Source: Streptomyces sp. NBC_00440 (GTDB taxonomy: Bacteria > Actinomycetota > Actinomycetes > Streptomycetales > Streptomycetaceae). From it: a stretch of DNA of 64,000 bases. Made by a program: the position numbers and the translations under genes. This document shows, piece by piece, positions 1 through 64,000 of the stretch (positions are counted from its first letter, which is position 1; each line of letters opens with the position of its first letter). Under the pieces are notes generated by a model. That model saw only the letters and a list, made by a program, of their open reading frames with translations, made no database searches and was not told the DNA's origin. The stretch lies in NCBI RefSeq assembly GCF_036014215.1, contig NZ_CP107921.1, forward strand, positions 6,507,501 to 6,571,500. Direction: 5' to 3'.

Positions 1-341
1 AGCACCATGGTGCCCAGCAGCGCGGGCTCCATGCCGAACCTGCGTCCCAGGCGCGGTGCGAAGGGGGCCAGCAGGCCGAAGCAGAGCAGCGGCAGGGTGG
101 TCAGCAGCCCGACCGCGGTGGCGGACATGCCCGTTCCGGTACGGATGGTGTCGAGCAGCGGCGACGCGGCGACCAGGGCGGGGCGCAGATTCAGCGCCAG
201 GATGATCACGCCGAACGTGAGCAGCCCGCCCGGCCGGACCGGTGTCCGCGCCGCGTCCCGTGCCGGTGCGGACGCGGGTGCGGCCGGTATCGGCTCGCCG
301 GGCGGCCGGGTCGCACTCCGCTCAGCAGGGGTGCCCTTCAT
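1..341 (-). CDS. CynX/NimT-type MFS transporter, N-terminal part (cut by window edge)
   Basis: This is the first 113 residues of a major facilitator permease reading off the left edge. After a Pro/Ala-rich cytoplasmic leader of about 35 residues comes a first membrane helix ending in ALNLRPALVAASP, then a second helix (LLTTLPLLCFGLLAPFAPRL) followed by a basic loop RLGRRFG. The ALNLRPA signature is typical of the cyanate/2-nitroimidazole (CynX/NimT) subfamily, usually about 400 residues. The ATG overlaps the stop of the GntR gene as ATGA, so the two are probably co-translated and the regulator probably controls this exporter. Substrate cannot be inferred. Confidence 0.8.
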   Translation of the reverse strand, partial: MKGTPAERSATRPPGEPIPAAPASAPARDAARTPVRPGGLLTFGVIILALNLRPALVAASPLLDTIRTGTGMSATAVGLLTTLPLLCFGLLAPFAPRLGRRFGMEPALLGTMV

Positions 342-1114
342 GAGCGGCCTCCGGTGTTCTCGCCGGTGCCTGTCCCGGGGCCGGAATCGCCGCTGCCGGG
401 CCGTCCGGGCAGCGGATCCGCGTCCTGCAGGGTCCGTACGGAGGCGATGGTCTCGTTGATGTACTGCTCGACACAGCGGATCGCCCGGTCGGCGTCCGCC
501 GCCTCGATCGCGTCCACCAGGGCGGCGTGCGAATCCAGCTGGAAGCGCGGCCCGTCCGGCAGCGGAGCGTGCGCGACGGAGGTGATCGCGGCGCGCAGCC
601 CGTCGGTGAGATGGCTGTACAGATCGGTGAGCATCCCGTTGTGCGCCGCGGCCACCACCGCGTGGTGGAAGGAGACGTCCGCGTCCACGAACTCCGCGGG
701 ATCGGGTTCCTGCCTGGTCTCGTCGCGGCGCCGCAGGGCGGCCCGCAGCGCCGCCACGTCCTCGGGGGTGCGGCGTTCGGCCGCAAGCCGGGCGGCGTCG
801 CGCTCAAGACCGGCCCGTACCTCCAGCGCCTCCAGATGGCTCGCCCGCCGCAGCCGCCGCAGCAGCGCGGCGCCGAGGTCGTCGGCGGCGCGTACGTAGG
901 TCCCGTCTCCCTGGCGGGGCTCCAGCATTCCGCTGTGCACCAGCGCGCGCACCGCCTCGCGCACCGTGTTCCGGCCGACCCCCAGCAGCTCCACCAGGAC
1001 CGGCTCGGCCGGAATCTTCGTACCGACCGGCCACTCCCGTGACTCGATAAGGGTCTGCAGCTGGTCGATCACGCGTCCGACCAGGCTGGAGCGCTCCGTC
1101 GCGCGTAGCGGCAT
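338..1114 (-). CDS. GntR-family transcriptional regulator (FadR/FCD type)
   Basis: DNA-binding repressor of about 258 residues. The N-terminal winged helix contains the GntR signature KIPAEPVLVELLGVGRNTVR followed by the wing GDGTYV. An all-helical FCD ligand domain follows, with Asp and His residues of the metal/ligand pocket in VDADVSFHHAVVAAAHN. The ATG at 1114 is chosen because GGAGG sits six bases upstream; the open frame extends to a TTG at 1150 without a better ribosome site. The C-terminal tail (after about residue 235) is Gly/Pro-rich and probably disordered. It overlaps the downstream CynX-like gene by four bases and is likely its local regulator, with acidic metabolites the usual ligands of this family. 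Confidence 0.9.
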   Translation of the reverse strand: MPLRATERSSLVGRVIDQLQTLIESREWPVGTKIPAEPVLVELLGVGRNTVREAVRALVHSGMLEPRQGDGTYVRAADDLGAALLRRLRRASHLEALEVRAGLERDAARLAAERRTPEDVAALRAALRRRDETRQEPDPAEFVDADVSFHHAVVAAAHNGMLTDLYSHLTDGLRAAITSVAHAPLPDGPRFQLDSHAALVDAIEAADADRAIRCVEQYINETIASVRTLQDADPLPGRPGSGDSGPGTGTGENTGGRS

Positions 1115-1328
1115 GTCCACCTCCAGGTTCTCCAGGTTCAATACCTCCAATCAACCTAACATCCCATGTTTGACGCGCGGCCGGGGGCCGGACCGCCACC
1201 GGTGAGGCGTCGGCAGGCACGGCCTTCCAGTCGGGTCCCGGGGTGCCGAGAACTCCGTAATCCCGGTAGACCGTGCCTGCCCTCACTCCCACATCGTCCG
1301 ACGAGCCGTCATGACCGGCCGTCAGTGG

Positions 1329-1754
1329 TCAGCCGGTCCAGTCGATGTGCACGTCGGTGGCGTCCGAGAACTTCCACCATCCGCTCCGGGTGTGGGTCCA
1401 CTTCTTCGGGATGCCGCTGTAGGCGCCGTAATAGGCGGTGCCGCTGGGGATGTAGAACGCGTCGATGTCCTTGTGCTGTGGCGCTCCGTAGACGCTGTGG
1501 GGCTTGGCGTAAGCGACCGACGCGCAGTGGGCCTTGGGCTGGTAGGCCTGATCGGTTCCTGCGGAGTTCCAGTTCAGGCAGACCTTCACGTTGTGCGTCG
1601 TGTTGTTGAAGATCGTTCCGCAGACGGCGCCTGCCCAACAGCCGCCCATGGGGTGGACGTCGGTCGGGGCGGCGTGCGCGGGGGTGCTGACGAGCGCCGT
1701 GGTGAGCAGGGCGCCGGCACCGATCACGGTGCCGAGGCGGGTGCGTAGGTGCAT
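1329..1754 (-). CDS. Small secreted protein of unknown function
   Basis: A 141-residue exported protein. It begins with a clear Sec signal peptide: a positive start (MHLRTRLG), a hydrophobic core (TVIGAGALLTTALV) and an AHA|APTD cleavage site near residue 28. The mature part is about 113 residues, rich in Tyr, Trp, His and Asn, and holds four cysteines (GGCW, AVCG, KVCL, HCAS) that could form two disulfides. The start at 1754 is preferred over the longer open frame to 1850 because it begins the signal peptide and has GAGAGG upstream. I do not recognise the family; a small extracellular domain or inhibitor is possible. It is divergent from the HTH/glycosidase-like gene. Confidence 0.75.
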   Translation of the reverse strand: MHLRTRLGTVIGAGALLTTALVSTPAHAAPTDVHPMGGCWAGAVCGTIFNNTTHNVKVCLNWNSAGTDQAYQPKAHCASVAYAKPHSVYGAPQHKDIDAFYIPSGTAYYGAYSGIPKKWTHTRSGWWKFSDATDVHIDWTG

Positions 1755-1894
1755 AGCTGGCCTCTCTGCTGTGACTGCGCCGTTTGCCGGGGCGGCGCGG
1801 CTCCCCGTTCGCCGTGGGTCACGACGCATTGAGCCTGCCGAGCGGTGCAACTGCGCTGCAAGGCTTCCGCGTCCCTGTTGGGGGAAGGGATGAA

Positions 1895-3631
1895 ATGAAC
1901 CTTCTGACCTGCCCCGATGAGGAGTGCTGGGATACCGGAGTGGGGACGACTGCGGGGGAGTTGGGGATGCCGGACCTTGCGGGACGATTACATGAGCTGA
2001 AGCAGCGCAGTGGGTGCAGTTACGCCGAGCTGGCCGTTCGATGCGGCATCAGCACGTCCACCCTGCACCGCTACTGCCGGGGCCAGGTCCTGCCCGACAG
2101 CTACGGAATGGTGGAGCGCGTAGCCCGAGCTTGTGGGGCCGAGCGGGCCGAGCTGGCGGATCTCTACCGGCTGTGGGAGCAAGCCGACGCCGCCCGAGTT
2201 GGAGTTGGCAGCAGAAGCATTCGCGCCGGCAGCGATACCGTCGAGGCACCCGCACAGGTTCCGGCCCCTGCGCCGGCCCTGCGTACTCGGCGGCCACCCC
2301 GCAGGTGGTCCGGGGTGCTGCGGTCGTTGGCGGCCCTGAGCTCTCTGCTGATCGTCGTGGTTCTCGGCGCGACCGCATCGTCTCCGGCCCGGCGCCATGA
2401 TGCACAGGAAGTTCAGCACGTATCGGGCCCGGCCTGGTCGCAGTACCCGGCCGCAGTGCCCGCTGCGTTCTACGGGGTGACGATGAACAGCAGCAGCGGG
2501 GCGATGCCCACGTTCCGGGTGGGAGCGGTCCGGCTGTGGGACAGCGAGACCCGTTGGGCACAAGTGGAGCCCGCGCGCGACCAGTTCGACTGGAGCAGCC
2601 TGGACCGGTTGGTCAAGGGGGCCGGACGCAAGCGGCTCCCGGTCCTGTACACCTTCGGTGGTACCCCGTCATGGGCTGCCCCCGACGCGCCGCTGGGCCC
2701 GTACAGCGACGGGTCGCGTGTAGCCCCTCCCGATGACATCAACGACTGGGTCCCCTTCGTCCAGGCTGTCGCCACCAGGTACGCGGGCCGGATCGCGGCA
2801 TACGAACTCTGGGCGCTCGTGCCCTCCCCGCATTTCTTCACCGGTGACGCCGCCACGCTCGCCCGGATGGCCCGGAGGGCCAGTGCCGTGATCCGCCGGG
2901 CCGACCCGAGGGCAACGGTGGTGTGCCCTTCCATGGGGGATCTGTGGGAGCCGGACCCGCGCCGGTTCCTGCGTGACTTCGCGGCGGCCGGCGGCTACCA
3001 GGGTTGTGACGTCGCCGGGGTGAAGCTCTCTCCCCGCAGCGACGACGACCCTCCGGAGACCTTCGTCCGCCTCGCTCAGGCGATCGAGCGGACCTTCCAC
3101 GAAGCGGGAGTACACCCCCGTCTGTGGAACACCGGAACCACCTACCGCATCCCTGAGGACCGGCCGTTGGACCAGGCCCACGCCATCGCGTTCGCGGCGC
3201 GGTTCTATCTGGTCGGTATGTATTTGCGCTACGACCGTATGTACTTCTACAACTGGGGCGGTACGAAGCTCCCGCTCGTCCTCCAGCCCGCCGGGGGTTC
3301 CCCGACCAGCGCCGCCCGTGCGGTGGCTGTGCTGCAGCGCTGGCTTGCCGGGGCCCGGATCACGTCGTGCGGCCACGGCAAGCAGGACGGGCTGGCCGGG
3401 CAGGTCTGGGAGTGCCGCTACCTCCTTGCTTCAGCAGACGCGAAGACACTGCTCCCGGCCGTCATCCGCTGGACCGAATCCGGAACGGTCTCCATGCGCA
3501 CCGACCGCGGCGCACGCACCGTCCGGTCCCTGGACGGCGCCTCAACCCCGGCGCCGGACAGGTTGCGTATCACCGAACAGCCCGTGTTGATCACACTCTC
3601 CCCGGTCAGCCGAACAGCCGGGGGCGGATGA
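1895..3631 (+). CDS. Membrane protein with cytoplasmic HTH and extracytoplasmic GH39-like (probably inactive) domain
   Basis: A 578-residue protein in three parts. Residues about 25-95 form an XRE-type HTH (YAELAVRCGISTSTLHRYC). After a basic stretch (RTRRPPRRW), residues about 141-161 are a single membrane helix. Residues about 185-510 resemble the (beta/alpha)8 fold of GH39-like glycosidases: VGAVRLWDSETRW, FGGTPSWAAPDAP, YELWALVPSPHFFTG, RRADPRATVVCPSM, PRLWNTGTTY, YDRMYFYNWGG. In active relatives the acid/base lies in a WNEP motif and the nucleophile in a TE motif; here these read WALVP and WNTGT, so both glutamates appear lost. A sugar-sensing one-component regulator is inferred. The start at 1895 has GGGAAGGG just upstream; the frame is open to 1784. 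Confidence 0.75.
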   Translation: MNLLTCPDEECWDTGVGTTAGELGMPDLAGRLHELKQRSGCSYAELAVRCGISTSTLHRYCRGQVLPDSYGMVERVARACGAERAELADLYRLWEQADAARVGVGSRSIRAGSDTVEAPAQVPAPAPALRTRRPPRRWSGVLRSLAALSSLLIVVVLGATASSPARRHDAQEVQHVSGPAWSQYPAAVPAAFYGVTMNSSSGAMPTFRVGAVRLWDSETRWAQVEPARDQFDWSSLDRLVKGAGRKRLPVLYTFGGTPSWAAPDAPLGPYSDGSRVAPPDDINDWVPFVQAVATRYAGRIAAYELWALVPSPHFFTGDAATLARMARRASAVIRRADPRATVVCPSMGDLWEPDPRRFLRDFAAAGGYQGCDVAGVKLSPRSDDDPPETFVRLAQAIERTFHEAGVHPRLWNTGTTYRIPEDRPLDQAHAIAFAARFYLVGMYLRYDRMYFYNWGGTKLPLVLQPAGGSPTSAARAVAVLQRWLAGARITSCGHGKQDGLAGQVWECRYLLASADAKTLLPAVIRWTESGTVSMRTDRGARTVRSLDGASTPAPDRLRITEQPVLITLSPVSRTAGGG

Positions 3632-3660
3632 CGTACTGAGCAGGCGGACGCCGGGGCCTG

Positions 3661-5199
3661 TCACGGGGCAGTGGTGTGCACGCGCGCAGTGGATCCGGAG
3701 GCGTCAGCGCCCTCCCCGGTACGCGTCGCACGGTCCCGGATCGCGCCCACGCCCCGGCCGAGTGCGCCGATGGCGAGCAGGAGCAGCACCGTGCCGAGCG
3801 TGAACGCCTCGAACGTGGTGCGCGTGACGCCCCAGGTGTGCCGGAAGTCGTAGCCGACGCCGAGGACCGCTTCCAGGGTGCCGGGGAAGAGGGCGACCCA
3901 GGAGCCGAGCAGGATCCAGACGTAGACGAGGACCGCGCAGACCCGGAAGCCCGCATTGCCGAAGGGCACGGTGTAGGGGCGGGGGGCTTCGCGGTGGCGG
4001 TGGCGCAGGGTCACGAGCGCCGGCACGACGACCAGATAGGAGAGCAGCAGCGTGGTGATGGCGACGGTGAGGACGACACCGAAGACCGCCGCACTGTCCC
4101 CCCGTACGAGGTTCGTCGCGGCGATCATGAAGAACGTCGCGGTGATCCCCGACACCAGATTCATCCGTACCGGGGTGCCGAGCCCGCGGTGGAAGGCGCC
4201 GAGCGAGCGGCCGAAGAACCCGCCGTCGGCCGCCGCCATGGCCTGCATACGGTCGCTGACGATCATCCAGGCGCTGCCCTGGGTGAGCAGCGCGAAGGCG
4301 AACATCACCCCGGCCGCGGTCAGCAGCGGGCCGCTCCAGGAGCCGTACACCCCGAAGACCAGGGCCGCGGCTTCCATGAACCCGCCGATGCCGGTGACCT
4401 TGTCGGCGGGTGCCACGGACAGGATGGCGAGCACGGGCAGCAGATAGCAGCAGGTCGCGACGGAGGCGGACACCGCGATGGAGACAGGGACGTCCCGCTT
4501 GGCGTCGTGCATCTCGTCACCGGCCGCGTTCGGGGCCTCGAAGCCCACGTACGCGAAGAGCAGGACGGGGACCAGGGCCAGGAACCCCGCAGTGGTCGGG
4601 GTGAACCGGGCGTGGTGCAGGCCCGCGAAACCGTGCCGCAGGCCGTAGGCCAGGGCGGTTCCGGTGAACAGGAGCACACAGCCCACCTTGACGACCGCAC
4701 CGGCGGTGGTGATCCATTTGCCGCGGCGCAGTGAGACGACTGCCGTCAGGATCGAGGCCCAGATGAAGGCGAGCTTGAAGACGTAGTCGGCGAAGGTGCC
4801 GCTGCCCAGGTGCGACACATAGCTGTTCCACGCGTCGGAAGCGGCGAAGACCAGCGAACCGCCCAGCCAGACCGGGTTGGTGACCCAGTAGAAGAGTGTG
4901 GTGAGCGCGGCCGTCGCCTTGCCGTAGGCGAGCTTGACCCAGACATAGGGGCCGCCCTCCTGCGGGAAGGCGGCGCCGGTCTCCGCGAAGAGCAGCGCGT
5001 ACGGGACGAGGAAGAGGAGCGCGATGACGGCGGTCCAGGTGACCGCCTCACCGCCGCCGGTGGCGATCTGGCCGACCACGTCGAAGGAGATGACGGCGGC
5101 GATCCCCATGGCCATGATGTCGAAGCGGCGCAGGCTGCGGGAGAGATGGGGTGGTGGGGGCACGGCGGCTGGTGCGGGTGAGGCCGGTGGTGCAGACAC
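3661..5199 (-). CDS. APC-superfamily amino acid/amine permease
   Basis: Integral membrane permease of 512 residues with about 12 hydrophobic helices. The first helix region (IMAMGIAAVISFDVVGQIA) carries the small-residue unwound segment typical of APC transporters, and the second has PYALLFAETGAAFPQEGGPY, the helix 2 signature. The last 30 residues are a hydrophilic tail. The GTG at 5199 is preceded by AGGAGG; the longer open frame upstream is only a shadow of the aminotransferase. It lies 137 bases downstream of that gene, behind a strong hairpin, so it may be partly uncoupled from the operon. Closest in feel to amine or neutral amino-acid permeases such as the PuuP type; substrate not provable here. 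Confidence 0.88.
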   Translation of the reverse strand: MSAPPASPAPAAVPPPPHLSRSLRRFDIMAMGIAAVISFDVVGQIATGGGEAVTWTAVIALLFLVPYALLFAETGAAFPQEGGPYVWVKLAYGKATAALTTLFYWVTNPVWLGGSLVFAASDAWNSYVSHLGSGTFADYVFKLAFIWASILTAVVSLRRGKWITTAGAVVKVGCVLLFTGTALAYGLRHGFAGLHHARFTPTTAGFLALVPVLLFAYVGFEAPNAAGDEMHDAKRDVPVSIAVSASVATCCYLLPVLAILSVAPADKVTGIGGFMEAAALVFGVYGSWSGPLLTAAGVMFAFALLTQGSAWMIVSDRMQAMAAADGGFFGRSLGAFHRGLGTPVRMNLVSGITATFFMIAATNLVRGDSAAVFGVVLTVAITTLLLSYLVVVPALVTLRHRHREAPRPYTVPFGNAGFRVCAVLVYVWILLGSWVALFPGTLEAVLGVGYDFRHTWGVTRTTFEAFTLGTVLLLLAIGALGRGVGAIRDRATRTGEGADASGSTARVHTTAP

Positions 5200-5277
5200 G
5201 GGGTCCTCCTGCTGGCACGCGCCGCGGGCAGGCACGTGACGAACGGTTGCGGTCGGCTGATGGCGTTCCCGGCGGCA

Positions 5278-5330
5278 GGCGGGACCATCCCGGGCCTCCC
5301 GTACGGAGGGAGGCCCGGGATGGTCCCGCC
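5278..5330 (-). terminator. 23-bp perfect inverted repeat between aminotransferase and permease
   Basis: Left arm 5278-5300 and right arm 5308-5330 are perfectly complementary over 23 bases, with the 7-base loop GTACGGA. The hairpin begins 7 bases past the aminotransferase stop on the minus strand. There is no obvious U tract, as is common in streptomycete terminators. It could end transcription from the upstream operon or lower expression of the downstream permease. Confidence 0.8.
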
Positions 5331-5336
5331 CGGTGA

Positions 5337-6686
5337 TCAGGCCTGGACCTCTCCGGTGGGCAGGGTGCGCTCCAGGACCGAACGCAGCGCCACCGCGGCC
5401 TCCTTGGCCTCGGCATCCGTCATGATCAGCGGCGGCGACAGGACCAGGCTGTGCGCCGAGTCGCGGACGATGACCCCGGTCTCGCGCCGGATGACGTCGT
5501 GCGGCATCCGGGCGGGATCCAGCGGGAGCGGGGCGCGGGTTCCGCGGTCGGCGACGAGTTCCACGGCCAGCATCATGCCGACCGACCTGATCTCTCCGAC
5601 GATCGGCAACTGGCCCAGCTGCGCGTCCAGTTCGGCGTGCAGCCGGGCGCCCATGGTGACGGCGCGGCCGAGCAGCCCCTCGCGTTCGATGATGTCGAGG
5701 TTGGCCAGGGCGACGGCGGCCGCCACCGGATGGCCGTTGTACGTGTAGCCCATCGGGAAGCCGTGGTCGCGCAGCAGCACCTCGGCCACCCGGTCGGCGA
5801 CGAGGAGCGCGCCGAGCGGGATGTACCCGGAGGTGATGCCCTTGGCGGTGACGATGATGTCGGGGGTGACGCCGAAGTGCTGGGCTGCGAACCACTCGCC
5901 GACGCGCCCGTAGGCGGTGACGACCTCGTCGAAGATGAGCAGGATCCCGTGCCGGTCGAGGACTTCGCGCACCCGCGGCCAGTAGTCGGCGGGCGGCACG
6001 AGCATCCCGCCGACGCCCATGATGGGCTCGCCGATCATGGCGGCGATGTTGCCGGGCCCGATCTCCGCGATACGGGCCTCCAGTTCACCGATCAGGAAGT
6101 CGGTGGGGTCCTGGCCGCCGTACAGCTCGGTGCGGTACGGCCACGGCGGGGTGAGGTGCGAGACATGCGGCATCATCGGGGCGAACCCCTCGTGGTACAC
6201 GGGGAATCCGGTCGCGGAGCCGCCGCCGTAACCGATGCCGTGGTACGCCTTGTCGCGGGCCAGGATCCAGGTGCGGTCGGTGTCGCCGCGCCGGTGGTGG
6301 TAGTAGCGGGCCATCTTGATGGCGGCCTCGTTGCCCTCGGAGCCGCCCGATGTGAAGTAGACGTGGTCCAGGCCCGCGGGGGCGAGCGAGGCCAGCCGGG
6401 CGGCGAGCGCGACGGCCTTGTCGTTGGAGAACTCCCAGAAGCTGGTGAAGTACTCCAGCTGCTTCATCTGGTCGAAGGCGACCTGGGCGACCTCCTCACG
6501 GCCGTGGCCGATCTGCGCGAGCCAGAGCCCGCCGGTCGCGTCGAGGTACGAGCGTCCCTCGGCGTCCGTGAGCCGGCAGCCGGAGCCGCCGGTCATCACG
6601 ACCCGCTCCTCGGCGGTCCCGGGGAGGTACGGATGGATGATGTGCGCCCGGTCGGTGGCGGCGAGTTCGGCGTGGCTGAACGGCAT
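5337..6686 (-). CDS. Class III PLP-dependent aminotransferase (omega-amino acid/amine:pyruvate type)
   Basis: A 449-residue fold-type I transaminase. Visible landmarks are LDATGGLWLAQIGHG near residue 50, the cofactor-binding loop SGGSEGNEAAIK (113-124), FDEVVTAYGRVGEW with Asp253 for the pyridine nitrogen, and Lys282 in TAKGITSGYIP as the Schiff-base lysine. The Trp-rich N-terminus and length match omega-amino acid:pyruvate and putrescine:pyruvate aminotransferases. It sits between an M20 amidohydrolase and an APC permease and follows a PuuC-like dehydrogenase, so the likely job is converting an imported amine or omega-amino acid to an aldehyde for the dehydrogenase. The exact amine donor is inference. 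Confidence 0.9.
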   Translation of the reverse strand: MPFSHAELAATDRAHIIHPYLPGTAEERVVMTGGSGCRLTDAEGRSYLDATGGLWLAQIGHGREEVAQVAFDQMKQLEYFTSFWEFSNDKAVALAARLASLAPAGLDHVYFTSGGSEGNEAAIKMARYYHHRRGDTDRTWILARDKAYHGIGYGGGSATGFPVYHEGFAPMMPHVSHLTPPWPYRTELYGGQDPTDFLIGELEARIAEIGPGNIAAMIGEPIMGVGGMLVPPADYWPRVREVLDRHGILLIFDEVVTAYGRVGEWFAAQHFGVTPDIIVTAKGITSGYIPLGALLVADRVAEVLLRDHGFPMGYTYNGHPVAAAVALANLDIIEREGLLGRAVTMGARLHAELDAQLGQLPIVGEIRSVGMMLAVELVADRGTRAPLPLDPARMPHDVIRRETGVIVRDSAHSLVLSPPLIMTDAEAKEAAVALRSVLERTLPTGEVQA

Positions 6687-6723
6687 GGCCGTGCGTCCTT
6701 TCCTTCATGTGCGCTGAGGTGGT

Positions 6724-6783
6724 GGTGACTGGGTTGCTGGTGACTGGGTTGCTCGTGACTGAGGAGCTGTGACTGAGGTGGTC
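6724..6783. repeat. 15-bp tandem repeat array (about four units)
   Basis: Units of GGTGACTGGGTTGCT at 6724-6738 and 6739-6753 are identical; 6754-6768 and 6769-6783 are diverged copies sharing GTGACTG. The array fills most of the 122-base gap between the M20 gene and the aminotransferase on the minus strand and interrupts the otherwise four-base-overlap operon layout. Confidence 0.85.
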
Positions 6784-6808
6784 GGGGTGTGCCGGCCGGT
6801 GGTGCGGG

Positions 6809-8122
6809 TCAGGCGGGGCCGGTCAGTTCGACGGCGGCGAGTGCCAGCGCCTTCGCGGTGTCGACGAGATCGCTGACCTCGATGTACTCGTCGATGGTGT
6901 GGAGGGTCGGCGATCCGTCGGGCCGGGTCGCGGTGGGGCCCAGACAGACGGCCGGCGTGCCGCCGATGCGGGTGAGCGTCGCCGCGTCGGTCCAGGAGGG
7001 TTCGCCGAGCACCCGGGGCGTACGGCCCAGCGCGGTGGCGCAGTCGGCGAGCCGGCCGACCAGCGGGTGGCCGGATCCGATCTCCGCGGGCGGCAGTTCG
7101 GTGTCCCAGGCGAACCGGGGCGGATGCGCGGTGAGCCAGCCGTCCGCCGCGCAGGCCTCCCGTACCGTCCGCTCGATGTCGTCCCGTACCCGGCTCGCCC
7201 AGCCGCCGTCGTCGGCCTGGACCGGCAGATAGGTGATGTCCAGGCCGACTTCGCAGGAGGCCGGGTAGGTCACCCACCACTCACCGCCCCGGATGGTGGT
7301 CGGCACGATCGAAGGAGGCGGCAGCAGCGGGTGCCGGTGCGCGGGGTCGGCCGCCCAGCGTTCGCGCAGCCCCTGGAGGGCGGCGAGTACCGGAAGGGTC
7401 TTCTCGATGGCGTTGACTGCGCCCCCGGCCCGCCAGTCTCCCGGCGGGTGTTCGGCGTGCCCGGGGCGGCCCGCGACGGTGACGGTGCCGCCGAGTATGC
7501 CGCGCTGCGCGGTGACGACATCGAGGTCGGTCGGTTCCGGGACGATCGCGGCGTCCGCGCGTACGCCGTGGTGGACCGAGGCGAGGGTGCCCGCGCCGTT
7601 CCACTCCTCGTCGGTCGCGGTGTTGATCAGCAGGTCGCCGGGGAGCCGGACACCGAGGGCGGCGAGCGCCTCGGCAGCGACGACCGCCGCCGCGATGCCG
7701 CCCTTCATGTCGCAGGTGCCGCGCCCGTACAGCCGCCCGTCGCGGACCTCGGCGCGGAACGGATCACTGGTCCAGGCGGACCGCGGTTCGGCGGACACCA
7801 CGTCGATGTGGCCGTTGAACAGCAGCGACCGGCCGCCGCCCGTGCCGGGGAAGCGGGCGATCAGCTGCGGGCGGCCGTCGAAGCCGAGGCCGGGCGGTGT
7901 CTGCGGCGACGCGGGCAGGCCGCCCGGGGCCGGGGTGAAGACGTCGGCGGTGGCACCGGCCGCGCGCAGCCGGCCCGCCAGATACTCCTGGAGGTCGGCC
8001 TCGTCGCGGGCGGGTTCGGCCGCGCTGCCACGCACGGTCGTGTCGAAGGCCACCAGGTCGCAGGTGAGGCTGACCAGGTCGTCGGCGCGCCGGTCGATCT
8101 CGTCCAGAACACGTGTGTTCAT
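6809..8122 (-). CDS. M20-family metallo-amidohydrolase (ArgE/DapE type)
   Basis: A 437-residue zinc or cobalt hydrolase cleaving an amide of an N-acylated amino compound. The M20 metal ligands are visible: NGHIDVV (His105, Asp107), GRGTCDMKGG (bridging Asp138), TDEEWNGAG (catalytic Glu172 and ligand Glu173), and a late His in TLHTIDEYI. The central insert after VPEPTDLDVVTAQRG is the usual dimerisation domain. The ATG overlaps the stop of the aldehyde dehydrogenase gene as ATGA, so the two are coupled. In this setting it could deacylate an N-acetyl or N-carbamoyl amine intermediate; acetylornithine or succinyl-diaminopimelate deacylase activity cannot be excluded from sequence alone. Confidence 0.87.
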   Translation of the reverse strand: MNTRVLDEIDRRADDLVSLTCDLVAFDTTVRGSAAEPARDEADLQEYLAGRLRAAGATADVFTPAPGGLPASPQTPPGLGFDGRPQLIARFPGTGGGRSLLFNGHIDVVSAEPRSAWTSDPFRAEVRDGRLYGRGTCDMKGGIAAAVVAAEALAALGVRLPGDLLINTATDEEWNGAGTLASVHHGVRADAAIVPEPTDLDVVTAQRGILGGTVTVAGRPGHAEHPPGDWRAGGAVNAIEKTLPVLAALQGLRERWAADPAHRHPLLPPPSIVPTTIRGGEWWVTYPASCEVGLDITYLPVQADDGGWASRVRDDIERTVREACAADGWLTAHPPRFAWDTELPPAEIGSGHPLVGRLADCATALGRTPRVLGEPSWTDAATLTRIGGTPAVCLGPTATRPDGSPTLHTIDEYIEVSDLVDTAKALALAAVELTGPA

Positions 8123-9591
8123 GCGTAGTCGATCCAAGTCGTCTTCAGGCCGGTGTACTTGTCGAAGGAGTGCAGGGAGAGATCGCGTCCGAAGCCCGAC
8201 TGCTTGAACCCGCCGAAGGGGGTGGCAGGACTCAGCGCGTCGACGGTGTTCACCGAGACCGTCCCGGCCCGCAGCGCGTCGGCGACACGGTGGGCGCGGG
8301 AGAGGTCGCGGGTCCAGAGAGACGCGGCCAGCCCGTACGGGGAGTCGTTCGCGATCCGTACCGCGTCCGCCTCGTCGGTGAACGGCAGCACGGTCAGCAC
8401 CGGCCCGAAGAGCTCCTCGCGGGCCGGCGGCGCGTCCGGGGCGAGACCGGTGACCACGGTCGGGTCCAGATAGGCGCCGTCCCGGTCGGGGCGGGTGCCT
8501 CCGCAGGCGATGCGGCCACCCGATCCGTTGACCGCCCCGAGGATCCGGGCGGCCTGCCGCTCGTCGACCAGTGGACCGAGCCGGGTGGCCGGATCGAGTG
8601 GATCGCCGGGCACGTAGTCGGCGGTGTGCTTGACGACCCGTTCGGTGAACTCGTCGGCGATCGAGGCGTCCACGAGCAGCCGGGTGTTGGCGGAGCAGAC
8701 CTGGCCCGCGTTGTAGAGGAAGCCCCACGCGGCGCGCTCCGCCGCGGCGTCCAGGTCGGCGTCGGCGAAGACCAGGCAGGGGCTCTTGCCGCCGGCTTCC
8801 AGCCACACCTGCTTCATGTTGGAGTCGGCCGCGTACGACAGGAACTGCTTGCCGACGGACGTCGAGCCGGTGAAGACCAGGGTGTCCACGTCCGGGTGCA
8901 GCCCGAGCGCGCGCCCGGCCGTCGGACCGGGGCCGGGGACGACATTGAGCACCCCGTCCGGCAGCCCGGCCTCCGCGGCGAGTTCGGCCAGCCGCAGGGC
9001 CGACAGCGGGGACTGCTCGGCGGGCTTGAGCACGACGCTGTTGCCCGCTGCCAGCGCGGGCGCGAGCTTCCACGTGGCGATGTCCAGCGGGAAGTTCCAC
9101 GGCACCACCGCGCCGACGACCCCGAGCGGTGCGCGCCGGACGAGCGCGAGACTGCCCGGCGGGGTGGGGGCGACCTCGTCGTACAGCTTGTCCGCGGCCT
9201 CCGCGTACCAGGCGAAGCAGCCGGCGGCGCCGGGTACGTCGGTGCCGTACGACTCGGTGATCGGTTTGCCCATGTCGAGGGTGTCGAGGAGCGCCAGTTC
9301 GGGGCCGTTCGCCTCGATGAGTGCGGCGAGGCGCAGCAGGACCCGTTTGCGGACGGCGGGGTCGGTGCGGGACCAGCGGCCGTCATCGAAGGCGGTACGG
9401 GCGGCCCGGACGGCGGCGTCGATCTCGGGAGCGCCGCCCTGCGCGACGTCGGCGACGGTCCGGCCGGTGGCCGGATCGACGGTGGCGAAAGTGGCTCCGT
9501 CGGCGGCGTCGGTCCAGCGGCCGTCGGTGAAGACGCGGGTACGGATGTCGAGGGCTGCGGCGCGCCGCTGCCAGTCGGCGAGGGTGTTCAT
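8119..9591 (-). CDS. NAD(P)-dependent aldehyde dehydrogenase, PuuC-like
   Basis: A 490-residue ALDH with all core motifs: VPWNFPLDIATWK for coenzyme binding, FTGSTSVGK, the general base Glu265 in LEAGGKSP, and nucleophile Cys299 in NAGQVCSANTRL. N- and C-terminal sequence (LADWQRRAAAL, FGGFKQSGFGRDLSLHSFDKYT) strongly recalls gamma-glutamyl-gamma-aminobutyraldehyde dehydrogenase (PuuC) and related omega-aminoaldehyde dehydrogenases. It overlaps by four bases both the NCS1 permease upstream and the M20 gene downstream, forming the core of an operon. The likely reaction is oxidation of an aminoaldehyde made by the neighbouring aminotransferase. Confidence 0.92.
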   Translation of the reverse strand: MNTLADWQRRAAALDIRTRVFTDGRWTDAADGATFATVDPATGRTVADVAQGGAPEIDAAVRAARTAFDDGRWSRTDPAVRKRVLLRLAALIEANGPELALLDTLDMGKPITESYGTDVPGAAGCFAWYAEAADKLYDEVAPTPPGSLALVRRAPLGVVGAVVPWNFPLDIATWKLAPALAAGNSVVLKPAEQSPLSALRLAELAAEAGLPDGVLNVVPGPGPTAGRALGLHPDVDTLVFTGSTSVGKQFLSYAADSNMKQVWLEAGGKSPCLVFADADLDAAAERAAWGFLYNAGQVCSANTRLLVDASIADEFTERVVKHTADYVPGDPLDPATRLGPLVDERQAARILGAVNGSGGRIACGGTRPDRDGAYLDPTVVTGLAPDAPPAREELFGPVLTVLPFTDEADAVRIANDSPYGLAASLWTRDLSRAHRVADALRAGTVSVNTVDALSPATPFGGFKQSGFGRDLSLHSFDKYTGLKTTWIDYA

Positions 9592-11084
9592 ACGGTCGGG
9601 GCTCCGGAGGTCGGTGCGGGGGAGGCGGGCGGTGTCGTGGTGTCGGGGGACTCATCACCGGCTGCGTCGGCGGACTCTGTGCCGGGGGACTCGGCGCCGG
9701 CGGCCGGGCGGCGCCTGCGCGCGGTCAGCCGGGCGGCCAGCAGATACACGGGGACGGTGACCACGAGCCCGGCGATCCAGCCGAGGTCGGTGTCGCCGAG
9801 TGCGTGGGCGACGGGCCCGGTGTAGAGGGACTGCGCCATGAACGGGATCTCGGCGAGGATGCCGAGTGCGTAGACACCCAGGGCTGTCGGGTTCCAGCGG
9901 CCGTAGATGCCGCCGTCCCTGGCGAAGAACGACGCGATGTCGTAGTCGCCGTGCCGGATCAGATAGAAGTCGACGAGATTGATCGCCGTCCACGGGATCA
10001 GGACGTACTGCAGGACGTAGATCAGATCGAGATAGCTGCTCATGAAGGAACCGGCCAGCTTGAGGGCCAGGAACACGGAGAGCACGGTGAGCAGCGTCCC
10101 CAGGACGGCGCGGCCGGTGGCGCGGGGCAGCCAGCGGTGCGCGAAGGTCTGCACCGCGGTGACCGCGCACAGCACCGCCCCGTACAGGTTCATGGAGTTG
10201 GTGAGCATCGTGACCAGGGCGAAGCTCCACAGGGTGAGCTGCCCGAGCGTGTTCCCGAGCAGACCGTCGAGCGCCGCGATCGGGTTGTCGCCGCCGGCCA
10301 GGCCGATCGCGGCGCCGACCACCATGGGGAGCAGGCTGCCGAGGACGCACCCGGCGTAGGTGCACCAGAGCGTCGAGCGGACACCGGCCCGGTCGGCCGG
10401 CATGTAGCGCGAGTAGTCCGAGACGTACGGCGCGTACGCGATCTGCCAGAGCGCGCCGACGGAGACCACGCCCAGGAACCCGCCGATGCTGAAGCCTCCC
10501 CGGGTCAGGAAGCCCTCGGGCAGGCCGCCGACGAACAGCCATACGGCGCCGACGAGTTGGACCGCTCCGAACACCCAGCTGGTGAGGGCGCCGATCCGGT
10601 GCATGAGGCGGTACCCCACCACGGCGACGACCAGGCTGACCACGGCGCCGAGCAGCACACCCGTGTGCTGTCCGACCGGGGTCACCTCACTCAGCGACTG
10701 GGCGCCGACGACCAGGTTGGAGGCGAAGAACCCCTGGTACATGACGATGACGACCAGGACGACGGCGAGCGCGCCCACGGAGCCGAACTGGCCCCGGCTC
10801 TGGATCATCTGCGGTACGCCGAGCTGCGGGCCCTGAGCCGAGTGCAGGGCCATGAGGAAGCCGCCGCCGAGATGGCCGACCAGCAGGGCCGCCAGGCTCC
10901 ACCGGAAGGAGAGGCCGAAAGCGGTCGGGGCGAGGGCGCCGGTGACGACGGTCAGCGGGCCCAGGTTCGCGCTGAACCAGATCGTGAACAGATCGCGGGT
11001 GCGACCGTGCCGCTCGGTGGCGGGGACTGCGTCGATGGTGCGCTTCTCCACGACGCCCGGGACGGGCGACGAGTGGTGTTCCAT
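9588..11084 (-). CDS. NCS1-family cytosine/purine/allantoin-type permease
   Basis: A 498-residue permease with about 12 membrane helices. The N-terminal region FTIWFSANLGPLTVVTGALA is the characteristic first-helix signature of NCS1 transporters, and YVSDYSRYMP is another family landmark. It ends with a hydrophilic tail rich in Ser, Thr, Pro and Ala. The ATG at 11084 has GAGGAGG seven bases upstream, whereas the longer frame to 11153 lacks a ribosome site. It is the first gene of the minus-strand catabolic operon and is divergent from the TetR regulator. Substrates of the family are nucleobases, hydantoins, allantoin or vitamins. Confidence 0.9.
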   Translation of the reverse strand: MEHHSSPVPGVVEKRTIDAVPATERHGRTRDLFTIWFSANLGPLTVVTGALAPTAFGLSFRWSLAALLVGHLGGGFLMALHSAQGPQLGVPQMIQSRGQFGSVGALAVVLVVIVMYQGFFASNLVVGAQSLSEVTPVGQHTGVLLGAVVSLVVAVVGYRLMHRIGALTSWVFGAVQLVGAVWLFVGGLPEGFLTRGGFSIGGFLGVVSVGALWQIAYAPYVSDYSRYMPADRAGVRSTLWCTYAGCVLGSLLPMVVGAAIGLAGGDNPIAALDGLLGNTLGQLTLWSFALVTMLTNSMNLYGAVLCAVTAVQTFAHRWLPRATGRAVLGTLLTVLSVFLALKLAGSFMSSYLDLIYVLQYVLIPWTAINLVDFYLIRHGDYDIASFFARDGGIYGRWNPTALGVYALGILAEIPFMAQSLYTGPVAHALGDTDLGWIAGLVVTVPVYLLAARLTARRRRPAAGAESPGTESADAAGDESPDTTTPPASPAPTSGAPTV

Positions 11085-11132
11085 GCTGCCTCCTCGGCGC
11101 CCGTTCGGCGCGCGCCCTGCAAGGCCGGATTC

Positions 11133-11150
11133 TTTGATGCGAGATTCAAA
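11133..11150. promoter_or_regulatory. Inverted repeat TTTGA-N8-TCAAA in the NCS1/TetR divergent promoter region
   Basis: An 18-base interrupted palindrome, TTTGA at 11133-11137 and TCAAA at 11146-11150, in the 143-base gap between the permease start (11084, minus) and the TetR start (11228, plus). A second related half-site, CTTGAATCGA, lies near 11200. Position and symmetry suggest an operator for the adjacent TetR protein; the assignment is inference. Confidence 0.5.
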
Positions 11151-11227
11151 CAATGATGGATGGCGTCGTCAATACCAACGGCACGTTGAGATCGGGTAAC
11201 TTGAATCGACGGACGGAGAATGACTTC

Positions 11228-11830
11228 ATGGCTCGACCCAAGAACCAGGGAGCCCGACGCGAGGCGCTGATAGACGCGGCCGGCCGGGCGATTTCCGAAC
11301 GAGGCATCGCCGGCCTGCGGATCAAGGACATCGCGGCCGAGGCGGGCGTCTCCGCCGGTTCGGTGCTCTACTACTACCCGGACCTCGACGACCTCGTCTT
11401 CGAGGTCCACCAGGGTGCTGTCGAGCGGTTCCTCGCCGACCGGCACAGCCGTACGGACGGCATCGCGGATCCGGTGGCACGGCTGCGCGAAGCCATCGCG
11501 TCGGGCCTGCCGGCCGACGCCGACGACGCCGCGCACCGGCTGCTGTACGAACTGCACAGCAGGGCCGACCGCAGCGCTTCGCACGCCGCGCTCATGGGCT
11601 CGCTCTTCGCCCGGGAGACCGCGCTGTACGCGACGATCCTCGAACTCGGCGCCGCGGCGGGCGACTTCACGCTGACCGAACCCCTCCAGGACACCGCCCG
11701 CAATCTGGTGACCCTGGAGGACGGCTACGGCCTGCACATCGTCAGCCGCAACACCGCCGTGGACCGCACGGCCGCGCTGCGGATGATCGCCGGTTACGCG
11801 CGCACGGTCACCGGTTGCCCGGAACTGTGA
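11228..11830 (+). CDS. TetR-family transcriptional regulator
   Basis: A 200-residue repressor. Residues about 10-55 are the TetR DNA-binding domain: REALIDAAGRAISERGIAGLRIKDIAAEAGVSAGSVLYYY, split here as helix 1 (ALIDAAGRAISERG) and the HTH (IAAEAGVSAGSVLYYYPDLD). The rest is a helical ligand and dimer domain. The ATG at 11228 is used because the TetR domain begins right after it. Being divergent from the NCS1-ALDH-M20 operon, it is its most likely regulator, probably released by the transported substrate or a breakdown product. Confidence 0.9.
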   Translation: MARPKNQGARREALIDAAGRAISERGIAGLRIKDIAAEAGVSAGSVLYYYPDLDDLVFEVHQGAVERFLADRHSRTDGIADPVARLREAIASGLPADADDAAHRLLYELHSRADRSASHAALMGSLFARETALYATILELGAAAGDFTLTEPLQDTARNLVTLEDGYGLHIVSRNTAVDRTAALRMIAGYARTVTGCPEL

Positions 11831-11954
11831 GCCGCCGACGCCGCCCCGCGGCGGCCGCGTGCGGCGCCACCACTATGGGAGGAACGAACCGCATCAGTAA
11901 AGCTAATCTTTTGGAACTGGTTCATCGAAAATAGAGATACGGTTCTCCGCACCG

Positions 11955-11990
11955 GATCCAGGACGGGATCCAGGACCGGACTCCAGGAGA
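11955..11990 (+). repeat. 12-bp tandem repeat overlapping the LysR ribosome-binding site
   Basis: Three 12-base units, GATCCAGGACGG (11955), GATCCAGGACCG (11967) and a diverged GACTCCAGGAGA (11979). The last unit supplies the AGGAGAGG-like Shine-Dalgarno sequence of the LysR gene. Just upstream, 11890-11945 is unusually AT-rich for this genome and is a likely promoter zone. Confidence 0.7.
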
Positions 11991-12000
11991 GGAACTGCCC

Positions 12001-12930
12001 ATGCCGCCTGTCGCGTTCACCCTGGTCCAGTTGCGCTACTTCGTCGCCGCGGCCGAGGCGGGCAGCATGACGGGCGCCGCCGAACGCCTGCTGATCGCCC
12101 AGTCGGCGGTCTCCACGGCCGTGTCCAATCTGGAGCACGAACTCGGCGTGCAGCTGTTCCTCAGGCGCCGGGCCAAGGGGCTGACACCGACCCCTGCGGG
12201 CAGCCGTCTGCTGCACGAGGCCCGGAAGCTCCTGGCCCATGCGAGGGAGGTCGCCGACGAGGCGAAGGGGACGGGCGCGGAGCTCACCGGGCCGGTGGCG
12301 CTGGGCTGCTTCATCACGCTGGCGCCGTTCTTCCTCCCGGCGCTGCTCACCGAGTTCGCCGACCGCTGCCCCGGCGTCGAGGTGACCGTGCTGGAGGCCG
12401 AAGCGACCGAGCTCGGCCGGGCGTTGAGCGAGGGGCGGATCGACTGGGCGCTGACCTACGACCTCGGGTTCGGCCCCGAGGTCCAGCGGGAGACCGTTGC
12501 CACCGTGCCGGCCCATGCCCTGGTGGCCGCGGGCCACCGGCTGGCCGGACGGCAGTCGGTCGACCTGGCCGAGCTGGCCGGCGAACCGCTCGTCCTGCTC
12601 GATCTGCCGTACAGCCGCGACTACTTCTGGTCGATGGTGAATGCGACAGGCACCCGCCCGGTCGTCCGCCACCGCACCCAGAGCTATGAGACGGTGCGCT
12701 CGCTGGTGGCACGCGGGCACGGGTTCTCGGTGCTCAACCAGCTGCCGGCCACGGCCCAGACATACAGCGGCGGTGAGGTCGTCGCACTCCCGCTGGCCAG
12801 TGCGCACACCCCGCTGGACCTGGTGATCGCCCAGCTCGCCGGAGTGCGCCAGACGCACCGGGCGAGGGCCCTGATGGACATGGTCCGCGAGGTGGTGGCG
12901 GGCGCCGTACCGCCCGGGGTTCCGTCCTGA
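12001..12930 (+). CDS. LysR-family transcriptional regulator
   Basis: A 309-residue LysR protein. Residues about 4-63 carry the winged HTH (FTLVQLRYFVAAAEAGSMTG, then AAERLLIAQSAVSTAVSNLE, then the wing QLFLRRRAKGLTPT). Residues about 90-300 form the periplasmic-binding-like effector domain beginning GPVALGCFITLAPFFLP. An AGGAGAGG ribosome site precedes the ATG. It lies beside the amine/NCS1 catabolic group but shares no divergent promoter with a structural gene in view, so its targets are uncertain; LysR proteins of this kind often control transport or amine and acid catabolism. Confidence 0.92.
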   Translation: MPPVAFTLVQLRYFVAAAEAGSMTGAAERLLIAQSAVSTAVSNLEHELGVQLFLRRRAKGLTPTPAGSRLLHEARKLLAHAREVADEAKGTGAELTGPVALGCFITLAPFFLPALLTEFADRCPGVEVTVLEAEATELGRALSEGRIDWALTYDLGFGPEVQRETVATVPAHALVAAGHRLAGRQSVDLAELAGEPLVLLDLPYSRDYFWSMVNATGTRPVVRHRTQSYETVRSLVARGHGFSVLNQLPATAQTYSGGEVVALPLASAHTPLDLVIAQLAGVRQTHRARALMDMVREVVAGAVPPGVPS

Positions 12931-12995
12931 CGTACGAGCCCGCAGCACCGGGGACGCGGCGCCCCCCCCCGGGGGGACCGTGTCCCGCTAGGCTT

Positions 12996-13008
12996 GACGT
13001 TTAACGTC
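12996..13008. promoter_or_regulatory. Short perfect palindrome GACGTT-T-AACGTC in a convergent gap
   Basis: Six-base arms around one T, between the LysR gene and the DUF1877 gene, which converge here. Immediately upstream (12961-12976) is an uninterrupted run of about nine C then six G. Either could contribute to termination; neither is a convincing rho-independent terminator. Confidence 0.35.
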
Positions 13009-13028
13009 TGGCGCCGCTCCGGGGTGGA

Positions 13029-13524
13029 TCAGTCGAGCCAGATGAGCACCGCGTGACCGGTGGATGCGGCACCCCGGAAGAACTCGGTAAGGGGTGTGAA
13101 CAGGTCGCGGGCCCACTCCATCGAGGCGGGCGAGTCCCAGATTTGGGGGTAGATCTCGGCCTTGGTGAGTTCGGAGGGGTCAACATCCTGGATGAGCTGG
13201 TCATACGTCGTCTGTTGCAGGATGTCAGCGGCGAGCTGCACTCGGTCCGGGGCGACGTATCGCGGCGGTCCGTAGCCCCAGTCATCGGTGGTGAGGGGCT
13301 CCTCGCCGTGGACGATGCCGACAGGGAAAGCGGAGCGTTGCAGAAGGAACTCCAGCAGGTGCCATGTCTTGTGCGTGGTGAAGTGCAGCGCTTCGGAGGG
13401 GGCGGGCTCGCTCTCTTCCTGCGTCCTGAATCTCCTCGGCGAGATCCAGTGCCCATGCGGGATCCTTCAAGGCCCGGTCCAGTTCCGCCGGTGTGACACG
13501 CAGGTACTCCCCATTCATGCTCAT
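13029..13524 (-). pseudogene. DUF1877-family gene with an apparent one-base frameshift
   Basis: The N-terminal half (MSMNGEYLRVTPAELDRALK, from ATG 13524) and the C-terminal half (from about EESEPAPSEALHFTTHKTWH to the end at HAVLIWLD, TGA at 13029) are in different frames. Together they form a continuous DUF1877-like protein of about 165 residues (the family is usually 155-170). The frames join if one base is removed in the minus-strand string GACGCAGGAAGAG near 13414-13422. The total of 496 bases is 3n+1, as expected for one inserted base. It may be a real pseudogene or a sequencing error. DUF1877 proteins are of unknown function, scattered in Actinobacteria. Both halves are well conserved, so the lesion is recent if real. 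Confidence 0.8.
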
Positions 13525-13684
13525 GGGCGGAAGCATACGAAGCATGTCTGACAGTGGCCGTGGGCTTGCCGACCCCGCTGAAGGCACCACGCGAGGCTTC
13601 GGGTGCCGCGTAGTCGTGTGTCGGTCCTGGAGTGGCTGTTCGGAGTGGGCAGGGCACGGTCGGGGTGCGGCGGTGACAGGTCGG

Positions 13685-14404
13685 CTACTGACGTGTGATC
13701 GGTGTGTCGGAGCCGCCCTCGAACGTGCCAGCCGGGGGCTGCGACGGGTCGGAGCTGGGCGTGGCCGCGGCCTTGAACAGCGGGGCCAGTGACCGACGCA
13801 TGTACCGCCCTGTCCCGACGGCCACGAGCAGTGCCATCACCGGCTCGACGAGCGAGGTGGCAGCGGCGGACACGGTCACCGGGAGCGTGTAGGCGAAGGC
13901 GACGCAGGCCAGGGCGGACACACCGAACGCGACCGCCCACAGGACAGTGAGGATCCGCATGGCACGTAGACCACGCGGTTGGCGGGAGACCGCGTTGAAT
14001 CGCGGGGCCGCATCGGGCCGGTTGCGGATGGTGAAGTAGCGCGCGATCAGCAAGATCAGCGGGCTGCGTGTGGGCACCGAGACGGCCGCGGCCACGGCAA
14101 GGGCCAGGTAGATCAGGCCGCCGCGCGCGATCACCGCCCGGGCGTCGTGGGTCACCAGCGCCAGCACCATCGACACCACGAGGAAGATCAGGATCAGGCC
14201 GGAGATCGCGTTGAACGGACGTCCACGGAGGCGGTCGGCGATCAGTCGAGCCAGCGGGACGACCGAACCGGCGAGATAGGCGAGCACGTCACTGATCCCG
14301 AACGCCCGCAGGACGTAGAAGACCAGTATCGACGGGACCACGTCGACGACGAGGTTGAGCAGTATCGAGCGCCAGGCACTGGGGGCCGGGGCTGGGGTGG
14401 TCAT
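13685..14404 (-). CDS. VC0807-like multi-pass membrane protein
   Basis: A 239-residue integral membrane protein with five or six hydrophobic helices (for example LLNLVVDVVPSILVFYVLRA, YLAGSVVPLARLIADRL, ISGLILIFLVVSMVLALV, GGLIYLALAVAAAVSV, LTVLWAVAFGVSALACVAFA). The pattern PSILVFYVLRAFGISDVLAYLAGS followed by RLIADRLRGRPFNAISGLIL recalls the VC0807/DUF3159-like group of unknown function. GGAGGG precedes the ATG at 14404. It lies 31 bases downstream of the winged-helix regulator gene on the same strand, so the two are probably one transcript. A hydrophilic Ser/Pro-rich tail follows the last helix. Confidence 0.75.
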   Translation of the reverse strand: MTTPAPAPSAWRSILLNLVVDVVPSILVFYVLRAFGISDVLAYLAGSVVPLARLIADRLRGRPFNAISGLILIFLVVSMVLALVTHDARAVIARGGLIYLALAVAAAVSVPTRSPLILLIARYFTIRNRPDAAPRFNAVSRQPRGLRAMRILTVLWAVAFGVSALACVAFAYTLPVTVSAAATSLVEPVMALLVAVGTGRYMRRSLAPLFKAAATPSSDPSQPPAGTFEGGSDTPITRQ

Positions 14405-14435
14405 GAGCGTGCCCTCCACGGACAGTCGGAGTTGG

Positions 14436-15422
14436 TCAGGGGTGACGGGTGGACAGCGGGCGGTACACCTCGACCGCGAGGTCCTTCATCACCGCAGTGG
14501 CGATGTCAGCGAGCGCGGCCACCGCGATCGAGACGAGGTAGCGGCCGACGGAGAACCAGGCCACCGCCGTGGCCGGTGCTCCGTCCTCGTTGGCGGGCAG
14601 CAGGTAGCCGCGGGCTGCCGGCACGCCGACGTCCACCGCGGAGGGATTCATGACCGCGAGGATCGATGTGCAGTCCGACGCGCCGCCGAGTTCAACCACG
14701 ATCGCGTGTGCGATGCCCTGGCCCTCCTGCTCACCCCCGTCCCCCACGCTGCTGTTGTGCTCTGGGCCGACGATCGGCCATGACGTGATCCAGCCACCGC
14801 GCAGCCCGTGACTCATCAACATCAGCCGCTGTTCGCGCTGTTCGGTGAAGCTCGCGTAGCCGGCCGGCATGTCGTAGCGCGCACTGATGGGCCCGGAACG
14901 CAGCGGCTCCGCGCGCCGCCCGGCCAGCACCGGGTCGGTCGGTAGGAGGGTCGAGTGGTCGATCCGGCCCGGGGACGCGTCCTCACCACAGCCGTCCGCT
15001 CGCGCGTCCCGGGCGGTGTCCGCGGCGGTGTCGTCGTCAGCGAGCAGGGCTGCGAACACGATGGACATGGCCGCGACGCGGTCCTCGTCCGGGTCGGTTC
15101 CGGTCCGGCCGGCCTCCTGCGAAGCCGTGGTGAGCAGCTTGGTCAACAGTTCCTGCTCTTCCCGGAACACTTCGGCTCCGGCCGCGGTCATTCGGACCCA
15201 GGTCCGCGGCCGCCGGTTCTCGAACACCTTCTCCGTGGTGATGTAGCCGTGCTCCTCCAGTACGCCCAGGTGGCGGCTCAGGCTGCCGTTGGACTGCCCC
15301 AGAGCGTCCCGCAACTGCGAGAACGTGCACGGTCCACGTCGGTCGACGATGGCCAAGACGCCGAGGCGTACCCGCTGGTGAACCACTTCGCGCAACCCTG
15401 ACTCGGGCTCTTGCTCCGCCAC
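14436..15422 (-). CDS. Winged-helix regulator with long unrecognised C-terminal domain
   Basis: A 328-residue protein. Residues about 8-95 form a MarR/ArsR-like winged helix (VRLGVLAIVDRRGPCTFSQL, then GSLSRHLGVLEEHGYITTEK, wing PRTWVRMTAAG). Residues about 100-328 match nothing I recognise; the segment has Gly/Asp-rich patches and AVAWFSVGRYLVSIAVAALADIATAV, which may be a hydrophobic helix near the end. The GTG at 15422 has AGGAG six bases upstream. It is divergent from the gamma-glutamyltranspeptidase-like gene, and a perfect palindrome lies between them, which makes it a probable local repressor. The large C-terminal domain is unusual for this DNA-binding class and may sense a ligand. Confidence 0.75.
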   Translation of the reverse strand: MAEQEPESGLREVVHQRVRLGVLAIVDRRGPCTFSQLRDALGQSNGSLSRHLGVLEEHGYITTEKVFENRRPRTWVRMTAAGAEVFREEQELLTKLLTTASQEAGRTGTDPDEDRVAAMSIVFAALLADDDTAADTARDARADGCGEDASPGRIDHSTLLPTDPVLAGRRAEPLRSGPISARYDMPAGYASFTEQREQRLMLMSHGLRGGWITSWPIVGPEHNSSVGDGGEQEGQGIAHAIVVELGGASDCTSILAVMNPSAVDVGVPAARGYLLPANEDGAPATAVAWFSVGRYLVSIAVAALADIATAVMKDLAVEVYRPLSTRHP

Positions 15423-15440
15423 TTGAACTCCTGATCCATG

Positions 15441-15463
15441 TGTAGTCTCAGATTGAGACTACA
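15441..15463. promoter_or_regulatory. Perfect palindromic operator TGTAGTCTCA-GAT-TGAGACTACA
   Basis: Two 10-base arms, fully complementary, around a 3-base centre. It lies 19 bases from the start of the winged-helix regulator (minus) and 26 bases from the start of the GGT-like gene (plus). Such a compact divergent arrangement is typical of an autoregulated repressor controlling its neighbour. Confidence 0.85.
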
Positions 15464-15488
15464 CTCCAAAAGGGAAAGGTCGCTAAAC

Positions 15489-17054
15489 ATGACTGACAAG
15501 CTCGACCCCAGTGGCTGGGATCCCGGGGAACGCGCGCACGCCCTGGACTGGCGGAACGTCGGACTCGATCCGCGCTCCGCCAGCGCGACCGGGACGTCGG
15601 GGGCCTTGGTCGGGTCCACCGGCCCCTTCGCGACCCTCGCCGGCCGCTACACCCTCGACGCCGCAGGCAGCGCCACCGATGCCGTGCTGACTACCGCCTT
15701 CACCCAGATCGCGCTGTCTTTGGGCTCATGGGTCAGCTACGCCGGACTGTTCGGCATGGTGCACCACGAGGCCGCCACCGGAGCGACGACCAGCGTGTCC
15801 GCCGGATTCAGGACCTTCGCCGGAGAAACCCACCCGCTGGAGATCCCGCCCGCCCCGCAACCGAGCGGACGCACCGCCCTGGTCCCCGGATTCATCGCAG
15901 GGGCCTACGCCGCCCACACCCGCTCGGGCCGACTGCCCTGGGAGCAGCTCTGGTCACCCGCGCGGTACCTGCTCGAACGGGGTGTCCCAGTCACCGAGCA
16001 CCTCTCGCGCCTACTTGCCCAGCGAGCCGATGTCCTCACCCGCACCGACGAGGGCCGCGCCGCATTCGCTGCGCAAGGACGGCTACCGCGGGCCGGCGAA
16101 CTCTTCACCCAGCAGCGTCTGGCGGCCACCGCCGCGGCCCTCGCCGAACACGGACCGGACTGGATGTATCAGGGGCCCTGGGCGGAGCACTTCGTATCGG
16201 CGGTGCGCAGGGAGGGAGGCCAGGCGAGCATGGAGGATCTCGCGGGCTACCGGGCCCGCTGCGGCGAACCGGCACGCGGGTCCTTCGCAGGCCACGAGAT
16301 CGCGACCCTGCCCGCCCCGGACACCGGTGGGACCAATCTGCTTGCCAACCTCGCACGACTGGAGACAGCCGAGATCGGCGAACCCGCACAGGACCCGCAC
16401 GCCCTGGCCGGATTCCTCACGGCCCTCGACGGCTCGCCCTCGACCGGCAGCCACTCCGACTACGTGCTAGCCGTCGACGCCGAGGGCAACCTCGCCGCAC
16501 TGTGCCACAGCATCAACACCGCGATGTGGGGCACCACCGGCATCGTCGTGGACGGCATCCCCCTCCCCGACCCGGCGGCATTCCAGCAGCCGCTCCTCGC
16601 CGAACTCACCCCCGGGGACCACCTCCCCATGCCCGTCGAGCCCGCCATTGCCTTGCGCGAGGGTCGCCCCGTCCTCGCCTGCAGCAGCATCGGCGTCGGA
16701 CTGCACCCGGCCACCGTGCTCGGTCTGCACCGCGTTCTCGCCCTCGAACAACCTCTCGCGGCGGCGGTCGATGCCCCGCTGGTCCACGGCCACGACATCA
16801 TCATGGGCGACTCGGTGACCTCCATACTGGCCCACCGCGAACTGCCGACGCCCAGCCGAGTCATCGACGACTGCTTCCCCGACGCGTGTCTGGAGGCGGC
16901 TCGCGACGCTGGACACGCCGTGACGCCACGATCCGCCGATGACCCGACGCTGCCCCGCGGTTTCTGGGCCGCGATCAGCACCGATCCCGATACCGGGGTG
17001 CACACCGCAGCACGTACCCCGTACGGCCAAGGCCCGGCGCGCACGATCGGATGA
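15489..17054 (+). CDS. Gamma-glutamyltranspeptidase-family protein, apparently cytoplasmic
   Basis: A 521-residue Ntn-hydrolase relative. Early sequence (GPFATLAGRYTLDAAGSATDAVLTT) matches the GGT start, where an Ala-Gly-Gly-Asn/Ser-A-x-DA motif is normal; later come VPGFIAGAYAAHTRSGRLPW, LPAPDTGGTNLLANL and DYVLAVDAEGNLAALCHSIN. The autoprocessing nucleophile is usually Thr in a TTH-like motif; here the aligned string is STGSHSD, so Ser321 would take its place or activity may be lost. No signal peptide is seen, unlike classic secreted GGT. GGGAAAGG precedes the ATG. It is probably controlled by the divergent winged-helix protein; substrate unknown, perhaps a glutamyl or cephalosporin-like amide. 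Confidence 0.75.
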   Translation: MTDKLDPSGWDPGERAHALDWRNVGLDPRSASATGTSGALVGSTGPFATLAGRYTLDAAGSATDAVLTTAFTQIALSLGSWVSYAGLFGMVHHEAATGATTSVSAGFRTFAGETHPLEIPPAPQPSGRTALVPGFIAGAYAAHTRSGRLPWEQLWSPARYLLERGVPVTEHLSRLLAQRADVLTRTDEGRAAFAAQGRLPRAGELFTQQRLAATAAALAEHGPDWMYQGPWAEHFVSAVRREGGQASMEDLAGYRARCGEPARGSFAGHEIATLPAPDTGGTNLLANLARLETAEIGEPAQDPHALAGFLTALDGSPSTGSHSDYVLAVDAEGNLAALCHSINTAMWGTTGIVVDGIPLPDPAAFQQPLLAELTPGDHLPMPVEPAIALREGRPVLACSSIGVGLHPATVLGLHRVLALEQPLAAAVDAPLVHGHDIIMGDSVTSILAHRELPTPSRVIDDCFPDACLEAARDAGHAVTPRSADDPTLPRGFWAAISTDPDTGVHTAARTPYGQGPARTIG

Positions 17055-17133
17055 CCGACAGGAGCACACACCATGTAGTGCTGGCTGCATGAGTCGATCG
17101 CGCGTCTCCTGTCGACGCAGCGATAAGTCACGA

Positions 17134-17171
17134 GGGGCTATCAGCAATCAATGGTGATTCCTGATAGCCCC
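17134..17171. terminator. Strong stem-loop downstream of the GGT-like gene
   Basis: Perfect 11-base arms GGGGCTATCAG (17134-17144) and CTGATAGCCCC (17161-17171). The loop itself pairs AATCA with TGATT around ATGG, giving a long two-part hairpin. It lies 80 bases past the GGT-like stop and just before the insertion-sequence remnants, and could serve as a terminator. No U run follows. Confidence 0.65.
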
Positions 17172-17256
17172 AACGGTTCACTCACTACGTCGGCAGACCG
17201 TCACGAAGGGGGCTGTAAAACGTTCGGTGTAACTCCCGAGCATGGAAGATGCATCG

Positions 17257-17337
17257 ATGACCAGCAACAATGTGACCGGGGCCGAGCCCGTCGAGCCGTC
17301 TGAGACGACCCCGTCGAAGTCTGTGGACGACCGGCTC
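17257..17337 (+). pseudogene. IS256-family transposase, N-terminal 27 codons
   Basis: Reads MTSNNVTGAEPVEPSETTPS then KSVDDRL, the variable leader that precedes the conserved IS256 transposase core. It is cut at codon 27 by the inversion breakpoint, after which the frame runs into antisense sequence. Confidence 0.7.
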
Positions 17338-17667
17338 GCCGCGAGTGAGATGACCATCTCGTCGACGCCGGTCAGACGCTTCTGCCGCTTCTTGACGATC
17401 TTCGGTTCAAAGGAGCCGTCGCGGTCGCGGGGCACGGTGATCTCCACCGGGCCGACATCGGTCAGTACGGTCTTGGCGCGGGTGCCGTTGCGGGAGTTGC
17501 CGCCGTTCTTCCCCGCCGGATCGTGCTTGTCATAGCCGAGGTGATCGGTGATCTCACCCTCAAGAGCGGACTCCAGGAGCCGCTTCGTCAGCTGCTGGAG
17601 CTGCCCGCCTTCGCCGGTCAGTTGCAGGCCCTCGGCCTGAGCCCGGCCCACCAGCTCGTCGATCAGC
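17335..17667 (-). pseudogene. IS256-family transposase core fragment, inverted
   Basis: Minus-strand reading starts LIDELVGRAQAEGLQLTGEG and continues through LLESALEGEITDHLGYDKHD, GNSRNGTRAKTVLTDVGPVE and RQKRLTGVDEMVISLAA, all conserved in the mutator/IS256 family. It stops at the breakpoint before the catalytic DDE residues; downstream residues in this frame are read from the antisense of the leader. It cannot make an active enzyme. Confidence 0.85.
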
Positions 17668-17668
17668 C

Positions 17669-18008
17669 GCCGCTCTCGCGCCGACCCTCGCCGAAGCGAT
17701 GAAGACTGCCTCCACCAAGGCGTTCGTGATGCTGGACGGCACGCTGCTGCCGATCGACCGGACAGCGGCCGACCGGCCCTTCTACTCCGGGAAACACAAG
17801 AAACACGGCATGAACGTGCAGGTCATCACCGATCCGATGGGGCGACTGCTGTGGGCCTCGCCCGCCCTGCCCGGCACCGTCCACGACATCAAGGTCGCCC
17901 GCACCCACGGCATCCTCGACGCCCTGACCGAAGCCGGCCTCGAATGCTTCGCCGACAAGGGCTACCGCGGCGCCGGCGGCACCATACGACTGCCCTACGG
18001 GGGCCGCT
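17669..18008 (+). pseudogene. IS5-like DDE transposase fragment (HTH and C-terminus missing)
   Basis: The plus-strand frame reads ALAPTLAEAMKTASTKAFVM, LDGTLLPIDRTAADRPFYSG, KHKKHGMNVQVITDPMGRLL and ends near GAGGTIRLPYGGRW. This matches the middle of DDE_Tnp_4/IS5-group transposases: LDGT contains the first catalytic Asp and the VHDIK stretch the second. The N-terminal HTH is missing at the junction with the IS256 relic, and the C-terminus with the catalytic Glu is replaced at about 18008 by the next element. Confidence 0.82.
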
Positions 18009-18012
18009 GGGA

Positions 18013-19117
18013 TGAGGAGCCGGAAGGTGTGCTCCACGTCGAAGCGGCGGAGAAAGGAGCGCCAGCACCGGTCAACGTCCTTCGTGGCGGCACCGGTGCC
18101 CGACCACCACAGCCAGACGGGCTTGTTCACCCCGCCGCTGGGCAGCTTCTCGACCGACAGGCGGATCACAGTGCCCTCGATGATCGGCAGCGGGCCCTCG
18201 TGGTCACCCCATGCCGCCCGGCGGGGCAGCCGGGGATGCAGCCGGTCCCAGGCCAGCGCGGTCGCAGTCCCGTATCGGTCGGTGTTCGTGACGGTGACCG
18301 CGTCCGGCTCGCCCCAGGTCTCGCGGCGGCCGAAGACGAACTCGCCGCCGTGTTTGGGCGGGCGGCCACCCTGCGGCGGGCAGATCCATGGCACCGGAAC
18401 GGGCTTGCGCATCACCCGGTCCGAGCGGAGCCGGCCCAGCACCTCGACAGGCAGGTCGTTGAGGAGGTGAGCGATACGGGGTGCGTCGTATCCGGCATCG
18501 AGCACGACCAGGACGTCCAGATCGCACTCCTGCCACTGGCCGGCTTCCACGAGACGTTCAATGACGGCACGGACCTGGTGGGCGGTGACTGCGGCCAGGT
18601 CGGCGCCGGGCTCCAGCCGGATCGCGTCGAGCAGCGCGGTCCACGACGTGCGGCCGGTCTCCAGGGCGGCAACGATCGAGTAGGGCCAGCCGGGGACCAT
18701 CTGGTGCTTGCCCAGGCCGCGGCCGAAGGTGTGGCAGAAGGAGCGGTCCGAGCAGGTGTCGGCGTCCGGCCGCAGCCACGGGGAGACGTCCACGGCCAAC
18801 ACCAGCCGGCCGTCGCTCGCCCGGGGCAACGGCACACCTGCCAGCGCGCGACGAAGCCGGGCGACGTCGATCCGGCCCCGGTTGATCCCGGAGTACAGGG
18901 CTCCGTGCCCGCGCCGGTGTTCCGGCGCGAGCGCCAGGTCCACGAGGGTGCGGACCGGTCCGTCGGTGCACAGCAACGCGTCGCACAAGTCAAACAGGGC
19001 ATCCGACCGCGCTGTCAGGCACGCGTACAGCTCCGATCGGAACCCCGACACCATCGCGAACGCATCTCGTTGGACGCTGTGCTCGACCAGTCCCACGATC
19101 CCGGCCTCCGTACTCAA
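18013..19117 (-). pseudogene. DDE transposase (NF041680-like), C-terminally truncated
   Basis: About 365 residues of a DDE transposase starting MSTEAGIVGLVEHSVQRDAF. Candidate catalytic residues are visible: the Asp in LVLAVDVSPWLRPDA, the Asp in LDVLVVLDAGYDAPRI and the Glu in RRFDVEHTFRLL. After HTFRLL the family sequence stops at the junction near 18013 and the open frame continues as antisense of the IS5-like fragment, so the C-terminal domain is lost. I recall this family as common in streptomycetes. The element is probably dead; terminal repeats were not identified. Confidence 0.75.
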
Positions 19118-19220
19118 TCAACCCTGAGCACAGGATCGGGGCCGCCTCTCGCACGTCCGGTGAACCGGGGAAACCCGAACAAGTTCGAGCTCAGTTCGAC
19201 GCAGGTGGATAAACGGCAAG

Positions 19221-19685
19221 CTAGGAACCTGTTTCTGATCCCCGGGCCGTGGCTGCGCGCCGTGGCTGCGCGGGTGTCAGCAGCGCGGCGAGCCGGTGGG
19301 TCTCCGCGAGGTAGCGGTCGTAGGGGAAGCCGGCCTGCAGGAGGACGGTGCGGAGTTCTTCCTCCAGGGGCTTGCCCTCGGCCAGGAAGGCCGCCTGGCC
19401 CGTCGGGGTGAGGGTGACCAGGCGTCGGCGCCGGTGGGCGGGGTCGACCCTGACTGTCACGTACCCCTGCGCCTCCAGTGGGCGCAGGGAGCGGCTGATG
19501 GCGGGGTCGGACAGGGTCAGCGCCTCGGCGAGCTGGTGCTGGGTGGCGGGTTGGATCTCCTCAAGAGTGCCCAGCAGCCGCAGTTGACTGTGGGAAAGGC
19601 GCTGGTTCGGGTCGGAGCGGCGCCGGCTCGCCTCGCCCATCAGCATGACCACGCGGTACAGGAGCTCTGCCAGTCCTTCGTCCAT
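19221..19685 (-). CDS. MarR-family transcriptional regulator
   Basis: A 154-residue winged-helix protein. The recognition region is TQHQLAEALTLSDPAISRSL with the wing VDPAHRRRRLVTLTPTG, and dimer helices lie at both ends. It is divergent from the DUF6790-like membrane protein gene, with a 26-base palindrome between them, so it probably represses both. The ATG at 19685 follows the expected N-terminus (MDEGLAELLYRVVMLMGE). The C-terminal tail is basic and Arg-rich. Confidence 0.92.
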   Translation of the reverse strand: MDEGLAELLYRVVMLMGEASRRRSDPNQRLSHSQLRLLGTLEEIQPATQHQLAEALTLSDPAISRSLRPLEAQGYVTVRVDPAHRRRRLVTLTPTGQAAFLAEGKPLEEELRTVLLQAGFPYDRYLAETHRLAALLTPAQPRRAATARGSETGS

Positions 19686-19705
19686 ACGTCCACCCTAGCG
19701 GACAC

Positions 19706-19731
19706 TTGCAGCGTTAATATTAACCATGCAA
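19706..19731. promoter_or_regulatory. MarR-type operator TTGCA-N3-TTAATATTAA-N3-TGCAA
   Basis: A 26-base near-perfect palindrome with an AT-rich centre, very unlike the surrounding sequence. It lies 20 bases upstream of the MarR start and 11 bases upstream of the DUF6790-like start. The core TTAATATTAA could also overlap a -10 element. The MarR protein is the obvious candidate binder. Confidence 0.8.
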
Positions 19732-19742
19732 CACTCAATTTC

Positions 19743-20270
19743 ATGGACAACCTCCCTTACGCCGTTCGGACCACGTTTCCGCTTCTCTTCATGCTGGTAC
19801 CCGCTCTCGGGGCGCTGCTGAGCTGCCGTCGCCGCAGCCCGGGCCGGTCGGCGGCGGAGATCTGGCAGCGCTGGTGGGCGGTCGGCGCCCTCGGCATCGG
19901 AAGCCTGTGGATCACGATCTCGTTCCTGGCGATCCCGAAGGGCATGGCCGACGCCATCGGCTTCGCCACCTCGCCGTTCCAGTTCGAGATCGCCTTCGCC
20001 AACCTCGGCCTCGCCGTGCTGGGCTTCCGTGGCGCGTCCGCGTCGCCCCGCGAGCGCCTCACGAGCGGGCTGGCGGCCGCCGCGTTCCTGTGGGGAGCCA
20101 CGATCGGCCACGTCTACCAATGGTTCGCCAACGGCGACCACGCCGCCGGGAACACGGGCGGCATCCTGGCCAATGACGTTCTCATTCCCGCCGTCATGAT
20201 CGCCCTGGCCGCCCGGGACGTCCGCCGCACCGGCTCGGACCACCGCCAGCAGCCGGACGATGGACGATAA
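19743..20270 (+). CDS. DUF6790-like four-helix membrane protein
   Basis: A 175-residue integral membrane protein with about four helices: TTFPLLFMLVPALGALLS, AVGALGIGSLWITISFLAI, FEIAFANLGLAVLGF and LAAAAFLWGATIGHVYQWF. The strings ATSPFQFEIAFANLGLAV and GATIGHVYQ are what I associate with DUF6790, a family of unknown function. No good ribosome site precedes the ATG at 19743, which starts 12 bases after the operator, so the transcript may be leaderless or nearly so. It is likely controlled by the divergent MarR protein. It converges tail-to-tail with the hydrogenase island, one base from the DUF6390-like stop. Confidence 0.75.
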   Translation: MDNLPYAVRTTFPLLFMLVPALGALLSCRRRSPGRSAAEIWQRWWAVGALGIGSLWITISFLAIPKGMADAIGFATSPFQFEIAFANLGLAVLGFRGASASPRERLTSGLAAAAFLWGATIGHVYQWFANGDHAAGNTGGILANDVLIPAVMIALAARDVRRTGSDHRQQPDDGR

Positions 20271-20271
20271 G

Positions 20272-20988
20272 CTAAGCGGCGCCCTCCGGAACCGCACCGT
20301 GCCGCCGGCCCTCGATCGACTCGATGCGCGCGGCCTGGTCGTCGGTGAGCACGTCGCAGACCCAGTCCCAGTGCAGCGCCACCCGGTCGCCGGGGGACAC
20401 CCCGGCGATCAGCGACCTGCCGCCGGTCGACCAGCGGACCTGCTCCCGCCGGGGCGGCGCCGGTACGAACACCTTCCCGTCCCAGCTCAGCGGACGGGAC
20501 TCCACGGTCGCCGACTCACCGTCGACGCCGACGACCACGCCCGTACGGATACGGCACTGGTCGAGCACCGACAGCGCGACCGGGCTGCCGCCTGCGCGCA
20601 GCAGGGCCGCCCACGGGTACACGTCGAACACCTGGAAGCTGTGGTGGGGGACGGCCCGGTGCGCCGCCTCCCGCCAGGTGCCGCCCGGCTGCCCCCGGAA
20701 CCGGTCGAGGAGGCGGTCCACCAGCGCCCCGGAGTCGGCCAGGTCCAGCAGCTCGTTGCCGATCCAGTACGCCTCCACCACCCGGACGTCGAGCGGATCC
20801 GGGATGCCCGCGGACTCCGCCAGGAATTCGAGATAGCACCAGGCACCCTCGAACTGCCGGGCCCGCTCCTCCATCCCGGCCACCGCGCCGGGGTGCAGCA
20901 GCGCCGCGGCGTCGTCCGGACCGCAGTAGCCGAGTTCGTTGGGGGGATAGGCGTATCGCGCGAACAGCAGCGCGCCCTCGGCGCTCAT
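20272..20988 (-). CDS. Hydrogenase-cluster protein of unknown function (DUF6390-like)
   Basis: A 238-residue soluble protein beginning MSAEGALLFARYAYPPNELGYCGP. It has no signal peptide or membrane helix. Notable features are GYCGPDDAAALL, a Trp-rich middle (EGAWCYLEFLAESAGI, EAYWIGNELLD), HHSFQVFDVYPWAALLRAGG, and a C-terminal RVALHWDWVCDVLTDDQA, which could be a small barrel. Its ATG follows the hypE stop directly (TGAATG), so it is the last gene of the hydrogenase run. I recall it as the actinobacterial family DUF6390 that travels with group 1h hydrogenases; a maturation or assembly role is inferred from context only. Confidence 0.7.
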   Translation of the reverse strand: MSAEGALLFARYAYPPNELGYCGPDDAAALLHPGAVAGMEERARQFEGAWCYLEFLAESAGIPDPLDVRVVEAYWIGNELLDLADSGALVDRLLDRFRGQPGGTWREAAHRAVPHHSFQVFDVYPWAALLRAGGSPVALSVLDQCRIRTGVVVGVDGESATVESRPLSWDGKVFVPAPPRREQVRWSTGGRSLIAGVSPGDRVALHWDWVCDVLTDDQAARIESIEGRRHGAVPEGAA

Positions 20989-22068
20989 TCAGCAGATCCG
21001 GGGCAGCTGCTCGCCGATCGGCAGCCCGACCACCCGGCTGCCGCCGAGCCCGGTCCTGGCCACCACCATCCCGGCGTGGTCCGGGACGCAGGTGCCGATC
21101 CGGCAGGCCGAGCGGCCCAGGGGGTGGGCGCGGAGCGCCGCGAGGACCTGGTCGGCGCTCTCACCGGGAACCACCGCGATCAGCTTGCCCTCGTTGGCCA
21201 CCTGCAGCGGGTCGAGCCCCAGCAGACTGCACGCGTCGTGCACCGTCTCCGGGACCGGCAACTCCCGCTCCACCAGCTCGATACCGACATCCGAAGCACG
21301 GGCGATCTCGTTCAGTGAGGCCGCGACACCGCCACGGGTCGGGTCCCGCAGTACATGCAGATCCGCACCTGTGGCGATCATGTCGGCGACGAGACCGTGC
21401 AGCGCTGCCGTGTCGCTCTCGACGGTCGTGCCGAACTCAAGCCCGTCCCGGCAGCTCATCACCGCCACCCCGTGCACGCCGATGTCACCGCTGACGAGCA
21501 CCGCGTCACCGGGGCGCGCACGGCGCGGGCCGATGTCGACGCCGTCGGGCACCACACCGATCCCGGAGGTGTTGATGAAGACGCCGTCACCGCTGGCGCT
21601 GTCGACGACCTTGGTGTCCCCGGTGACCAGCTGAACCCCCGCGGACCGCGCCGCAGCTCCCAACGCCTCGGCGATTCGGCCGAGTTCATCGAGCGCGGTC
21701 CCCTCCTGGAGGATAAAGGCCGTCGAGAGGAACAGCGGGACCGCGCCCGACATCGCGAGGTCGTTCACCGTCCCGTTCACGGCCAGATCGCCGATCGACC
21801 CGCCGGGGAAGAACATCGGCTTCACCACATAGGAGTCGGTGGAGAAGGCGAGCCGGGGGCCGCCACCGACCGACAGCACGGCGGAGTCGCCCAGTTCGGC
21901 CGCGGCCGCCGCGCCGTACGCGGGCAGGAACAGATGCTCGATCAACTCGCCCGACATCGCGCCGCCGCCCCCGTGGCCCATCACCACGGACGGCGTCTCG
22001 CCCAGCGGGACCGGACAGACCCAGCTCTCGAAGTCGAGCTCGGCGGGGGACTGCATCGCTTCGGTCAC
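20989..22068 (-). CDS. hypE: Hydrogenase maturation protein HypE (carbamoyl dehydratase)
   Basis: A 359-residue member of the PurM/AIR-synthetase fold. HypE dehydrates a carbamoyl group on its terminal cysteine to a thiocyanate, giving the CN ligands of the NiFe site with HypF and HypD. The mandatory C-terminus PRIC is present. N-terminal [20 protein letters not shown] and [20 protein letters not shown] are family signatures, and ATP-site motifs such as GDTKVVDS and [10 protein letters not shown] follow. The GTG at 22068 overlaps the hypD stop as GTGA; an ATG at 22056 is the alternative. It is immediately followed by the DUF6390-like gene. Confidence 0.95.
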
Positions 22069-23168
22069 TTGGCTTCGACCAGTTCCAGTCGGCGGTATGT
22101 GTGGTAGGCGGCGCAGGCGCCCTCGGATGACACCATCGTGGCGCCCAGCGGGTTGCGCGGGGTGCACTCCTTGCCGAAGGCCGCGCACTCATGCGGTTTG
22201 ATCAGGCCCTGGAGAACCTCTCCCGACCGGCACAGGGCCGACTCGGCCGTATGGATACCGGTCACGTCGAAGCGCTGCTCCGCGTCGAACTCGGCGTAAC
22301 CGGGCGCCAGCCGCCAGCCGCTGCGCGGGATCATTCCGATGCCGCGCCACGTCCGGTCGGTCACCTCGAAGACATCCCGCAGCATCTCCATGGCGGGCAG
22401 GTTGCCCTCCTCGCGTACGGCGCGGGGGTAGGCGTTCTCCACTTCGTGGCGGCCCTCTTCGAGCTGGACGACCGTGCGCCGGATGCCTTCGAGGATGTCC
22501 AGCGGCTCGAAGCCGGTGACGACGATCGGCACCCGGTACTTCTCCGCCAGCGGTGGGTACTCCGCCGTGCCCATCACGCTGCACACGTGCCCGGCGGCCA
22601 GGAAGGCCTGCACCCGGCAGGTGGCGGACTCCATGATCGCCGAGATCGCGGGCGGCACCAGGACATGGGAGACCAGCAGGGAGAAGTTCCGTACCCCCAG
22701 GCGCTTGGCCTGGTACACGGTCATGGCGTTGGCCGGGGCCGTGGTCTCGAAGCCGATCCCGAAGAAGACGACCTCCCGGTCCGGGTTCTCCCGGGCCAGC
22801 TTCAGCGCGTCGAGCGGCGAGTACACCACCCGGACGTCGCCTCCGGCGCTCTTCACCGAGAACAGGTCCTGGCTGCTGCCCGGCACCCGGAGCATGTCAC
22901 CGAACGAGCAGAAGATGACCCCGGGCCTGGCCGCGATGGCGAGCGCCCGGTCGATGATCTCCAGCGGGGTGACACAGACCGGGCAGCCCGGTCCGTGGAT
23001 CAGCTCGACGCCGTCGGGCAGCAGCTGGTCGATGCCGTGCCGGATGATCGAATGGGTCTGGCCGCCGCAGACCTCCATCATGGCCCACGGCCGAGTGGTC
23101 GCCGCGTGGATCTGTTCGAGCAGCCTCTTGGCCGACTCGGGGTTGCTGAACTCGTCGAGATACTTCAC
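22065..23168 (-). CDS. hypD: Hydrogenase maturation protein HypD
   Basis: A 367-residue iron-sulfur scaffold on which, with HypC, the Fe(CN)2CO unit is assembled. Conserved blocks are [44 protein letters not shown], and the C-terminal cysteines in [20 protein letters not shown] that help bind the [4Fe-4S] cluster. Length is standard. Its ATG overlaps the hypC stop (ATGA) and its stop overlaps hypE (GTGA), so hypC, hypD and hypE are coupled. Confidence 0.97.
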
Positions 23169-23467
23169 CGGCCGACTCCTTCGGGGAACTCCTGCTGCCC
23201 GGCCCGTGCGGCGAGTTCGAAACCGTCTCCGAACTCCTCCTCCAGGATGCCGAGCCTGTCGAAATCGGCCAGCGTCCGCCGGGCCGACTCCTCGTCGAGC
23301 CGCTGAATGGCGAACCCGACATGTACGACGACGTACTCACCGGCCGTCACATCCGGGATGTACTGGAGGCACACCTCTTTGCGCACCCCGCCGAAGTCGA
23401 CATCGGCCATCAACGTGCCGTCGACCTCGGCGGTACTGAGGACGCGCCCCGGAACTGCCAGACACAT
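23165..23467 (-). CDS. hypC: Hydrogenase maturation chaperone HypC (stand-alone copy)
   Basis: A 100-residue HypC/HupF chaperone with the invariant MCLAVPGRV start (Cys2 binds the iron unit), a small barrel ([34 protein letters not shown]) and a C-terminal helix. It carries the iron fragment between HypD and the large-subunit precursor. Overlap with hypD suggests a stable HypC-HypD pair. This is the second HypC domain in the island: another is fused to HypF just upstream. The C-terminal 20 residues extend beyond the usual 75-90-residue form. Confidence 0.95.
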
Positions 23468-23480
23468 GGTCCCTCTTCTC

Positions 23481-23508
23481 TGTGGATCCCCGTGGATCCC
23501 GTGGATCT
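23481..23508. repeat. Short tandem repeat GTGGATCCC
   Basis: Three close copies of GTGGATCCC, GTGGATCCC and GTGGATCTG in the gap between hypC and the HypC-HypF gene. Confidence 0.75.
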
Positions 23509-23519
23509 GTACGGATGGC

Positions 23520-23571
23520 TTGGCACGGATGACCTGGCGCGGATGATCTGGCGCGGATGACCTGGCGTACG
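23520..23571. repeat. 14-bp tandem repeat (C/T)TGGCGCGGATGA(C/T)
   Basis: Units start at 23520, 23534 and 23548, with a partial fourth at 23562. Together with the neighbouring GTGGATCCC array it fills the 108-base gap between the HypC-HypF gene and hypC, the largest gap in the distal part of the hydrogenase run and one where translational coupling is broken. Confidence 0.8.
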
Positions 23572-23575
23572 AGGG

Positions 23576-26203
23576 TCAGCCCGACGCGGCGATCAGGAGT
23601 TGCCCCAGAGCGATTCCCCCGTCGTTCGGGGGCAGGAGTCTCGGCCGCAGCACCCTGAAGTCCGCTGCTTCCAGGCCGTGTTGGACCGCCCCGAGCAGTA
23701 CGGCGTTCTGGAAGACGCCACCGCCGAGAGCCACCACCCCGAGCCCCGTGCGGGCGCGTGCGAGCTCGGCGAGGGAGACCGTCAGGGCGGCGACGCAGGC
23801 GTGGAACCGCGCCGCGATCAGCTCGGCCGGCACCCCGGCCCGTACGTCCGAGACCACCGCGCGCACGACCGGCCCCGGGTCGGCGACGAGAGGCTGCCCG
23901 TCCACCGCTTCCCGGATCCCGAAGGAGTACCGGCCGTCCGCACCCGCTCCGTCCGGCCCGGCCGACCTGGCCAGCCCTTCGAGGCCGATCGCGGCCTCGG
24001 CCTCGTACTCCACCTCGTGCCGGACCCCGGCCAGCGAGGCCACGGCGTCGAAGAGCCTGCCCATGCTGGACGTCGGCACACAGCCGAACCCGGTACCGAA
24101 CTGATGGGCCAGCACGTCCCGTTCCCTCGGCGGGCACGCCCGTACGGACGGCAGCCCCTCGTCCCAGGCGACCCCGGCCGCACGGAGGTGGGCCAGCGCC
24201 ATCCGGTACGGCCGCAGCACACTCGCGTCGCCGCCCGCCAGCGGTACGTACCCCAGGTGCGCCGCCCGCTCGAACGACTTGTAGCCGGCGATCAGCACCT
24301 CGCCGCCCCACGCGGCCCCGTCCGTACCGGCGCCCGTGCCGTCGAAGGCGACACCGATCACACTCTCGTCCGCCCCGATGCCGTGCTCGCCCATGACCGA
24401 GGCGACATGGGCGTGGTGGTGCTGCACCCGCCGCACCGGCCGGGACCCCGAGTGCGCCACGGCCCAGGCGCCCGACCGGTAGCCGGGGTGCAGATCGGCC
24501 ACCAGCTGAGCGGGCTCGACCCCGGTGATCCGCTCCAGCTGCCGCTCGGTCCTGGTCAGCGCGTCGGCCGTGGCGAGGTCGTCCATGTCGCCGATGTGCT
24601 GGCTGACCCAGGCGTACCGCCCGTCGCCGAGCGCGCAGGTGTTCTTGAGATCCGCGCCGACCGCGAGGAGCGGTGGTACCTCGAAGGGCAGCGCCAACGG
24701 CAGCGGGGCGTACCCGCGGGACCGGCGCAGCGGAAGCTCCGCGCCCGCCACGAAACGGCTGACCGAGTCGTCGCAGGGCACCTCGATCCGCCGGTCGTGC
24801 CGCAGCCAGGCATCGGCCAGCGGCGCAAGACCGGTGAGGGCCGCGGCGTCGTCGGTGACGATCGGCTCACCCGCCAGGTTGGCCGAGGTCATCACCAGCG
24901 CGTCGGGGCCCGGCCGGTCGTCCCCGATACCGAAGAGCAGGACGTGCAGAGGCGTGTACGGGAGCATCAGACCCAGATCCGGGCTGCCCGGCGCCACCGA
25001 CGAGGAGACCCCGGCCCCCTCCGGCGTCCCGCGCCGCGGCAGGAGCACGATCGGCCTGCGGACCCCGGTCAGCAGCCGCTCCTCGTCGCCGGTCAGCGTC
25101 ACCAGTTCCGCCGCCACAGCGGTGTCCGCGACCATCACCGCGAAGGGCTTCCCACCGCGCCGCTTGCGCCGCCGCAGCTCGGCCACCGCCGTGTCGTTGC
25201 GGGCGTCACACGCGAGGTGGTAGCCGCCGAGCCCCTTCACCGCGACGATCCGGCCATCGGCCAGCAGCTCCCGGGCTCCCCGCAACGCGTCCTCGCCGCT
25301 CGCCGCCGGCGCCCCGTCCTTGCGGACCAGTTCGAGAGCGGGCCCGCACGCGTGGCAGGCGACCGGCTGGGCGTGGAAGCGGCGGTCGCCCGGATCGCCG
25401 TACTCCGCCCGGCAGTCGGCGCACATCTCGAACGCGGCCATCGTGGTGGCCGCCCGGTCGTACGGCACACCGGTGACGATGGTGAACCGGGGGCCGCAGT
25501 GGGTGCAGGTGATGAAGGGATGGCGGTAGCGGCGGTTCGCCGGATCGCGCATCTCGGCCAGGCACTCCCGGCACGTCGCGACATCCGGCGAGACCAGAGT
25601 GCGGGCGGGCCCCTCGCCACGGGACTCCCCGATGGTGAACTCCGTCCCGCCCAGGGGCGACAGGTCCGACTCGTGGACGGACTCGACCACGGCGAGCACC
25701 GGCGCGTCCGTCCGCAGCCTCCTGCCGAATTCGGCCACCGCCGCTGCGCCGCCCTCGACTTCGGCGACCACACCGGAGCCGGTGTTCACCACCGTTCCGC
25801 TGAGGGCGAGTTCGCGCGCGCTGACGTAGACGAAGGGCCGGAAGCCGACCCCCTGGACCACACCGTGCACCTTGAAGCGCCGCCGCAGCCGGTGCTCAGC
25901 GGGTGCACCGGGCGCAGACTCGGCGGGCGTCGCCTCACCGGGAGTCGCTTCACCGGGCGCGGGTTCCTCGTCGCGGGCGCGGCCCATCATCTCCAGGCCG
26001 GAGAGCGCCTCCCCGGCCTTCGCCGCGTCGATGACCTCCAGCGCGAAGCCCATATGGAGAAGCACCCAGTCGCCGTCGGCCGGAGGAGAGTCGAGCATCC
26101 CGACATTGATGCGCCGCCGCGCGCCCTCGACATCGACGAGCGCGAGCTGACCGGCATATCCGTCGACGAGCTCCACGACCCGGCCCGGAATGCCAAGGCA
26201 CAT
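23576..26203 (-). CDS. hypF: HypC-HypF fusion: hydrogenase maturation chaperone and carbamoyltransferase
   Basis: One 875-residue frame with two maturation proteins. Residues 1-78 are a full HypC domain (MCLGIPGRVVELVDGYAGQL, GDWVLLHMGFALEVIDA). Residues 79-103 are a low-complexity linker with the repeat PGEATPGEATPAE. From about 106 comes complete HypF: acylphosphatase (KVHGVVQGVGFRPFVY), zinc fingers (CRECLAEM, CTHCGPRF, CADCRAEY, CHACGP), YrdC-like domain (GGYHLACDARND, KRRGGKPFAVMV, TSANLAGEPI) and Kae1-like domain (HHHAHVASVM, ALGGGVFQN). HypF makes the carbamoyl group that becomes cyanide. AGGAGG overlaps the protease gene end, two bases upstream. HypF alone is about 770 residues, so the extra length is the HypC part. 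Confidence 0.93.
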   Translation of the reverse strand: MCLGIPGRVVELVDGYAGQLALVDVEGARRRINVGMLDSPPADGDWVLLHMGFALEVIDAAKAGEALSGLEMMGRARDEEPAPGEATPGEATPAESAPGAPAEHRLRRRFKVHGVVQGVGFRPFVYVSARELALSGTVVNTGSGVVAEVEGGAAAVAEFGRRLRTDAPVLAVVESVHESDLSPLGGTEFTIGESRGEGPARTLVSPDVATCRECLAEMRDPANRRYRHPFITCTHCGPRFTIVTGVPYDRAATTMAAFEMCADCRAEYGDPGDRRFHAQPVACHACGPALELVRKDGAPAASGEDALRGARELLADGRIVAVKGLGGYHLACDARNDTAVAELRRRKRRGGKPFAVMVADTAVAAELVTLTGDEERLLTGVRRPIVLLPRRGTPEGAGVSSSVAPGSPDLGLMLPYTPLHVLLFGIGDDRPGPDALVMTSANLAGEPIVTDDAAALTGLAPLADAWLRHDRRIEVPCDDSVSRFVAGAELPLRRSRGYAPLPLALPFEVPPLLAVGADLKNTCALGDGRYAWVSQHIGDMDDLATADALTRTERQLERITGVEPAQLVADLHPGYRSGAWAVAHSGSRPVRRVQHHHAHVASVMGEHGIGADESVIGVAFDGTGAGTDGAAWGGEVLIAGYKSFERAAHLGYVPLAGGDASVLRPYRMALAHLRAAGVAWDEGLPSVRACPPRERDVLAHQFGTGFGCVPTSSMGRLFDAVASLAGVRHEVEYEAEAAIGLEGLARSAGPDGAGADGRYSFGIREAVDGQPLVADPGPVVRAVVSDVRAGVPAELIAARFHACVAALTVSLAELARARTGLGVVALGGGVFQNAVLLGAVQHGLEAADFRVLRPRLLPPNDGGIALGQLLIAASG

Positions 26204-26205
26204 GA

Positions 26206-26709
26206 TCAGGACCTCCTGGTCGGGGCGGGCTCGGCGGGCAGCAGCCGGTCCACCAGAATCCGTACGGCGTCCATGGCCGCGGGCACCGCCGCGAGGACCG
26301 CGCGGCTGAGCCCGATGCCCTCACCGACGTCGGCGGGGGTGCAGCCCACGACGTAGGTGGACGGAAGGGTACCGCCCAGTTGTTCCAGATTTGCCAGCAC
26401 TGCTACCGGATTCATGCCATGTGCGTCGAATTCACCCGAACCGAGGTCGTCAGGACCCACTTCGAGTACGGTCACCTCGCCGGGCGGCCCCCCGCCCGGG
26501 CAGGCGTCGACCAGCACCAGCGCGTCGTACCCGTCCAGCAGGTCGTACGCGAGGTGCATGCCCCGGATTCCGTAGTCCACGACGCGGACGCCGGGCGGCA
26601 GTGAGCCCGCGCCGGTGAGTGCGCGGACCACCTCGGGGCCGAAGCCGTCGTCGCTCAGGAAGAGGTTGCCGACCCCGGCGATCAGGACGCGATCCGTCAC
26701 CGGCGCCAC
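26206..26709 (-). CDS. Hydrogenase maturation endopeptidase (HyaD/HupD family)
   Basis: A 167-residue protease that removes the C-terminal tail of the large subunit once nickel is in place. GVGNLFLSDDGFGPEVVRAL contains the first metal-binding acid of the family, VLVDACPGG the second (Asp in the LVDA motif), and EFDAHGMNP the conserved His of the nickel-recognition site. It lies directly upstream of the HypC-HypF gene, whose ribosome site overlaps its end. Its substrate must be HhyL in this island. Confidence 0.92.
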   Translation of the reverse strand: MAPVTDRVLIAGVGNLFLSDDGFGPEVVRALTGAGSLPPGVRVVDYGIRGMHLAYDLLDGYDALVLVDACPGGGPPGEVTVLEVGPDDLGSGEFDAHGMNPVAVLANLEQLGGTLPSTYVVGCTPADVGEGIGLSRAVLAAVPAAMDAVRILVDRLLPAEPAPTRRS

Positions 26710-26752
26710 GTCCCGGCTGCTGCGGGGCCGGGCGCCGGGGCCGACGCCGCGC

Positions 26753-26872
26753 TCACATCGAACGCATTCGCAGATACCGGCGGATGTCCGGGATCGACTG
26801 GACTCCCACGGCCACAGCGGCTGCCACCAGAACTGCGCCCGCGACTGCGGTGATCACGCCAAGGGTCTTCAC
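26753..26872 (-). CDS. DUF6893-like small membrane protein (39 aa)
   Basis: A 39-residue protein, MKTLGVITAVAGAVLVAAAV then AVGVQSIPDIRRYLRMRSM. One hydrophobic helix (about residues 5-25) is followed by a basic amphipathic tail. The GTG start at 26872 has GAGGAG upstream and overlaps the 474-residue gene as GTGA, so it is translated with the hydrogenase genes. The pattern helix-SIPDIRRYLRMR is what I recall as DUF6893, a tiny actinobacterial family usually overlooked by gene callers. A role as membrane anchor or regulator of the cytosolic hydrogenase is speculation. Confidence 0.8.
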   Translation of the reverse strand: MKTLGVITAVAGAVLVAAAVAVGVQSIPDIRRYLRMRSM

Positions 26873-28293
26873 GATGGGCTCTCCTCTCGGTTTTCGAGGG
26901 TGGTCCCGACGGGCAGGGGCTCCAGCTCGTCGGGGGCGAAATAGAAGTAACGGCCGTACCAGTCGTGCATGTCCGCCGCCGGATCGTCGACGAGGACCAG
27001 GGCGACATGCGTCCCGCCGTCGACGTCCGAGAGCACCGCGGTCACCCGCGCCACCTGACCGGCGAAGAAGAGGTCCTGGGCGTCCGCGCGGCGCGAGGGG
27101 TGCACCCGCACCAGGCTGCCCTGCGAGACGCTGACGCCGTTGATCACCACCGCGTCGGACGACGGACGCACGGCCGCGTCCGAAGCGGGGTCCCACCAGG
27201 GCGCGCCGCCGGTGTCGAACCCGGGCGGCTCACTGTCCCGGAGGTCGGCGTTCAGCGGTGGCAGCGAGCCGGGCACCGCTGCCGCGTGCGGTTCGCGCAG
27301 CAGACCGTGCAACTGCTGGAGATCCGCGGCGGACATGGCGTCGCAGCGTTCGATGATCTCCCTGGCCCGTGGGTCGGTGGCCCGCGCCTCTGCCTTCTCC
27401 TGCTCGGTCATGGTCATGACCCGCAAGGTCAGGATCTCGTCGATCTCGGTGGAGTCGAAGAGGGCACCCGGGCTCTGTTCGGCCACCTCCGGGTAGTCGT
27501 AGAGGATGATCGGCGCGCCCAGGACGGTGTCCGCCGAGCCCTCGGCACCGGCCAGCACCGGCCAGCATCTGCGCTGCCGGCAGCGGGCGGCGGCGGCTAC
27601 CGCGTGCTCCGGCGGTTCGAGCAGCGAGACGAACGCGCCGCCGTGCGCCCGCAGGATCAGATGCGCTCCGATCAGCGAGCTGCGGATCGCCTCGTCCTTG
27701 GATCCGGGCGTCCCCGGGTGCTCGTTGACCACGGCGAGGGACAGCCGGAGCAGACCGTCGTCGGCGGTGGCGCCCACCCGGATCCGGAGGTCCAGCGGAA
27801 GCCGGCGCCGTACGATCCGGCCGACCGGTGCGCCGTCCGCGTCCGTCAGCTGCTCCCTCTCCTCGCCGCCGGGCACCGTGCGCCGCACATCGGCCGGCTC
27901 CGTGAGGGAGAGCGCGGGCAGCACGATCTCCTGCTCGACCGCCTCCTCCCAGCTCAGCACCTGGGCGCCGTCGACGGTCAGTTCGGCGACCGGGGTGTGG
28001 CCGCCGTCCGCCTCGCGCCGCTGCACCTCACGCACCTGCACCTGGAGGAAGCGCAGATGAACCGTGACCGCGGTGGGCGACCCGTCCGGGGCCAGCAGGC
28101 ACTCCATCGCCATGTCCGGCTCCTCGCCGAAGCAGGCGGGCGCCGCGGACGGCGGCCCCAGCACCCCGAACTGCCAGCGTGACTGGTTCTTGTGGGAGCT
28201 GGCCCGGTACGGGTACAGCAGATACCCCTCGTACAGCACCGCGTCGGCGACCGTACGGACGTGGTCCAGGCTCGGGGCGTTCACGGGGGTCAC
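26869..28293 (-). CDS. Hydrogenase-island protein of unknown function (474 aa)
   Basis: A large soluble protein beginning VTPVNAPSLDHVRTVADAVL and YEGYLLYPYRASSHKNQSRW, with GTG at 28293 overlapping the previous stop as GTGA. It lacks membrane helices and signal peptide. The first half is beta-rich (for example VTVHLRFLQVQVREVQRREA and PLDLRIRVGA). The middle holds RSSLIGAHLILRAHGGAFVS and PIILYDYPEVAEQSPGALFD, then EIDEILTLRVMTMTEQEKAE. The C-terminus has an SH3-like VNGVSVSQGSLVRVHPSRRA, ending near DWYGRYFYFAPDELEPLP. I recognise no enzyme motif. Position between DUF6084-like and DUF6893-like genes marks it as a hydrogenase-linked factor. Confidence 0.75.
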   Translation of the reverse strand: MTPVNAPSLDHVRTVADAVLYEGYLLYPYRASSHKNQSRWQFGVLGPPSAAPACFGEEPDMAMECLLAPDGSPTAVTVHLRFLQVQVREVQRREADGGHTPVAELTVDGAQVLSWEEAVEQEIVLPALSLTEPADVRRTVPGGEEREQLTDADGAPVGRIVRRRLPLDLRIRVGATADDGLLRLSLAVVNEHPGTPGSKDEAIRSSLIGAHLILRAHGGAFVSLLEPPEHAVAAAARCRQRRCWPVLAGAEGSADTVLGAPIILYDYPEVAEQSPGALFDSTEIDEILTLRVMTMTEQEKAEARATDPRAREIIERCDAMSAADLQQLHGLLREPHAAAVPGSLPPLNADLRDSEPPGFDTGGAPWWDPASDAAVRPSSDAVVINGVSVSQGSLVRVHPSRRADAQDLFFAGQVARVTAVLSDVDGGTHVALVLVDDPAADMHDWYGRYFYFAPDELEPLPVGTTLENREESPS

Positions 28294-28946
28294 TGGACCA
28301 CCTCTCCGGTCTCGGCCAGCAGGGTGCGGACCGTCTCTTCCCAGCTGATCAGCCCGTGCCGGGCGCGGAAGCCGGCGAACTCGGTGATGACGTCGTGGTC
28401 GAGCCTGATCCACCCGGCGTTCGGGTAGTGGGCGGCGATCATCTCCCGCCATACCGCGACGGGCATCGGATGACGGGCCTCGCAGTCCCAGGGCACCTGC
28501 CGTACGCCGAAGCCGGCGCTGCCCTTGGTGAAGACGGTGCCCGAGAAGAGCAGGGTGAGCGGGACCGCGCCCTCGCCGAGTGCGTGCAGATACCGCGAGC
28601 CGGTCACGTCGAAGTCATAGGTGCAGGGCAGCGCGAGGTCGACCTCGGTGGCGCCGGTGAACCCCTGGACCGTGGTGTTGCACTGCATCCAGAGGAACGG
28701 CCGCAGGGTGTCCGCCCACCGGGACCGCTCCCCGAACAGCCCGCGCAGGCCCTCCTCCTCGGCCTTGTCGTACGAACGGCGCTGCGGTTCGATACGGACC
28801 TGGCACTGCAGGACGATCGCGTGGATCCGCTCGCCGCTGCTCTCCTCGATCCGCAGCCGGGCCGTCAACTGGGGCGCCGCAGCGTACCGTTCGGCCACCA
28901 CATCGAGCACCGAGAAGTCCAGTACGGAGAAGTCCGTGCCGCTCAC
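28290..28946 (-). CDS. Hydrogenase-island protein of unknown function (DUF6084-like, 218 aa)
   Basis: Soluble, beta-rich 218-residue protein. The start contains a tandem FSVLDFSVLD, reflecting a 15-base DNA duplication at 28905-28935. Then follow RLRIEESSGERIHAIVLQCQ, RPFLWMQCNTTVQGFTGATE and LPCTYDFDVTGSRYLHAL, resembling an immunoglobulin-like or C2-like sandwich, and a helical tail with HYPNAGWIRLDHDVITEFAG. The family name is from memory and moderately sure. It overlaps its neighbours on both sides (ATGA and GTGA), so it is made in step with the hydrogenase. Confidence 0.75.
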   Translation of the reverse strand: MSGTDFSVLDFSVLDVVAERYAAAPQLTARLRIEESSGERIHAIVLQCQVRIEPQRRSYDKAEEEGLRGLFGERSRWADTLRPFLWMQCNTTVQGFTGATEVDLALPCTYDFDVTGSRYLHALGEGAVPLTLLFSGTVFTKGSAGFGVRQVPWDCEARHPMPVAVWREMIAAHYPNAGWIRLDHDVITEFAGFRARHGLISWEETVRTLLAETGEVVQ

Positions 28947-29596
28947 GAGACCCCCTCCGCCGGGACGGTCCTGCTGCGGTCCCGCACCTGGTCGAAGAAG
29001 GCGTCCATCGCCGCGTGCGCCTCACGGCCGCCGTCGAAGCCGCGCCACAGCGTCCGCAGCCGGCCGACCAGCTCGTAGCAGGCGTCGACCGGGACCAGAT
29101 GGCACGAGCCGTCGCCGGTGCCGGGCCGGCGGATCAGCAGCGCCTCCACGTCGGGACGCAGCACCGCGAGCGCGGGCGCCGACGCGACGATGGAGTCCCA
29201 GGCTTCCAGCGGAAGTTCGGACTCGGTGGCGCCCGCGGGCCCGGGGTAGAACGCGACCGTGCGGCCCTGCACCGAGTTGCGGAAGAGGAACGCCAGACCC
29301 ACCGGGATCTGGAGTTCGTCCCAGGCCCGTGCGTCCAGCGGCACTCCGTCGAAGCGGAGATACCGTTCCGGCACCGCCCGGTAGCGCTGTCGCGCGTCCT
29401 CCTCGGTGAAGAGGAGATAGCAGGCGCGGCAGCTGCACATCAGCGCGCGGCTCTCCAGGTTCACCACGTGCGAGTGCTCGGGGGCGACCGGCTCCGCGCA
29501 CATCTCGCAGCGTTCCCCGGCCGCCGGCTGCGGACGGTTGCGGGTGATCCGCCGCAGCGCGGACACCGGGGTCGCCGTCCGGCCCGGGGCGCTCAC
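28943..29596 (-). CDS. Cysteine-rich hydrogenase-island protein (DUF5947-like)
   Basis: A 217-residue protein with an N-terminal metal-binding module: ERCEMCAEPVAPEHSHVVNL then ALMCSCRACYLLF, giving Cys30, Cys33, Cys54, Cys56 and Cys59 with nearby His41 and His43. This could hold zinc or an iron-sulfur cluster. The rest includes YRAVPERYLRFDGVPLDARA and IPVGLAFLFRNSVQGRTVAF. I recall the family as DUF5947, known only from hydrogenase clusters. The GTG at 29596 overlaps the NifU/Rieske-like stop. A role in electron transfer or cluster delivery is inferred from the cysteines and the neighbour. Confidence 0.75.
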   Translation of the reverse strand: MSAPGRTATPVSALRRITRNRPQPAAGERCEMCAEPVAPEHSHVVNLESRALMCSCRACYLLFTEEDARQRYRAVPERYLRFDGVPLDARAWDELQIPVGLAFLFRNSVQGRTVAFYPGPAGATESELPLEAWDSIVASAPALAVLRPDVEALLIRRPGTGDGSCHLVPVDACYELVGRLRTLWRGFDGGREAHAAMDAFFDQVRDRSRTVPAEGVS

Positions 29597-30537
29597 GCGG
29601 AGACCGGGGCGGGCACCGCGACGGAGACCGTCGGGCCGTCCACGAGCAGGGGCAGCGGGTCCAGATGCAGCCCGTCGGCGTCGAGGCAGGCACCGGCCCG
29701 CCGTACGTCGTAGTGCGCACGGCAGCCGGGGCACCGCAGCACGGCGTCAGCAGCCCCGCCGCCCAGCCGCCGGGCCAGTGCGGCGCCCTCCAGGGACCGG
29801 TCGCACCGGGCACACCAGTCACGGAAGGCGAACAGGTCGGCGCCGATCCGGCAGGCCAGTACCGGGACCGCGCCCGCGGTGAAGTGCCGTACGCCACCGG
29901 GCTCCAGGGCCTCCAGTCCGGGCACGGCCTCCCAGGACGAACCGCCGTCGCCGGGAGCCGACGCCGCCTCGTGGAGCCGGGAGAACAGCGAGTCCACCGT
30001 GACCAGCGGTCCGGGTTCCCCCGTCCCGTCCTCGGCGGGTGCCTCCACCTCGATCCCGGTGATCTCCGGGGCCGCGGCCTCGACGGCGCTCTGCACGGCC
30101 AGCTTGAGGGTGGCCGACGACGAGGGGCACCCGTCGCAGCTGCCGAGCAGCCGCAGGGTGACGACCCCGTCCGCCGTGACGCCCAGCAGTTCCACATCGC
30201 CGCCGTGCGAACCCAGATACGGCCGGACGCTCTCCAGCGCCTCCTCGACCCTGGTCTCCACGCCGTACGGGTGCAGCCCGTGCACCAGCAGCAGACTGGC
30301 CACCAGATCGTCGGCCGCCAGGGCCGCCAGCACCTCGTCGTCCAGCCGGCCCTGCTCGTGCACCAGGTCGAGCAGCCGTTCGAGCCCGGCGCCGTAGAAG
30401 TCCGTGACGAGCCGGACCAGTTCCTCGCTCCGCTCGCGGGCCACGGCGCCGCCCGCCGCGCTGGCGGCGATCAGCATGTCGATGCGGTCGCCGGTGGCCC
30501 GCCAGTCGGTGGGCCCGGACGCGGTCTCCTCCGCCAT
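29593..30537 (-). CDS. NifU-like/Rieske-like fusion, probable hydrogenase electron-transfer or Fe-S protein
   Basis: A 314-residue protein in three parts. Residues about 15-90 are helical. Residues about 92-165 are a NifU C-terminal domain with the cluster-binding motif GSCDGCPSSSATLK (Cys134, Cys137). Residues about 203-305 are laid out like a Rieske domain, but the expected C-x-H and C-x2-H motifs read DWCARCDRSL and RCPGCRAHYD. Four cysteines (242, 245, 269, 272) therefore replace the two-Cys two-His set, favouring a rubredoxin-like, zinc or all-Cys cluster over a classical Rieske centre. It overlaps hhyL by one base (TGATG), as expected for a partner of the large subunit. Confidence 0.85.
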   Translation of the reverse strand: MAEETASGPTDWRATGDRIDMLIAASAAGGAVARERSEELVRLVTDFYGAGLERLLDLVHEQGRLDDEVLAALAADDLVASLLLVHGLHPYGVETRVEEALESVRPYLGSHGGDVELLGVTADGVVTLRLLGSCDGCPSSSATLKLAVQSAVEAAAPEITGIEVEAPAEDGTGEPGPLVTVDSLFSRLHEAASAPGDGGSSWEAVPGLEALEPGGVRHFTAGAVPVLACRIGADLFAFRDWCARCDRSLEGAALARRLGGGAADAVLRCPGCRAHYDVRRAGACLDADGLHLDPLPLLVDGPTVSVAVPAPVSA

Positions 30538-32330
30538 CACTCGCTGCCCGCGGACTGGGTGGGGGAGTGCAGCAGTTCCAGCTTCTTGCCCTCGCCGAGA
30601 TACATGTGCACTCCGCAGGGGAGACAGGGGTCGAAGCTGCGCACCGTGCGCATGATGTCGATCCCCTTGAAGTGCTCCCGGTCGTTCTCCTCGAAGATCG
30701 GCTGGCCCTGCACCGCGTCCTCGTACGGCCCCGGCGTACCGAAGGTGTCGCGGGGGCTCGCGTTCCAGGGGGTCGGCGGGTACGGGTGGTAGTTGGCGAT
30801 CTTGCCGTCCCGGATCACCATGTGGTGCGAGAGCACACCGCGCACCGCCTCGGTGAAGCCGCAGCCGACGCCCTCCTCCGGTACCTCGAACTTCTCCCAG
30901 GTCTTCGTCCGGCCAGCCCGGATCTCCACGAGCGCCTTCTCCGCGAAGTGCAGCGCGCAGGCGGCCGCGTACGCCTGGAAGTAGGTGCGCGCCCGGTTGC
31001 GCTCGATCGTGTTGCTCCACTTCGGGACGTGCCACTCCAGCTCGACCGGGCCCTTGAGCGCGGTCTTCGGGAGGTTGATCTTGACGCTGTTCCCGGTGGA
31101 CTGGACGTACCCGATGTCGACGAGCCCGGCCAGCGCGGTGGTCCACAGCCGGGCCAGCGGGCCGCCGCCGGTGTCGAGGGCGAGATAGTCCTTGCCGTCG
31201 AACCAGCGTGGCGACATGACCCAGCTGTACTTGTCGTCCAGATCCCGCTTCTGCGGCTGCGGGTTGGTGTGCTGGTTCCACGGGTGCCTGCGGTCGACCG
31301 GGTTTCCGAGCGGGTCGTGGGTCACGAACATCTCCTGCTCCTCCCAGTCGCCGTAGTACGACGAGCCGAGGAGGATCCGGATGCCCAGGTTGATCTTCAC
31401 CAGGTCGGTGGTGACCAGCTTCCCGTCCACGACCACACCGGGGGTGACGTACATCTTCCGTCCCCACTCGGTCATGTCCTGGTACTTGAAGTTGCAGTAC
31501 TCCGGGTCCTGGAACGAGCCCCAGCAGCCCAGCAGGATGCGCCGGTTGCCGACCTGCTCGTAGCCGGGCAGCGCCTCGTAGAAGAAGTCGAAGAGGTCGT
31601 CGTGCATCGGCACGACCTTCTTCATGAACTCGACGTAGCGCTGGAGCCGGGTGATGTAGTCCGTCATCAGCTGCACGGTCGCCACGGTGCCCACGCCGCC
31701 CGGGTAGAGCGTGGAGGGGTGTACGTGCCTGCCCTCCATGAGGCAGAACATCTCCCGGGTCATCCGGCTGACCTGGAGCGCCTCGCGGTAGAACTCACCG
31801 GTGAAGGGGTTCAGCGAGCGCATGATGTCGCCGATGGTCTTGTACCCGTGGTCCTCGGCGTGCGGTGACGGGGTGCGGTTGGCCTGCTCCAGCACGCCCG
31901 GGTTGGTCTCCGCCACCATCTTCTCGCAGTAGTCCACCCCGACCAGGTTCTCCTGGAAGATGTTGTGGTCGAACATGTACTCCGCGGCCTCGCCGAGGTT
32001 GACGATCCACTCACCGATGTGCGGCGGCTTCACCCCGTACGCCATGTTCTGCGCATAGCAGGAACACGTGGCGTGGTTGTCTCCGCAGATACCGCAGATG
32101 CGGCTGGTGATGAAGTGCGCGTCGCGCGGGTCCTTGCCCTTCATGAAGACCGAGTAGCCGCGGAAGATGGAGCTGGTGCTGTGGCACTCGGCCACCACCT
32201 TCTGCTTGAAATCGATCTTCGTGTAGATGCCCAGGCTGCCGACGATGCGGGTGATGGGGTCCCACGCCATCTCGACAAGGCCGTCCTTGCCCTGTTTCCC
32301 GCTGCCACCCCTGCGTTGCGTCGCGGTCAT
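30537..32330 (-). CDS. hhyL: [NiFe]-hydrogenase group 1h large subunit
   Basis: Catalytic subunit of 597 residues that splits atmospheric H2. The two nickel-binding motifs are present: RICGICGDNH (Cys79, Cys82) near the N-terminus and DPCLPCGVH (Cys569, Cys572, His575) near the end. The last 22 residues after His575 are the tail to be cut off by the endopeptidase gene in this island. The start MTATQRRGGSGKQGKDGLVE has GAGGCGG upstream. The high-affinity group 1h (old group 5) assignment rests on the DPCLPCGVHMYLG end, the small-subunit features and the gene set. It lies 34 bases after hhyS. Confidence 0.97.
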   Translation of the reverse strand: MTATQRRGGSGKQGKDGLVEMAWDPITRIVGSLGIYTKIDFKQKVVAECHSTSSIFRGYSVFMKGKDPRDAHFITSRICGICGDNHATCSCYAQNMAYGVKPPHIGEWIVNLGEAAEYMFDHNIFQENLVGVDYCEKMVAETNPGVLEQANRTPSPHAEDHGYKTIGDIMRSLNPFTGEFYREALQVSRMTREMFCLMEGRHVHPSTLYPGGVGTVATVQLMTDYITRLQRYVEFMKKVVPMHDDLFDFFYEALPGYEQVGNRRILLGCWGSFQDPEYCNFKYQDMTEWGRKMYVTPGVVVDGKLVTTDLVKINLGIRILLGSSYYGDWEEQEMFVTHDPLGNPVDRRHPWNQHTNPQPQKRDLDDKYSWVMSPRWFDGKDYLALDTGGGPLARLWTTALAGLVDIGYVQSTGNSVKINLPKTALKGPVELEWHVPKWSNTIERNRARTYFQAYAAACALHFAEKALVEIRAGRTKTWEKFEVPEEGVGCGFTEAVRGVLSHHMVIRDGKIANYHPYPPTPWNASPRDTFGTPGPYEDAVQGQPIFEENDREHFKGIDIMRTVRSFDPCLPCGVHMYLGEGKKLELLHSPTQSAGSE

Positions 32331-32364
32331 TGCGCCGCCTCATCTTTCTGTCCGTTGCGGTCGG

Positions 32365-33420
32365 TTACCAGTTGCGGGTGGCGCCGGTCGTGAGAGTCCT
32401 GCCGGGCCTGCGCCACTTCGGCTCCTGGTCCAGCGTGTGAGTGGTCATATGGCGCAGCCGGCGCATGGTCGCGCCGTACAGTCCGACCGCGTTCGACGAG
32501 AGTTTCCCGCCGGGCGGCTCATCCATGAACGGCATGAACTTGTCCGGGAATCCCGGCATGGTGCAGCCGATGCAGATTCCGCCGACGTTGGGGCAGCCGC
32601 CGATACCGTTCATCCAGCCGCGCTTCGGCACATTGCACTTGACCGTGGGTCCCCAGCAGCCGAGTTTGACAATGCACTTCGGCGATCCGTATTCGGTGGC
32701 GAAATCACCCTGCTCGTAGTAGCCGGCCCTGTCGCACCCCTCATGGACCGTCTGTCCGAACAGCCAGGAAGGGCGCAGCGCGTCATCGAGCGGAATCATC
32801 GGGGCCTGATCGGTGGCCATGTAGAGCAGATAGGTCAGTGTCTCGGACAGGTTGTCCGGCTGGATCGGGCATCCGGGGACGCACACGATCGGAATTCCCG
32901 CCTTGGACTTCCAGTCCCAGCCCAGGTAGTCGGGCACTCCCATCGCACCTGTCGGGTTGCCCGACATGGCATGGATACCGCCGTAGGTCGCGCAGGTCCC
33001 GACCGCGACGATCGCGGTGGCCTTCGGCGCCAGCCGGTCGATCCACTCGCTGGTGGTCATCGGCTGTCCGGTGGCGGGGTCGTTGCCGAAGCCGCACCAG
33101 TAGCCCTCGTCGTGCAACTGCTCGTTGGGGATCGACCCCTCCACGACCAGGACGAACGGCTCCAGCTCTCCTCGGTCGGCCTTGAAGAACCACTCAAGGA
33201 AGTCGTCGGCGCCGCCGGTCGGCCCGCACTCGAAGTCGATGAGCGGCCAGTGCACCGCGACCTGGGGGAGGCCGGGCAGGGCGCCGAGCGCGATCTCCTC
33301 GATGCTGGGCTGAGTGGCCGCCGTCAGGGCCACGGAATCGCCGTCACAACTGAGTCCGGCATTGATCCAGAGAACGTGGATCAGCGTCTCTTCTGCCTTT
33401 ACCGCTGCTTCTGTCGGCAT
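32365..33420 (-). CDS. hhyS: [NiFe]-hydrogenase group 1h small subunit
   Basis: A 351-residue electron-transfer subunit with three iron-sulfur clusters. The proximal motif is GLSCDGDSVAL: Cys25 and Asp28 replace the usual C-x2-C, matching the three-Cys one-Asp proximal cluster known for group 1h enzymes. Other cluster ligands lie in VGTCATYGG, VPGCPIQPDN, CDRAGYYE, KCIVKLGCWGPTVKCNVP and GGCPNVGGICIGCTMPGFPD. There is no Tat signal peptide, unlike most group 1 small subunits. The ATG at 33420 is preferred because GGAAGGCGG precedes it; an in-frame ATG at 33453 would add 11 residues. Confidence 0.95.
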   Translation of the reverse strand: MPTEAAVKAEETLIHVLWINAGLSCDGDSVALTAATQPSIEEIALGALPGLPQVAVHWPLIDFECGPTGGADDFLEWFFKADRGELEPFVLVVEGSIPNEQLHDEGYWCGFGNDPATGQPMTTSEWIDRLAPKATAIVAVGTCATYGGIHAMSGNPTGAMGVPDYLGWDWKSKAGIPIVCVPGCPIQPDNLSETLTYLLYMATDQAPMIPLDDALRPSWLFGQTVHEGCDRAGYYEQGDFATEYGSPKCIVKLGCWGPTVKCNVPKRGWMNGIGGCPNVGGICIGCTMPGFPDKFMPFMDEPPGGKLSSNAVGLYGATMRRLRHMTTHTLDQEPKWRRPGRTLTTGATRNW

Positions 33421-33515
33421 AGCACTGCCGCCTTCCGGGGCCGGCGTTCCCATTCCCAGATGGCACTGGACCGGGGCGCCTGGCTCATGAGTGTGTTTTC
33501 GCTCACATTGCTACC

Positions 33516-33544
33516 ATCTAGGCCCGGTGCGCGTGCCCTGTCAA
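33516..33544 (-). promoter_or_regulatory. Predicted sigma70-type promoter of the hydrogenase operon
   Basis: On the minus strand a perfect TTGACA (33544-33539) is followed after 17 bases by CTAGAT (33521-33516), or after 18 bases by TAGATG. Transcription would start near 33509, leaving about 90 bases of leader before the hhyS ATG at 33420. Confidence 0.6.
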
Positions 33545-33773
33545 CGCGAGAAGAAATCCGTATGAGCGGCCTCGGACCGTGCCATTCGGCGGTGCGAACG
33601 CCGGATGTGAACCGGCAGGACAGAACTGGCGGGGGTTTCCGGGTGCGACCTGACGCGGATTGCGCCGGTCGAATGAAACCGGAATGGGAAAAGGGCCGAC
33701 CGAATCAACCGTAAGAGGCACGCCCGGGTTTCAGGTCCTACGGTCGTGCCACCGATGCGGGAACGAGGCAGAG
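33545..33773. other. Regulatory gap between hhyS and hypA
   Basis: About 230 bases of non-coding DNA separate the predicted hhyS promoter from hypA. It must hold the promoter for hypA-hypB, but I could not single out a convincing -35/-10 pair or operator on the plus strand. The purine-rich stretch at 33675-33700 is the most distinctive part. Confidence 0.5.
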
Positions 33774-34103
33774 ATGCATGAATTATCGATCACGCAGAGC
33801 GTCGTCGACATGGTCTGCGAACGCGCCGAAGGCAGACCGGTCCGCACGGTCAGGGTGCGGGTCGGTGTGCTCACGGCGGTCGTGGCCGAGTCGATGCGGT
33901 TCTGCTTCGACCTGATCACGGCGGGCACGGTGGCCGAGGGCGCGCGACTGGAGATCGACCAGCCTCCGGGAGCGGCGCGCTGCCGTACCTGCGAACAGGA
34001 CTTCGCCCTGCCCGATCCCGTACTGCTCTGTCCGTGCGGCAGCGCCGACGTGGAGATCACGTCGGGGCGTGAACTGCAGATCATCTCGATGAAAGTGGGC
34101 TGA
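33774..34103 (+). CDS. hypA: Hydrogenase nickel-insertion protein HypA
   Basis: A 109-residue metallochaperone that with HypB loads nickel into HhyL. The N-terminal MHELSIT carries the nickel-binding His2. The zinc site is CRTC (Cys70, Cys73) and CPCG (Cys86, Cys88); the second pair is one residue tighter than the usual C-x2-C. GAGG precedes the ATG. hypB follows after two bases, so the pair is co-translated, and both are transcribed away from hhyS. Confidence 0.95.
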   Translation: MHELSITQSVVDMVCERAEGRPVRTVRVRVGVLTAVVAESMRFCFDLITAGTVAEGARLEIDQPPGAARCRTCEQDFALPDPVLLCPCGSADVEITSGRELQIISMKVG

Positions 34104-34105
34104 CC

Positions 34106-34933
34106 ATGTGCGGTACCTGCGGTTGCGGTGACGAGGGCGGCGGTACGCGGATTTCCCTGCCCCACGAGGAGCACACACGGGCCACCGGCCGTCCGCACCA
34201 CAGCCATGACCAGAGCCACAGTCACAGCCATGACCAGGGCCGCCACGACCACGAGGGCGCCCACGACACCGGCGAGACAGTCACTCTTGAGCAGCGGGTG
34301 CTCGCCAAGAACGAGCTCCAGGCGGAGCAGAACCGTGCCTGGCTCGCCGAGCGGCACATCGTGGCGGTCAATCTGATGAGTTCGCCCGGCGCGGGCAAGA
34401 CCACCCTGCTGGAGCGCACCATCAGGGACTTCTCCGGACGGCGTCCGGTGGCCGTGGTCGAGGGCGACCAGGAGACCATGCTCGACGCCGAGCGCATCAA
34501 GCGCGCCGGATGCGCCGTGGTGCAGGTGAACACGGGCGCCGGCTGCCACCTCGACGCCGAGATGATGCAGGGTGCTCTCACGGCCCTCGCTCCGGAAAGG
34601 GGAGCGCTGGTCCTGGTGGAGAACGTGGGGAACCTGGTGTGCCCGGCTCTCTTCGACCTGGGTGAGAGCAGCCGGATCGTCATCATCTCGGTCACCGAGG
34701 GCACCGACAAGCCGCTCAAGTACCCCTATATGTTCGGCGCCGCCGATCTGGTCCTCATCAACAAGGCGGATCTGCTGCCTTACGTCGACTTCGACGTGGC
34801 CCGGTGCGAGGCGTACGCGCGCTCGGTCAACCCGGACGTACGGGTGCTGACGGTGTCCGCGACGACGGGCGAGGGGATGGACCAGTGGTACGCGTGGGTG
34901 GCGGCGCTGGACGACCGGATGCTCCTGAGCTGA
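34106..34933 (+). CDS. hypB: Hydrogenase nickel-insertion GTPase HypB
   Basis: A 275-residue SIMIBI GTPase. The start MCGTCGCGDE gives the high-affinity nickel CxxCGC motif. Residues 30-53 are a His/Asp-rich nickel store (HHSHDQSHSHSHDQGRHDHE). The P-loop is SSPGAGKTT (residues 92-100), followed by VVEGDQETMLDAERI and the specificity motif NKADLLPY. It supplies GTP-dependent nickel delivery with HypA. The His-rich stretch suggests nickel storage as well as transfer. Confidence 0.97.
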   Translation: MCGTCGCGDEGGGTRISLPHEEHTRATGRPHHSHDQSHSHSHDQGRHDHEGAHDTGETVTLEQRVLAKNELQAEQNRAWLAERHIVAVNLMSSPGAGKTTLLERTIRDFSGRRPVAVVEGDQETMLDAERIKRAGCAVVQVNTGAGCHLDAEMMQGALTALAPERGALVLVENVGNLVCPALFDLGESSRIVIISVTEGTDKPLKYPYMFGAADLVLINKADLLPYVDFDVARCEAYARSVNPDVRVLTVSATTGEGMDQWYAWVAALDDRMLLS

Positions 34934-34936
34934 CGC

Positions 34937-34973
34937 TGAGCCCCTGAGCCCCTGAGCCCCTGAGCCTCTGAGC
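34937..34973. repeat. 8-bp tandem repeat TGAGCCCC
   Basis: Four units (34937, 34945, 34953 exact, 34961 with one change) and a partial fifth, immediately after the hypB stop in the convergent gap with the SDR gene. Confidence 0.9.
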
Positions 34974-34987
34974 GGCGGGCCGGCGGC

Positions 34988-35767
34988 TCAGTGGACGGAG
35001 AGCCCGCCGTCCACGAAGATCGCCTGGCCCGTGACATACGCGGAGGCGCGGCTGCTCAGGAACACCGCTGCGCCCTCGAAGTCCTCTGCCAGGCCGTTGC
35101 GCCCGATCATCGTGCGCGCCGCCAGTGCGGCTGTCTTCTCCGGGTCGGACGACAGCCGCTCGTTGAGCGGCGTCATCACGAAACCGGGCACGAGCGTGTT
35201 GCAGGTGACGCCGTGCGGCGACCAGGCCTCGGCCTGCGAACGGGCCAGGGACTCCAGCGCCCCCTTGGACACCCCGTAGGCGCCGCTCTGCACGAAGGCC
35301 CGGTGCGCTTGCTGCGAGGTGACGTGGATGATCCGCCCGAAGCCACGCTCGGCCATGCCGGGACCGAACCGCTGCCCCAGCAGGTACGGCGCCTCCAGGT
35401 TCACGGCCATCGTGGTGTCCCACACCTCGTCGTCCAACTCGCCCATCGGCGGGCGCAGGTTGACTCCGGCGCAGTTGACCAGGATGTCGGGCTCGCCGAA
35501 CGCTTCGGTTGCCTCTTCGGCCGCCGCGCGCACGCTCTCGCGGGTGCCCAGGTCGGCGCTCACCCATGCTGCCCGGCAGCCGTCGGCCGTCAGTCCGTCG
35601 ACCGTGGCGGCCAGTTCCGCCTCCCTGCGCGCCACGATGACGACGCTCGCACCGGCCCGGCCGAGTGCTCCGGCGATGCTGCGGCCGATGCCGGAACTCC
35701 CACCGGTCACGATGGCGACCCGGCCGTCCAGGGAGAACAGTTCGGAGAGGTAGGCCCCGGAGGTCAT
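34988..35767 (-). CDS. Short-chain dehydrogenase/reductase
   Basis: A 259-residue classical SDR. TGGSSGIGRSIAGAL is the NAD(P)-binding loop, NCAGVN the structural motif, SQQAH contributes the catalytic Ser and YGVSK the Tyr/Lys pair; GLSVH ends the protein. GGGAGG precedes the ATG at 35767. The Arg-rich context after the second beta strand (VVIVARREAE) favours NADP. It lies 151 bases downstream of the dehydratase gene on the same strand, so it could belong to the same catabolic transcript. Substrate unknown. Confidence 0.92.
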   Translation of the reverse strand: MTSGAYLSELFSLDGRVAIVTGGSSGIGRSIAGALGRAGASVVIVARREAELAATVDGLTADGCRAAWVSADLGTRESVRAAAEEATEAFGEPDILVNCAGVNLRPPMGELDDEVWDTTMAVNLEAPYLLGQRFGPGMAERGFGRIIHVTSQQAHRAFVQSGAYGVSKGALESLARSQAEAWSPHGVTCNTLVPGFVMTPLNERLSSDPEKTAALAARTMIGRNGLAEDFEGAAVFLSSRASAYVTGQAIFVDGGLSVH

Positions 35768-35918
35768 GCGTGCCTCCCGGAGTGGACGACGGTGCCCTCC
35801 GGCGCGGACGCTGTGGCGGTGGTGATCAACGTGCAGTCCTTCCGTGTGTGGTGGCCGGCCGGGCGAACGCGGCCCGTCGGTCCCGTACGGAGCCTGCCAT
35901 GGCCCGTACACCGGGTTT

Positions 35919-36827
35919 CTACCGAGGTGCCTGGTTGCCGCCGGTGAGGACCACCGCTGGACGCTCGCCGGCGCCGAACCCTGGGACCGCGGCCAGAGCC
36001 ACCGCGCCCGCCGGTTCGAGGACCAGCCCCAGATGCTCATGTGCGAGCGCCTGTGCGCGGCCGATGGCCGTCTCGTCGACCAGCAGCATGTCGTCGACGA
36101 CTTCGAGCATGGTGGTCAGGGCGCCCGGCACGGGAACCCGTACGGCCACCCCGTCGGCGGCCGTACGGACGGTGGGCGTGGTGACGGCTTCGCCGGCGCG
36201 CCAGCTCAGTGCCATCGCCGGGGCGCCTGCCGCACACACCCCGACCACGCGCGTGCGGGGCGAGCGGGCCTTCAACCAGGTGCCGACACCGTTGACGAGT
36301 GCTCCGTTGCCGACCGGGACAAGGACGGTGTCGGGGGCGAGGGCGGCGAGTTCGGGGGCGATGGTCCCGGCGCCGGCCGTGATGCGCGGGTGGTCGCCGT
36401 CCTCCACGAACACTGCGGCGCGGTCTTCTCCGGCATGCCGGAGCGCGCGCTCCTTCGCCTCGTCGAAGTCCTGTCCGCCGACTTCCAGTTGAGCGCCGAG
36501 GCTGCGTATGCGGGCCAGCTTGACGGCGTTGGCGTTCTCCGCGCAGTGGACGGTCACGGTGACGCCGTGACGGTTCGCCGCCCAGGCCAGGGCGAGTCCG
36601 AAGTTCCCGGCCGATGCGCACACCACGTGGCGGCCCGGGGCGAGCCCCCTCATGAAGTGGTCCGCGCCGCGGCCCTTGAACGAACGAACCGGGTTGAGCG
36701 TCTCCACCTTGACGATCAGCCGGCGGCCGACGGCGGCGCAGAGCGCGTCGTCCTCGAACTGAGGGGTGTTGACGAACGCGGAGTCGATGGCACGGCTTGC
36801 TTCCTCAATATCCTCTGCTGACACCAT
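35919..36827 (-). CDS. PLP-dependent threonine/serine dehydratase-like enzyme
   Basis: A 302-residue fold-type II PLP enzyme holding only the catalytic core, without a C-terminal ACT regulatory domain. The Schiff-base lysine lies in PVRSFKGRGA, the substrate loop is CASAGNFGLALAWAA, the phosphate-binding loop is VPVGNGALVNGVG, and LTGGN is near the end. It would deaminate a hydroxy-amino acid or act on a related substrate. The ATG lies about 8 bases from a palindromic -10 element and lacks a ribosome site, suggesting a leaderless transcript. It is divergent from the deformylase-like gene and probably controlled by the GntR protein there. Confidence 0.87.
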   Translation of the reverse strand: MVSAEDIEEASRAIDSAFVNTPQFEDDALCAAVGRRLIVKVETLNPVRSFKGRGADHFMRGLAPGRHVVCASAGNFGLALAWAANRHGVTVTVHCAENANAVKLARIRSLGAQLEVGGQDFDEAKERALRHAGEDRAAVFVEDGDHPRITAGAGTIAPELAALAPDTVLVPVGNGALVNGVGTWLKARSPRTRVVGVCAAGAPAMALSWRAGEAVTTPTVRTAADGVAVRVPVPGALTTMLEVVDDMLLVDETAIGRAQALAHEHLGLVLEPAGAVALAAVPGFGAGERPAVVLTGGNQAPR

Positions 36828-36846
36828 GCTGTCGATCGTATACGAT
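36818..36846 (+). promoter_or_regulatory. Divergent promoter with palindromic operator ATCGTATACGAT
   Basis: For the plus strand, CTGACA (36818-36823) is followed after exactly 17 bases by TACGAT (36841-36846), seven bases before the GTG of the deformylase-like gene. The -10 is half of the perfect palindrome ATCGTATACGAT (36835-36846), so the minus strand carries the same TACGAT about eight bases before the dehydratase ATG. GTATAC-centred palindromes suit GntR/FCD regulators, one of which is encoded two genes away. Confidence 0.7.
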
Positions 36847-36852
36847 AGGCGG

Positions 36853-37380
36853 GTGACGGTACGAGAAACCTTGCAACTCGGCGACCCGTTCCTGCGTACT
36901 CCGGCTCAGCCGCTCACCACTCCGCTGTCCGGTCGGGCGCGTGCGCTCGCCGCCGACCTGGACGACACCCTGGCGGACTGGGTGAAGCGCACCGGTTACG
37001 GCCGCGGGATCGCCGCTCCGCAGATCGGGGCAGGCGTCCGGATGGTGCACCTGCGGCTCGACGAGCCCTGGACGCTCGTCAACCCCCGCATCACGGAGCG
37101 TTCGGAGACGACCTGGGAGCCCTGGGACGCCTGCCTCAGCTTCTCCGTCGAGATCTTCTGCCGCGTCCGCCGCCATACCTGGGTCACCGTCGACTACCGG
37201 TCACCGGACGGCCGGGCGCACACCCTGCGTGCCGACGGAGAGCTCAGCGAACTGCTCCAGCACGAGATCGACCACCTCGACGGCTGCCTCGCCGTCGACC
37301 GCATGACCGACCTTTCCACCCTCTGCATGCGCACGGAATTCGAGGCGCGGCACCGCGACGAAAGCCCCTACCGCCGATGA
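36853..37380 (+). CDS. Peptide deformylase-like metalloenzyme
   Basis: A 175-residue relative of Def. Motif 1 is GRGIAAPQ (residues 50-57; consensus GxGLAAPQ). Motif 2 is DACLS with metal ligand Cys94 in place of EGCLS. Motif 3 is HEIDH with ligands His137 and His141 and catalytic Glu138. All three metal ligands are kept, but the Glu and Gly before the Cys are changed. The GTG at 36853 fits the predicted leaderless promoter; a longer frame starts at 36826 or earlier. It is not next to fmt or other translation genes, but coupled to a GntR regulator, so deformylation of a small metabolite is more likely than protein processing. Confidence 0.82.
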   Translation: MTVRETLQLGDPFLRTPAQPLTTPLSGRARALAADLDDTLADWVKRTGYGRGIAAPQIGAGVRMVHLRLDEPWTLVNPRITERSETTWEPWDACLSFSVEIFCRVRRHTWVTVDYRSPDGRAHTLRADGELSELLQHEIDHLDGCLAVDRMTDLSTLCMRTEFEARHRDESPYRR

Positions 37381-38105
37381 GCACACCCGACCCCGTCGCT
37401 CCCATCACCCGGAACGAGCCGCTGCGGGAGGCCGTCTACGCCCGCATCGTCACGCTGCTCTCCACCGGGCGCCTCTCGCCCGGTATGTCCGTGACGGAGG
37501 CAGCCCTCAGCCGCTCTCTCGATGTCTCCCGCACACCGGTGCGCGAGGCTCTGCTGCGCCTGGAGGCCGAAGGTGTCGTGCACTCCTCCTTGGCGCGCGG
37601 CTTCGTCGTCAGGCCGCTGAGTGACCGTGAGGTGTCCGAGGTGTACCCCATCCTGGCCGCTCTCGAAGCACTCGCCGTACGATCGGCCCCCCGCCCGCTG
37701 GAAACCGCGGAGCACGACCGGCTGGCCGGGCTGCTGGACGAACTGGAGGCGAGCGGCGACGCGGTGGCGCGGCGCGCGCTCGACACGGCCTTCCACACCG
37801 GGCTGATCAGCCTCTGCGGCAATCAGCACCTCCAGGAGGCGATCGCGAAACTGCGTACCAGCCTTTCCCGTTACGAGATCGCCTACATGCAGCACACCCC
37901 CTCGCGCGGTCCGGCGGACCGGCAGCACCGGCTGGTGCTCTCGGCGCTGGCGGCGGGCGACCGCGAGCGCGCGGCAGCGGTCATCGAGGAGCACTGGCAC
38001 GACGGCAGGCGCTGTATCGCCGAATGGCTCTCGTCGGAACTGGGGACGACGGCCCCGTCAGCCGGTTCTGCACCTGCCCGGCCCCACACGGACCGGGCGT
38101 CGTGA
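37377..38105 (+). CDS. GntR-family regulator (FCD domain)
   Basis: A 242-residue regulator. The winged HTH (LREAVYARIVTLLSTGRLSP, then SRSLDVSRTPVREALLRLEA, wing GVVHSSLARGFVVRPLS) is followed by an FCD domain with TAFHTGLISLCGN and a late His in EEHWHDGRRC. It overlaps the deformylase-like stop as ATGA, so the two are co-translated. The palindrome at 36835-36846 in the same transcription unit is a natural binding site, implying control of both divergent arms. Confidence 0.92.
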   Translation: MSTPDPVAPITRNEPLREAVYARIVTLLSTGRLSPGMSVTEAALSRSLDVSRTPVREALLRLEAEGVVHSSLARGFVVRPLSDREVSEVYPILAALEALAVRSAPRPLETAEHDRLAGLLDELEASGDAVARRALDTAFHTGLISLCGNQHLQEAIAKLRTSLSRYEIAYMQHTPSRGPADRQHRLVLSALAAGDRERAAAVIEEHWHDGRRCIAEWLSSELGTTAPSAGSAPARPHTDRAS

Positions 38106-38217
38106 GCTGTCGTGCTCGGACCCGTGCCGACCCGCGCGGACCATCGGAAAGGCACTCCCCGGTGCTGCGGCACCAGCCGATGAGCGTCTTCTCAGCCGAT
38201 CAGGGCCCCTGGACGGA

Positions 38218-38640
38218 TCACAGGGTTTTCTCGGGCGGGTCCTGCCGGGGCGCGGGGTCCTCGGACATTCCGTCCCCCATGAGCAGCGACAGCACCAGCA
38301 CGACGAAGGCGGAGCCGAGTCCCACGCCGGACCATCCCATGCGCTGGATCCGGGCGGAGCCGCAAGCCGGTGCGGTGTCGCGGTTGTCCGCCAGTGCGTC
38401 GTCGCCCGCCGGCCTCAGGACCGAGCCGCAGGTGACCTGCACGGTGTCGTTCTGCTCCGCGTACTCGGAGGGGTCGGGGACCGTCGGGGACACCGGCAGG
38501 AGCAGCAGACCCACCGCTGCCACCGCGATCAGCAGGGCGAGGGTCGCACCACCGCGTACGACCGTGGGCAGCCTGCCCAACGACCGTGCGGGCCGGACTC
38601 GTTCGGGTTCTCCCGGTATGTCGTCGCGCTCGCCGCTCAC
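38218..38640 (-). CDS. Two-helix membrane protein of unknown function
   Basis: A 140-residue protein with a basic cytoplasmic leader, a helix (GGATLALLIAVAAVGLLLLP), an outside loop of about 60 residues with two cysteines (VTCGSV and PACGSA, possibly a disulfide), a second helix (GLGSAFVVLVLSLLMGDG) and an acidic tail. Typical of small streptomycete membrane proteins. No family recognised. It converges with the GntR gene; no strong terminator hairpin was found in the 112-base gap. Confidence 0.7.
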   Translation of the reverse strand: MSGERDDIPGEPERVRPARSLGRLPTVVRGGATLALLIAVAAVGLLLLPVSPTVPDPSEYAEQNDTVQVTCGSVLRPAGDDALADNRDTAPACGSARIQRMGWSGVGLGSAFVVLVLSLLMGDGMSEDPAPRQDPPEKTL

Positions 38641-38726
38641 TGCTGTACCCCCGCTGCCCTTCGGCCGAAAACCATCAGGCCGCAGAGGCTAACCGGGCTG
38701 CCCGGGGAGTGGTGTGCCCGGGGCCG

Positions 38727-39059
38727 TCAGAGCAGTTTGGCCACGGTCAGCAGAAGGGCGGAGTCCTCCAGGGCCTCCACCCGGTGGCGGTTGTCGGGCA
38801 CGATGATCAGGTCGCCCTGCCGGCCTTCCCAGGACAGATCGCCTGCCGAGAGCCGCACCCGGCCCTGCAGCACCTGCACCGTGGCCTCGCCGGGATTCTC
38901 GTGATCGGCGAGGAGCGATCCGCGCGTCATCCCGATGACCGTCTGGCGCAGGACCTTCTCATGACCGCCGTAGACGGTGTCCGCTGTGTGACCGCCACCG
39001 GCCGTGGCAGCCAGTTCGATCTGCTGGCGGGCCAGGGCTTCGAGAGAGAGTCTCTGCAT
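38727..39059 (-). CDS. Cupin-domain protein
   Basis: A 110-residue single cupin. DHENPGEATVQVLQGRVRLS is the first cupin motif, GDLIIVPDNRHRVEALEDSA the second, with candidate metal ligands His and Glu in DHENPGEATV and His in NRHRVEA. The start at 39059 (MQRLSLEALARQQIEL) has GGGAGA upstream; an ATG at 39077 is also possible. Such small cupins bind small molecules or act as isomerases; the function is open. Confidence 0.8.
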   Translation of the reverse strand: MQRLSLEALARQQIELAATAGGGHTADTVYGGHEKVLRQTVIGMTRGSLLADHENPGEATVQVLQGRVRLSAGDLSWEGRQGDLIIVPDNRHRVEALEDSALLLTVAKLL

Positions 39060-39129
39060 GCTGTCATTCTCCCGCATCCGCCCGCCCGGGCAACGCGGAC
39101 GGGACCGGTACGTCACCGGGCCGGGTACG

Positions 39130-39480
39130 TCACCGGGCCGAGGCCGCACCAGGCCCGGTACGGCGGCTGCCGTGCCCGTGCCCCTGCCCGAAGGCCTGGC
39201 GGACGATCAGGCTGATGACGGTCGAGTTGACCAGCGCCGCCGCCACGAGCACGACCCACGTCAGCGGTGCCTCGACGGCGGGCAGCAGCAGAAGCAGGCT
39301 GGTCGGCATGGTGAGCAGGATCGGGTACACGCCGGAGAACGACGCGTCCGGGTGTGAGACCAGTGTGGTGTCCACCCATACCCAGACCAGCAGGGCCGCG
39401 ATGACCACGAGGTACCCGCGTGAGACCCAGTCACCCGCCACTGTCCGGCCGATCCGCTGCACCAGGCTCCTGCCGTTCAT
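39130..39480 (-). CDS. Small SCO4225-like membrane protein
   Basis: A 116-residue membrane protein with three hydrophobic stretches (GYLVVIAALLVWVWV, VYPILLTMPTSLLLLLPAV, LTWVVLVAAALVNSTVISLI) and a His/Gly-rich tail (GQGHGHGSRR). I associate the pattern with the actinobacterial SCO4225 family of unknown function. The 296-base gap to the next plus-strand gene holds no gene I can support. Confidence 0.65.
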   Translation of the reverse strand: MNGRSLVQRIGRTVAGDWVSRGYLVVIAALLVWVWVDTTLVSHPDASFSGVYPILLTMPTSLLLLLPAVEAPLTWVVLVAAALVNSTVISLIVRQAFGQGHGHGSRRTGPGAASAR

Positions 39481-39776
39481 CGTCTCTCCACCACCGTCGT
39501 GTCGTTGTGACCGGGATGCCGCGCCTGCCTGTCACCGCAGGCCCCGCGTGTGCGTTCCCGTGGGCCGCACCCCCGCTTCCCTCTGCTTCCAGACTGCCGG
39601 AACCGGGCGGCCGTGACGTGAGTACCGCTACTCAACCGTGGCCGAGTACGCGGCGGTGCGCGAATCCCGGACGTGGGCCGGCCCGCTCCGAATGCCGTAC
39701 ACGCGAGCTGGGCAGGTACGGGTGTGCGGCGCCCGGAAGGCCCGTCGGTGCCGGCCCGGAGGGGGCGCGAGACGTC

Positions 39777-40652
39777 ATGGAACAAGCTGGCTGGCAGTTC
39801 TCCGACGACCGTGGACAGCTGTCGACGGCCGGACGGCCACCGTCGAGAGTGACGGCGTACATCCGGGCCGGAGCCACTCTGTGGGACCACGGACTCGCCC
39901 CGCACGCGGTCTTCGGCTCCCTGCACGACGGCGCGGCGGTCGACCCGGCGAAGGCGGGGACGCTGTCGCCCGACGACATCCGCTATCTGGGGGCGGGCGG
40001 CGCCCTGGACCTGGAGACGCTGCTCAGCGGCGGCCCGGACCTCGTCGTCGCGGTCAGCTACGGCGGCGGTCAGGTGTACGGACTGGACCCGGACACCGCC
40101 AAACACCTGGAGGAGCAGATACCCGTCGTGGTCATCGACGTGGGGCAGACACACACGCTGGACGGGATCAGGGGCCGGTTCGACGCGCTCGCCCGCTCGC
40201 TGGGGGCCCGCGGCGACGGAGAACAGCAGCAGTCGCTGGACGCCGCACACCACCGGCTGCGCGCGGCGGCGGACCTGCCGACCCGGCCGGGGGTGCTCGC
40301 GCTCTCGCCCGCCGGGCCCGACCAGGTGCATCTGGCGCGCCCCGGCGCCTGGCCCGAGTTGCGCGCCCTGACGGAGCACGGCGTCAGCATGGTGCGGCCG
40401 CCCGACGGCGCGGGTGCGAACTGGGCCACCGTCAGCTGGGCGGAGGCGGCGGCGCTGCGCCCCGATGTGGTGCTCGCCGACGTCCGGTCGAACGCCACCC
40501 CGCTCGGTGAACTGCGCGGCAACGACGAGTGGCTGCGCCTCACCGGCCGGGCCCGGGTCCTGCCGTGGAATCCGGAAGCCCCGGACAGCGCCCGGTCCCA
40601 CACCCGGTTCTTCGCCTCGGTGGCCGACGCGCTGGAGGCCGCTGCGGAGTGA
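39777..40652 (+). CDS. Periplasmic-binding-protein-like (Fe-siderophore type) fold without signal peptide
   Basis: A 291-residue protein that looks like a Fe3+/cobalamin-type substrate-binding protein: RVTAYIRAGATLWDHGLAPH, GALDLETLLSGGPDLVVAVS, EEQIPVVVIDVGQTHTLDGI, then the long linking helix and WAEAAALRPDVVLADVRS. GGAGGGGG precedes the ATG at 39777. No signal peptide or lipobox is present, which is odd for this fold, and no ABC permease or ATPase lies beside it. It may be a cytoplasmic binder, or the true start and signal may have been lost. Confidence 0.75.
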   Translation: MEQAGWQFSDDRGQLSTAGRPPSRVTAYIRAGATLWDHGLAPHAVFGSLHDGAAVDPAKAGTLSPDDIRYLGAGGALDLETLLSGGPDLVVAVSYGGGQVYGLDPDTAKHLEEQIPVVVIDVGQTHTLDGIRGRFDALARSLGARGDGEQQQSLDAAHHRLRAAADLPTRPGVLALSPAGPDQVHLARPGAWPELRALTEHGVSMVRPPDGAGANWATVSWAEAAALRPDVVLADVRSNATPLGELRGNDEWLRLTGRARVLPWNPEAPDSARSHTRFFASVADALEAAAE

Positions 40653-40658
40653 GTGCAC

Positions 40659-40702
40659 GGAGCGGGCGGACGGAGTGAACGGAGCGGGCGGACGGAGTGA
40701 GT
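40659..40702. repeat. 22-bp tandem duplication downstream of the binding-protein gene
   Basis: Two consecutive units beginning GGAGCGGGCGGACGGAGTGA (40659-40680 and 40681-40702), nearly identical, just after the stop at 40652. Confidence 0.9.
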
Positions 40703-40827
40703 GTGCCGAGTGAGTGCGCTCACACCCGGCGCTGATCAAGGCACTCATCCGTGTCGGTGTTGGGCCGAACGGGTGATGGGGGTCAGAATTGGCTGATGCA
40801 GATAGAAAGCCCAGCCGAGGTGGTCCG

Positions 40828-41223
40828 GTGAGCAGGTACGACGAGTACGACGTCACCGATGAGCAGTGGGAGGGGCTCGCCCAGGTGGTGCCGCTGCGGG
40901 GGCGCAACGAATGGCCCTCGCGAGTCGATCACGAGACGATCCCCAACGAGTACGCGGCCGAGCAGCGCCGTTTCGTGGTCCTGCGCGTCCAGGTCTTCGC
41001 GGATGCCCGTGAAGTCGCCGAGTACCTCGTCGGGCAGGTGCCGGTGCTGCTGGACCTGACCGGCGCGGAGACCGAAGTGGCCAAGCGCATCCTGGACTTC
41101 AGCAGCGGTGTGGTCTTCGGCCTCGGCAGCGGGATGCACCGGGTCGACAAGAACGTCTTCCTGCTGGCCCCGGCCGGCATGGAAGTGGAGGGGATCGCAG
41201 CGGCGGCAGTCCCCCGATCGTAG
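40828..41223 (+). CDS. SepF-like cell-division protein (SflB type)
   Basis: A 131-residue SepF-domain protein. FVVLRVQVFADAREVAEYLV then VPVLLDLTGAETEVAKRILDFSSG and GSGMHRVDKNVFLLAP are the SepF core that binds FtsZ and polymerises. The N-terminal membrane-targeting helix and linker of full SepF are replaced by a short leader (VSRYDEYDVTDEQWEGLA). This matches the streptomycete SepF-like proteins SflA/SflB, which affect sporulation septation. The GTG at 40828 has GAGG upstream. The assignment to SflB rather than SflA is from remembered gene neighbourhood. Confidence 0.8.
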   Translation: MSRYDEYDVTDEQWEGLAQVVPLRGRNEWPSRVDHETIPNEYAAEQRRFVVLRVQVFADAREVAEYLVGQVPVLLDLTGAETEVAKRILDFSSGVVFGLGSGMHRVDKNVFLLAPAGMEVEGIAAAAVPRS

Positions 41224-41279
41224 GAAGGTCATGCAGACGGAACGGTTCGCCACCGTGACGCGTGCGTACGGTCCGGACC

Positions 41280-42404
41280 ATGGACACAACCTACGCACGC
41301 CCCACCGTCACCGAACTGCGGCTTTCGGCTTTCAAGTCGCACCGCGGCGCCGTCTTCCCGCTCGCCCCGCTGACCCTGTTCACCGGGGCGAGCGGGAGCG
41401 GTAAGACGAGCGCGCTCCAGGTGTACGAGGCGCTGGCGCGGCTCGGCGCGGGGGACGAACTGGGTGAGGTCTTCGATGATCCGGCCGGCTGTGTCCCGGA
41501 GCGGGCCGGCGCGGACGCGCAGGGGCGGCGGGGGTTCCGGATCGGCTGCACCGTCGACGGCCCGGCCGGCCCCGTACACCTCGATCTGGCGGTGCAGGCC
41601 GAGCCCGAACTGCGTGTGGTGGGCGAACGGCTCACCGCGGACGGTCAGTTGCTGCTCTCCACGGCGCTGCGTGATCCGGCGCGCAGGGCCGTGCAGGCCG
41701 CCTGGCACACGGCGGGCGCGGTCCCGGTGACCCGGGCGCCGCTGCCCGACGACCGGATGGGGACCGCGCTGCTTCCGCTGCGGGTGGCGGGCAAGACCGA
41801 CGGGCAGCTGAAGGTGCTGGCCGCTGCCGAGCAGGTGGTGGTGGCGCTGCGCTCGGCCTTCGCCTGCGACCCCCAGCCGCACCGGATGCGCCGTCCGGTG
41901 GCCGTCGGTGCGGGGCTGCTGCGGCGGGGTTGCGACAACCTGGCTTCGGTGCTCTACCGAACCCAGTCCGAGTGCGCGAACCGGCACCGGCAGCTGGTCG
42001 CCGCGGCGCGTGCGGGGTGCGCGGGGCCGGTGGCGGGGCTCGCGGCCGAGGAGTTGACGGACGGGCGGGTACGCGCGGTGCTCGGCCGGGGCGGTGGAGC
42101 GGGCACACCGGTGGAGCGGCTGGGCGAGGGCGAGCTGCGCTACCTGGCGCTCGCTGTGGTGCTGCTGACCGGGCCAGGGGTGCTCGCGGTGGATCCCGCG
42201 GGCGAGGTGCCGCCCGCGATGCAGTCGCTGACGGTGCTGGCCGACGGGTTCGACCGTTCCCTCGATCCGCGGCAGGCCCGGGAGATCGCCGCTCTCGCCG
42301 CGGCGATCTGCGCCCAGGGCCACATCAGGGTGGTGGGCACGGTGTCGGACGCGCGGTGGGCCGGTGAGCTGGCGGGTGTCTCGGTGGTAGACCTGGGCGC
42401 GTGA
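41280..42404 (+). CDS. AAA/ABC-type ATPase (SMC-like P-loop ATP-binding protein)
   Basis: A 374-residue ATP-binding protein. Residues 36-44 (GASGSGKTS) are the Walker A loop after the RLSAFKSHRGAVFPLAPLTL start typical of AAA_15/RecF-like ATPases. GEGELRYLALAVVLLTGPGV resembles a signature/Walker B region, though the acidic residues read AVDPAGE. No nuclease domain is attached. It overlaps the MazG-like gene by four bases (GTGA). The role is unknown. Confidence 0.8.
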   Translation: MDTTYARPTVTELRLSAFKSHRGAVFPLAPLTLFTGASGSGKTSALQVYEALARLGAGDELGEVFDDPAGCVPERAGADAQGRRGFRIGCTVDGPAGPVHLDLAVQAEPELRVVGERLTADGQLLLSTALRDPARRAVQAAWHTAGAVPVTRAPLPDDRMGTALLPLRVAGKTDGQLKVLAAAEQVVVALRSAFACDPQPHRMRRPVAVGAGLLRRGCDNLASVLYRTQSECANRHRQLVAAARAGCAGPVAGLAAEELTDGRVRAVLGRGGGAGTPVERLGEGELRYLALAVVLLTGPGVLAVDPAGEVPPAMQSLTVLADGFDRSLDPRQAREIAALAAAICAQGHIRVVGTVSDARWAGELAGVSVVDLGA

Positions 42405-42751
42405 CGGAACTGGATGTAGCGCAATTGCAGCGCCGGCTGGCCGAGTTCGCCGCGGCGCGGGACTGGCAGCCGTACCACACGCCGAAGAACCTGGCCGCGG
42501 CGCTGAGCGTGGAGGCGTCCGAACTGGTCGAGATCTTTCAGTGGCTGACGCCCGACGAGTCGGCGCGGGTGATGGACGATCCCGGGTCGGCGCACCGGGT
42601 GGCGGACGAGGTCGCCGATGTTCTCGCGTATCTGCTGCAGTTCTGCGAGGTGCTGGGGATCGATGTTCTTACGGCACTTTCGGACAAAATTGACCGAAAT
42701 GAGACACGGTTTCCGGCGAAGCGCACCGTGGGTCGTCACTCTCCGGAGTGA
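42401..42751 (+). CDS. MazG-like nucleotide pyrophosphohydrolase
   Basis: A 116-residue all-helical NTP pyrophosphohydrolase. The magnesium-binding acids lie in SVEASELVEIFQW and RVADEVADVLAYLLQFCEVL, the ExxE12-28ExxD pattern of the MazG/dUTPase-like superfamily. Opening sequence RDWQPYHTPKNLAAALSVEA is typical of the short single-domain forms. Likely a house-cleaning enzyme for non-canonical nucleotides; translated together with the ATPase gene. Confidence 0.9.
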   Translation: MTELDVAQLQRRLAEFAAARDWQPYHTPKNLAAALSVEASELVEIFQWLTPDESARVMDDPGSAHRVADEVADVLAYLLQFCEVLGIDVLTALSDKIDRNETRFPAKRTVGRHSPE

Positions 42752-42873
42752 GTGAGTTATCAACAATGCCTCTTGCGTCCACAGATTTCCGAATTCCTCT
42801 GGCTTTATGGTCCATCAGCCTTCACTCTGGGTAATGAAAGGGGAGATGGTAAGTCATACGAACGGGGACAGGG

Positions 42874-43362
42874 ATGGACGGAGTGCGGCTCATCGCAATC
42901 AGCCGGGACGCTCTGGCACGGAGCCTTCCGGAACGGGACACCATGGTGGAGGCCTGGCAGGCGCAGGCGCTCTCCGGTGCCGTGGGTGGGCATCTGGCCC
43001 TGCGCGGTCCGCAGGAGCTGCGGGCCGAAGCGCGGGCGCTCAGCGAATCGGGCGGCCGGGGCTGCGGGGCGCTCGAAGTGCCTACCGTGCGCGGCGGGCT
43101 GATACGGGCTGCGCAGCTGACCGAAGTGTCGGATGTGCGGGAGGTGTTGACGGCGCTCGGGGTGTTGCTCGGCGAGGTGGGTATCGCCCTGGTCGGTGTC
43201 GCCTGCGGGACCGACGAGGAGTCGGTCTACTGGCAGTGCATCGAGGCCATGGACGCGGCGGACGAGTCGGGTGACCGGGTGCGCGGAATGCTGCGGAAGC
43301 TGGAGGAGCGGGACGTGGAGAAGTCCCCGGGGCAGAGCCGGAGCCGGAGCGGTTCGGAGTGA
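42874..43362 (+). CDS. DUF6099-like streptomycete protein
   Basis: A 162-residue helical protein beginning MDGVRLIAISRDALARSLPE, followed by VEAWQAQALSGAVGGHLALR and VREVLTALGVLLGEVGIALV. Acidic and without membrane helices except for a mildly hydrophobic stretch (ALGVLLGEVGIALVGVACG). I recall DUF6099 as the family. The 122-base gap upstream is unusually AT-rich and probably holds its promoter. The Ser-rich tail is likely disordered. Confidence 0.65.
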   Translation: MDGVRLIAISRDALARSLPERDTMVEAWQAQALSGAVGGHLALRGPQELRAEARALSESGGRGCGALEVPTVRGGLIRAAQLTEVSDVREVLTALGVLLGEVGIALVGVACGTDEESVYWQCIEAMDAADESGDRVRGMLRKLEERDVEKSPGQSRSRSGSE

Positions 43363-43468
43363 GGGGGGGCGGTGGTCTCCCGTCGGAGGCGCGAGGGGAT
43401 CGCCGGACACCAGCCGGACGGGCACTGCGGGAGGCGTCGGGAGACGGCCGAAGGTGCAGGATGGATGC

Positions 43469-44389
43469 ATGGATCTTCGAATCTTCACCGAGCCCCAGCA
43501 AGGGGCCAGCTATGACACTCTGCTGACCGTCGCCAAGGCAACCGAGGACCTCGGCTTCGATGCCTTCTACCGCTCGGACCACTATCTGCGGATGGGATCG
43601 GGGGACGGTCTCCCCGGCCCCACCGACGCGTGGATCACCCTGGCGGGGCTCGCCCGCGAGACCCGGCGGATCCGCCTCGGGACGCTGATGACGGCGGGCA
43701 CGTTCCGGCTGCCCGGTGTCCTCGCGATCCAGGTGGCGCAGGTCGACCAGATGTCCGGAGGCCGCGTCGAACTGGGCCTGGGCGCCGGCTGGTTCGAGGA
43801 GGAGCACCGGGCGTACGGGATTCCGTTCCCCAGGGAGAAGTTCGGCCGCCTGGAGGAGCAGCTGGCCATCATCACGGGGCTCTGGGAGACCAGGACCGGT
43901 GAGACCTTCAGCTATGACGGCACCTACTATCAGCTCAGCGATTCGCCCGCGCTGCCCAAGCCCGCCCAGGCGAAGGTGCCCGTGCTGATCGGCGGGCACG
44001 GGGCGACCCGTACACCCCGGCTGGCCGCGCGGTACGCCGATGAGTTCAATATCCCGTTCGCCTCGATCGAGGACAGCGAGCGGCAGTTCGGGCGGGTCAG
44101 GGCAGCGGCCGAGGCGGCCGGCCGGGCGGACGACCTGGTGTACTCCAACGCGCTGGTTGTCTGCGTCGGCAAGGACGACGCCGAAGTGGCGCGCCGCGCG
44201 GAGGCCATCGGGCGCGACACGGCGGACGTGAAGGCGAACGGGCTCGGCGGCTCGCCCGCCGAGGTCGTCGACAAGATCGGCCGCTACGGGGCCATCGGCT
44301 CGTCGCGCATCTACCTCCAGGTGCTCGACCTCGACGATCTGGACCACCTGGAGCTGATCTCCTCGCAGGTCCTCTCCCAGCTGACGTAG
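43469..44389 (+). CDS. LLM-class F420-dependent oxidoreductase
   Basis: A 306-residue luciferase-like TIM-barrel protein. MDLRIFTEPQQGASYDTLLT, DLGFDAFYRSDHYLRMGSGD, RIRLGTLMTAGTFRLPGVLA, QVDQMSGGRVELGLGAGWFE and KVPVLIGGHGATRTPRLAAR are family blocks. This type uses coenzyme F420 (abundant in actinomycetes) or FMN. It ends 8 bases before mmuM, so the two may be co-expressed; the shared metabolic logic is not obvious. Confidence 0.88.
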   Translation: MDLRIFTEPQQGASYDTLLTVAKATEDLGFDAFYRSDHYLRMGSGDGLPGPTDAWITLAGLARETRRIRLGTLMTAGTFRLPGVLAIQVAQVDQMSGGRVELGLGAGWFEEEHRAYGIPFPREKFGRLEEQLAIITGLWETRTGETFSYDGTYYQLSDSPALPKPAQAKVPVLIGGHGATRTPRLAARYADEFNIPFASIEDSERQFGRVRAAAEAAGRADDLVYSNALVVCVGKDDAEVARRAEAIGRDTADVKANGLGGSPAEVVDKIGRYGAIGSSRIYLQVLDLDDLDHLELISSQVLSQLT

Positions 44390-44397
44390 GAGCAAGG

Positions 44398-45312
44398 GTG
44401 CGCCCCGTTCGTACACTCGCCGCCGCGCTGGCCGAGTCCACCGTCGTCCTCGACGGCGGCCTCTCCAACCAGTTGGAGGCGCAGGGCTGTGATCTCTCCG
44501 ACGCGCTCTGGTCGGCGCGGCTGCTCGCCGACGATCCCGGGCAGATCGTGGCGGCGCACACGGCGTATGTACGGGCGGGCGCCCAGGTACTCATCACCGC
44601 GAGCTATCAGGCCACGTTCGAGGGCTTCGCCCGGCGCGGAGCCGGCCGGGCCGAGGCCGCCGGGCTGCTGGCCCGCAGTGTGCGGCTGGCCCGGGAGGCC
44701 GCCGGGACGGTGGACCGCGAGGTCTGGGTCGCCGCCTCCGTCGGTCCCTACGGCGCGATGCTCGCCGACGGCAGCGAGTACCGCGGGCGGTACGGGCTCA
44801 CCGTCCGGGAGCTTGAGCTCTTCCACCGGCCGCGGATCGAGGCGCTGGCCGCGGCGGACCCCGATGTGCTCGCGCTGGAGACAGTGCCGGACACCGACGA
44901 GGCCGAGGCGCTGCTGCGGGCGGCCGACGGTCGCGGGACGCCGGTCTGGCTCTCGTACAGCATCACGGGGGAGCGGACCCGGGCCGGGCAGCCGCTGGCC
45001 GAGGCCTTCGCGCTTGCGGCGGACCGGGACCAGGTCGTCGCCGTCGGCGTGAACTGCTGCGCGTCCGAGGACGTGGGCCGTGCCGCGGCACTCGCGTCGT
45101 CGGTCACCGGCAAGCCCGTGGTCGTCTATCCGAACAGCGGCGAGCAGTGGGACGCGGAGCGCCGCGGCTGGCGTGGCCGCTCCACCTTCGTGGCCGCACA
45201 GGTGCACGGCTGGGAGGAGGCCGGAGCCAGGCTGGTCGGCGGCTGCTGCCGGGTCGGCCCTGAGGAGATCGCGGGCCTCGCACGGCTCCGGAAGCCGCCC
45301 CGAAGACCATGA
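44398..45312 (+). CDS. mmuM: Homocysteine S-methyltransferase
   Basis: A 304-residue zinc enzyme transferring methyl from S-methylmethionine or SAM to homocysteine. VVLDGGLSNQLEAQGCDLSD is the family start, and the zinc cysteines lie in VGVNCCASEDVG and LVGGCCRVGPEEI. AGGAG precedes the GTG at 44398. Its stop overlaps the open frame of hen1 (ATGA at 45309), although the preferred hen1 start is a little further on. Confidence 0.92.
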   Translation: MRPVRTLAAALAESTVVLDGGLSNQLEAQGCDLSDALWSARLLADDPGQIVAAHTAYVRAGAQVLITASYQATFEGFARRGAGRAEAAGLLARSVRLAREAAGTVDREVWVAASVGPYGAMLADGSEYRGRYGLTVRELELFHRPRIEALAAADPDVLALETVPDTDEAEALLRAADGRGTPVWLSYSITGERTRAGQPLAEAFALAADRDQVVAVGVNCCASEDVGRAAALASSVTGKPVVVYPNSGEQWDAERRGWRGRSTFVAAQVHGWEEAGARLVGGCCRVGPEEIAGLARLRKPPRRP

Positions 45313-45356
45313 AAACCCTCTGGTCGGGCCCGGCCAACCGGGTGATACTCGGACCC

Positions 45357-46871
45357 GTGTTCCTGACGATCAGCACCACCGGCACCCCAGAGCGCCCCGC
45401 CACCGACCTCGGCTTCCTGCTGCACAAGCATCCCGACAAGGCGCAGGCGTTCTCCACCTCGCACGGCACGGCCCACGTCCTCTATCCGGAGGCCACCGCC
45501 GAACGCTGCACGGCTGCGCTGCTGCTGGAGGTGGACCCGGTGGCGCTGGTGCGGCGCGGCAGGGGCAAGGGGCGCGGCGGCGCACCCGACGCGGCGCTCG
45601 CCCAGTACGTCAACGACCGGCCGTACGCCGCGTCCTCGCTGCTGTCCGTCGCCATGACCACCGTCTTCAAGAGCGCTCTGCGCGGCGTGTGCACCGCACT
45701 CCCGGAGCGGGCCGAGACCCCGATGCCGCTGCGGATCGAGGTGCCCGCACTGCCCGCGAGCGGTGGCCCCGGCCTGGTGCACAGGCTCTTCGCCCCGCTC
45801 GGCTGGGAGCGGGTGAAGGCCGAGCCGGTCGCCCTGGACGAGAAGTTCCCGGAGTGGGGCGAATCGCGGTATGTGCGGCTCGTGCTGGAAGGCCGGCTGC
45901 GGCTCGCCGACGCGCTGCGGCAGCTCTATGTGCTGCTGCCCGTCCTCGATGACGCCAAGCACTACTGGGTGGCACCCGACGAGGTCGACAAACTGCTGCG
46001 CGCGGGCGATGGCTGGCTGGCCGAGCACCCCGAGCAGAAACTGATCACCAGCCGCTATCTGTCGCGGCGCTGGGGACTGACCCGGCAGGCGATGGAGGCA
46101 CTGGAGCTGGTGCGGCTCGCGGAGGCCGACGACACCGAGGTCGAGTCGATCGACAACGCCGTCGACGAGACCACGGACACCGAGGAGAAGCCGGTACCGC
46201 TGGCGGTGCGGCGCCGCGCGGCGATCCTGGACGCGCTGCGCACGGCCGGCGCGAGCCGGGTGCTCGACCTGGGCTGCGGCCAGGGCCAGTTGGTGCAGGA
46301 GCTGCTGAAGGACGCCCGCTTCACCGAGGTCGTCGGCATGGATGTGTCGATGCGCGCGCTGAACATCGCGGCCCGCAGACTCCGTCTGGACCAGCTCGGC
46401 GAGCGCCGTGCGGCCCGGGTGAAGCTCATCCAGGGCTCTCTCGCGTACACGGACAAGCGGCTCAAGCGGTACGACGCCGCGGTGCTGAGCGAGGTCATCG
46501 AGCATGTCGACCCCGAGCGGCTGCCCGCGCTGGAGTACGCGGTCTTCGGCGCCGCGCGGCCGCAGACCGTCCTGGTGACCACGCCGAACGTCGAGTACAA
46601 CGTCCGCTGGGAGTCCCTGCCGGCCGGGCAGGTGCGCCACGGGGACCACCGTTTCGAGTGGACCCGCGAGGAGTTCCGCGGCTGGGCCGGGAAGGTGGCC
46701 GAACGGCACGGATACGGCGTCGAGTTCAGGGCTGTGGGGCCCGATGACCCCGAGGTGGGGCCGCCGACCCAGCTCGCCGTGTTCACCATGATCCCGAAGT
46801 CCGCCACGGGCCCGGAATCCACCGTGACCCAGGAGTCCACCACGGCCCCGAAGGAGGCGAAAGCGGCATGA
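45357..46871 (+). CDS. 3'-terminal RNA ribose 2'-O-methyltransferase Hen1
   Basis: A 504-residue RNA-repair methyltransferase. The N-terminal half (FLTISTTGTPERPATDLGFL, LHKHPDKAQAFSTSHGTAHV) is the bacterial Hen1 N-terminal domain that activates Pnkp ligase. The C-terminal half is the methyltransferase with SAM motif VLDLGCGQGQLVQEL (from residue 302) and the metal-binding EVIEHVD of Hen1 enzymes. The GTG at 45357 gives the usual N-terminus; an ATG at 45309 would add 16 residues. The last 35 residues are Thr/Glu-rich. It is coupled to pnkp by ATGA. It protects repaired RNA ends from being cut again. Confidence 0.93.
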   Translation: MFLTISTTGTPERPATDLGFLLHKHPDKAQAFSTSHGTAHVLYPEATAERCTAALLLEVDPVALVRRGRGKGRGGAPDAALAQYVNDRPYAASSLLSVAMTTVFKSALRGVCTALPERAETPMPLRIEVPALPASGGPGLVHRLFAPLGWERVKAEPVALDEKFPEWGESRYVRLVLEGRLRLADALRQLYVLLPVLDDAKHYWVAPDEVDKLLRAGDGWLAEHPEQKLITSRYLSRRWGLTRQAMEALELVRLAEADDTEVESIDNAVDETTDTEEKPVPLAVRRRAAILDALRTAGASRVLDLGCGQGQLVQELLKDARFTEVVGMDVSMRALNIAARRLRLDQLGERRAARVKLIQGSLAYTDKRLKRYDAAVLSEVIEHVDPERLPALEYAVFGAARPQTVLVTTPNVEYNVRWESLPAGQVRHGDHRFEWTREEFRGWAGKVAERHGYGVEFRAVGPDDPEVGPPTQLAVFTMIPKSATGPESTVTQESTTAPKEAKAA

Positions 46872-49489
46872 GCGGCACCGAAGACACCAGCAGCACCGAA
46901 ACGCCCACCACCGGCACCGGCACCACCACCGGCACCGGCCCCCGCGCGTCCGCCGGACCGCGCGTCCTCCCGGTGACCGATCTCTCCCTCGTGGTCCTCG
47001 TCGGAGCCACCGGTTCGGGCAAGTCCACCTTCGCGCAACGGCACTTCAAGTCCACCGAGGTCATCTCGTCGGACTTCTGCCGCGCCCTGGTGGCCGACGA
47101 CGAGAACGATCAGAGCGCCAGCGGCGACGCCTTCGACGTCCTCCACTACATCGCGGGGAAGCGGCTGGCCGCCGGGCGGCTGACCGTAGTGGACGCGACG
47201 AACGTGCAGGCCGAGAGCCGCAAGCAGCTGGTGCGGCTGGCGCGCGAGCACGACGTGCTGCCCATCGCGATCGTCCTCGACCTGCCCGAGGAGGTGTGCG
47301 CCGAGCGCAACGCCGTACGTCCCGACCGGGCCGGTATGCCCCGCCACGTCATCCAGCGGCACCGCCGCGAACTGCGGCGCTCACTGCGCGGCCTGGAGCG
47401 CGAGGGCTTCCGCAAGGTGCACATCCTGCGCAGCGTGGCCGAGGCCGAGACGGCCGAAGTCGTCCTGGAGAAGCGGTACAACGATCTCACCCACCTCACC
47501 GGCCCCTTCGACATCATCGGTGACGTCCACGGCTGCAGCTCCGAGCTGGACACCCTGCTCACCCGCCTCGGCTACACCGACGGTGCGCACCCCGAAGGCC
47601 GTACCGCCGTCTTCGTCGGCGACCTGGTGGACCGCGGCCCGGACAGCCCGGGTGTGCTGCGCCGCGTCATGTCGATGGTCGCCGCGGGCAGTGCGCTCTG
47701 TGTGCCCGGGAACCACGAGAACAAGCTCGGCCGTTACCTCAGGGGACGGAAGGTCCAGCACAGCCACGGACTCGCCGAGACCATCGAGCAGCTGGAGAAG
47801 GAGGACGCGCGGGACCCGGACTTCCGGGTGCGGGTGCGGGAGTTCATCGACGGGCTCGTCAGCCACTACGTCCTGGACGGCGGCCGGCTCGTCGTCTGCC
47901 ATGCCGGGCTGCCCGAGAAGTACCACGGCCGCACTTCCGCACGGGTCCGCTCCCACGCGCTGTACGGGGACACGACCGGCGAGACCGACGAGTTCGGGCT
48001 GCCGGTGCGCTACCCCTGGGCCGAGGACTACCGCGGCCGCGCCGCCGTCGTCTACGGACACACACCCGTACCGAGCACCAGCTGGATCAACAACACCCTC
48101 TGCCTGGACACCGGCGCGGTCTTCGGCGGGCGAATGACGGCGCTGCGCTGGCCCGAGCGCGTGCTGGTCGACGTCCCCGCCGAACAGGTCTGGTACGAAC
48201 CGGCCCGCCCGCTCACCACCGAGGCGCCGGGCGGCCACGACGGCCGCCCGCTCGACCTCGCCGACGTCAGCGGCCGGCGCGTCGTGGAGACCCGGCACAC
48301 CGGCCGGGTCGCGGTCCGCGACGAGAACGCGGCGGCGGCGCTGGAGGTCATGAGCCGGTTCGCGGTCGACCCGCAGCTGCTCGCGTACCTTCCGCCGACC
48401 ATGTCTCCCACGGGCACCTCGCATCTGGACGGCTATCTGGAACACCCCGCCGAGGCCTTCGCGCAGTACAGGTCGGACGGTGTCGCGAAGGTCGTGTGCG
48501 AGGAGAAGCACATGGGCTCCCGCGCGGTCGCCCTCGTCTGCCGGGACGCCGAAGCCGCGCGTGAGCGCTTCGGGGTGTCCGGGCCGACCGGTTCGCTGCA
48601 CACCAGGACCGGCCGCCCCTTCTTCGACGACCCCGCCGTCACCGAGGAGATCCTCGGACGGCTGCGCACGGCCGTCACCGACGCCGGTCTCTGGGACGAA
48701 CTGGCCACCGGCTGGCTGCTGCTCGACGCGGAGCTGATGCCCTGGTCGCTCAAGGCGACGGGGCTGCTGCGCAAGCAGTACGCGGCGGTGGGCGCCGCGT
48801 CGCGCGCCGTGTTCCCCGGCGTCGTCGGGGCGCTGGAAGCGGCCGCCGCCCGGGGCGTGGAGGTCGGCGGGCTGCTCGCCGGGCAGCGCGCGAGGGCCGA
48901 TGACGCGGTCGCCTTCACCGAGGCGTACCGGAGGTACTGCTGGACGACGGACGGCCTGGACGGCGTACGGCTCGCCCCGTTCCAGTTGCTCGCGGCCGAG
49001 GGCCGCTCCCTCGCCGCCGTACCGCACGACGAGCAGCTGGCCTGGCTCGACCGGCTGGTCGAGCACGACCAGAGCGGCCTCCTGCGGACCACCCGCCGGC
49101 TGGTCGTCGACACGGGCGACAAGGAGTCCGTCCGCTCCGGCACCGACTGGTGGCTGGAGATGACCGGACGCGGCGGTGAGGGCATGGTCGTCAAGCCGCT
49201 CCAGGCGCTGGTGCGCGACGGCAAGGGGCGGCTCGTCCAGCCGGGCATCAAGGTGCGCGGACGCGAGTACCTGCGGATCATCTACGGCCCCGAGTACACC
49301 CGCCCGGACAACCTGGCCAGGCTCCGGCAGCGCTCCCTCGGCCACAAGCGCTCCCTCGCCCTGCGCGAGTACGCCCTCGGCCTGGAGGCGCTGGACCGGC
49401 TCGCCGACGGCGAACCGCTCTGGCGGATCCACGAGGCGGTATTCGCCGTGCTGGCCCTGGAGTCGGAGCCGGTCGACCCGAGACTCTGA
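46868..49489 (+). CDS. Polynucleotide kinase-phosphatase-ligase Pnkp
   Basis: An 873-residue three-domain RNA repair enzyme. After a Thr/Gly-rich leader, the kinase domain has Walker A VGATGSGKST (Lys52) and VVDATNVQAESRKQL. The phosphatase domain starts at about residue 214: DIIGDVHGC, FVGDLVDRGPDSPG, GNHENK and VYGHTP. The ligase domain has the adenylation lysine Lys547 in EEKHMGSRA and continues to the end. It heals 5'-OH and 2',3'-cyclic phosphate ends and, with Hen1, seals and methylates them, typically after toxin cleavage of tRNA. Organisation is identical to the hen1-pnkp pair described for other bacteria. Confidence 0.95.
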   Translation: MSGTEDTSSTETPTTGTGTTTGTGPRASAGPRVLPVTDLSLVVLVGATGSGKSTFAQRHFKSTEVISSDFCRALVADDENDQSASGDAFDVLHYIAGKRLAAGRLTVVDATNVQAESRKQLVRLAREHDVLPIAIVLDLPEEVCAERNAVRPDRAGMPRHVIQRHRRELRRSLRGLEREGFRKVHILRSVAEAETAEVVLEKRYNDLTHLTGPFDIIGDVHGCSSELDTLLTRLGYTDGAHPEGRTAVFVGDLVDRGPDSPGVLRRVMSMVAAGSALCVPGNHENKLGRYLRGRKVQHSHGLAETIEQLEKEDARDPDFRVRVREFIDGLVSHYVLDGGRLVVCHAGLPEKYHGRTSARVRSHALYGDTTGETDEFGLPVRYPWAEDYRGRAAVVYGHTPVPSTSWINNTLCLDTGAVFGGRMTALRWPERVLVDVPAEQVWYEPARPLTTEAPGGHDGRPLDLADVSGRRVVETRHTGRVAVRDENAAAALEVMSRFAVDPQLLAYLPPTMSPTGTSHLDGYLEHPAEAFAQYRSDGVAKVVCEEKHMGSRAVALVCRDAEAARERFGVSGPTGSLHTRTGRPFFDDPAVTEEILGRLRTAVTDAGLWDELATGWLLLDAELMPWSLKATGLLRKQYAAVGAASRAVFPGVVGALEAAAARGVEVGGLLAGQRARADDAVAFTEAYRRYCWTTDGLDGVRLAPFQLLAAEGRSLAAVPHDEQLAWLDRLVEHDQSGLLRTTRRLVVDTGDKESVRSGTDWWLEMTGRGGEGMVVKPLQALVRDGKGRLVQPGIKVRGREYLRIIYGPEYTRPDNLARLRQRSLGHKRSLALREYALGLEALDRLADGEPLWRIHEAVFAVLALESEPVDPRL

Positions 49490-49576
49490 GCGGCGCTCCC
49501 CTCCGAAGGCGCGACCGGACACGCCCCGCCCGTCCCTTCAGGGGTGAGCGGGGCGGACCGGGGACAGGATGGGGGG

Positions 49577-50803
49577 ATGGGATTCCATGTCGACTCCGAG
49601 ACGGGGCCGCTGCGCCGCGTCATCCTTCACCGGCCGGGTCTGGAACTGAAGCGGCTCACCCCCAGCAACAAGGACGCACTGCTCTTCGACGACGTGCTGT
49701 GGGTGCGCCGCGCCCGCCAGGAGCACGACGGCTTCGCCAACGTCCTGCGCGAGCGGGGTGTGGAGGTGCATCTCTTCGACGACCTGCTGCGGGAGTCGCT
49801 GGAGGTGCCCGAGGCCCGCACGCTCATCCTGGACCGGGTCTTCGACGAGAAGGAGTACGGCCCGCTCGCCACCCACCATCTGCGGACGGTCTTCGACGAC
49901 CTGTCCGTCGGTGACCTGGCGGAGGTGCTGGTCGGCGGAATGACCAAGCGGGAGTTCCTGGAGCGGTACCGGGAGCCGGTCTCGGTCCGCTTCCATGTGA
50001 TGGATCTGGACGACTTCCTGCTCGATCCGCTGCCGAACCACCTGTTCACCCGCGACACATCGGCCTGGATCTACGACGGTGTCTCCATCAACGCGATGCG
50101 CTGGCCGGCCCGGCAGCGCGAAACCGTCCACTTCGAGGCGATCTACCGCCACCACCCGCTCTTCACCGGCTCGGGCGCCTTCCACCACTGGTCACAGGGG
50201 CAGGTCGACTACCCGTCCACGATCGAGGGCGGCGACGTCCTGGTCATCGGCAACGGCGCCGTCCTGATCGGGATGAGCGAGCGGACCACCCCGCAGGCGG
50301 TGGAGATGCTGGCCCGCGGGCTCTTCGCGGCCGGGTCCGCGCGCACCATCGTGGCACTCGACATGCCCAAGCGGCGGGCGTTCATGCACTTGGACACCGT
50401 GATGACGATGGTCGACGGAGACACCTTCACCCAGTACGCGGGGCTCGGGATGCTCCGCTCGTACACCATCGAACCGGGCTACGGCGACCGGGAGTTGAAG
50501 GTCACCGACCACCCGCCGGAGCGGATGCACCACGCCATCGCGGGTGCGCTGGGGCTGAGCGGTATCCGGGTGCTGACCGCGACCCAGGACGTTCACTCGG
50601 CGGAGCGCGAGCAGTGGGACGACGGCTGCAACGTCCTCGCCGTCGAGCCGGGTGTGGTCGTGGCGTACGAGCGGAACTTCACCACCAACACGCATCTGCG
50701 CAAGGAGGGCATCGAAGTCATCGAGATTCCCGGCAGCGAACTGGGGCGGGGCAGGGGAGGGCCGCGGTGCATGAGCTGTCCGGTCCAGCGGGATGCGGTC
50801 TGA
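49577..50803 (+). CDS. arcA: Arginine deiminase
   Basis: A 408-residue enzyme hydrolysing arginine to citrulline and ammonia. [20 protein letters not shown] is the family start, [15 protein letters not shown] and [20 protein letters not shown] carry substrate-binding acids, [11 protein letters not shown] has the catalytic His-x-Asp, and Cys398 in [14 protein letters not shown] is the nucleophile. The ATG at 49577 has a G-rich ribosome site. It is followed by ornithine carbamoyltransferase and a cationic amino-acid permease, the second and transport steps of the deiminase route. No carbamate kinase gene is in the window. Confidence 0.96.
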
Positions 50804-50846
50804 GCGGGATGCGGTCTGAGGGGATGCCGTATGCGGGATGCCGTAT
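50788..50846. repeat. Degenerate tandem repeat spanning the arcA stop codon
   Basis: GCGGGATGCGGTCTGA occurs twice exactly (50788-50803, ending at the arcA TGA, and 50804-50819), followed by two shortened copies (GGGATGCCGTAT, GCGGGATGCCGTAT). TATAGT at 50844-50849 could act as a -10 for the downstream gene. Confidence 0.85.
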
Positions 50847-50939
50847 AGTGATGCGCTCAACCGCATAGAATTCCACTGAATCCCTGTGCCGTCCCTCTCT
50901 CCATCCCTCCATCCACTCGCGCCCCAAGGAGCAGCCACC

Positions 50940-51947
50940 ATGGCGATAGACCTCGCAGGCCGCCACTTCCTCAAGGAGCTCGACTTCACCGCGGAGGAGT
51001 TCCGCGCTCTGGTCGAGCTGGCCGCCGAGCTCAAAGCGGCCAAGAAGTCGGGCACCGAAGTGCAGCGGCTGCGCGGCCGGAACATCGCCCTGATCTTCGA
51101 GAAGACCTCGACCAGGACGCGCTGTGCCTTCGAGGTGGCCGCGGCCGACCAGGGGGCGTCGACGACGTACCTCGACCCCTCCGGCTCACAGATCGGGCAC
51201 AAGGAGTCCTTCAAGGACACCGCCCGGGTGCTGGGCCGGATGTTCGACGCCATCGAGTACCGCGGTGACAGCCAGCCGCAGGTCGAGGAGCTCGCCGAGC
51301 ACGCCGGGGTCCCCGTCTACAACGGGCTCACCGACGACTGGCACCCCACCCAGATGCTGGCGGACGTGCTCACCATGACCGAGCACACCGACAAGCCGCT
51401 GGAGCAGATCGTCTTCGCCTATCTCGGCGACGCCCGCTTCAACATGGGCAACTCCTACTTGATTACCGGCGCGCTGCTCGGACTCGACGTCCGGATCGCC
51501 GCGCCCCGCGCCTACTGGCCCGCCGACGACGTCGTCGCGCAGGCGCGGAAGCTGGCCGCGGCGAGCGGCGGGACCGTCACCCTCACCGAGGACATCACCG
51601 AGGCCGTGCGGGGCTGCGACTTCGTCGTCACCGACGTCTGGGTGTCGATGGGGGAGCCCAAGGAGGTCTGGGCCGAGCGCATCACCGCGCTCGCGCCGTA
51701 CGCCGTGACGATGGACGTGCTGCGTGCCACCGGTAACCCGGGGGTGAAGTTCCTGCACTGTCTGCCGGCCTTCCACGACCTGGGCACCCGGGTCGGGCGC
51801 GAGATCCACGCGCAGTTCGGGCTGTGCGAGCTGGAGGTCACCGACGAGGTCTTCGAGTCGGAGCACTCGGTCGTCTTCGACGAGGCGGAGAACCGGATGC
51901 ACACGATCAAGGCCGTCCTGGTGGCCACCCTGTCGGGCAAGGGATAG
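50940..51947 (+). CDS. Ornithine carbamoyltransferase
   Basis: A 335-residue OTC. The carbamoyl-phosphate motif STRTR is at residues 57-61, [14 protein letters not shown] carries the HPTQ motif, and [12 protein letters not shown] the HCLP motif that binds ornithine. Neighbouring arcA points to the catabolic direction (ArcB), making carbamoyl phosphate from citrulline, but a biosynthetic ArgF role cannot be excluded by sequence alone. GGAG precedes the ATG. Confidence 0.95.
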
Positions 51948-52003
51948 TCATACGCCCAATTGGGTGAATATGCGATAGGGCGGCTACTATGTCGTCCATT
52001 GGT

Positions 52004-52031
52004 GGGGTTCGAGCTCGCACGCTCGAACCCC
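52004..52031 (+). terminator. Perfect hairpin downstream of the ornithine carbamoyltransferase gene
   Basis: GGGGTTCGAGC (52004-52014), loop TCGCAC, GCTCGAACCCC (52021-52031), followed by ATTTCG. An 11-base perfect stem 57 bases past the stop and 63 bases before the permease start; it may terminate, or attenuate permease expression. Confidence 0.75.
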
Positions 52032-52093
52032 ATTTCGCTGTGTGTGCTGCTGTGCGCGCCGCTCCGCGCACGTCCGGAAAGAGACCCGCCCCC

Positions 52094-53560
52094 ATGCGTT
52101 CCCCCCACCTCGCAGGACCCCGGCCGCCCCGTCGGCCGGGGCTGCGCGTCAAGTCGCCCGAGCTTCTGATCGCCGAATCCGGCGCGGATCTGGAGGGGCA
52201 CGGCCTCCGCCGCACGATGGGGCTCTTCCAGCTGGTGTGCTTCGGCGTCGGGGCCATCGTCGGGACCGGGATCTTCGTCGGCCTCTCCGACACGGTGGCC
52301 AAGTCGGGTCCCGCCGTCATCGTCTCGTTCGTACTCGCCGCGATCACCTGCGTCTTCACGGCGTTCTCCTTCGCCGAGCTGGGCGGCGCGATCCCGGTGT
52401 CGGGCAGCTCGTACTCCTTCGCGTACGCCACGCTCGGCGAGCGCACCGCCTTCCTGGTCGGCTGGTGTCTGTTCCTTGAGTACGGCATCTCGGTGAGCGC
52501 GGTCGCCGTCGGCTGGAGCCAGTACCTCAACGAGCTGCTGAACAGCGTCACCGGATGGCAGCTGCCCGCCGTGCTCTCCAGCGGTCCGGCCGACGGCGGA
52601 GTGATCAATCTGCCCGCCGTCGTGGTGATCGGACTCGCCGCCGTCCTGCTGGTGCGCGGTGTCCGGGAGAGTGCCCGCGCCACGGCCGCGATGGCCGTAC
52701 TGAAGATCGGCATCCTGCTGGCCTTCTGCGCCATCGCCTTCACCGCGTTCCGTCACGGCCATCTGGTGCCGTTCGCACCCGACGGCATCGGAGGCATCAC
52801 CTCGGGCGCCTCGATCGCGTTCTTCTCGTACATCGGCTTCGACGCCATCACCACGGCCGGCGAGGAGGTCAGGAACCCGCGGCGCAACATCCCGCTCGCG
52901 ATCATGATCTGTATCGGCATCGTCACCGTGCTCTACTGTGCGGTCGCCGTGGCGGCCATCGGCGCGTTCGGAGCGCCCGCCGTCGCCGACCGGCCCGCCG
53001 CGCTCTCGCTGATCGTCAACCAGGTCACCGGCTCATCGGTCGGCGGCGGTGTCATCGCGTTCGGCGCGGTCGTCGCCATCGCATCGGTGGTGCTCGCCGT
53101 GATGTACGGGCAGACCCGCATCCTGATGTCGATGTCCCGCGACGGGCTGGTCCCCGCGGTCTTCGAGAAGGTCTCCCCGAAGACCTCGACGCCGGTCTCC
53201 AACACCTGGATCGTGGCGACCGTGGTCGCCGTTCCCGCCGCGTTCTCCTCGCTCGACGTCGTGGTGAACCTGACGACCATCGGGGCGCTGGCCACGATGG
53301 TGGCCGTGAACGTCGCGGTGATCGCGCTGCGCCGCAGCCACCCGGCGCTCCCGCGCACCTTCCGGGTGCCGCTGTTCCCCGTCAGTCCCGTCCTGGGGGT
53401 CGGGTTCTGCGCGTATCTGATGTACGGGACCGGCTGGCGGACCTGGCTCCAGTTCGCGGGCTTCCTGCTGGCCGGTGCGGCCGTCTACGCCGCCTACGGG
53501 CGCCGCCGCTCCCGGCTCGGAGCGCAGCAGCTCAGTCGCCAGGACCCGCCGGCAGGGTGA
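52094..53560 (+). CDS. APC-superfamily cationic amino-acid permease (CAT type)
   Basis: A 488-residue permease with about 12 helices. Helix 1 MGLFQLVCFGVGAIVGTGIF is the CAT/YfnA signature, AELGGAIPVSGSSYSFAYAT the helix 2-3 region, and FFSYIGFDAITTAGEEVRNP the helix 6-7 segment. Position after arginine deiminase and OTC suggests import of arginine or exchange with ornithine. Its 3' end overlaps the anti-sigma-like gene by 29 bases in the convergent direction. Confidence 0.88.
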   Translation: MRSPHLAGPRPPRRPGLRVKSPELLIAESGADLEGHGLRRTMGLFQLVCFGVGAIVGTGIFVGLSDTVAKSGPAVIVSFVLAAITCVFTAFSFAELGGAIPVSGSSYSFAYATLGERTAFLVGWCLFLEYGISVSAVAVGWSQYLNELLNSVTGWQLPAVLSSGPADGGVINLPAVVVIGLAAVLLVRGVRESARATAAMAVLKIGILLAFCAIAFTAFRHGHLVPFAPDGIGGITSGASIAFFSYIGFDAITTAGEEVRNPRRNIPLAIMICIGIVTVLYCAVAVAAIGAFGAPAVADRPAALSLIVNQVTGSSVGGGVIAFGAVVAIASVVLAVMYGQTRILMSMSRDGLVPAVFEKVSPKTSTPVSNTWIVATVVAVPAAFSSLDVVVNLTTIGALATMVAVNVAVIALRRSHPALPRTFRVPLFPVSPVLGVGFCAYLMYGTGWRTWLQFAGFLLAGAAVYAAYGRRRSRLGAQQLSRQDPPAG

Positions 53561-54071
53561 ACCAGACGGCCTTGCCGTGCTCGGTGGGGCGGTGGCCGTA
53601 GGACGAGCTGAGGGTCCGGATGAGCAGCAGGCCGCGGCCGTGCTCCTGCATGGGGTCGGGCGGGCCTGTCGGCGGCGTCCGGGTCAGCTCGCCGGGTGCC
53701 ACCGGGTCCCGGTCGTGCACCTCGACCTGGCAGCCGGTGTGCAGGACCTCCACGACCAGCTCTATGGGGTCGCTGCCGACCGTGTGCTCCACGGCGTTGG
53801 CGACCAGCTCGGACGTGAGGAGCTCGGCCGTGTCGGAGTCCGCGGCGTCCTCGCCCTCCAGGTCGGCGAGCACGGTACGGATCAGCGCACGAGCTATCGG
53901 CACCGCGGCCGCGGTGTGCGGCAGTGCGATGCGCCACGAGGCGGGGCGCGAGGTGTCCGGCACGGCTGGTGTTCCGTTCGGTGTGGAGGGGGTTGTCCTG
54001 ATTTCAACGATACGGAGCCGGAGGCGTTGCGAGTAGAGGCAGCGGCCGGGAGGAAATGGGACCTGTGCCAC
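53532..54071 (-). CDS. Anti-sigma-factor-like ATP-binding protein (HATPase)
   Basis: A 179-residue RsbW/SpoIIAB-like protein. LLTSELVANAVEHT is the N box that binds Mg-ATP, VEVHDRDP the G1 region and EHGRGLLLIRTLSSSYGHRP the G2 region; the end KAVWFTLPAG is typical of streptomycete family members. About 50 N-terminal residues precede the domain. Such proteins are serine kinases or sigma-factor antagonists, present in dozens of copies in streptomycetes. The partner is unknown. Confidence 0.88.
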   Translation of the reverse strand: MAQVPFPPGRCLYSQRLRLRIVEIRTTPSTPNGTPAVPDTSRPASWRIALPHTAAAVPIARALIRTVLADLEGEDAADSDTAELLTSELVANAVEHTVGSDPIELVVEVLHTGCQVEVHDRDPVAPGELTRTPPTGPPDPMQEHGRGLLLIRTLSSSYGHRPTEHGKAVWFTLPAGPGD

Positions 54072-54110
54072 ATTCTGACCGGACTTCCGGCGGGAAGCCT
54101 CACCATCTTG

Positions 54111-54150
54111 TTATCGCGTACTCGTGACGGTAGTCACGTACGAGTGATAA
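54111..54150. promoter_or_regulatory. Symmetric operator TTATC-N8-GTGAC-N4-GTCAC-N8-GATAA
   Basis: A 40-base two-level palindrome upstream of the enoyl-CoA hydratase gene, with outer arms at 54111-54115 and 54146-54150 and inner arms GTGAC (54124-54128) and GTCAC (54133-54137). AT-rich TAATTTAAAG follows. A related element lies at 59908-59943 before the acyl-CoA dehydrogenase gene. Confidence 0.65.
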
Positions 54151-54230
54151 TTTAAAGGCGAACGCCGCTCTTTCACCGGGTCTCCGACCGGCCTTCGGAC
54201 GAGTCCCCCGACCGAAGGAGGCCGCACACC

Positions 54231-55058
54231 ATGAGCCCCTTTTCCGGCTCAGCAGACTCTGTGGAGCACTGGGACCATCTCCGTGTGACCAGGCAGGACG
54301 GGGTCGCGACCGTCACCTTCGCGCGGCCCGGGAAGCTGAACGCCCTGACCTTCGGCGCCTACGCCGATCTGCGCGACCTGCTCGCGGAACTGTCCCGCGA
54401 GCGGTCGGTACGGGCGCTCGTTCTCGCCGGCGAGGGCCGCGGATTCTGCTCGGGCGGCGACGTCGAGGAGATCATCGGCGCCACCCTGGCCCTGGACACC
54501 GCCCAGCTGCTCGACTTCAACCGGATGACCGGACAGGTCGTCCGGGCGCTGCGCGAGTGCCCCTTCCCCGTGATCGCCGCCGTGCACGGGGTCGCCGCGG
54601 GCGCGGGCGCCGTCCTCGCGCTGGCCGCGGACTTCCGGGTCGCCGACCCGACCGCCCGCTTCGCGTTCCTCTTCACCCGGGTGGGGCTGTCCGGCGGCGA
54701 CATGGGCGCCGCCTATCTGCTGCCGCGCGTCGTCGGCCTCGGGCACGCGACCCGGCTGCTGATGCTGGGGGAGCCCGTCCTGGCGCCCGAGGCCGAGCGG
54801 ATCGGCCTGATCAGCGAACTGGCCGACGAGGGCCGGGCGGGCGAGCGGGCCGCCGCGCTGGCCCGCCGCCTCGCCGAGGGCCCGGCGCTCGCGTACGCGC
54901 AGACCAAGGCGCTGCTCACGGCCGAACTCGACATGCCGCTCGCCGCCGCCGTCGAACTGGACGCCACCACACAGGCGCTGCTCATGAACGGCGAGGACTA
55001 CGCCGAGTTCCACGCCGCCTTCACCGAGAAGCGGCCCCCCAAGTGGCAGGGCAGGTAG
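54231..55058 (+). CDS. Enoyl-CoA hydratase/isomerase
   Basis: A 275-residue crotonase. ALVLAGEGRGFCSGGDVEEI holds the first oxyanion-hole segment, and CPFPVIAAVHGVAAGAGAVL the second with the AGAG loop; GGDMGAAYLLPRVVG contains the position of catalytic acids, where Asp takes the usual Glu place. It lies 2 bases before the aryl-CoA monooxygenase fusion, so the two are co-translated. Likely acts on a ring-derived CoA thioester in the same pathway. Confidence 0.9.
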   Translation: MSPFSGSADSVEHWDHLRVTRQDGVATVTFARPGKLNALTFGAYADLRDLLAELSRERSVRALVLAGEGRGFCSGGDVEEIIGATLALDTAQLLDFNRMTGQVVRALRECPFPVIAAVHGVAAGAGAVLALAADFRVADPTARFAFLFTRVGLSGGDMGAAYLLPRVVGLGHATRLLMLGEPVLAPEAERIGLISELADEGRAGERAAALARRLAEGPALAYAQTKALLTAELDMPLAAAVELDATTQALLMNGEDYAEFHAAFTEKRPPKWQGR

Positions 55059-55060
55059 CC

Positions 55061-57361
55061 GTGGCGGCCGGTAAGGGGGAGCGCTCCGCCGCCCTTCGGG
55101 TCGCGGTCGTCGGCGGCGGACCCGGCGGTCTCTACGCGGCCACCCTCCTCAAACGTCTCGACCCCGCCAGGTCCGTCACCGTCTGGGAGCGCAACGCCCC
55201 CGACGACACCTTCGGCTTCGGCGTCGTCCTCTCCGACGAGACCCTGGGCGGCATCGAGCAGGCGGACCCGGCCGTCCACCGCGCGCTCCAGGACGAGTTC
55301 GTACGGTGGGACGACATCGACATCGTCCACCGCGGCACCACCCTGACCTCGGGCGGTCACGGCTTCGCGGCGCTCGGCAGGCGCCGCCTCCTGGAGATCC
55401 TGCACGAGCGCTGCCACGAGCTGGGGGTACGGATCCGCTTCCGCACCGAAGCGCCGCCCCCCGCCGAACTGGCCGCCACCCACGACCTGGTGGTCGCCGC
55501 CGACGGGGTGCACAGCGCCACCCGCCGGGCCTACGCCGAGGTCTTCGCGCCCCGCGTCACCACCCACCGCTGCCGCTACATCTGGCTCTCCGCGCCCTTC
55601 GCCTTCGACGCCTTCCGCTTCGAGATCGCCGAGACCGAGCACGGTGTGATGCAGCTGCACGGCTACCCGTACGGGCCCAAGGACTCCACCGTCATCGTCG
55701 AAATGCGCGAGGAGGTCTGGCAGGCCGCGGGACTCGACCGGTGCGACGAGCGGGAGTCCACCGCGCGGTGCGCCCGGATCTTCGCCGACGCGCTCGGCGG
55801 CCGGCCGCTCACCGGCAACAACTCCACGTGGACCGCGTTCCGTACCGTGGTCAACGACCGCTGGTCGCACGGGAACACGGTGCTGATCGGCGACGCCGCC
55901 CACACCGCGCACTTCTCCATCGGCTCCGGCACCAAGCTCGCCGTCGAGGACGCGCTCGCGCTGGCGGCGAACATCGAGGAGCAGCCCGACCTGCCGTCGG
56001 CCCTTGCCGCGTACGAGAGCGAGCGCCGCCCGGTCGTCGCCTCCACCCAGCGGGCGGCACGAGCCAGCCTGGAGTGGTTCGAGCAGCTGGACATGTATCT
56101 GGGCCAGCCACCGAGGGAGTTCGCCTTCAACCTGCTGACCCGCAGCCGCCGGGTCACGCACGACAATCTGCGGCTCCGCGACCGCGCCTTCACGGACACG
56201 GTGGAACGCGACTTCGGCTGCCGGGACGGCACACCGCCGATGTTCACCCCGCTGCGGCTGCGCGGTCTCGAACTGCGCAACCGCGTCGTCGTCTCGCCCA
56301 TGGACATGTACTCGGCACACGACGGTGTCCCCGGCGACTTCCACCTCGTCCACCTGGGCGCCCGCGCCCTCGGCGGTGCCGGTCTGGTGATGACCGAGAT
56401 GGTGTGCGTGAGCCCCGAGGGCCGCATCACACCCGGCTGCACCGGCCTCTACACCGGCGAACAGGCGTCGGCCTGGCGCCGCGTCACCTCCTTCGTGCAC
56501 GAGCAGTCGCCCGGCACCGCGATAGGCGTCCAGCTCGGGCACTCCGGCCGCAAGGGGTCCACCCGTCTCATGTGGGACGGCATGGACGAGCCGCTCCCGG
56601 ACGGCAACTGGCCGCTGTCGGCCGCGTCCCCGCTCCCGTACCTGCCGGACGTCAGCCAGCTCCCGGCGGAACTCGACGCGGCCGGACTCAGCGCGGTGCG
56701 CGAACAGTTCGCCGAGGCGGCCCGCCGCGCCGCACGGTCGGACTTCGACCTGCTCGAACTGCACTGCGCCCACGGCTATCTGCTCTCCGGCTTCCTCTCC
56801 CCGCTCACCAATCTGCGCACCGACGGCTACGGCGGCCCGCTCCGGGGCCGGCTGCGCTTCCCCCTGGAGGTCTTCGACGCGGTGCGGGCCGTCTGGCCCG
56901 ATGACCGGCCGATGACGGTCCGTATCTCGGCCGCCGACTGGGCACCCGGCGGTACGACACCGGACGAAGCGGTCGCGACAGCCCGCGCCTTCGCGGCCCA
57001 CGGGGCCGACGCGATCGACGTCTCGACGGGGCAGGTCGTCCCCGGCGAGAAACCCGCCTACGGCCGCTCCTACCAGACCCCGTTCGCCGACCGCATCCGC
57101 AACGAACTGGGCGTCCCGGTGATCGCGGTGGGGGCGATCTCCTCCTGGGACGACGTCAACTCGCTGCTGTTGGCGGGCCGTACGGACCTCTGCGCGCTGG
57201 CCCGCCCGCATCTGTACGACCCGCACTGGACCCTGCACGCGGCGGCGGAGCAGGGCTACGAGGGCCCGGCCGCCCCCTGGCCCCTCCCGTACCGGGCGGG
57301 CAGCCGCGCGCCGAGGACCGGCAGAACGGACGCCCCGAAGCCGAGGCTCACGCTCAAGTGA
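55061..57361 (+). CDS. FAD monooxygenase/Old Yellow Enzyme fusion (2-aminobenzoyl-CoA or salicylyl-CoA type)
   Basis: A 766-residue bifunctional flavoenzyme. The N-terminal half is a class A FAD hydroxylase: VVGGGPGGLYAATLLKRLDP near residue 14, DLVVAADGVHSATRR and VLIGDAAHTAHFSIGSGTKL. From about residue 390 (MFTPLRLRGLELRNRVVVSP) comes an FMN Old Yellow Enzyme barrel with FHLVHLGARALGGAGLVMTE, CAHGYLLSGFLSPLTNLRTD and AVGAISSWDDVNSLL. This architecture is that of 2-aminobenzoyl-CoA monooxygenase/reductase, also annotated as salicylyl-CoA 5-hydroxylase. The GTG at 55061 follows the ECH stop by two bases; the longer open frame is an artefact. Adjacent aryl-CoA ligase supports the role. Confidence 0.88.
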   Translation: MAAGKGERSAALRVAVVGGGPGGLYAATLLKRLDPARSVTVWERNAPDDTFGFGVVLSDETLGGIEQADPAVHRALQDEFVRWDDIDIVHRGTTLTSGGHGFAALGRRRLLEILHERCHELGVRIRFRTEAPPPAELAATHDLVVAADGVHSATRRAYAEVFAPRVTTHRCRYIWLSAPFAFDAFRFEIAETEHGVMQLHGYPYGPKDSTVIVEMREEVWQAAGLDRCDERESTARCARIFADALGGRPLTGNNSTWTAFRTVVNDRWSHGNTVLIGDAAHTAHFSIGSGTKLAVEDALALAANIEEQPDLPSALAAYESERRPVVASTQRAARASLEWFEQLDMYLGQPPREFAFNLLTRSRRVTHDNLRLRDRAFTDTVERDFGCRDGTPPMFTPLRLRGLELRNRVVVSPMDMYSAHDGVPGDFHLVHLGARALGGAGLVMTEMVCVSPEGRITPGCTGLYTGEQASAWRRVTSFVHEQSPGTAIGVQLGHSGRKGSTRLMWDGMDEPLPDGNWPLSAASPLPYLPDVSQLPAELDAAGLSAVREQFAEAARRAARSDFDLLELHCAHGYLLSGFLSPLTNLRTDGYGGPLRGRLRFPLEVFDAVRAVWPDDRPMTVRISAADWAPGGTTPDEAVATARAFAAHGADAIDVSTGQVVPGEKPAYGRSYQTPFADRIRNELGVPVIAVGAISSWDDVNSLLLAGRTDLCALARPHLYDPHWTLHAAAEQGYEGPAAPWPLPYRAGSRAPRTGRTDAPKPRLTLK

Positions 57362-58196
57362 CGGTAGGGACGGCCGTCCTGGTGACAACGGCCCGGTCGG
57401 CCACGGGCCGGTATCCGATGCGCCGGTACACGCCGTTGCTGGTCGGGTTGGCGAGGTCGGTGAAGAGCAGTACATCGGCCGCGCCCGCGTCCAGCGCCGC
57501 CCGGCTGATGTGCGCGGTGACCGCCGCCGCGTAGCCGCGACCGCGCAGGCCGGGCGGGGTGTACACGGGGGCGACGCGCACCGTGCCCGCGGTGGGGCGG
57601 GTCATCCCGGCCATGGACACCGGGACGCCCCGGTGCTCCCAGAGAGCCAGTCCGCCGTACGAGATCCGGTCGTCGACGGAGCTCTCCGCCCGGGCCACCG
57701 GCTGTCCGGTGTCGCGACCGAACGCGCGGTGCCACTCCACCAGCAGCTCATGGTCGGCGGTTGTGGCGGTACGGGCCTGTCCGGCCGGGCAGGGCGACGG
57801 CGGGGTCAACTCGGCCAGTCGGTGGAGGCGTTGCTCCTGTGCGATGGCCCGATCCGGCCACGAGGCGGTGAGCGCATCGGCCACCGCCCGTTCGGCGTTG
57901 ACGGCGTTCACCCCCCACTCCTCGAAGGCGTTCGCGAGCGACAGCACGGCTTCGTCGGGCACCATTCCGACCTGCAGAGGGTGCGGCGGCGTCCACACGA
58001 TGACACCGTCCACCACGCCGGCCGGGGACCGCCACCAGCCGAAGAGCGGGGCGCCGTCCCCGTAGAAGCGCAACCCATGGCGCTTCAGTGCAGCGGTGAT
58101 GGTCAGCACGAGCGTGTTCCCGGCCGGGTGCAGGGCGGCGGCGGGCTCCGCCGTGGTGAGAAAGCTGTCGAGATCGTGGGTGAAGGTCCATGTCAT
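57354..58196 (-). CDS. GNAT-family N-acetyltransferase
   Basis: A 280-residue protein with a C-terminal GNAT domain. The acetyl-CoA loop is PPGLRGRGYAAAVT, followed by ADVLLFTDLANPTSNGVYRR and IGYRPVAD, the standard last strands. The N-terminal half (TFTHDLDSFLTTAEPAAALH) is a degenerate partner domain. It converges with the monooxygenase gene, overlapping 8 bases. Substrate unknown; not clearly part of the aromatic pathway. Confidence 0.9.
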   Translation of the reverse strand: MTWTFTHDLDSFLTTAEPAAALHPAGNTLVLTITAALKRHGLRFYGDGAPLFGWWRSPAGVVDGVIVWTPPHPLQVGMVPDEAVLSLANAFEEWGVNAVNAERAVADALTASWPDRAIAQEQRLHRLAELTPPSPCPAGQARTATTADHELLVEWHRAFGRDTGQPVARAESSVDDRISYGGLALWEHRGVPVSMAGMTRPTAGTVRVAPVYTPPGLRGRGYAAAVTAHISRAALDAGAADVLLFTDLANPTSNGVYRRIGYRPVADRAVVTRTAVPTVT

Positions 58197-58269
58197 GCAG
58201 CACATGGTGCGCGGCGGCGGCGCGGGAGGCACGCGGGTTTCCGGGCGACGGGCTGCGCCGTCAACCCGC

Positions 58270-59871
58270 TCACCCCAGCCGGAACCGCTGGAGTTTGCCC
58301 GTCCCGGTCCGCGGCAGTGACCCTGCGAACACCACCTCCCGGGGGCACTTGTGCGGAGCCAGCTCGGACTTCACGAACTCCCGCAGCGGTTCCGCCTCCC
58401 GCGCCGCCCCCTCGCGCAGCACCACATGCGCCACCACCACCTGCCCCCGCTCCGGGTCCGGGCGGCCCACCACCGCCGCCTCCAGGACGTCGGGATGGCG
58501 CAGCAGTGCGTCCTCGACCTCGGGGCCCGCGATGTTGTACCCGGCGGAAATGATCATGTCATCGGCGCGTGCCACATAGGTGAAGTAGCCGTCCCCGTCA
58601 CGCAGATACGTATCGCCTGTGAGGTTCCAGCCGTCCCGTACGTACTCCGACTGGCGCTCGTCGGCCAGATAGCGGCAGCCCACCGGACCGCGCACCGCGA
58701 GCAGGCCCGGCTCGCCGTCGGGCACCGGGCGGCCGGAGCGGTCCACCACCCGGGCCTGCCAGCCGGGCACCGGAACCCCCGTCGTCCCGGGGCGCACCGC
58801 TTCGTCCGCGGCGGAGATGAAGATGTGCAGCAGCTCCGTCGCCCCGATGCCGTTGATGATGCGCAGTCCGGTCCGCTCGTGCCAGGCGTGCCAGGTGGCC
58901 GCGGGCAGATTCTCCCCGGCCGAGACACAGCGGCGCAGTGCCGAGACGTCGTACGAGTCCAGCTCGTCCAGCATCGCGCGGTACGCGGTCGGCGCCGTGA
59001 ACAGCACCGACACCCGGTGCGTGGCGAGCGCGGGCAGCAGCTGGCGCGGCCCGGACCGTTCGAGCAGGAGGGCCGAGGCGCCCGCGCGCAGCGGGAAGAC
59101 CACCAGACCGCCCAGGCCGAAGGTGAAACCGAGCGGCGGGCTGCCCGCGAAGACATCGTCGGGGCGGGGCTTCAGCACGTACCGAGCGAAGGTGTCCGCG
59201 ACGGCCAGCACATCGCGGTGGAAGTGCATACAGCCTTTCGGCCGCCCGGTGGTGCCGGAGGTGAAGGCGATCAGCGCCACGTCGTCGGCGGAGGTCGCGA
59301 CGGCCTCGTACACATCGGGTCTGGCCGCGGCGAGCCGCAGCAGGTCCTGTGGCCCCTCACCGCCGTACGTGGTGATCCGCAGCGCGGGGACCTCCGCCTT
59401 CACCAGATCGTCGACGGCGCGGATGTCGCACAGCGCGTGGCTGACCCGGGCGAGGGAGCACACCTCGGCCAGTTCGTGCGGGCGCTGGGTGGCCAGCACG
59501 GTCACCGCCACCGCGCCCGCCTTCACCACCGCGAGCCAGCAGGCGGCGAGATGGGGTGTGGTGGGACCGCGCAGCAGCACCCGGTTCCCCGGCACGACGC
59601 CGAGATCCGATGTGAGGACATGGGCGATACGGCCGACCTCGGCCCGGAGTTCGCCGTACGTCCAGAGCTCACCGGCGCCGGTGCGGAAGGCGGGGCGGTC
59701 GGCGCCGAAGCGCTCGACGGTCCGGTCCAGCAGCTCCGCCCCGCAGTTGAGCCGGTCCGGATACGCCGGCCCGGGAAGGTCATCGAGGAGCAGCCGGGGC
59801 CACTGGTCGGCGGGCGGCAGCTGGTCGCGGGGAAAAGTGTCGACGTGCGCTGAGGTTTTCAGCTCCATCAC
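58270..59871 (-). CDS. Aryl-CoA ligase (benzoate/2-aminobenzoate:CoA ligase type)
   Basis: A 533-residue ANL-superfamily enzyme activating an aromatic acid as its CoA thioester. LIAFTSGTTGRPKGCMHFHR is the AMP-binding P-loop, INGIGATELLHIF the A5 region, GDTYLRDGDGYFTYVARADD the hinge region and GTGKLQRFRL carries the catalytic lysine. The compact 530-residue form with RRPKGCMHFH-like sequence suits benzoate- and 2-aminobenzoate-CoA ligases. The GTG at 59871 is directly followed by ATG 59868; either may start. It is divergent from the acyl-CoA dehydrogenase gene over a shared operator. Confidence 0.88.
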   Translation of the reverse strand: MMELKTSAHVDTFPRDQLPPADQWPRLLLDDLPGPAYPDRLNCGAELLDRTVERFGADRPAFRTGAGELWTYGELRAEVGRIAHVLTSDLGVVPGNRVLLRGPTTPHLAACWLAVVKAGAVAVTVLATQRPHELAEVCSLARVSHALCDIRAVDDLVKAEVPALRITTYGGEGPQDLLRLAAARPDVYEAVATSADDVALIAFTSGTTGRPKGCMHFHRDVLAVADTFARYVLKPRPDDVFAGSPPLGFTFGLGGLVVFPLRAGASALLLERSGPRQLLPALATHRVSVLFTAPTAYRAMLDELDSYDVSALRRCVSAGENLPAATWHAWHERTGLRIINGIGATELLHIFISAADEAVRPGTTGVPVPGWQARVVDRSGRPVPDGEPGLLAVRGPVGCRYLADERQSEYVRDGWNLTGDTYLRDGDGYFTYVARADDMIISAGYNIAGPEVEDALLRHPDVLEAAVVGRPDPERGQVVVAHVVLREGAAREAEPLREFVKSELAPHKCPREVVFAGSLPRTGTGKLQRFRLG

Positions 59872-59907
59872 AGGATCGCCCCCTTAGGCGGCATCGCACA
59901 TGGAGCG

Positions 59908-59943
59908 TATCGTTTGCGTGACGACAGTCAACGGTTCACGATA
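59908..59943. promoter_or_regulatory. Operator-like element TATCGT-GTGAC-N4-GTCAA-ACGATA
   Basis: Between the divergent aryl-CoA ligase and acyl-CoA dehydrogenase genes. Outer arms TATCGT (59908-59913) and ACGATA (59938-59943) enclose GTGAC (59918-59922), GACA and GTCAA. It shares GTGACG-N2-AGTCA with the element at 54111-54150, suggesting a single regulator for both transcripts. No regulator gene is in this part of the window. Confidence 0.65.
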
Positions 59944-59956
59944 GAGGGGATCGGGG

Positions 59957-61066
59957 ATGACCGCATTCGCACTGGACCCGGACCAGCGCAAGTGGTGCGC
60001 CGAACTGCGCACCCTGGCCGCTGAACGGCTCGGCCCGCTCGCCGCGGCCGGGGAGCCCGGCCGTGTCAACCGCCCTCTGGTCGCCGCCCTCGGTGAACAT
60101 GGCCTGCTGGAGCGGCTGTTCCGGGCGGGCGCGCTGGACCTCTGCCTGCTGCGCGAGTCGCTCGCGTACGCCTGCACCGAGGCGGAGACCGCGCTCGCGC
60201 TCCAGGGCCTCGGGAGTTACCCCCTCGTCCAGGCCGGCACCATGTACCAGCGCGAGCGGCTGCTGCCCGAGGTGATCGCGGGCCGGGCCGTCGCCGCCTT
60301 CGCGCTGAGCGAGCCCGGCGCGGGGTCCGACGCCGCGGCCCTGGAGCTCAAGGCCGCACCGGACGGCGGAGGGTGGCGGCTGACCGGCACGAAGTGCTGG
60401 ATCTCCAACGCCCCCGACGCCGACTTCTACACCGTCTTCGCCCGTACGACCGAGGGCGCCGGTGCCCGGGGGATCACCGCGTTCCTGGTGCCGGCCGACC
60501 GCCCGGGGCTGACGGGTTCGCGGCTGGACATGCTCTCGCCGCACCCCATCGGGACGCTGGACTTCGACGGGGTGCCGGTCGGGCCGCAGGACGTCCTGGG
60601 CGAGCCGGACCGGGGCTTCCGGGTCGCGATGAACACCCTGAACCTCTTCCGCCCCAGCGTGGGCGCCTTCGCCGTCGGCATGGCACAGGCGGCCCTGGAC
60701 GCGACCATCGGCCACACCTCCCGGCGTACCGCGTTCGGCGGCCCGCTGAAGGACCTGCAGGCGGTGGCCCACCAGGTCGCCGAGATGGCCACCCGCACCG
60801 AGGCCGCACGCCTGCTGGTCCACGCGGCGGCGGCCGCCTGCGACGCGGGCGACCCCGGTATCGCGAAGCGCTCCGCCATGGCCAAACTCTTCGCCACCGA
60901 GACCGCCCAGTACGTCGTGGACACCGCGGTCCAACTGCACGGCGCCCGGGCCCTCCAGCGCGGCCACCTCCTCGAACACCTCTACCGCGAGGTCCGCGCC
61001 CCGCGGATCTACGAGGGCGCCACAGAGGTCCAGCGGACCATCATCGCCAAGGAGCTGTACCGATGA
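59957..61066 (+). CDS. Acyl-CoA dehydrogenase
   Basis: A 369-residue flavoprotein. FALSEPGAGSDAAALELKA is the FAD/substrate loop, WRLTGTKCWISNAPDADFYT the next signature, and RIYEGATEVQRTIIAKEL the C-terminal region with the catalytic-base Glu in YEGATE. The first gene of a plus-strand operon with ridA and an alpha/beta hydrolase, and divergent from the aryl-CoA ligase. It probably desaturates the ring-reduced CoA thioester made by the fusion enzyme. Confidence 0.93.
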   Translation: MTAFALDPDQRKWCAELRTLAAERLGPLAAAGEPGRVNRPLVAALGEHGLLERLFRAGALDLCLLRESLAYACTEAETALALQGLGSYPLVQAGTMYQRERLLPEVIAGRAVAAFALSEPGAGSDAAALELKAAPDGGGWRLTGTKCWISNAPDADFYTVFARTTEGAGARGITAFLVPADRPGLTGSRLDMLSPHPIGTLDFDGVPVGPQDVLGEPDRGFRVAMNTLNLFRPSVGAFAVGMAQAALDATIGHTSRRTAFGGPLKDLQAVAHQVAEMATRTEAARLLVHAAAAACDAGDPGIAKRSAMAKLFATETAQYVVDTAVQLHGARALQRGHLLEHLYREVRAPRIYEGATEVQRTIIAKELYR

Positions 61067-61121
61067 GTCCCGACCGAGCCGACGCCAAGGAGCTGTACGC
61101 ATGAGCCTCGACCGAGTCAAC
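61046..61121 (+). repeat. 38-bp tandem duplication at the acyl-CoA dehydrogenase/ridA junction
   Basis: Copies at 61046-61083 and 61084-61121 share GCCAAGGAGCTGTAC and most of the following 23 bases. The first copy contains the dehydrogenase stop, the second the ribosome site and start of ridA. Confidence 0.9.
61063..61104 (+). CDS. 13-codon micro-ORF linking acyl-CoA dehydrogenase and ridA
   Basis: Reads MSPDRADAKELYA. Its ATG overlaps the dehydrogenase stop (ATGA at 61063-61066) and its stop overlaps the ridA start (ATGA at 61101-61104). GGAG lies 9-12 bases upstream of its start and of the ridA start. It arose through the 38-base duplication, and probably keeps ribosomes moving from one gene to the next rather than encoding a functional peptide. 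Confidence 0.55.
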   Translation: MSPDRADAKELYA

Positions 61122-61499
61122 CCGCCGGAGCTCTCCCCGCCCACCGGGTTCTCCCACGCCGTCGCCGCCACCGGTACCCGGCTGGTGTTCCTCGCGGGGC
61201 AGACTGCGCTGAACGGTGCGGGGGAGGTCACCGGAACCACCCTGGCGGCCCAGTTCGAGGTGGCGCTGTCGAACCTGCTCACCGCGCTGCGCGCCGCGGG
61301 CGGCGATCCGGCCGACCTCGCGCGTGTCACGGTGTACGCCACCGATGTGGCCGACTACCGCGCGCACGCCGCCGAACTGGGCCGTATCTGGCGGAAGCTG
61401 GCCGGCCGCGACTACCCGGCGATGGCGGTGATCGGCGCCACGCGGCTCTGGGACGAGCAGACGATGGTGGAAATCGACGGAGTCGCCGTACTGTCCTGA
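61101..61499 (+). CDS. RidA-family enamine/imine deaminase
   Basis: A 132-residue RidA/YjgF protein. FLAGQTALNGAGEVTGTTLA, FEVALSNLLTALRAAGGDPA and LARVTVYATDVADYRAHAAE are family blocks, and the active-site Arg lies in the LARVTVYATD segment. RidA proteins hydrolyse reactive imines; in a 2-aminobenzoyl-CoA pathway the amino group leaves as such an intermediate, which fits. It starts in a duplicated ribosome-site context. Confidence 0.9.
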   Translation: MSLDRVNPPELSPPTGFSHAVAATGTRLVFLAGQTALNGAGEVTGTTLAAQFEVALSNLLTALRAAGGDPADLARVTVYATDVADYRAHAAELGRIWRKLAGRDYPAMAVIGATRLWDEQTMVEIDGVAVLS

Positions 61500-61500
61500 C

Positions 61501-62334
61501 ATGCCCGAGATCACACTCACCGCCGGCACCGTCGACTACGTGGACACCGGCGGCTCAGGCCCCGTCGTCGTCCTCCTCCATGGGCTCGTGCACGACGCCA
61601 CCGTCTGGCGCAAGGTGATCGACGGCCTGCGCTCCGACCACCGGGTGCTCGCGCCCACCCTGCCGTACGGCGCACACCGCACCCCCATGCGCCGCGACGT
61701 ACCGCTGACACCGGACTCGGTGGCGGAGCTCATCGCCGAGTTCCTCGACCGGCTGGAGCTGCGGGACGTCACCCTCGTCGAGAACGACTGCGGCCGCGCC
61801 CAGTCCGTCGCAGCCCGGCACCCGGAGCGGCTCGCCCGGCTGGTCCTGATCTCCTGCGAGGCTTTCGACAACTACCCGCCGGGCATCCCGGGCAAGCTGC
61901 TCGTACTGGCCTGCCGGATGCCGGGCGGCATCCCGCTGCTGGTCCATACCCTCGCGATCAAGCCGCTGCGGCGTCTGCCGGTCGGCTTCGGAGCGCTCAC
62001 CAAGCGGCCCGTGCCCGACGAGATCGTCAACGGCTGGCTCCGCCCGCTCCGCACCGACAGGGCGATCCGCGAGGACTTCCGCCGCTACGGTCTGGGCGTA
62101 CGCAAGTCGGAGCTGCTGGAGGCAGCGGAGGGACTGCGGACGTTCGACAGACCCGCGCTGGTGGTGTGGGCGCTGGAGGACCGCATGATGCCCCGGGCCC
62201 ACGGCCGTCGTCTCGCCGAACTGCTGCCGCAGGGGCGGCTCCTGGAGATCGAGGACAGCGGAACGCTGATCGCGGAGGACCAGCCGGAGCAACTGATCGC
62301 CGCACTGCGGGAGTTCATCGCCGGCACTGGCTGA
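61501..62334 (+). CDS. Alpha/beta-hydrolase with Asp-type nucleophile motif
   Basis: A 277-residue hydrolase starting one base after ridA. LLHGLVHDATVWRKVIDGL is the oxyanion loop. The nucleophile elbow reads VENDCGRA, placing Asp96 where most family members have Ser, as in haloalkane dehalogenase relatives. The usual late His is replaced in DSGTLIAEDQPEQL. It could be a thioesterase or C-C hydrolase finishing the aromatic pathway, or a non-catalytic relative. Membership of the operon is well supported by spacing. Confidence 0.85.
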   Translation: MPEITLTAGTVDYVDTGGSGPVVVLLHGLVHDATVWRKVIDGLRSDHRVLAPTLPYGAHRTPMRRDVPLTPDSVAELIAEFLDRLELRDVTLVENDCGRAQSVAARHPERLARLVLISCEAFDNYPPGIPGKLLVLACRMPGGIPLLVHTLAIKPLRRLPVGFGALTKRPVPDEIVNGWLRPLRTDRAIREDFRRYGLGVRKSELLEAAEGLRTFDRPALVVWALEDRMMPRAHGRRLAELLPQGRLLEIEDSGTLIAEDQPEQLIAALREFIAGTG

Positions 62335-62886
62335 AGGCGGCTGCGCCGGGAGGGGGCCTGCCCGCGCGGTTCGCGGTGGCGCGGCGCTGCCGCACGGCTT
62401 CGCGAGCCGGTGCGTTTCAGCGCGATGGCATGACAAGCCCGGAAGTCCCCGAAATTGCAAGGATTCACCATATCGCCCGAAAGTTGTCCGATCGCTATTT
62501 CCTTTACAGGGAATCCTTGTACCTGAGAGTCTAAATTAAAGACGACGCCGGGAGCTACCGCCCCCTGGGTACGGTGCTTTATGCGGCGGGTGAGACGATG
62601 TCTCGCACGGCCACAGAGGAGAATACCCTGCGAGGTCCGATGGATAAACATCGCTCGCCACCCGGCGGTATTCGCTCAAAATACCATTTTTGCCCGATCT
62701 GTCATCTTACGCACTGGAGTCACGCGAGCGCCGAGGGTAATGGAGGCGTCACCATTGCTCAAGCCATTTCCCCAGTGATCTTCCACTCAAAAAAAAACCA
62801 CGCGAGACCTGGAGAAGAGATGGCGGCGGGTATTCACTTGTTTCAACTTTCTATTCACTGGCGAAAGCGTTCTTGCGGAGTACTTC
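62335..62886. other. AT-rich non-coding region
   Basis: About 550 bases without a convincing gene. From about 62430 onward the G+C content is far below the flanks, including an uninterrupted run of about nine A near 62789. No tRNA, terminator hairpin or operator stands out. It may contain promoters for the following gene and mark a boundary between the housekeeping-like region and a transferred gene set. Confidence 0.6.
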
Positions 62887-64000
62887 GTGACCATGCAGCC
62901 ACTCCATGACAAGGGTCTCCTTGAAGTCGTGTCGGAACGGAGCCGCCTGCCGGAGGAGCGGGGCGTGGCCCATGCCTCTGCCCGGAGCCGCGAGTTGGCC
63001 CATCTCCTCTTCGACGGTGAGGACCAGGCCCGGGTGCATGGAGCCTGGCGGGACCTCATCGCCACGGAGAGCTTTCGGCACCGGCCCGGGCTCTCCCCGG
63101 CGGAACGTGTTCAGCTCTCGTACTCACGGCTGCGTCTGGTGAACGATGCGGCCGGTGATGCCGCGGATCTGGCTTTCGACGTCCGGCGGCTGGCCGCGCT
63201 GCACGAGTGGACCGGGGTGGTGGACGGCGGCCTCTGCACCGTGGCGAGCATCCACTACAACCTGTTCCTGGGGAGCCTGCTGGATCAGCGTGCCGGCACC
63301 GCCGGGCGTGATGTGTCCGATTTTACGTCGATGCGCCGCATAGGGACGTTCCTCTGTACGGAGCTGGACCACGGCAACGACGCTTCGGCCCTGGGGACAA
63401 CCGCCGAACTCGACTGGGAGACCGGCGGGTTCGTCCTGCACACCCCCACGCCGGGCGCCCAGAAGTTCATGCCGAACACCAGCCTGGCCGGCGGTCCGAA
63501 GAGCGCGGTGGTCGCGGCGAGGCTGCTGGTCGATGGAGTGGACCAGGGGTGCTTCCTCTTCCTGACGCCGCTGAGTGATGACAACGGCCGTGTTCCCGGG
63601 GTCCATGTCCGGGAGCTTCCGGACCGTACCGGCACCCCGGTGGACCACTGCCTCACCTCGTTCGACCAAGTGCAGTTACCACGTGAGGCTCTGCTGGAGG
63701 CGGAGCACGGCCGTCTCGACCGGGACGGGACACTGCACAGCAGCCTGGGCAGCGCGCGAAAGCGGTTCCTGCATTCGATCGGGCGGGTGACCAGCGGGAA
63801 GCTATGCATGAGCGCGGGCACCCTCGGGATGTCGCGAGCGGCGCTGACCATTGCCGTGCGGCACGCGCATACCCGGCATATCAGCGGGCCGAGGCTCGGC
63901 GAGCGGGTGCCGTTGGTGGCGCATCGCAGCCACCACGGCAGGCTGCTCGACGCGACAGCGACGGCGTACGCCATGACGTTCCTTCACCGGGAGGTCGTCT
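62887..64000 (+). CDS. Acyl-CoA oxidase/dehydrogenase-like flavoprotein, C-terminus beyond window
   Basis: First 371 codons of a gene running off the right edge, still open at 64000. Blocks such as RVQLSYSRLRLVNDAAGDAA, IGTFLCTELDHGNDASALGT, FVLHTPTPGAQKFMPNTSLA and GRVTSGKLCMSAGTLGMSRA follow the peroxisomal acyl-CoA oxidase layout (FAD loop at TELDHGND). The GTG at 62887 has GGAG six bases upstream; ATG 62893 is an alternative. Streptomycete members often lie in secondary-metabolite clusters. The gene is preceded by the AT-rich gap, so it may begin a different genomic unit. Confidence 0.85.
   Translation, partial: MTMQPLHDKGLLEVVSERSRLPEERGVAHASARSRELAHLLFDGEDQARVHGAWRDLIATESFRHRPGLSPAERVQLSYSRLRLVNDAAGDAADLAFDVRRLAALHEWTGVVDGGLCTVASIHYNLFLGSLLDQRAGTAGRDVSDFTSMRRIGTFLCTELDHGNDASALGTTAELDWETGGFVLHTPTPGAQKFMPNTSLAGGPKSAVVAARLLVDGVDQGCFLFLTPLSDDNGRVPGVHVRELPDRTGTPVDHCLTSFDQVQLPREALLEAEHGRLDRDGTLHSSLGSARKRFLHSIGRVTSGKLCMSAGTLGMSRAALTIAVRHAHTRHISGPRLGERVPLVAHRSHHGRLLDATATAYAMTFLHREVV

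Follow-up and report, generated by a model that had tools for sequence, protein, structure and literature searches.

The window analysed here, a stretch of 64,000 nucleotides from Streptomyces sp. NBC_00440 (contig NZ_CP107921.1), contains a [NiFe]-hydrogenase operon with its maturation genes. The features relevant to this analysis are as follows, in the order of their coordinates.

20272..20988, minus strand: DUF6390 protein, whose C-terminal part (residues about 143-233) resembles HypC
20989..22188, minus strand: hypE open reading frame (ORF), with a profile match from residue 68 and the C-terminus PRIC
22065..23168, minus strand: hypD
23165..23467, minus strand: free hypC (HypC2), 100 amino acids, PF01455 at 91 bits, directly before hypD
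23576..26203, minus strand: hypC1-hypF fusion gene, 875 amino acids plus stop, recognized by Pfam and NCBIfam
23579..25879, minus strand: HypF part of the fusion (residues 109-875), with acylphosphatase, zinc-finger, YrdC-like and Kae1-like domains, the last with HHHAH
25880..25978, minus strand: linker of the fusion (residues 76-108), rich in Pro, Glu, Ala and Thr, marked by low pLDDT and a 15-bp repeat
25979..26203, minus strand: HypC1 domain of the fusion (residues 1-75), with N-terminal Met-Cys2 and an LLHMGFA motif containing His50
26206..26709, minus strand: hydrogenase maturation protease (HycI family), upstream of the fusion
26869..28452, minus strand: 527-codon ORF, conserved in hhy operons, without a Pfam or NCBIfam match
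28290..28946, minus strand: DUF6084
28943..29734, minus strand: DUF5947
30537..32330, minus strand: HhyL, group 1h [NiFe]-hydrogenase large subunit, matching HofG (5aa5)
32365..33453, minus strand: HhyS, small subunit
33660..34103, plus strand: hypA, divergent
34106..34933, plus strand: hypB (CobW/HypB/UreG family), divergent

The operon was assigned to group 1h by its large subunit, which is of the HofG/HhyL type; the best solved relative of HhyL is HofG (5aa5; 1071.8 bits, versus 169.9 bits for the next chain). We take HofG to be a group 1h ('actinobacterial-type') enzyme, and the hydrogenase served by the operon presumably belongs to the group used for trace-H2 scavenging.

The fusion gene is read without interruption over 875 codons of the minus strand, from an ATG at 26203 to a TGA at 23576-23578. 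The start codon lies 2 nt past the stop of the protease gene, and an AGGAGG is found 8 nt 5' of it. The plus strand is likewise open over 23576..26203, as a shadow frame; the initial annotation had left the strand unstated. At its N-terminus, the encoded protein matches HupF_HypC (PF01455) at residues 1-68 (69.5 bits; Pfam cut-off, 28.5) and TIGR00074, hypC (66.9 bits; NCBIfam cut-off, 48), and Cys2 and His50 are invariant in the alignments. A structure-chain comparison also matched this domain with the HypC chains of Thermococcus kodakarensis (2z1c) and Escherichia coli (2ot2), to which it is alike in its full length, Cys2 and His motif, but from which it differs in being covalently N-terminal to HypF and in being encoded beside the protease gene rather than hypD. 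By the curated cut-offs, Cys2 and the His, HypC1 is a member of the HypC/HybG/HupF family. The remainder consists of an acylphosphatase domain (residues 109-191), HypF zinc fingers in two stretches, a YrdC-like domain (residues 313-494), HypF_C (residues 510-606) and HypF_C_2 (residues 617-868) in Pfam, and scores 715.1 bits over residues 111-872 against TIGR00143, hypF (NCBIfam cut-off, 466.1). It therefore carries all domains of a HypF carbamoyltransferase, differing from other HypF proteins by the preceding HypC and linker. Pfam and NCBIfam thus agree with the initial annotation, which had described a full HypC, a linker and a full HypF in one frame. Two HypC matches were found in its own genome, and a whole-protein search of it gave one HypF, the fused one.

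The second HypC match is HypC2, and the initial annotation had correctly placed a free HypC next to hypD. HypC1 and HypC2 share 29% identity over 79 residues and lie in different gene neighbourhoods, for which reasons an origin of the fusion from a duplicated free HypC was rejected. It had further been suggested that the two HypC domains may have different partners; their genomic partners do differ, HypC1 going with the group 1h operon and the protease gene, and HypC2 with hypF, hypD and hypE.

To survey the fusion among relatives, the first 110 residues were used to query 5.8 billion proteins, with hits restricted in length to 0.55-1.75 times that of the fusion (E, 1e-3), which gave 205 proteins; all of the 120 listed carry PF01455 and HypF domains. 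A second search (E, 0.01) with an Actinoplanes relative as the query gave 249 proteins, 120 of which were listed. At least 177 further HypC-HypF proteins are thus listed, from many genomes and metagenomes. The carriers identified by name belong to Streptomyces, Actinacidiphila, Actinoplanes, Paractinoplanes, Asanoa, Couchioplanes and Phytohabitans, that is, to Streptomycetaceae and several Micromonosporaceae, to which the genome scan described below added Nocardioidaceae. In the set of 178 fused proteins (that of the window, P0002, plus 177 listed hits), one of the hits, P0003, is identical to the window's own at 871 of 875 positions. The HypC Cys motif and the acylphosphatase motif are present in all 178, with the Cys at position 2 in 172. 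The H-x-GFA motif is found in 176, the remaining two retaining the His, and HHHAH likewise in 176, the exceptions being P0009 (without PF22521) and P0121 (546 amino acids). Since an identical architecture recurs across many assemblies, chance is excluded, and the HypC-HypF fusion is confirmed as real. Both outcomes that the initial annotation had named as fatal to it, a sequencing error and the absence of the fusion from all close relatives, are countered by these fused relatives. The fusion is uncommon in the class, because, of 178 genomes sampled across it, only the window has a HypC1 match of at least 60 bits in a frame longer than 429 amino acids; in a phylum sample, among the matches listed, a match over residues 1-875 was found in the window's genome only. 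Fused sequences are already present in public databases with both domains marked by Pfam, and the named entries are mostly annotated as carbamoyltransferase HypF. A literature search, with subscription papers mostly outside its reach, found no description of a HypC-HypF fusion, and the terms HypC-HypF, HypF-HypC and HypCF occurred in the text only as a primer name and the label of an intergenic region.

The linker comprises 33-38 residues in the window's fusion and is underlain by a DNA repeat at 25906-25959 (15-bp unit, 3.6 copies, 74% matches). In the AlphaFold2 model, pLDDT is below 50 across residues 68-102, and the linker is probably disordered or flexible; residues 197-258 and 267-282 of the zinc-finger region are also below 50, so that low pLDDT is not peculiar to the linker. 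The HypC part was modeled with moderate confidence (block pLDDT, 57-78). Linker length, counted between the end of the GLEMMG-like motif and the acylphosphatase motif, was measurable in 176 fused proteins and ranges from 11 to 186 residues with a median of 13, compared with 38 in the window. In 120 of the 176, the HypC helix motif ends 10-19 residues ahead of the acylphosphatase motif. Because the joint is short and variable elsewhere, the repeat linker is best seen as a local expansion: the repeat pointed out in the initial annotation is present in the window, but it does not characterize the fusion in general. With such a spread of lengths, a role of the repeat linker as a functional element is unsupported.

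The origin of the fusion was traced in 84,980 species genomes, which were scanned with a HypC1 alignment; 130 stretches matched, 120 were confirmed, and 80 loci were kept. HypC1 and HypF are fused in one frame in 42 of these loci and also in L065, which is cut by a contig end. A free HypC1 is followed by hypF in 13 loci and has DUF6390 as the next marker in 23 (10 on the same strand, 13 on the opposite strand), and in one locus HypC1 has no marker next to it. The free hypC1 genes, in 37 of the 80 loci, have 79-101 codons. In 76 loci the protease gene is found no more than 350 nt upstream of HypC1, and DUF6390 is present in 74, five of the six loci lacking it ending at a contig end. HypC1 is thus a component of a single branch of the group 1h (Hhy) operon, in which its gene usually comes directly after that of the protease. 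It is also found in operons of Arthrobacter and Blastococcus in which neither hypF nor hypD was detected in flanks of up to 10 kb. A free HypC2 is located downstream of the fusion in all 42 fused loci. HypC2 is also the type of the sole HypC in seven of eight unfused Streptomyces hhy loci examined, the eighth (L138) having a free HypC 53% identical to HypC1; the existence of Streptomyces hhy operons lacking HypC1 indicates that it is dispensable for some group 1h enzymes.

Nine of the unfused loci carry the F-C-D-E gene set (L091, L099, L102, L104, L106-L109 and L118, of which L106 and L108 are cut by a contig end). In all of them, the stop codon of hypC1 and the presumed start codon of hypF overlap by 4 nt, as ATGA in four and GTGA in five. 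As the two genes overlap in different frames, loss of the stop codon would be insufficient to join them, and a frame-changing indel would be required. In a HypF tree of 50 of 63 rows, from which 13 near-duplicate fused rows were omitted (29 of the 42 fused loci used), the 29 fused rows form one clade (SH-aLRT, 100) with one state change and no split row inside, spanning Streptomycetaceae, Micromonosporaceae and Nocardioidaceae. This monophyly makes a single fusion the simplest explanation. In an HhyL tree of 77 rows (those of the 89 state-assigned loci whose match spans 400 amino acids or more), the fused label needs three changes, because some Nocardioidaceae carry an F-E-C-D set or none there; when F-C-D-E rows alone are counted, it needs one. 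Both are quick trees without bootstrap, and the long branches of L142, L138 and L118 were flagged in the HypF tree. The two trees can be reconciled by one fusion after which the hyp set was replaced, transferred or lost, the order of these events being our reconstruction.

A rough control for the tendency of hyp genes to fuse was provided by a length-windowed search with HypC2 placed ahead of part of HypF, in which HypC2 alone was scored; the comparison is rough because the HypC1 and HypC2 queries are unequal in reach. Only 26 long proteins were obtained, and all but one of these (25) fell into singleton clusters; judged from motif positions, most have HypC2 either ahead of HypD or behind a HypF that is incomplete at its N-terminus. 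Other hyp joins are therefore rare and form no recurrent family like HypC1-HypF, and a general proneness of hyp genes to fusion is unsupported. Two individual proteins may be mentioned: P0199 (892 amino acids) is a nearly whole HypF-HypC2 join, with the acylphosphatase motif at residue 15 and the HypC motif at residue 783, and P0189 (1040 amino acids) starts with a HypC1-type motif.

The conserved neighbour DUF6390 resembles HypC in its C-terminal domain, which has a HypC barrel plus a helix, with the invariant Cys145 and His206 in register with the Cys and His of HypC. The direct matches are faint: PF01455 was not found in the window's copy and reached at best 17 bits among five copies (L077, residues 197-223; cut-off, 28.5), Foldseek gave no match at E below 0.001, HypC ranking first at 6.1e-3, and comparison of profiles gave weak probabilities of 62 for HypC1 and 17 for HypC2. 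No informative match was obtained for the N-terminal half, and no paper on DUF6390 by name was found in the literature search, mostly outside subscription papers. Thirteen of the 178 genomes sampled across the class contain DUF6390, and 11 of these 13 match the HypC1 profile with at least 60 bits; all six genomes with a match of at least 100 bits contain it; conversely, 14 of the 25 genomes with a match of at least 60 bits lack DUF6390.

Among 392 Streptomyces genomes, a query of HypC1 and the HypF N-terminus matched 228 at E 1e-5, and HhyL matched 196 at E 1e-20 or better. Among the matches listed, in which HypC1 and the close HhyL matches rank at the top, HypC1 is in frame with HypF in 11 genomes and HhyL is at least 95% identical in 11, the remaining HhyL genes being mostly 70-82% identical. 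DUF6390 is also present in 11 genomes, and these are, among the matches listed, the identical 11 in all three cases. This co-occurrence reflects one operon type inherited together and alone is no proof of interaction.

In [NiFe]-hydrogenase maturation, HypF carbamoylates the C-terminal Cys of HypE, HypE makes the thiocyanate, HypC and HypD hold the iron, and HypC-type proteins deliver Fe(CN)2CO. A second HypC-type protein besides the general HypC is also known as HupF in Rhizobium leguminosarum and HybG in E. coli; HupF is a HypC paralogue from hydrogenase clusters expressed under aerobic conditions and interacts with both HupK and the large subunit (PMC3534401), and HybG serves its client as the carrier of Fe(CN)2CO (PMC8692609). 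The division of labour among HypC-type proteins between building and delivering Fe(CN)2CO is under active study (PMC8692609, PMC9002611), and the assembly and delivery pathway is treated in PMC12130793 (see also PMC10847431, PMC2408588 and PMC13098282). HypC1 likewise is a second HypC-type gene in a structural operon besides hypC, an analogy drawn from gene position; it differs from HupF and HybG by its fusion to HypF in this clade and by its conserved neighbour DUF6390. The group 1h operon of Cupriavidus necator pHG1 (HofG, 5aa5) shares with that of the window the large subunit, DUF5947, DUF6084, the protease, hypF, hypC, hypD and hypE, but in its 20.6-kb stretch hypF is a separate gene and HypC is encoded once; neither HypC1 nor DUF6390 was matched there.

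We assign a probability of roughly 0.6 to the reading that HypC1 is a HupF/HybG-like chaperone dedicated to HhyL, which was fused to HypF by a single indel in the gene overlap and whose tether keeps it near HypF and in a fixed ratio to it. The ancestor would have had hypC1 behind the protease gene and ahead of hypF, in an order deduced from the unfused loci, with the 4-nt stop/start overlap, and an indel there, most simply occurring once, would have merged the frames. HypC1 would escort the HhyL precursor and deliver Fe(CN)2CO to HhyL in a presumably dedicated role, the free HypC2 beside hypD would serve as the general scaffold HypC, and the fused HypF would still carbamoylate HypE as usual. 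Through the flexible tether, there would be one dedicated HypC1 per HypF, and the loader would be held near the HypE/HypF end of the pathway, which may be of benefit. The N-terminal position of HypC1 leaves Cys2 free, which may explain why HypC is the N-terminal partner. The site behind the protease gene, the occurrence in operons with no hypF or hypD detected in the flanks, and the retention of HypC2 beside hypD argue that HypC1 is dedicated to HhyL, as HupF is to HupL (PMC3534401), though a role in the HypD scaffold would be just as conceivable. Given the short motif spacing in most fused proteins and the separate, overlapping genes in the sister lineages, co-translation with fixed stoichiometry would be an adequate and more modest account of what the fusion achieves.

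A relay of three HypC-type proteins may tentatively be considered, in which HypC2 works with HypD, the HypC1-HypF tether serves HhyL, and DUF6390 is a new HypC-type chaperone with an internal Cys. It is also conceivable, but unlikely, that the fusion was neutral, an indel having joined overlapping co-translated genes, with each domain still functioning as it did and no effect of the tether beyond equal amounts. Such an event would accord with the overlap seen in all nine unfused relatives, the unfused sister clades, and a linker that varies freely in length and has scattered dN/dS (0 to 2.5 with one undefined value, from only 6-17 aligned codons per pair); against it, the fused clade takes in three families and contains no split row, and the hypF-hypC2 and hypC2-hypD junctions yielded no recurrent joined family in the rough control above.

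Rather improbable is a catalytic coupling, whereby the fused HypC1 docks to HypD and HypF-HypE loads cyanide on the iron of the tethered HypC, bypassing diffusion; this is the link between cyanide synthesis and the iron carrier that the initial annotation had envisaged. HypC1 does retain Cys2 and the conserved His, hypD and hypE lie within the same operon, the linker is probably flexible, and a complex of HypC with HypD and HypE has been solved (3vys, 3vyt and 3vyu, according to the entry titles); however, HypD is already partnered by the HypC2 kept in every one of the 42 fused loci, HypC1 also occurs in the Arthrobacter and Blastococcus operons without detected hypF or hypD, and a linker of 11 to 186 residues is loosely constrained. 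HypC1 is very unlikely to be a decaying, non-functional leftover on HypF, even with a second, free HypC at hand in all 42 loci: its Cys and His are kept, and comparison with 16 fused relatives gives the HypC domain a dN/dS (NG86) of 0.08-0.36, below the HypF value (0.23-0.36) in 15 of the 16 pairs, so that the domain is maintained. Finally, a sequencing error or mis-assembly masking a stop or frameshift, for which the repetitive linker DNA as a possible error site is the sole argument, is rejected with near certainty by the at least 177 further listed proteins and the 42 whole fused frames in the 80 loci, most of them with short linkers.

Altogether, the interpretation given in the initial annotation is partly supported. 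If the three-HypC relay were true, an iron-unit loader would be mounted on the enzyme of cyanide synthesis, a carrier-on-synthase architecture. DUF6390 is a Pfam family without an assigned function, for which the present survey offers a lead as a HypC-like partner. Since HypC1 and HypC2 are labelled by covalent linkage and synteny, the question of whether HypD or HhyL is the client of each becomes directly testable in Streptomyces.

Four features lie in or near the hydrogenase operon in the window, the DUF6390 gene among them:

17178–19117, minus strand: transposase-family ORFs (Mutator, DDE), slightly past the 3' end of the operon
20272–20988, minus strand: DUF6390 gene
23512–23567: tandem repeat with a 14-bp unit, 4 copies and 88% matches, in the intergenic stretch that separates the stop codon of hypF from the free hypC
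26753–26872, minus strand: small ORF of 39 codons with a GTG start, containing a hydrophobic stretch and flanked by the 527-codon ORF on one side and the protease gene on the other

DUF6390 has no assigned function. Its C-terminal domain resembles HypC in predicted fold and motif spacing; the cysteine of DUF6390 is internal, whereas that of HypC is N-terminal. Within the genus, DUF6390 and the hypC1-hypF fusion are found in the same genomes (11 of the 392 drawn).

Two other long HypC-containing frames, each a singleton, were recovered in the database searches. One (P0189, 1040 aa) carries a HypC1-type motif at its start, and the other (P0199, 892 aa) consists of a nearly whole HypF with a HypC motif close to the C-terminus; both are either read-through products or rare second fusions.

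Doubled genes and other gene orders were also observed among the loci compared. Two different fused-gene loci are present in each of Streptomyces sp. H27-C3 (L055/L056) and Streptomyces sp. PH10-H1 (L074/L076). In seven loci of Actinoplanes/Paractinoplanes (L081, L082, L084, L085, L112, L127, and L132), a second gene for an HhyS-like small subunit, these extra genes being 65–72% identical, is located upstream of hypB, which suggests two adjacent group 1h operons. A further arrangement is seen in L138, an hhy operon from the window's genus, in which hypD and hypE follow hypA, hypF is on the opposite strand, and the free HypC shows 53% identity to HypC1. In the HhyL and HypF trees, the Rhodococcus record L118 bears a cyanobacterial family name, evidently owing to a homonym in the labels.

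In three Nocardioidaceae loci (L077, L089, and L111), the interval between hypC1 and DUF6390 is occupied by another hyp set, ~50% identical and in the order F-E-C-D. The differing set takes the same position, as if hyp cassettes had been swapped at one site.
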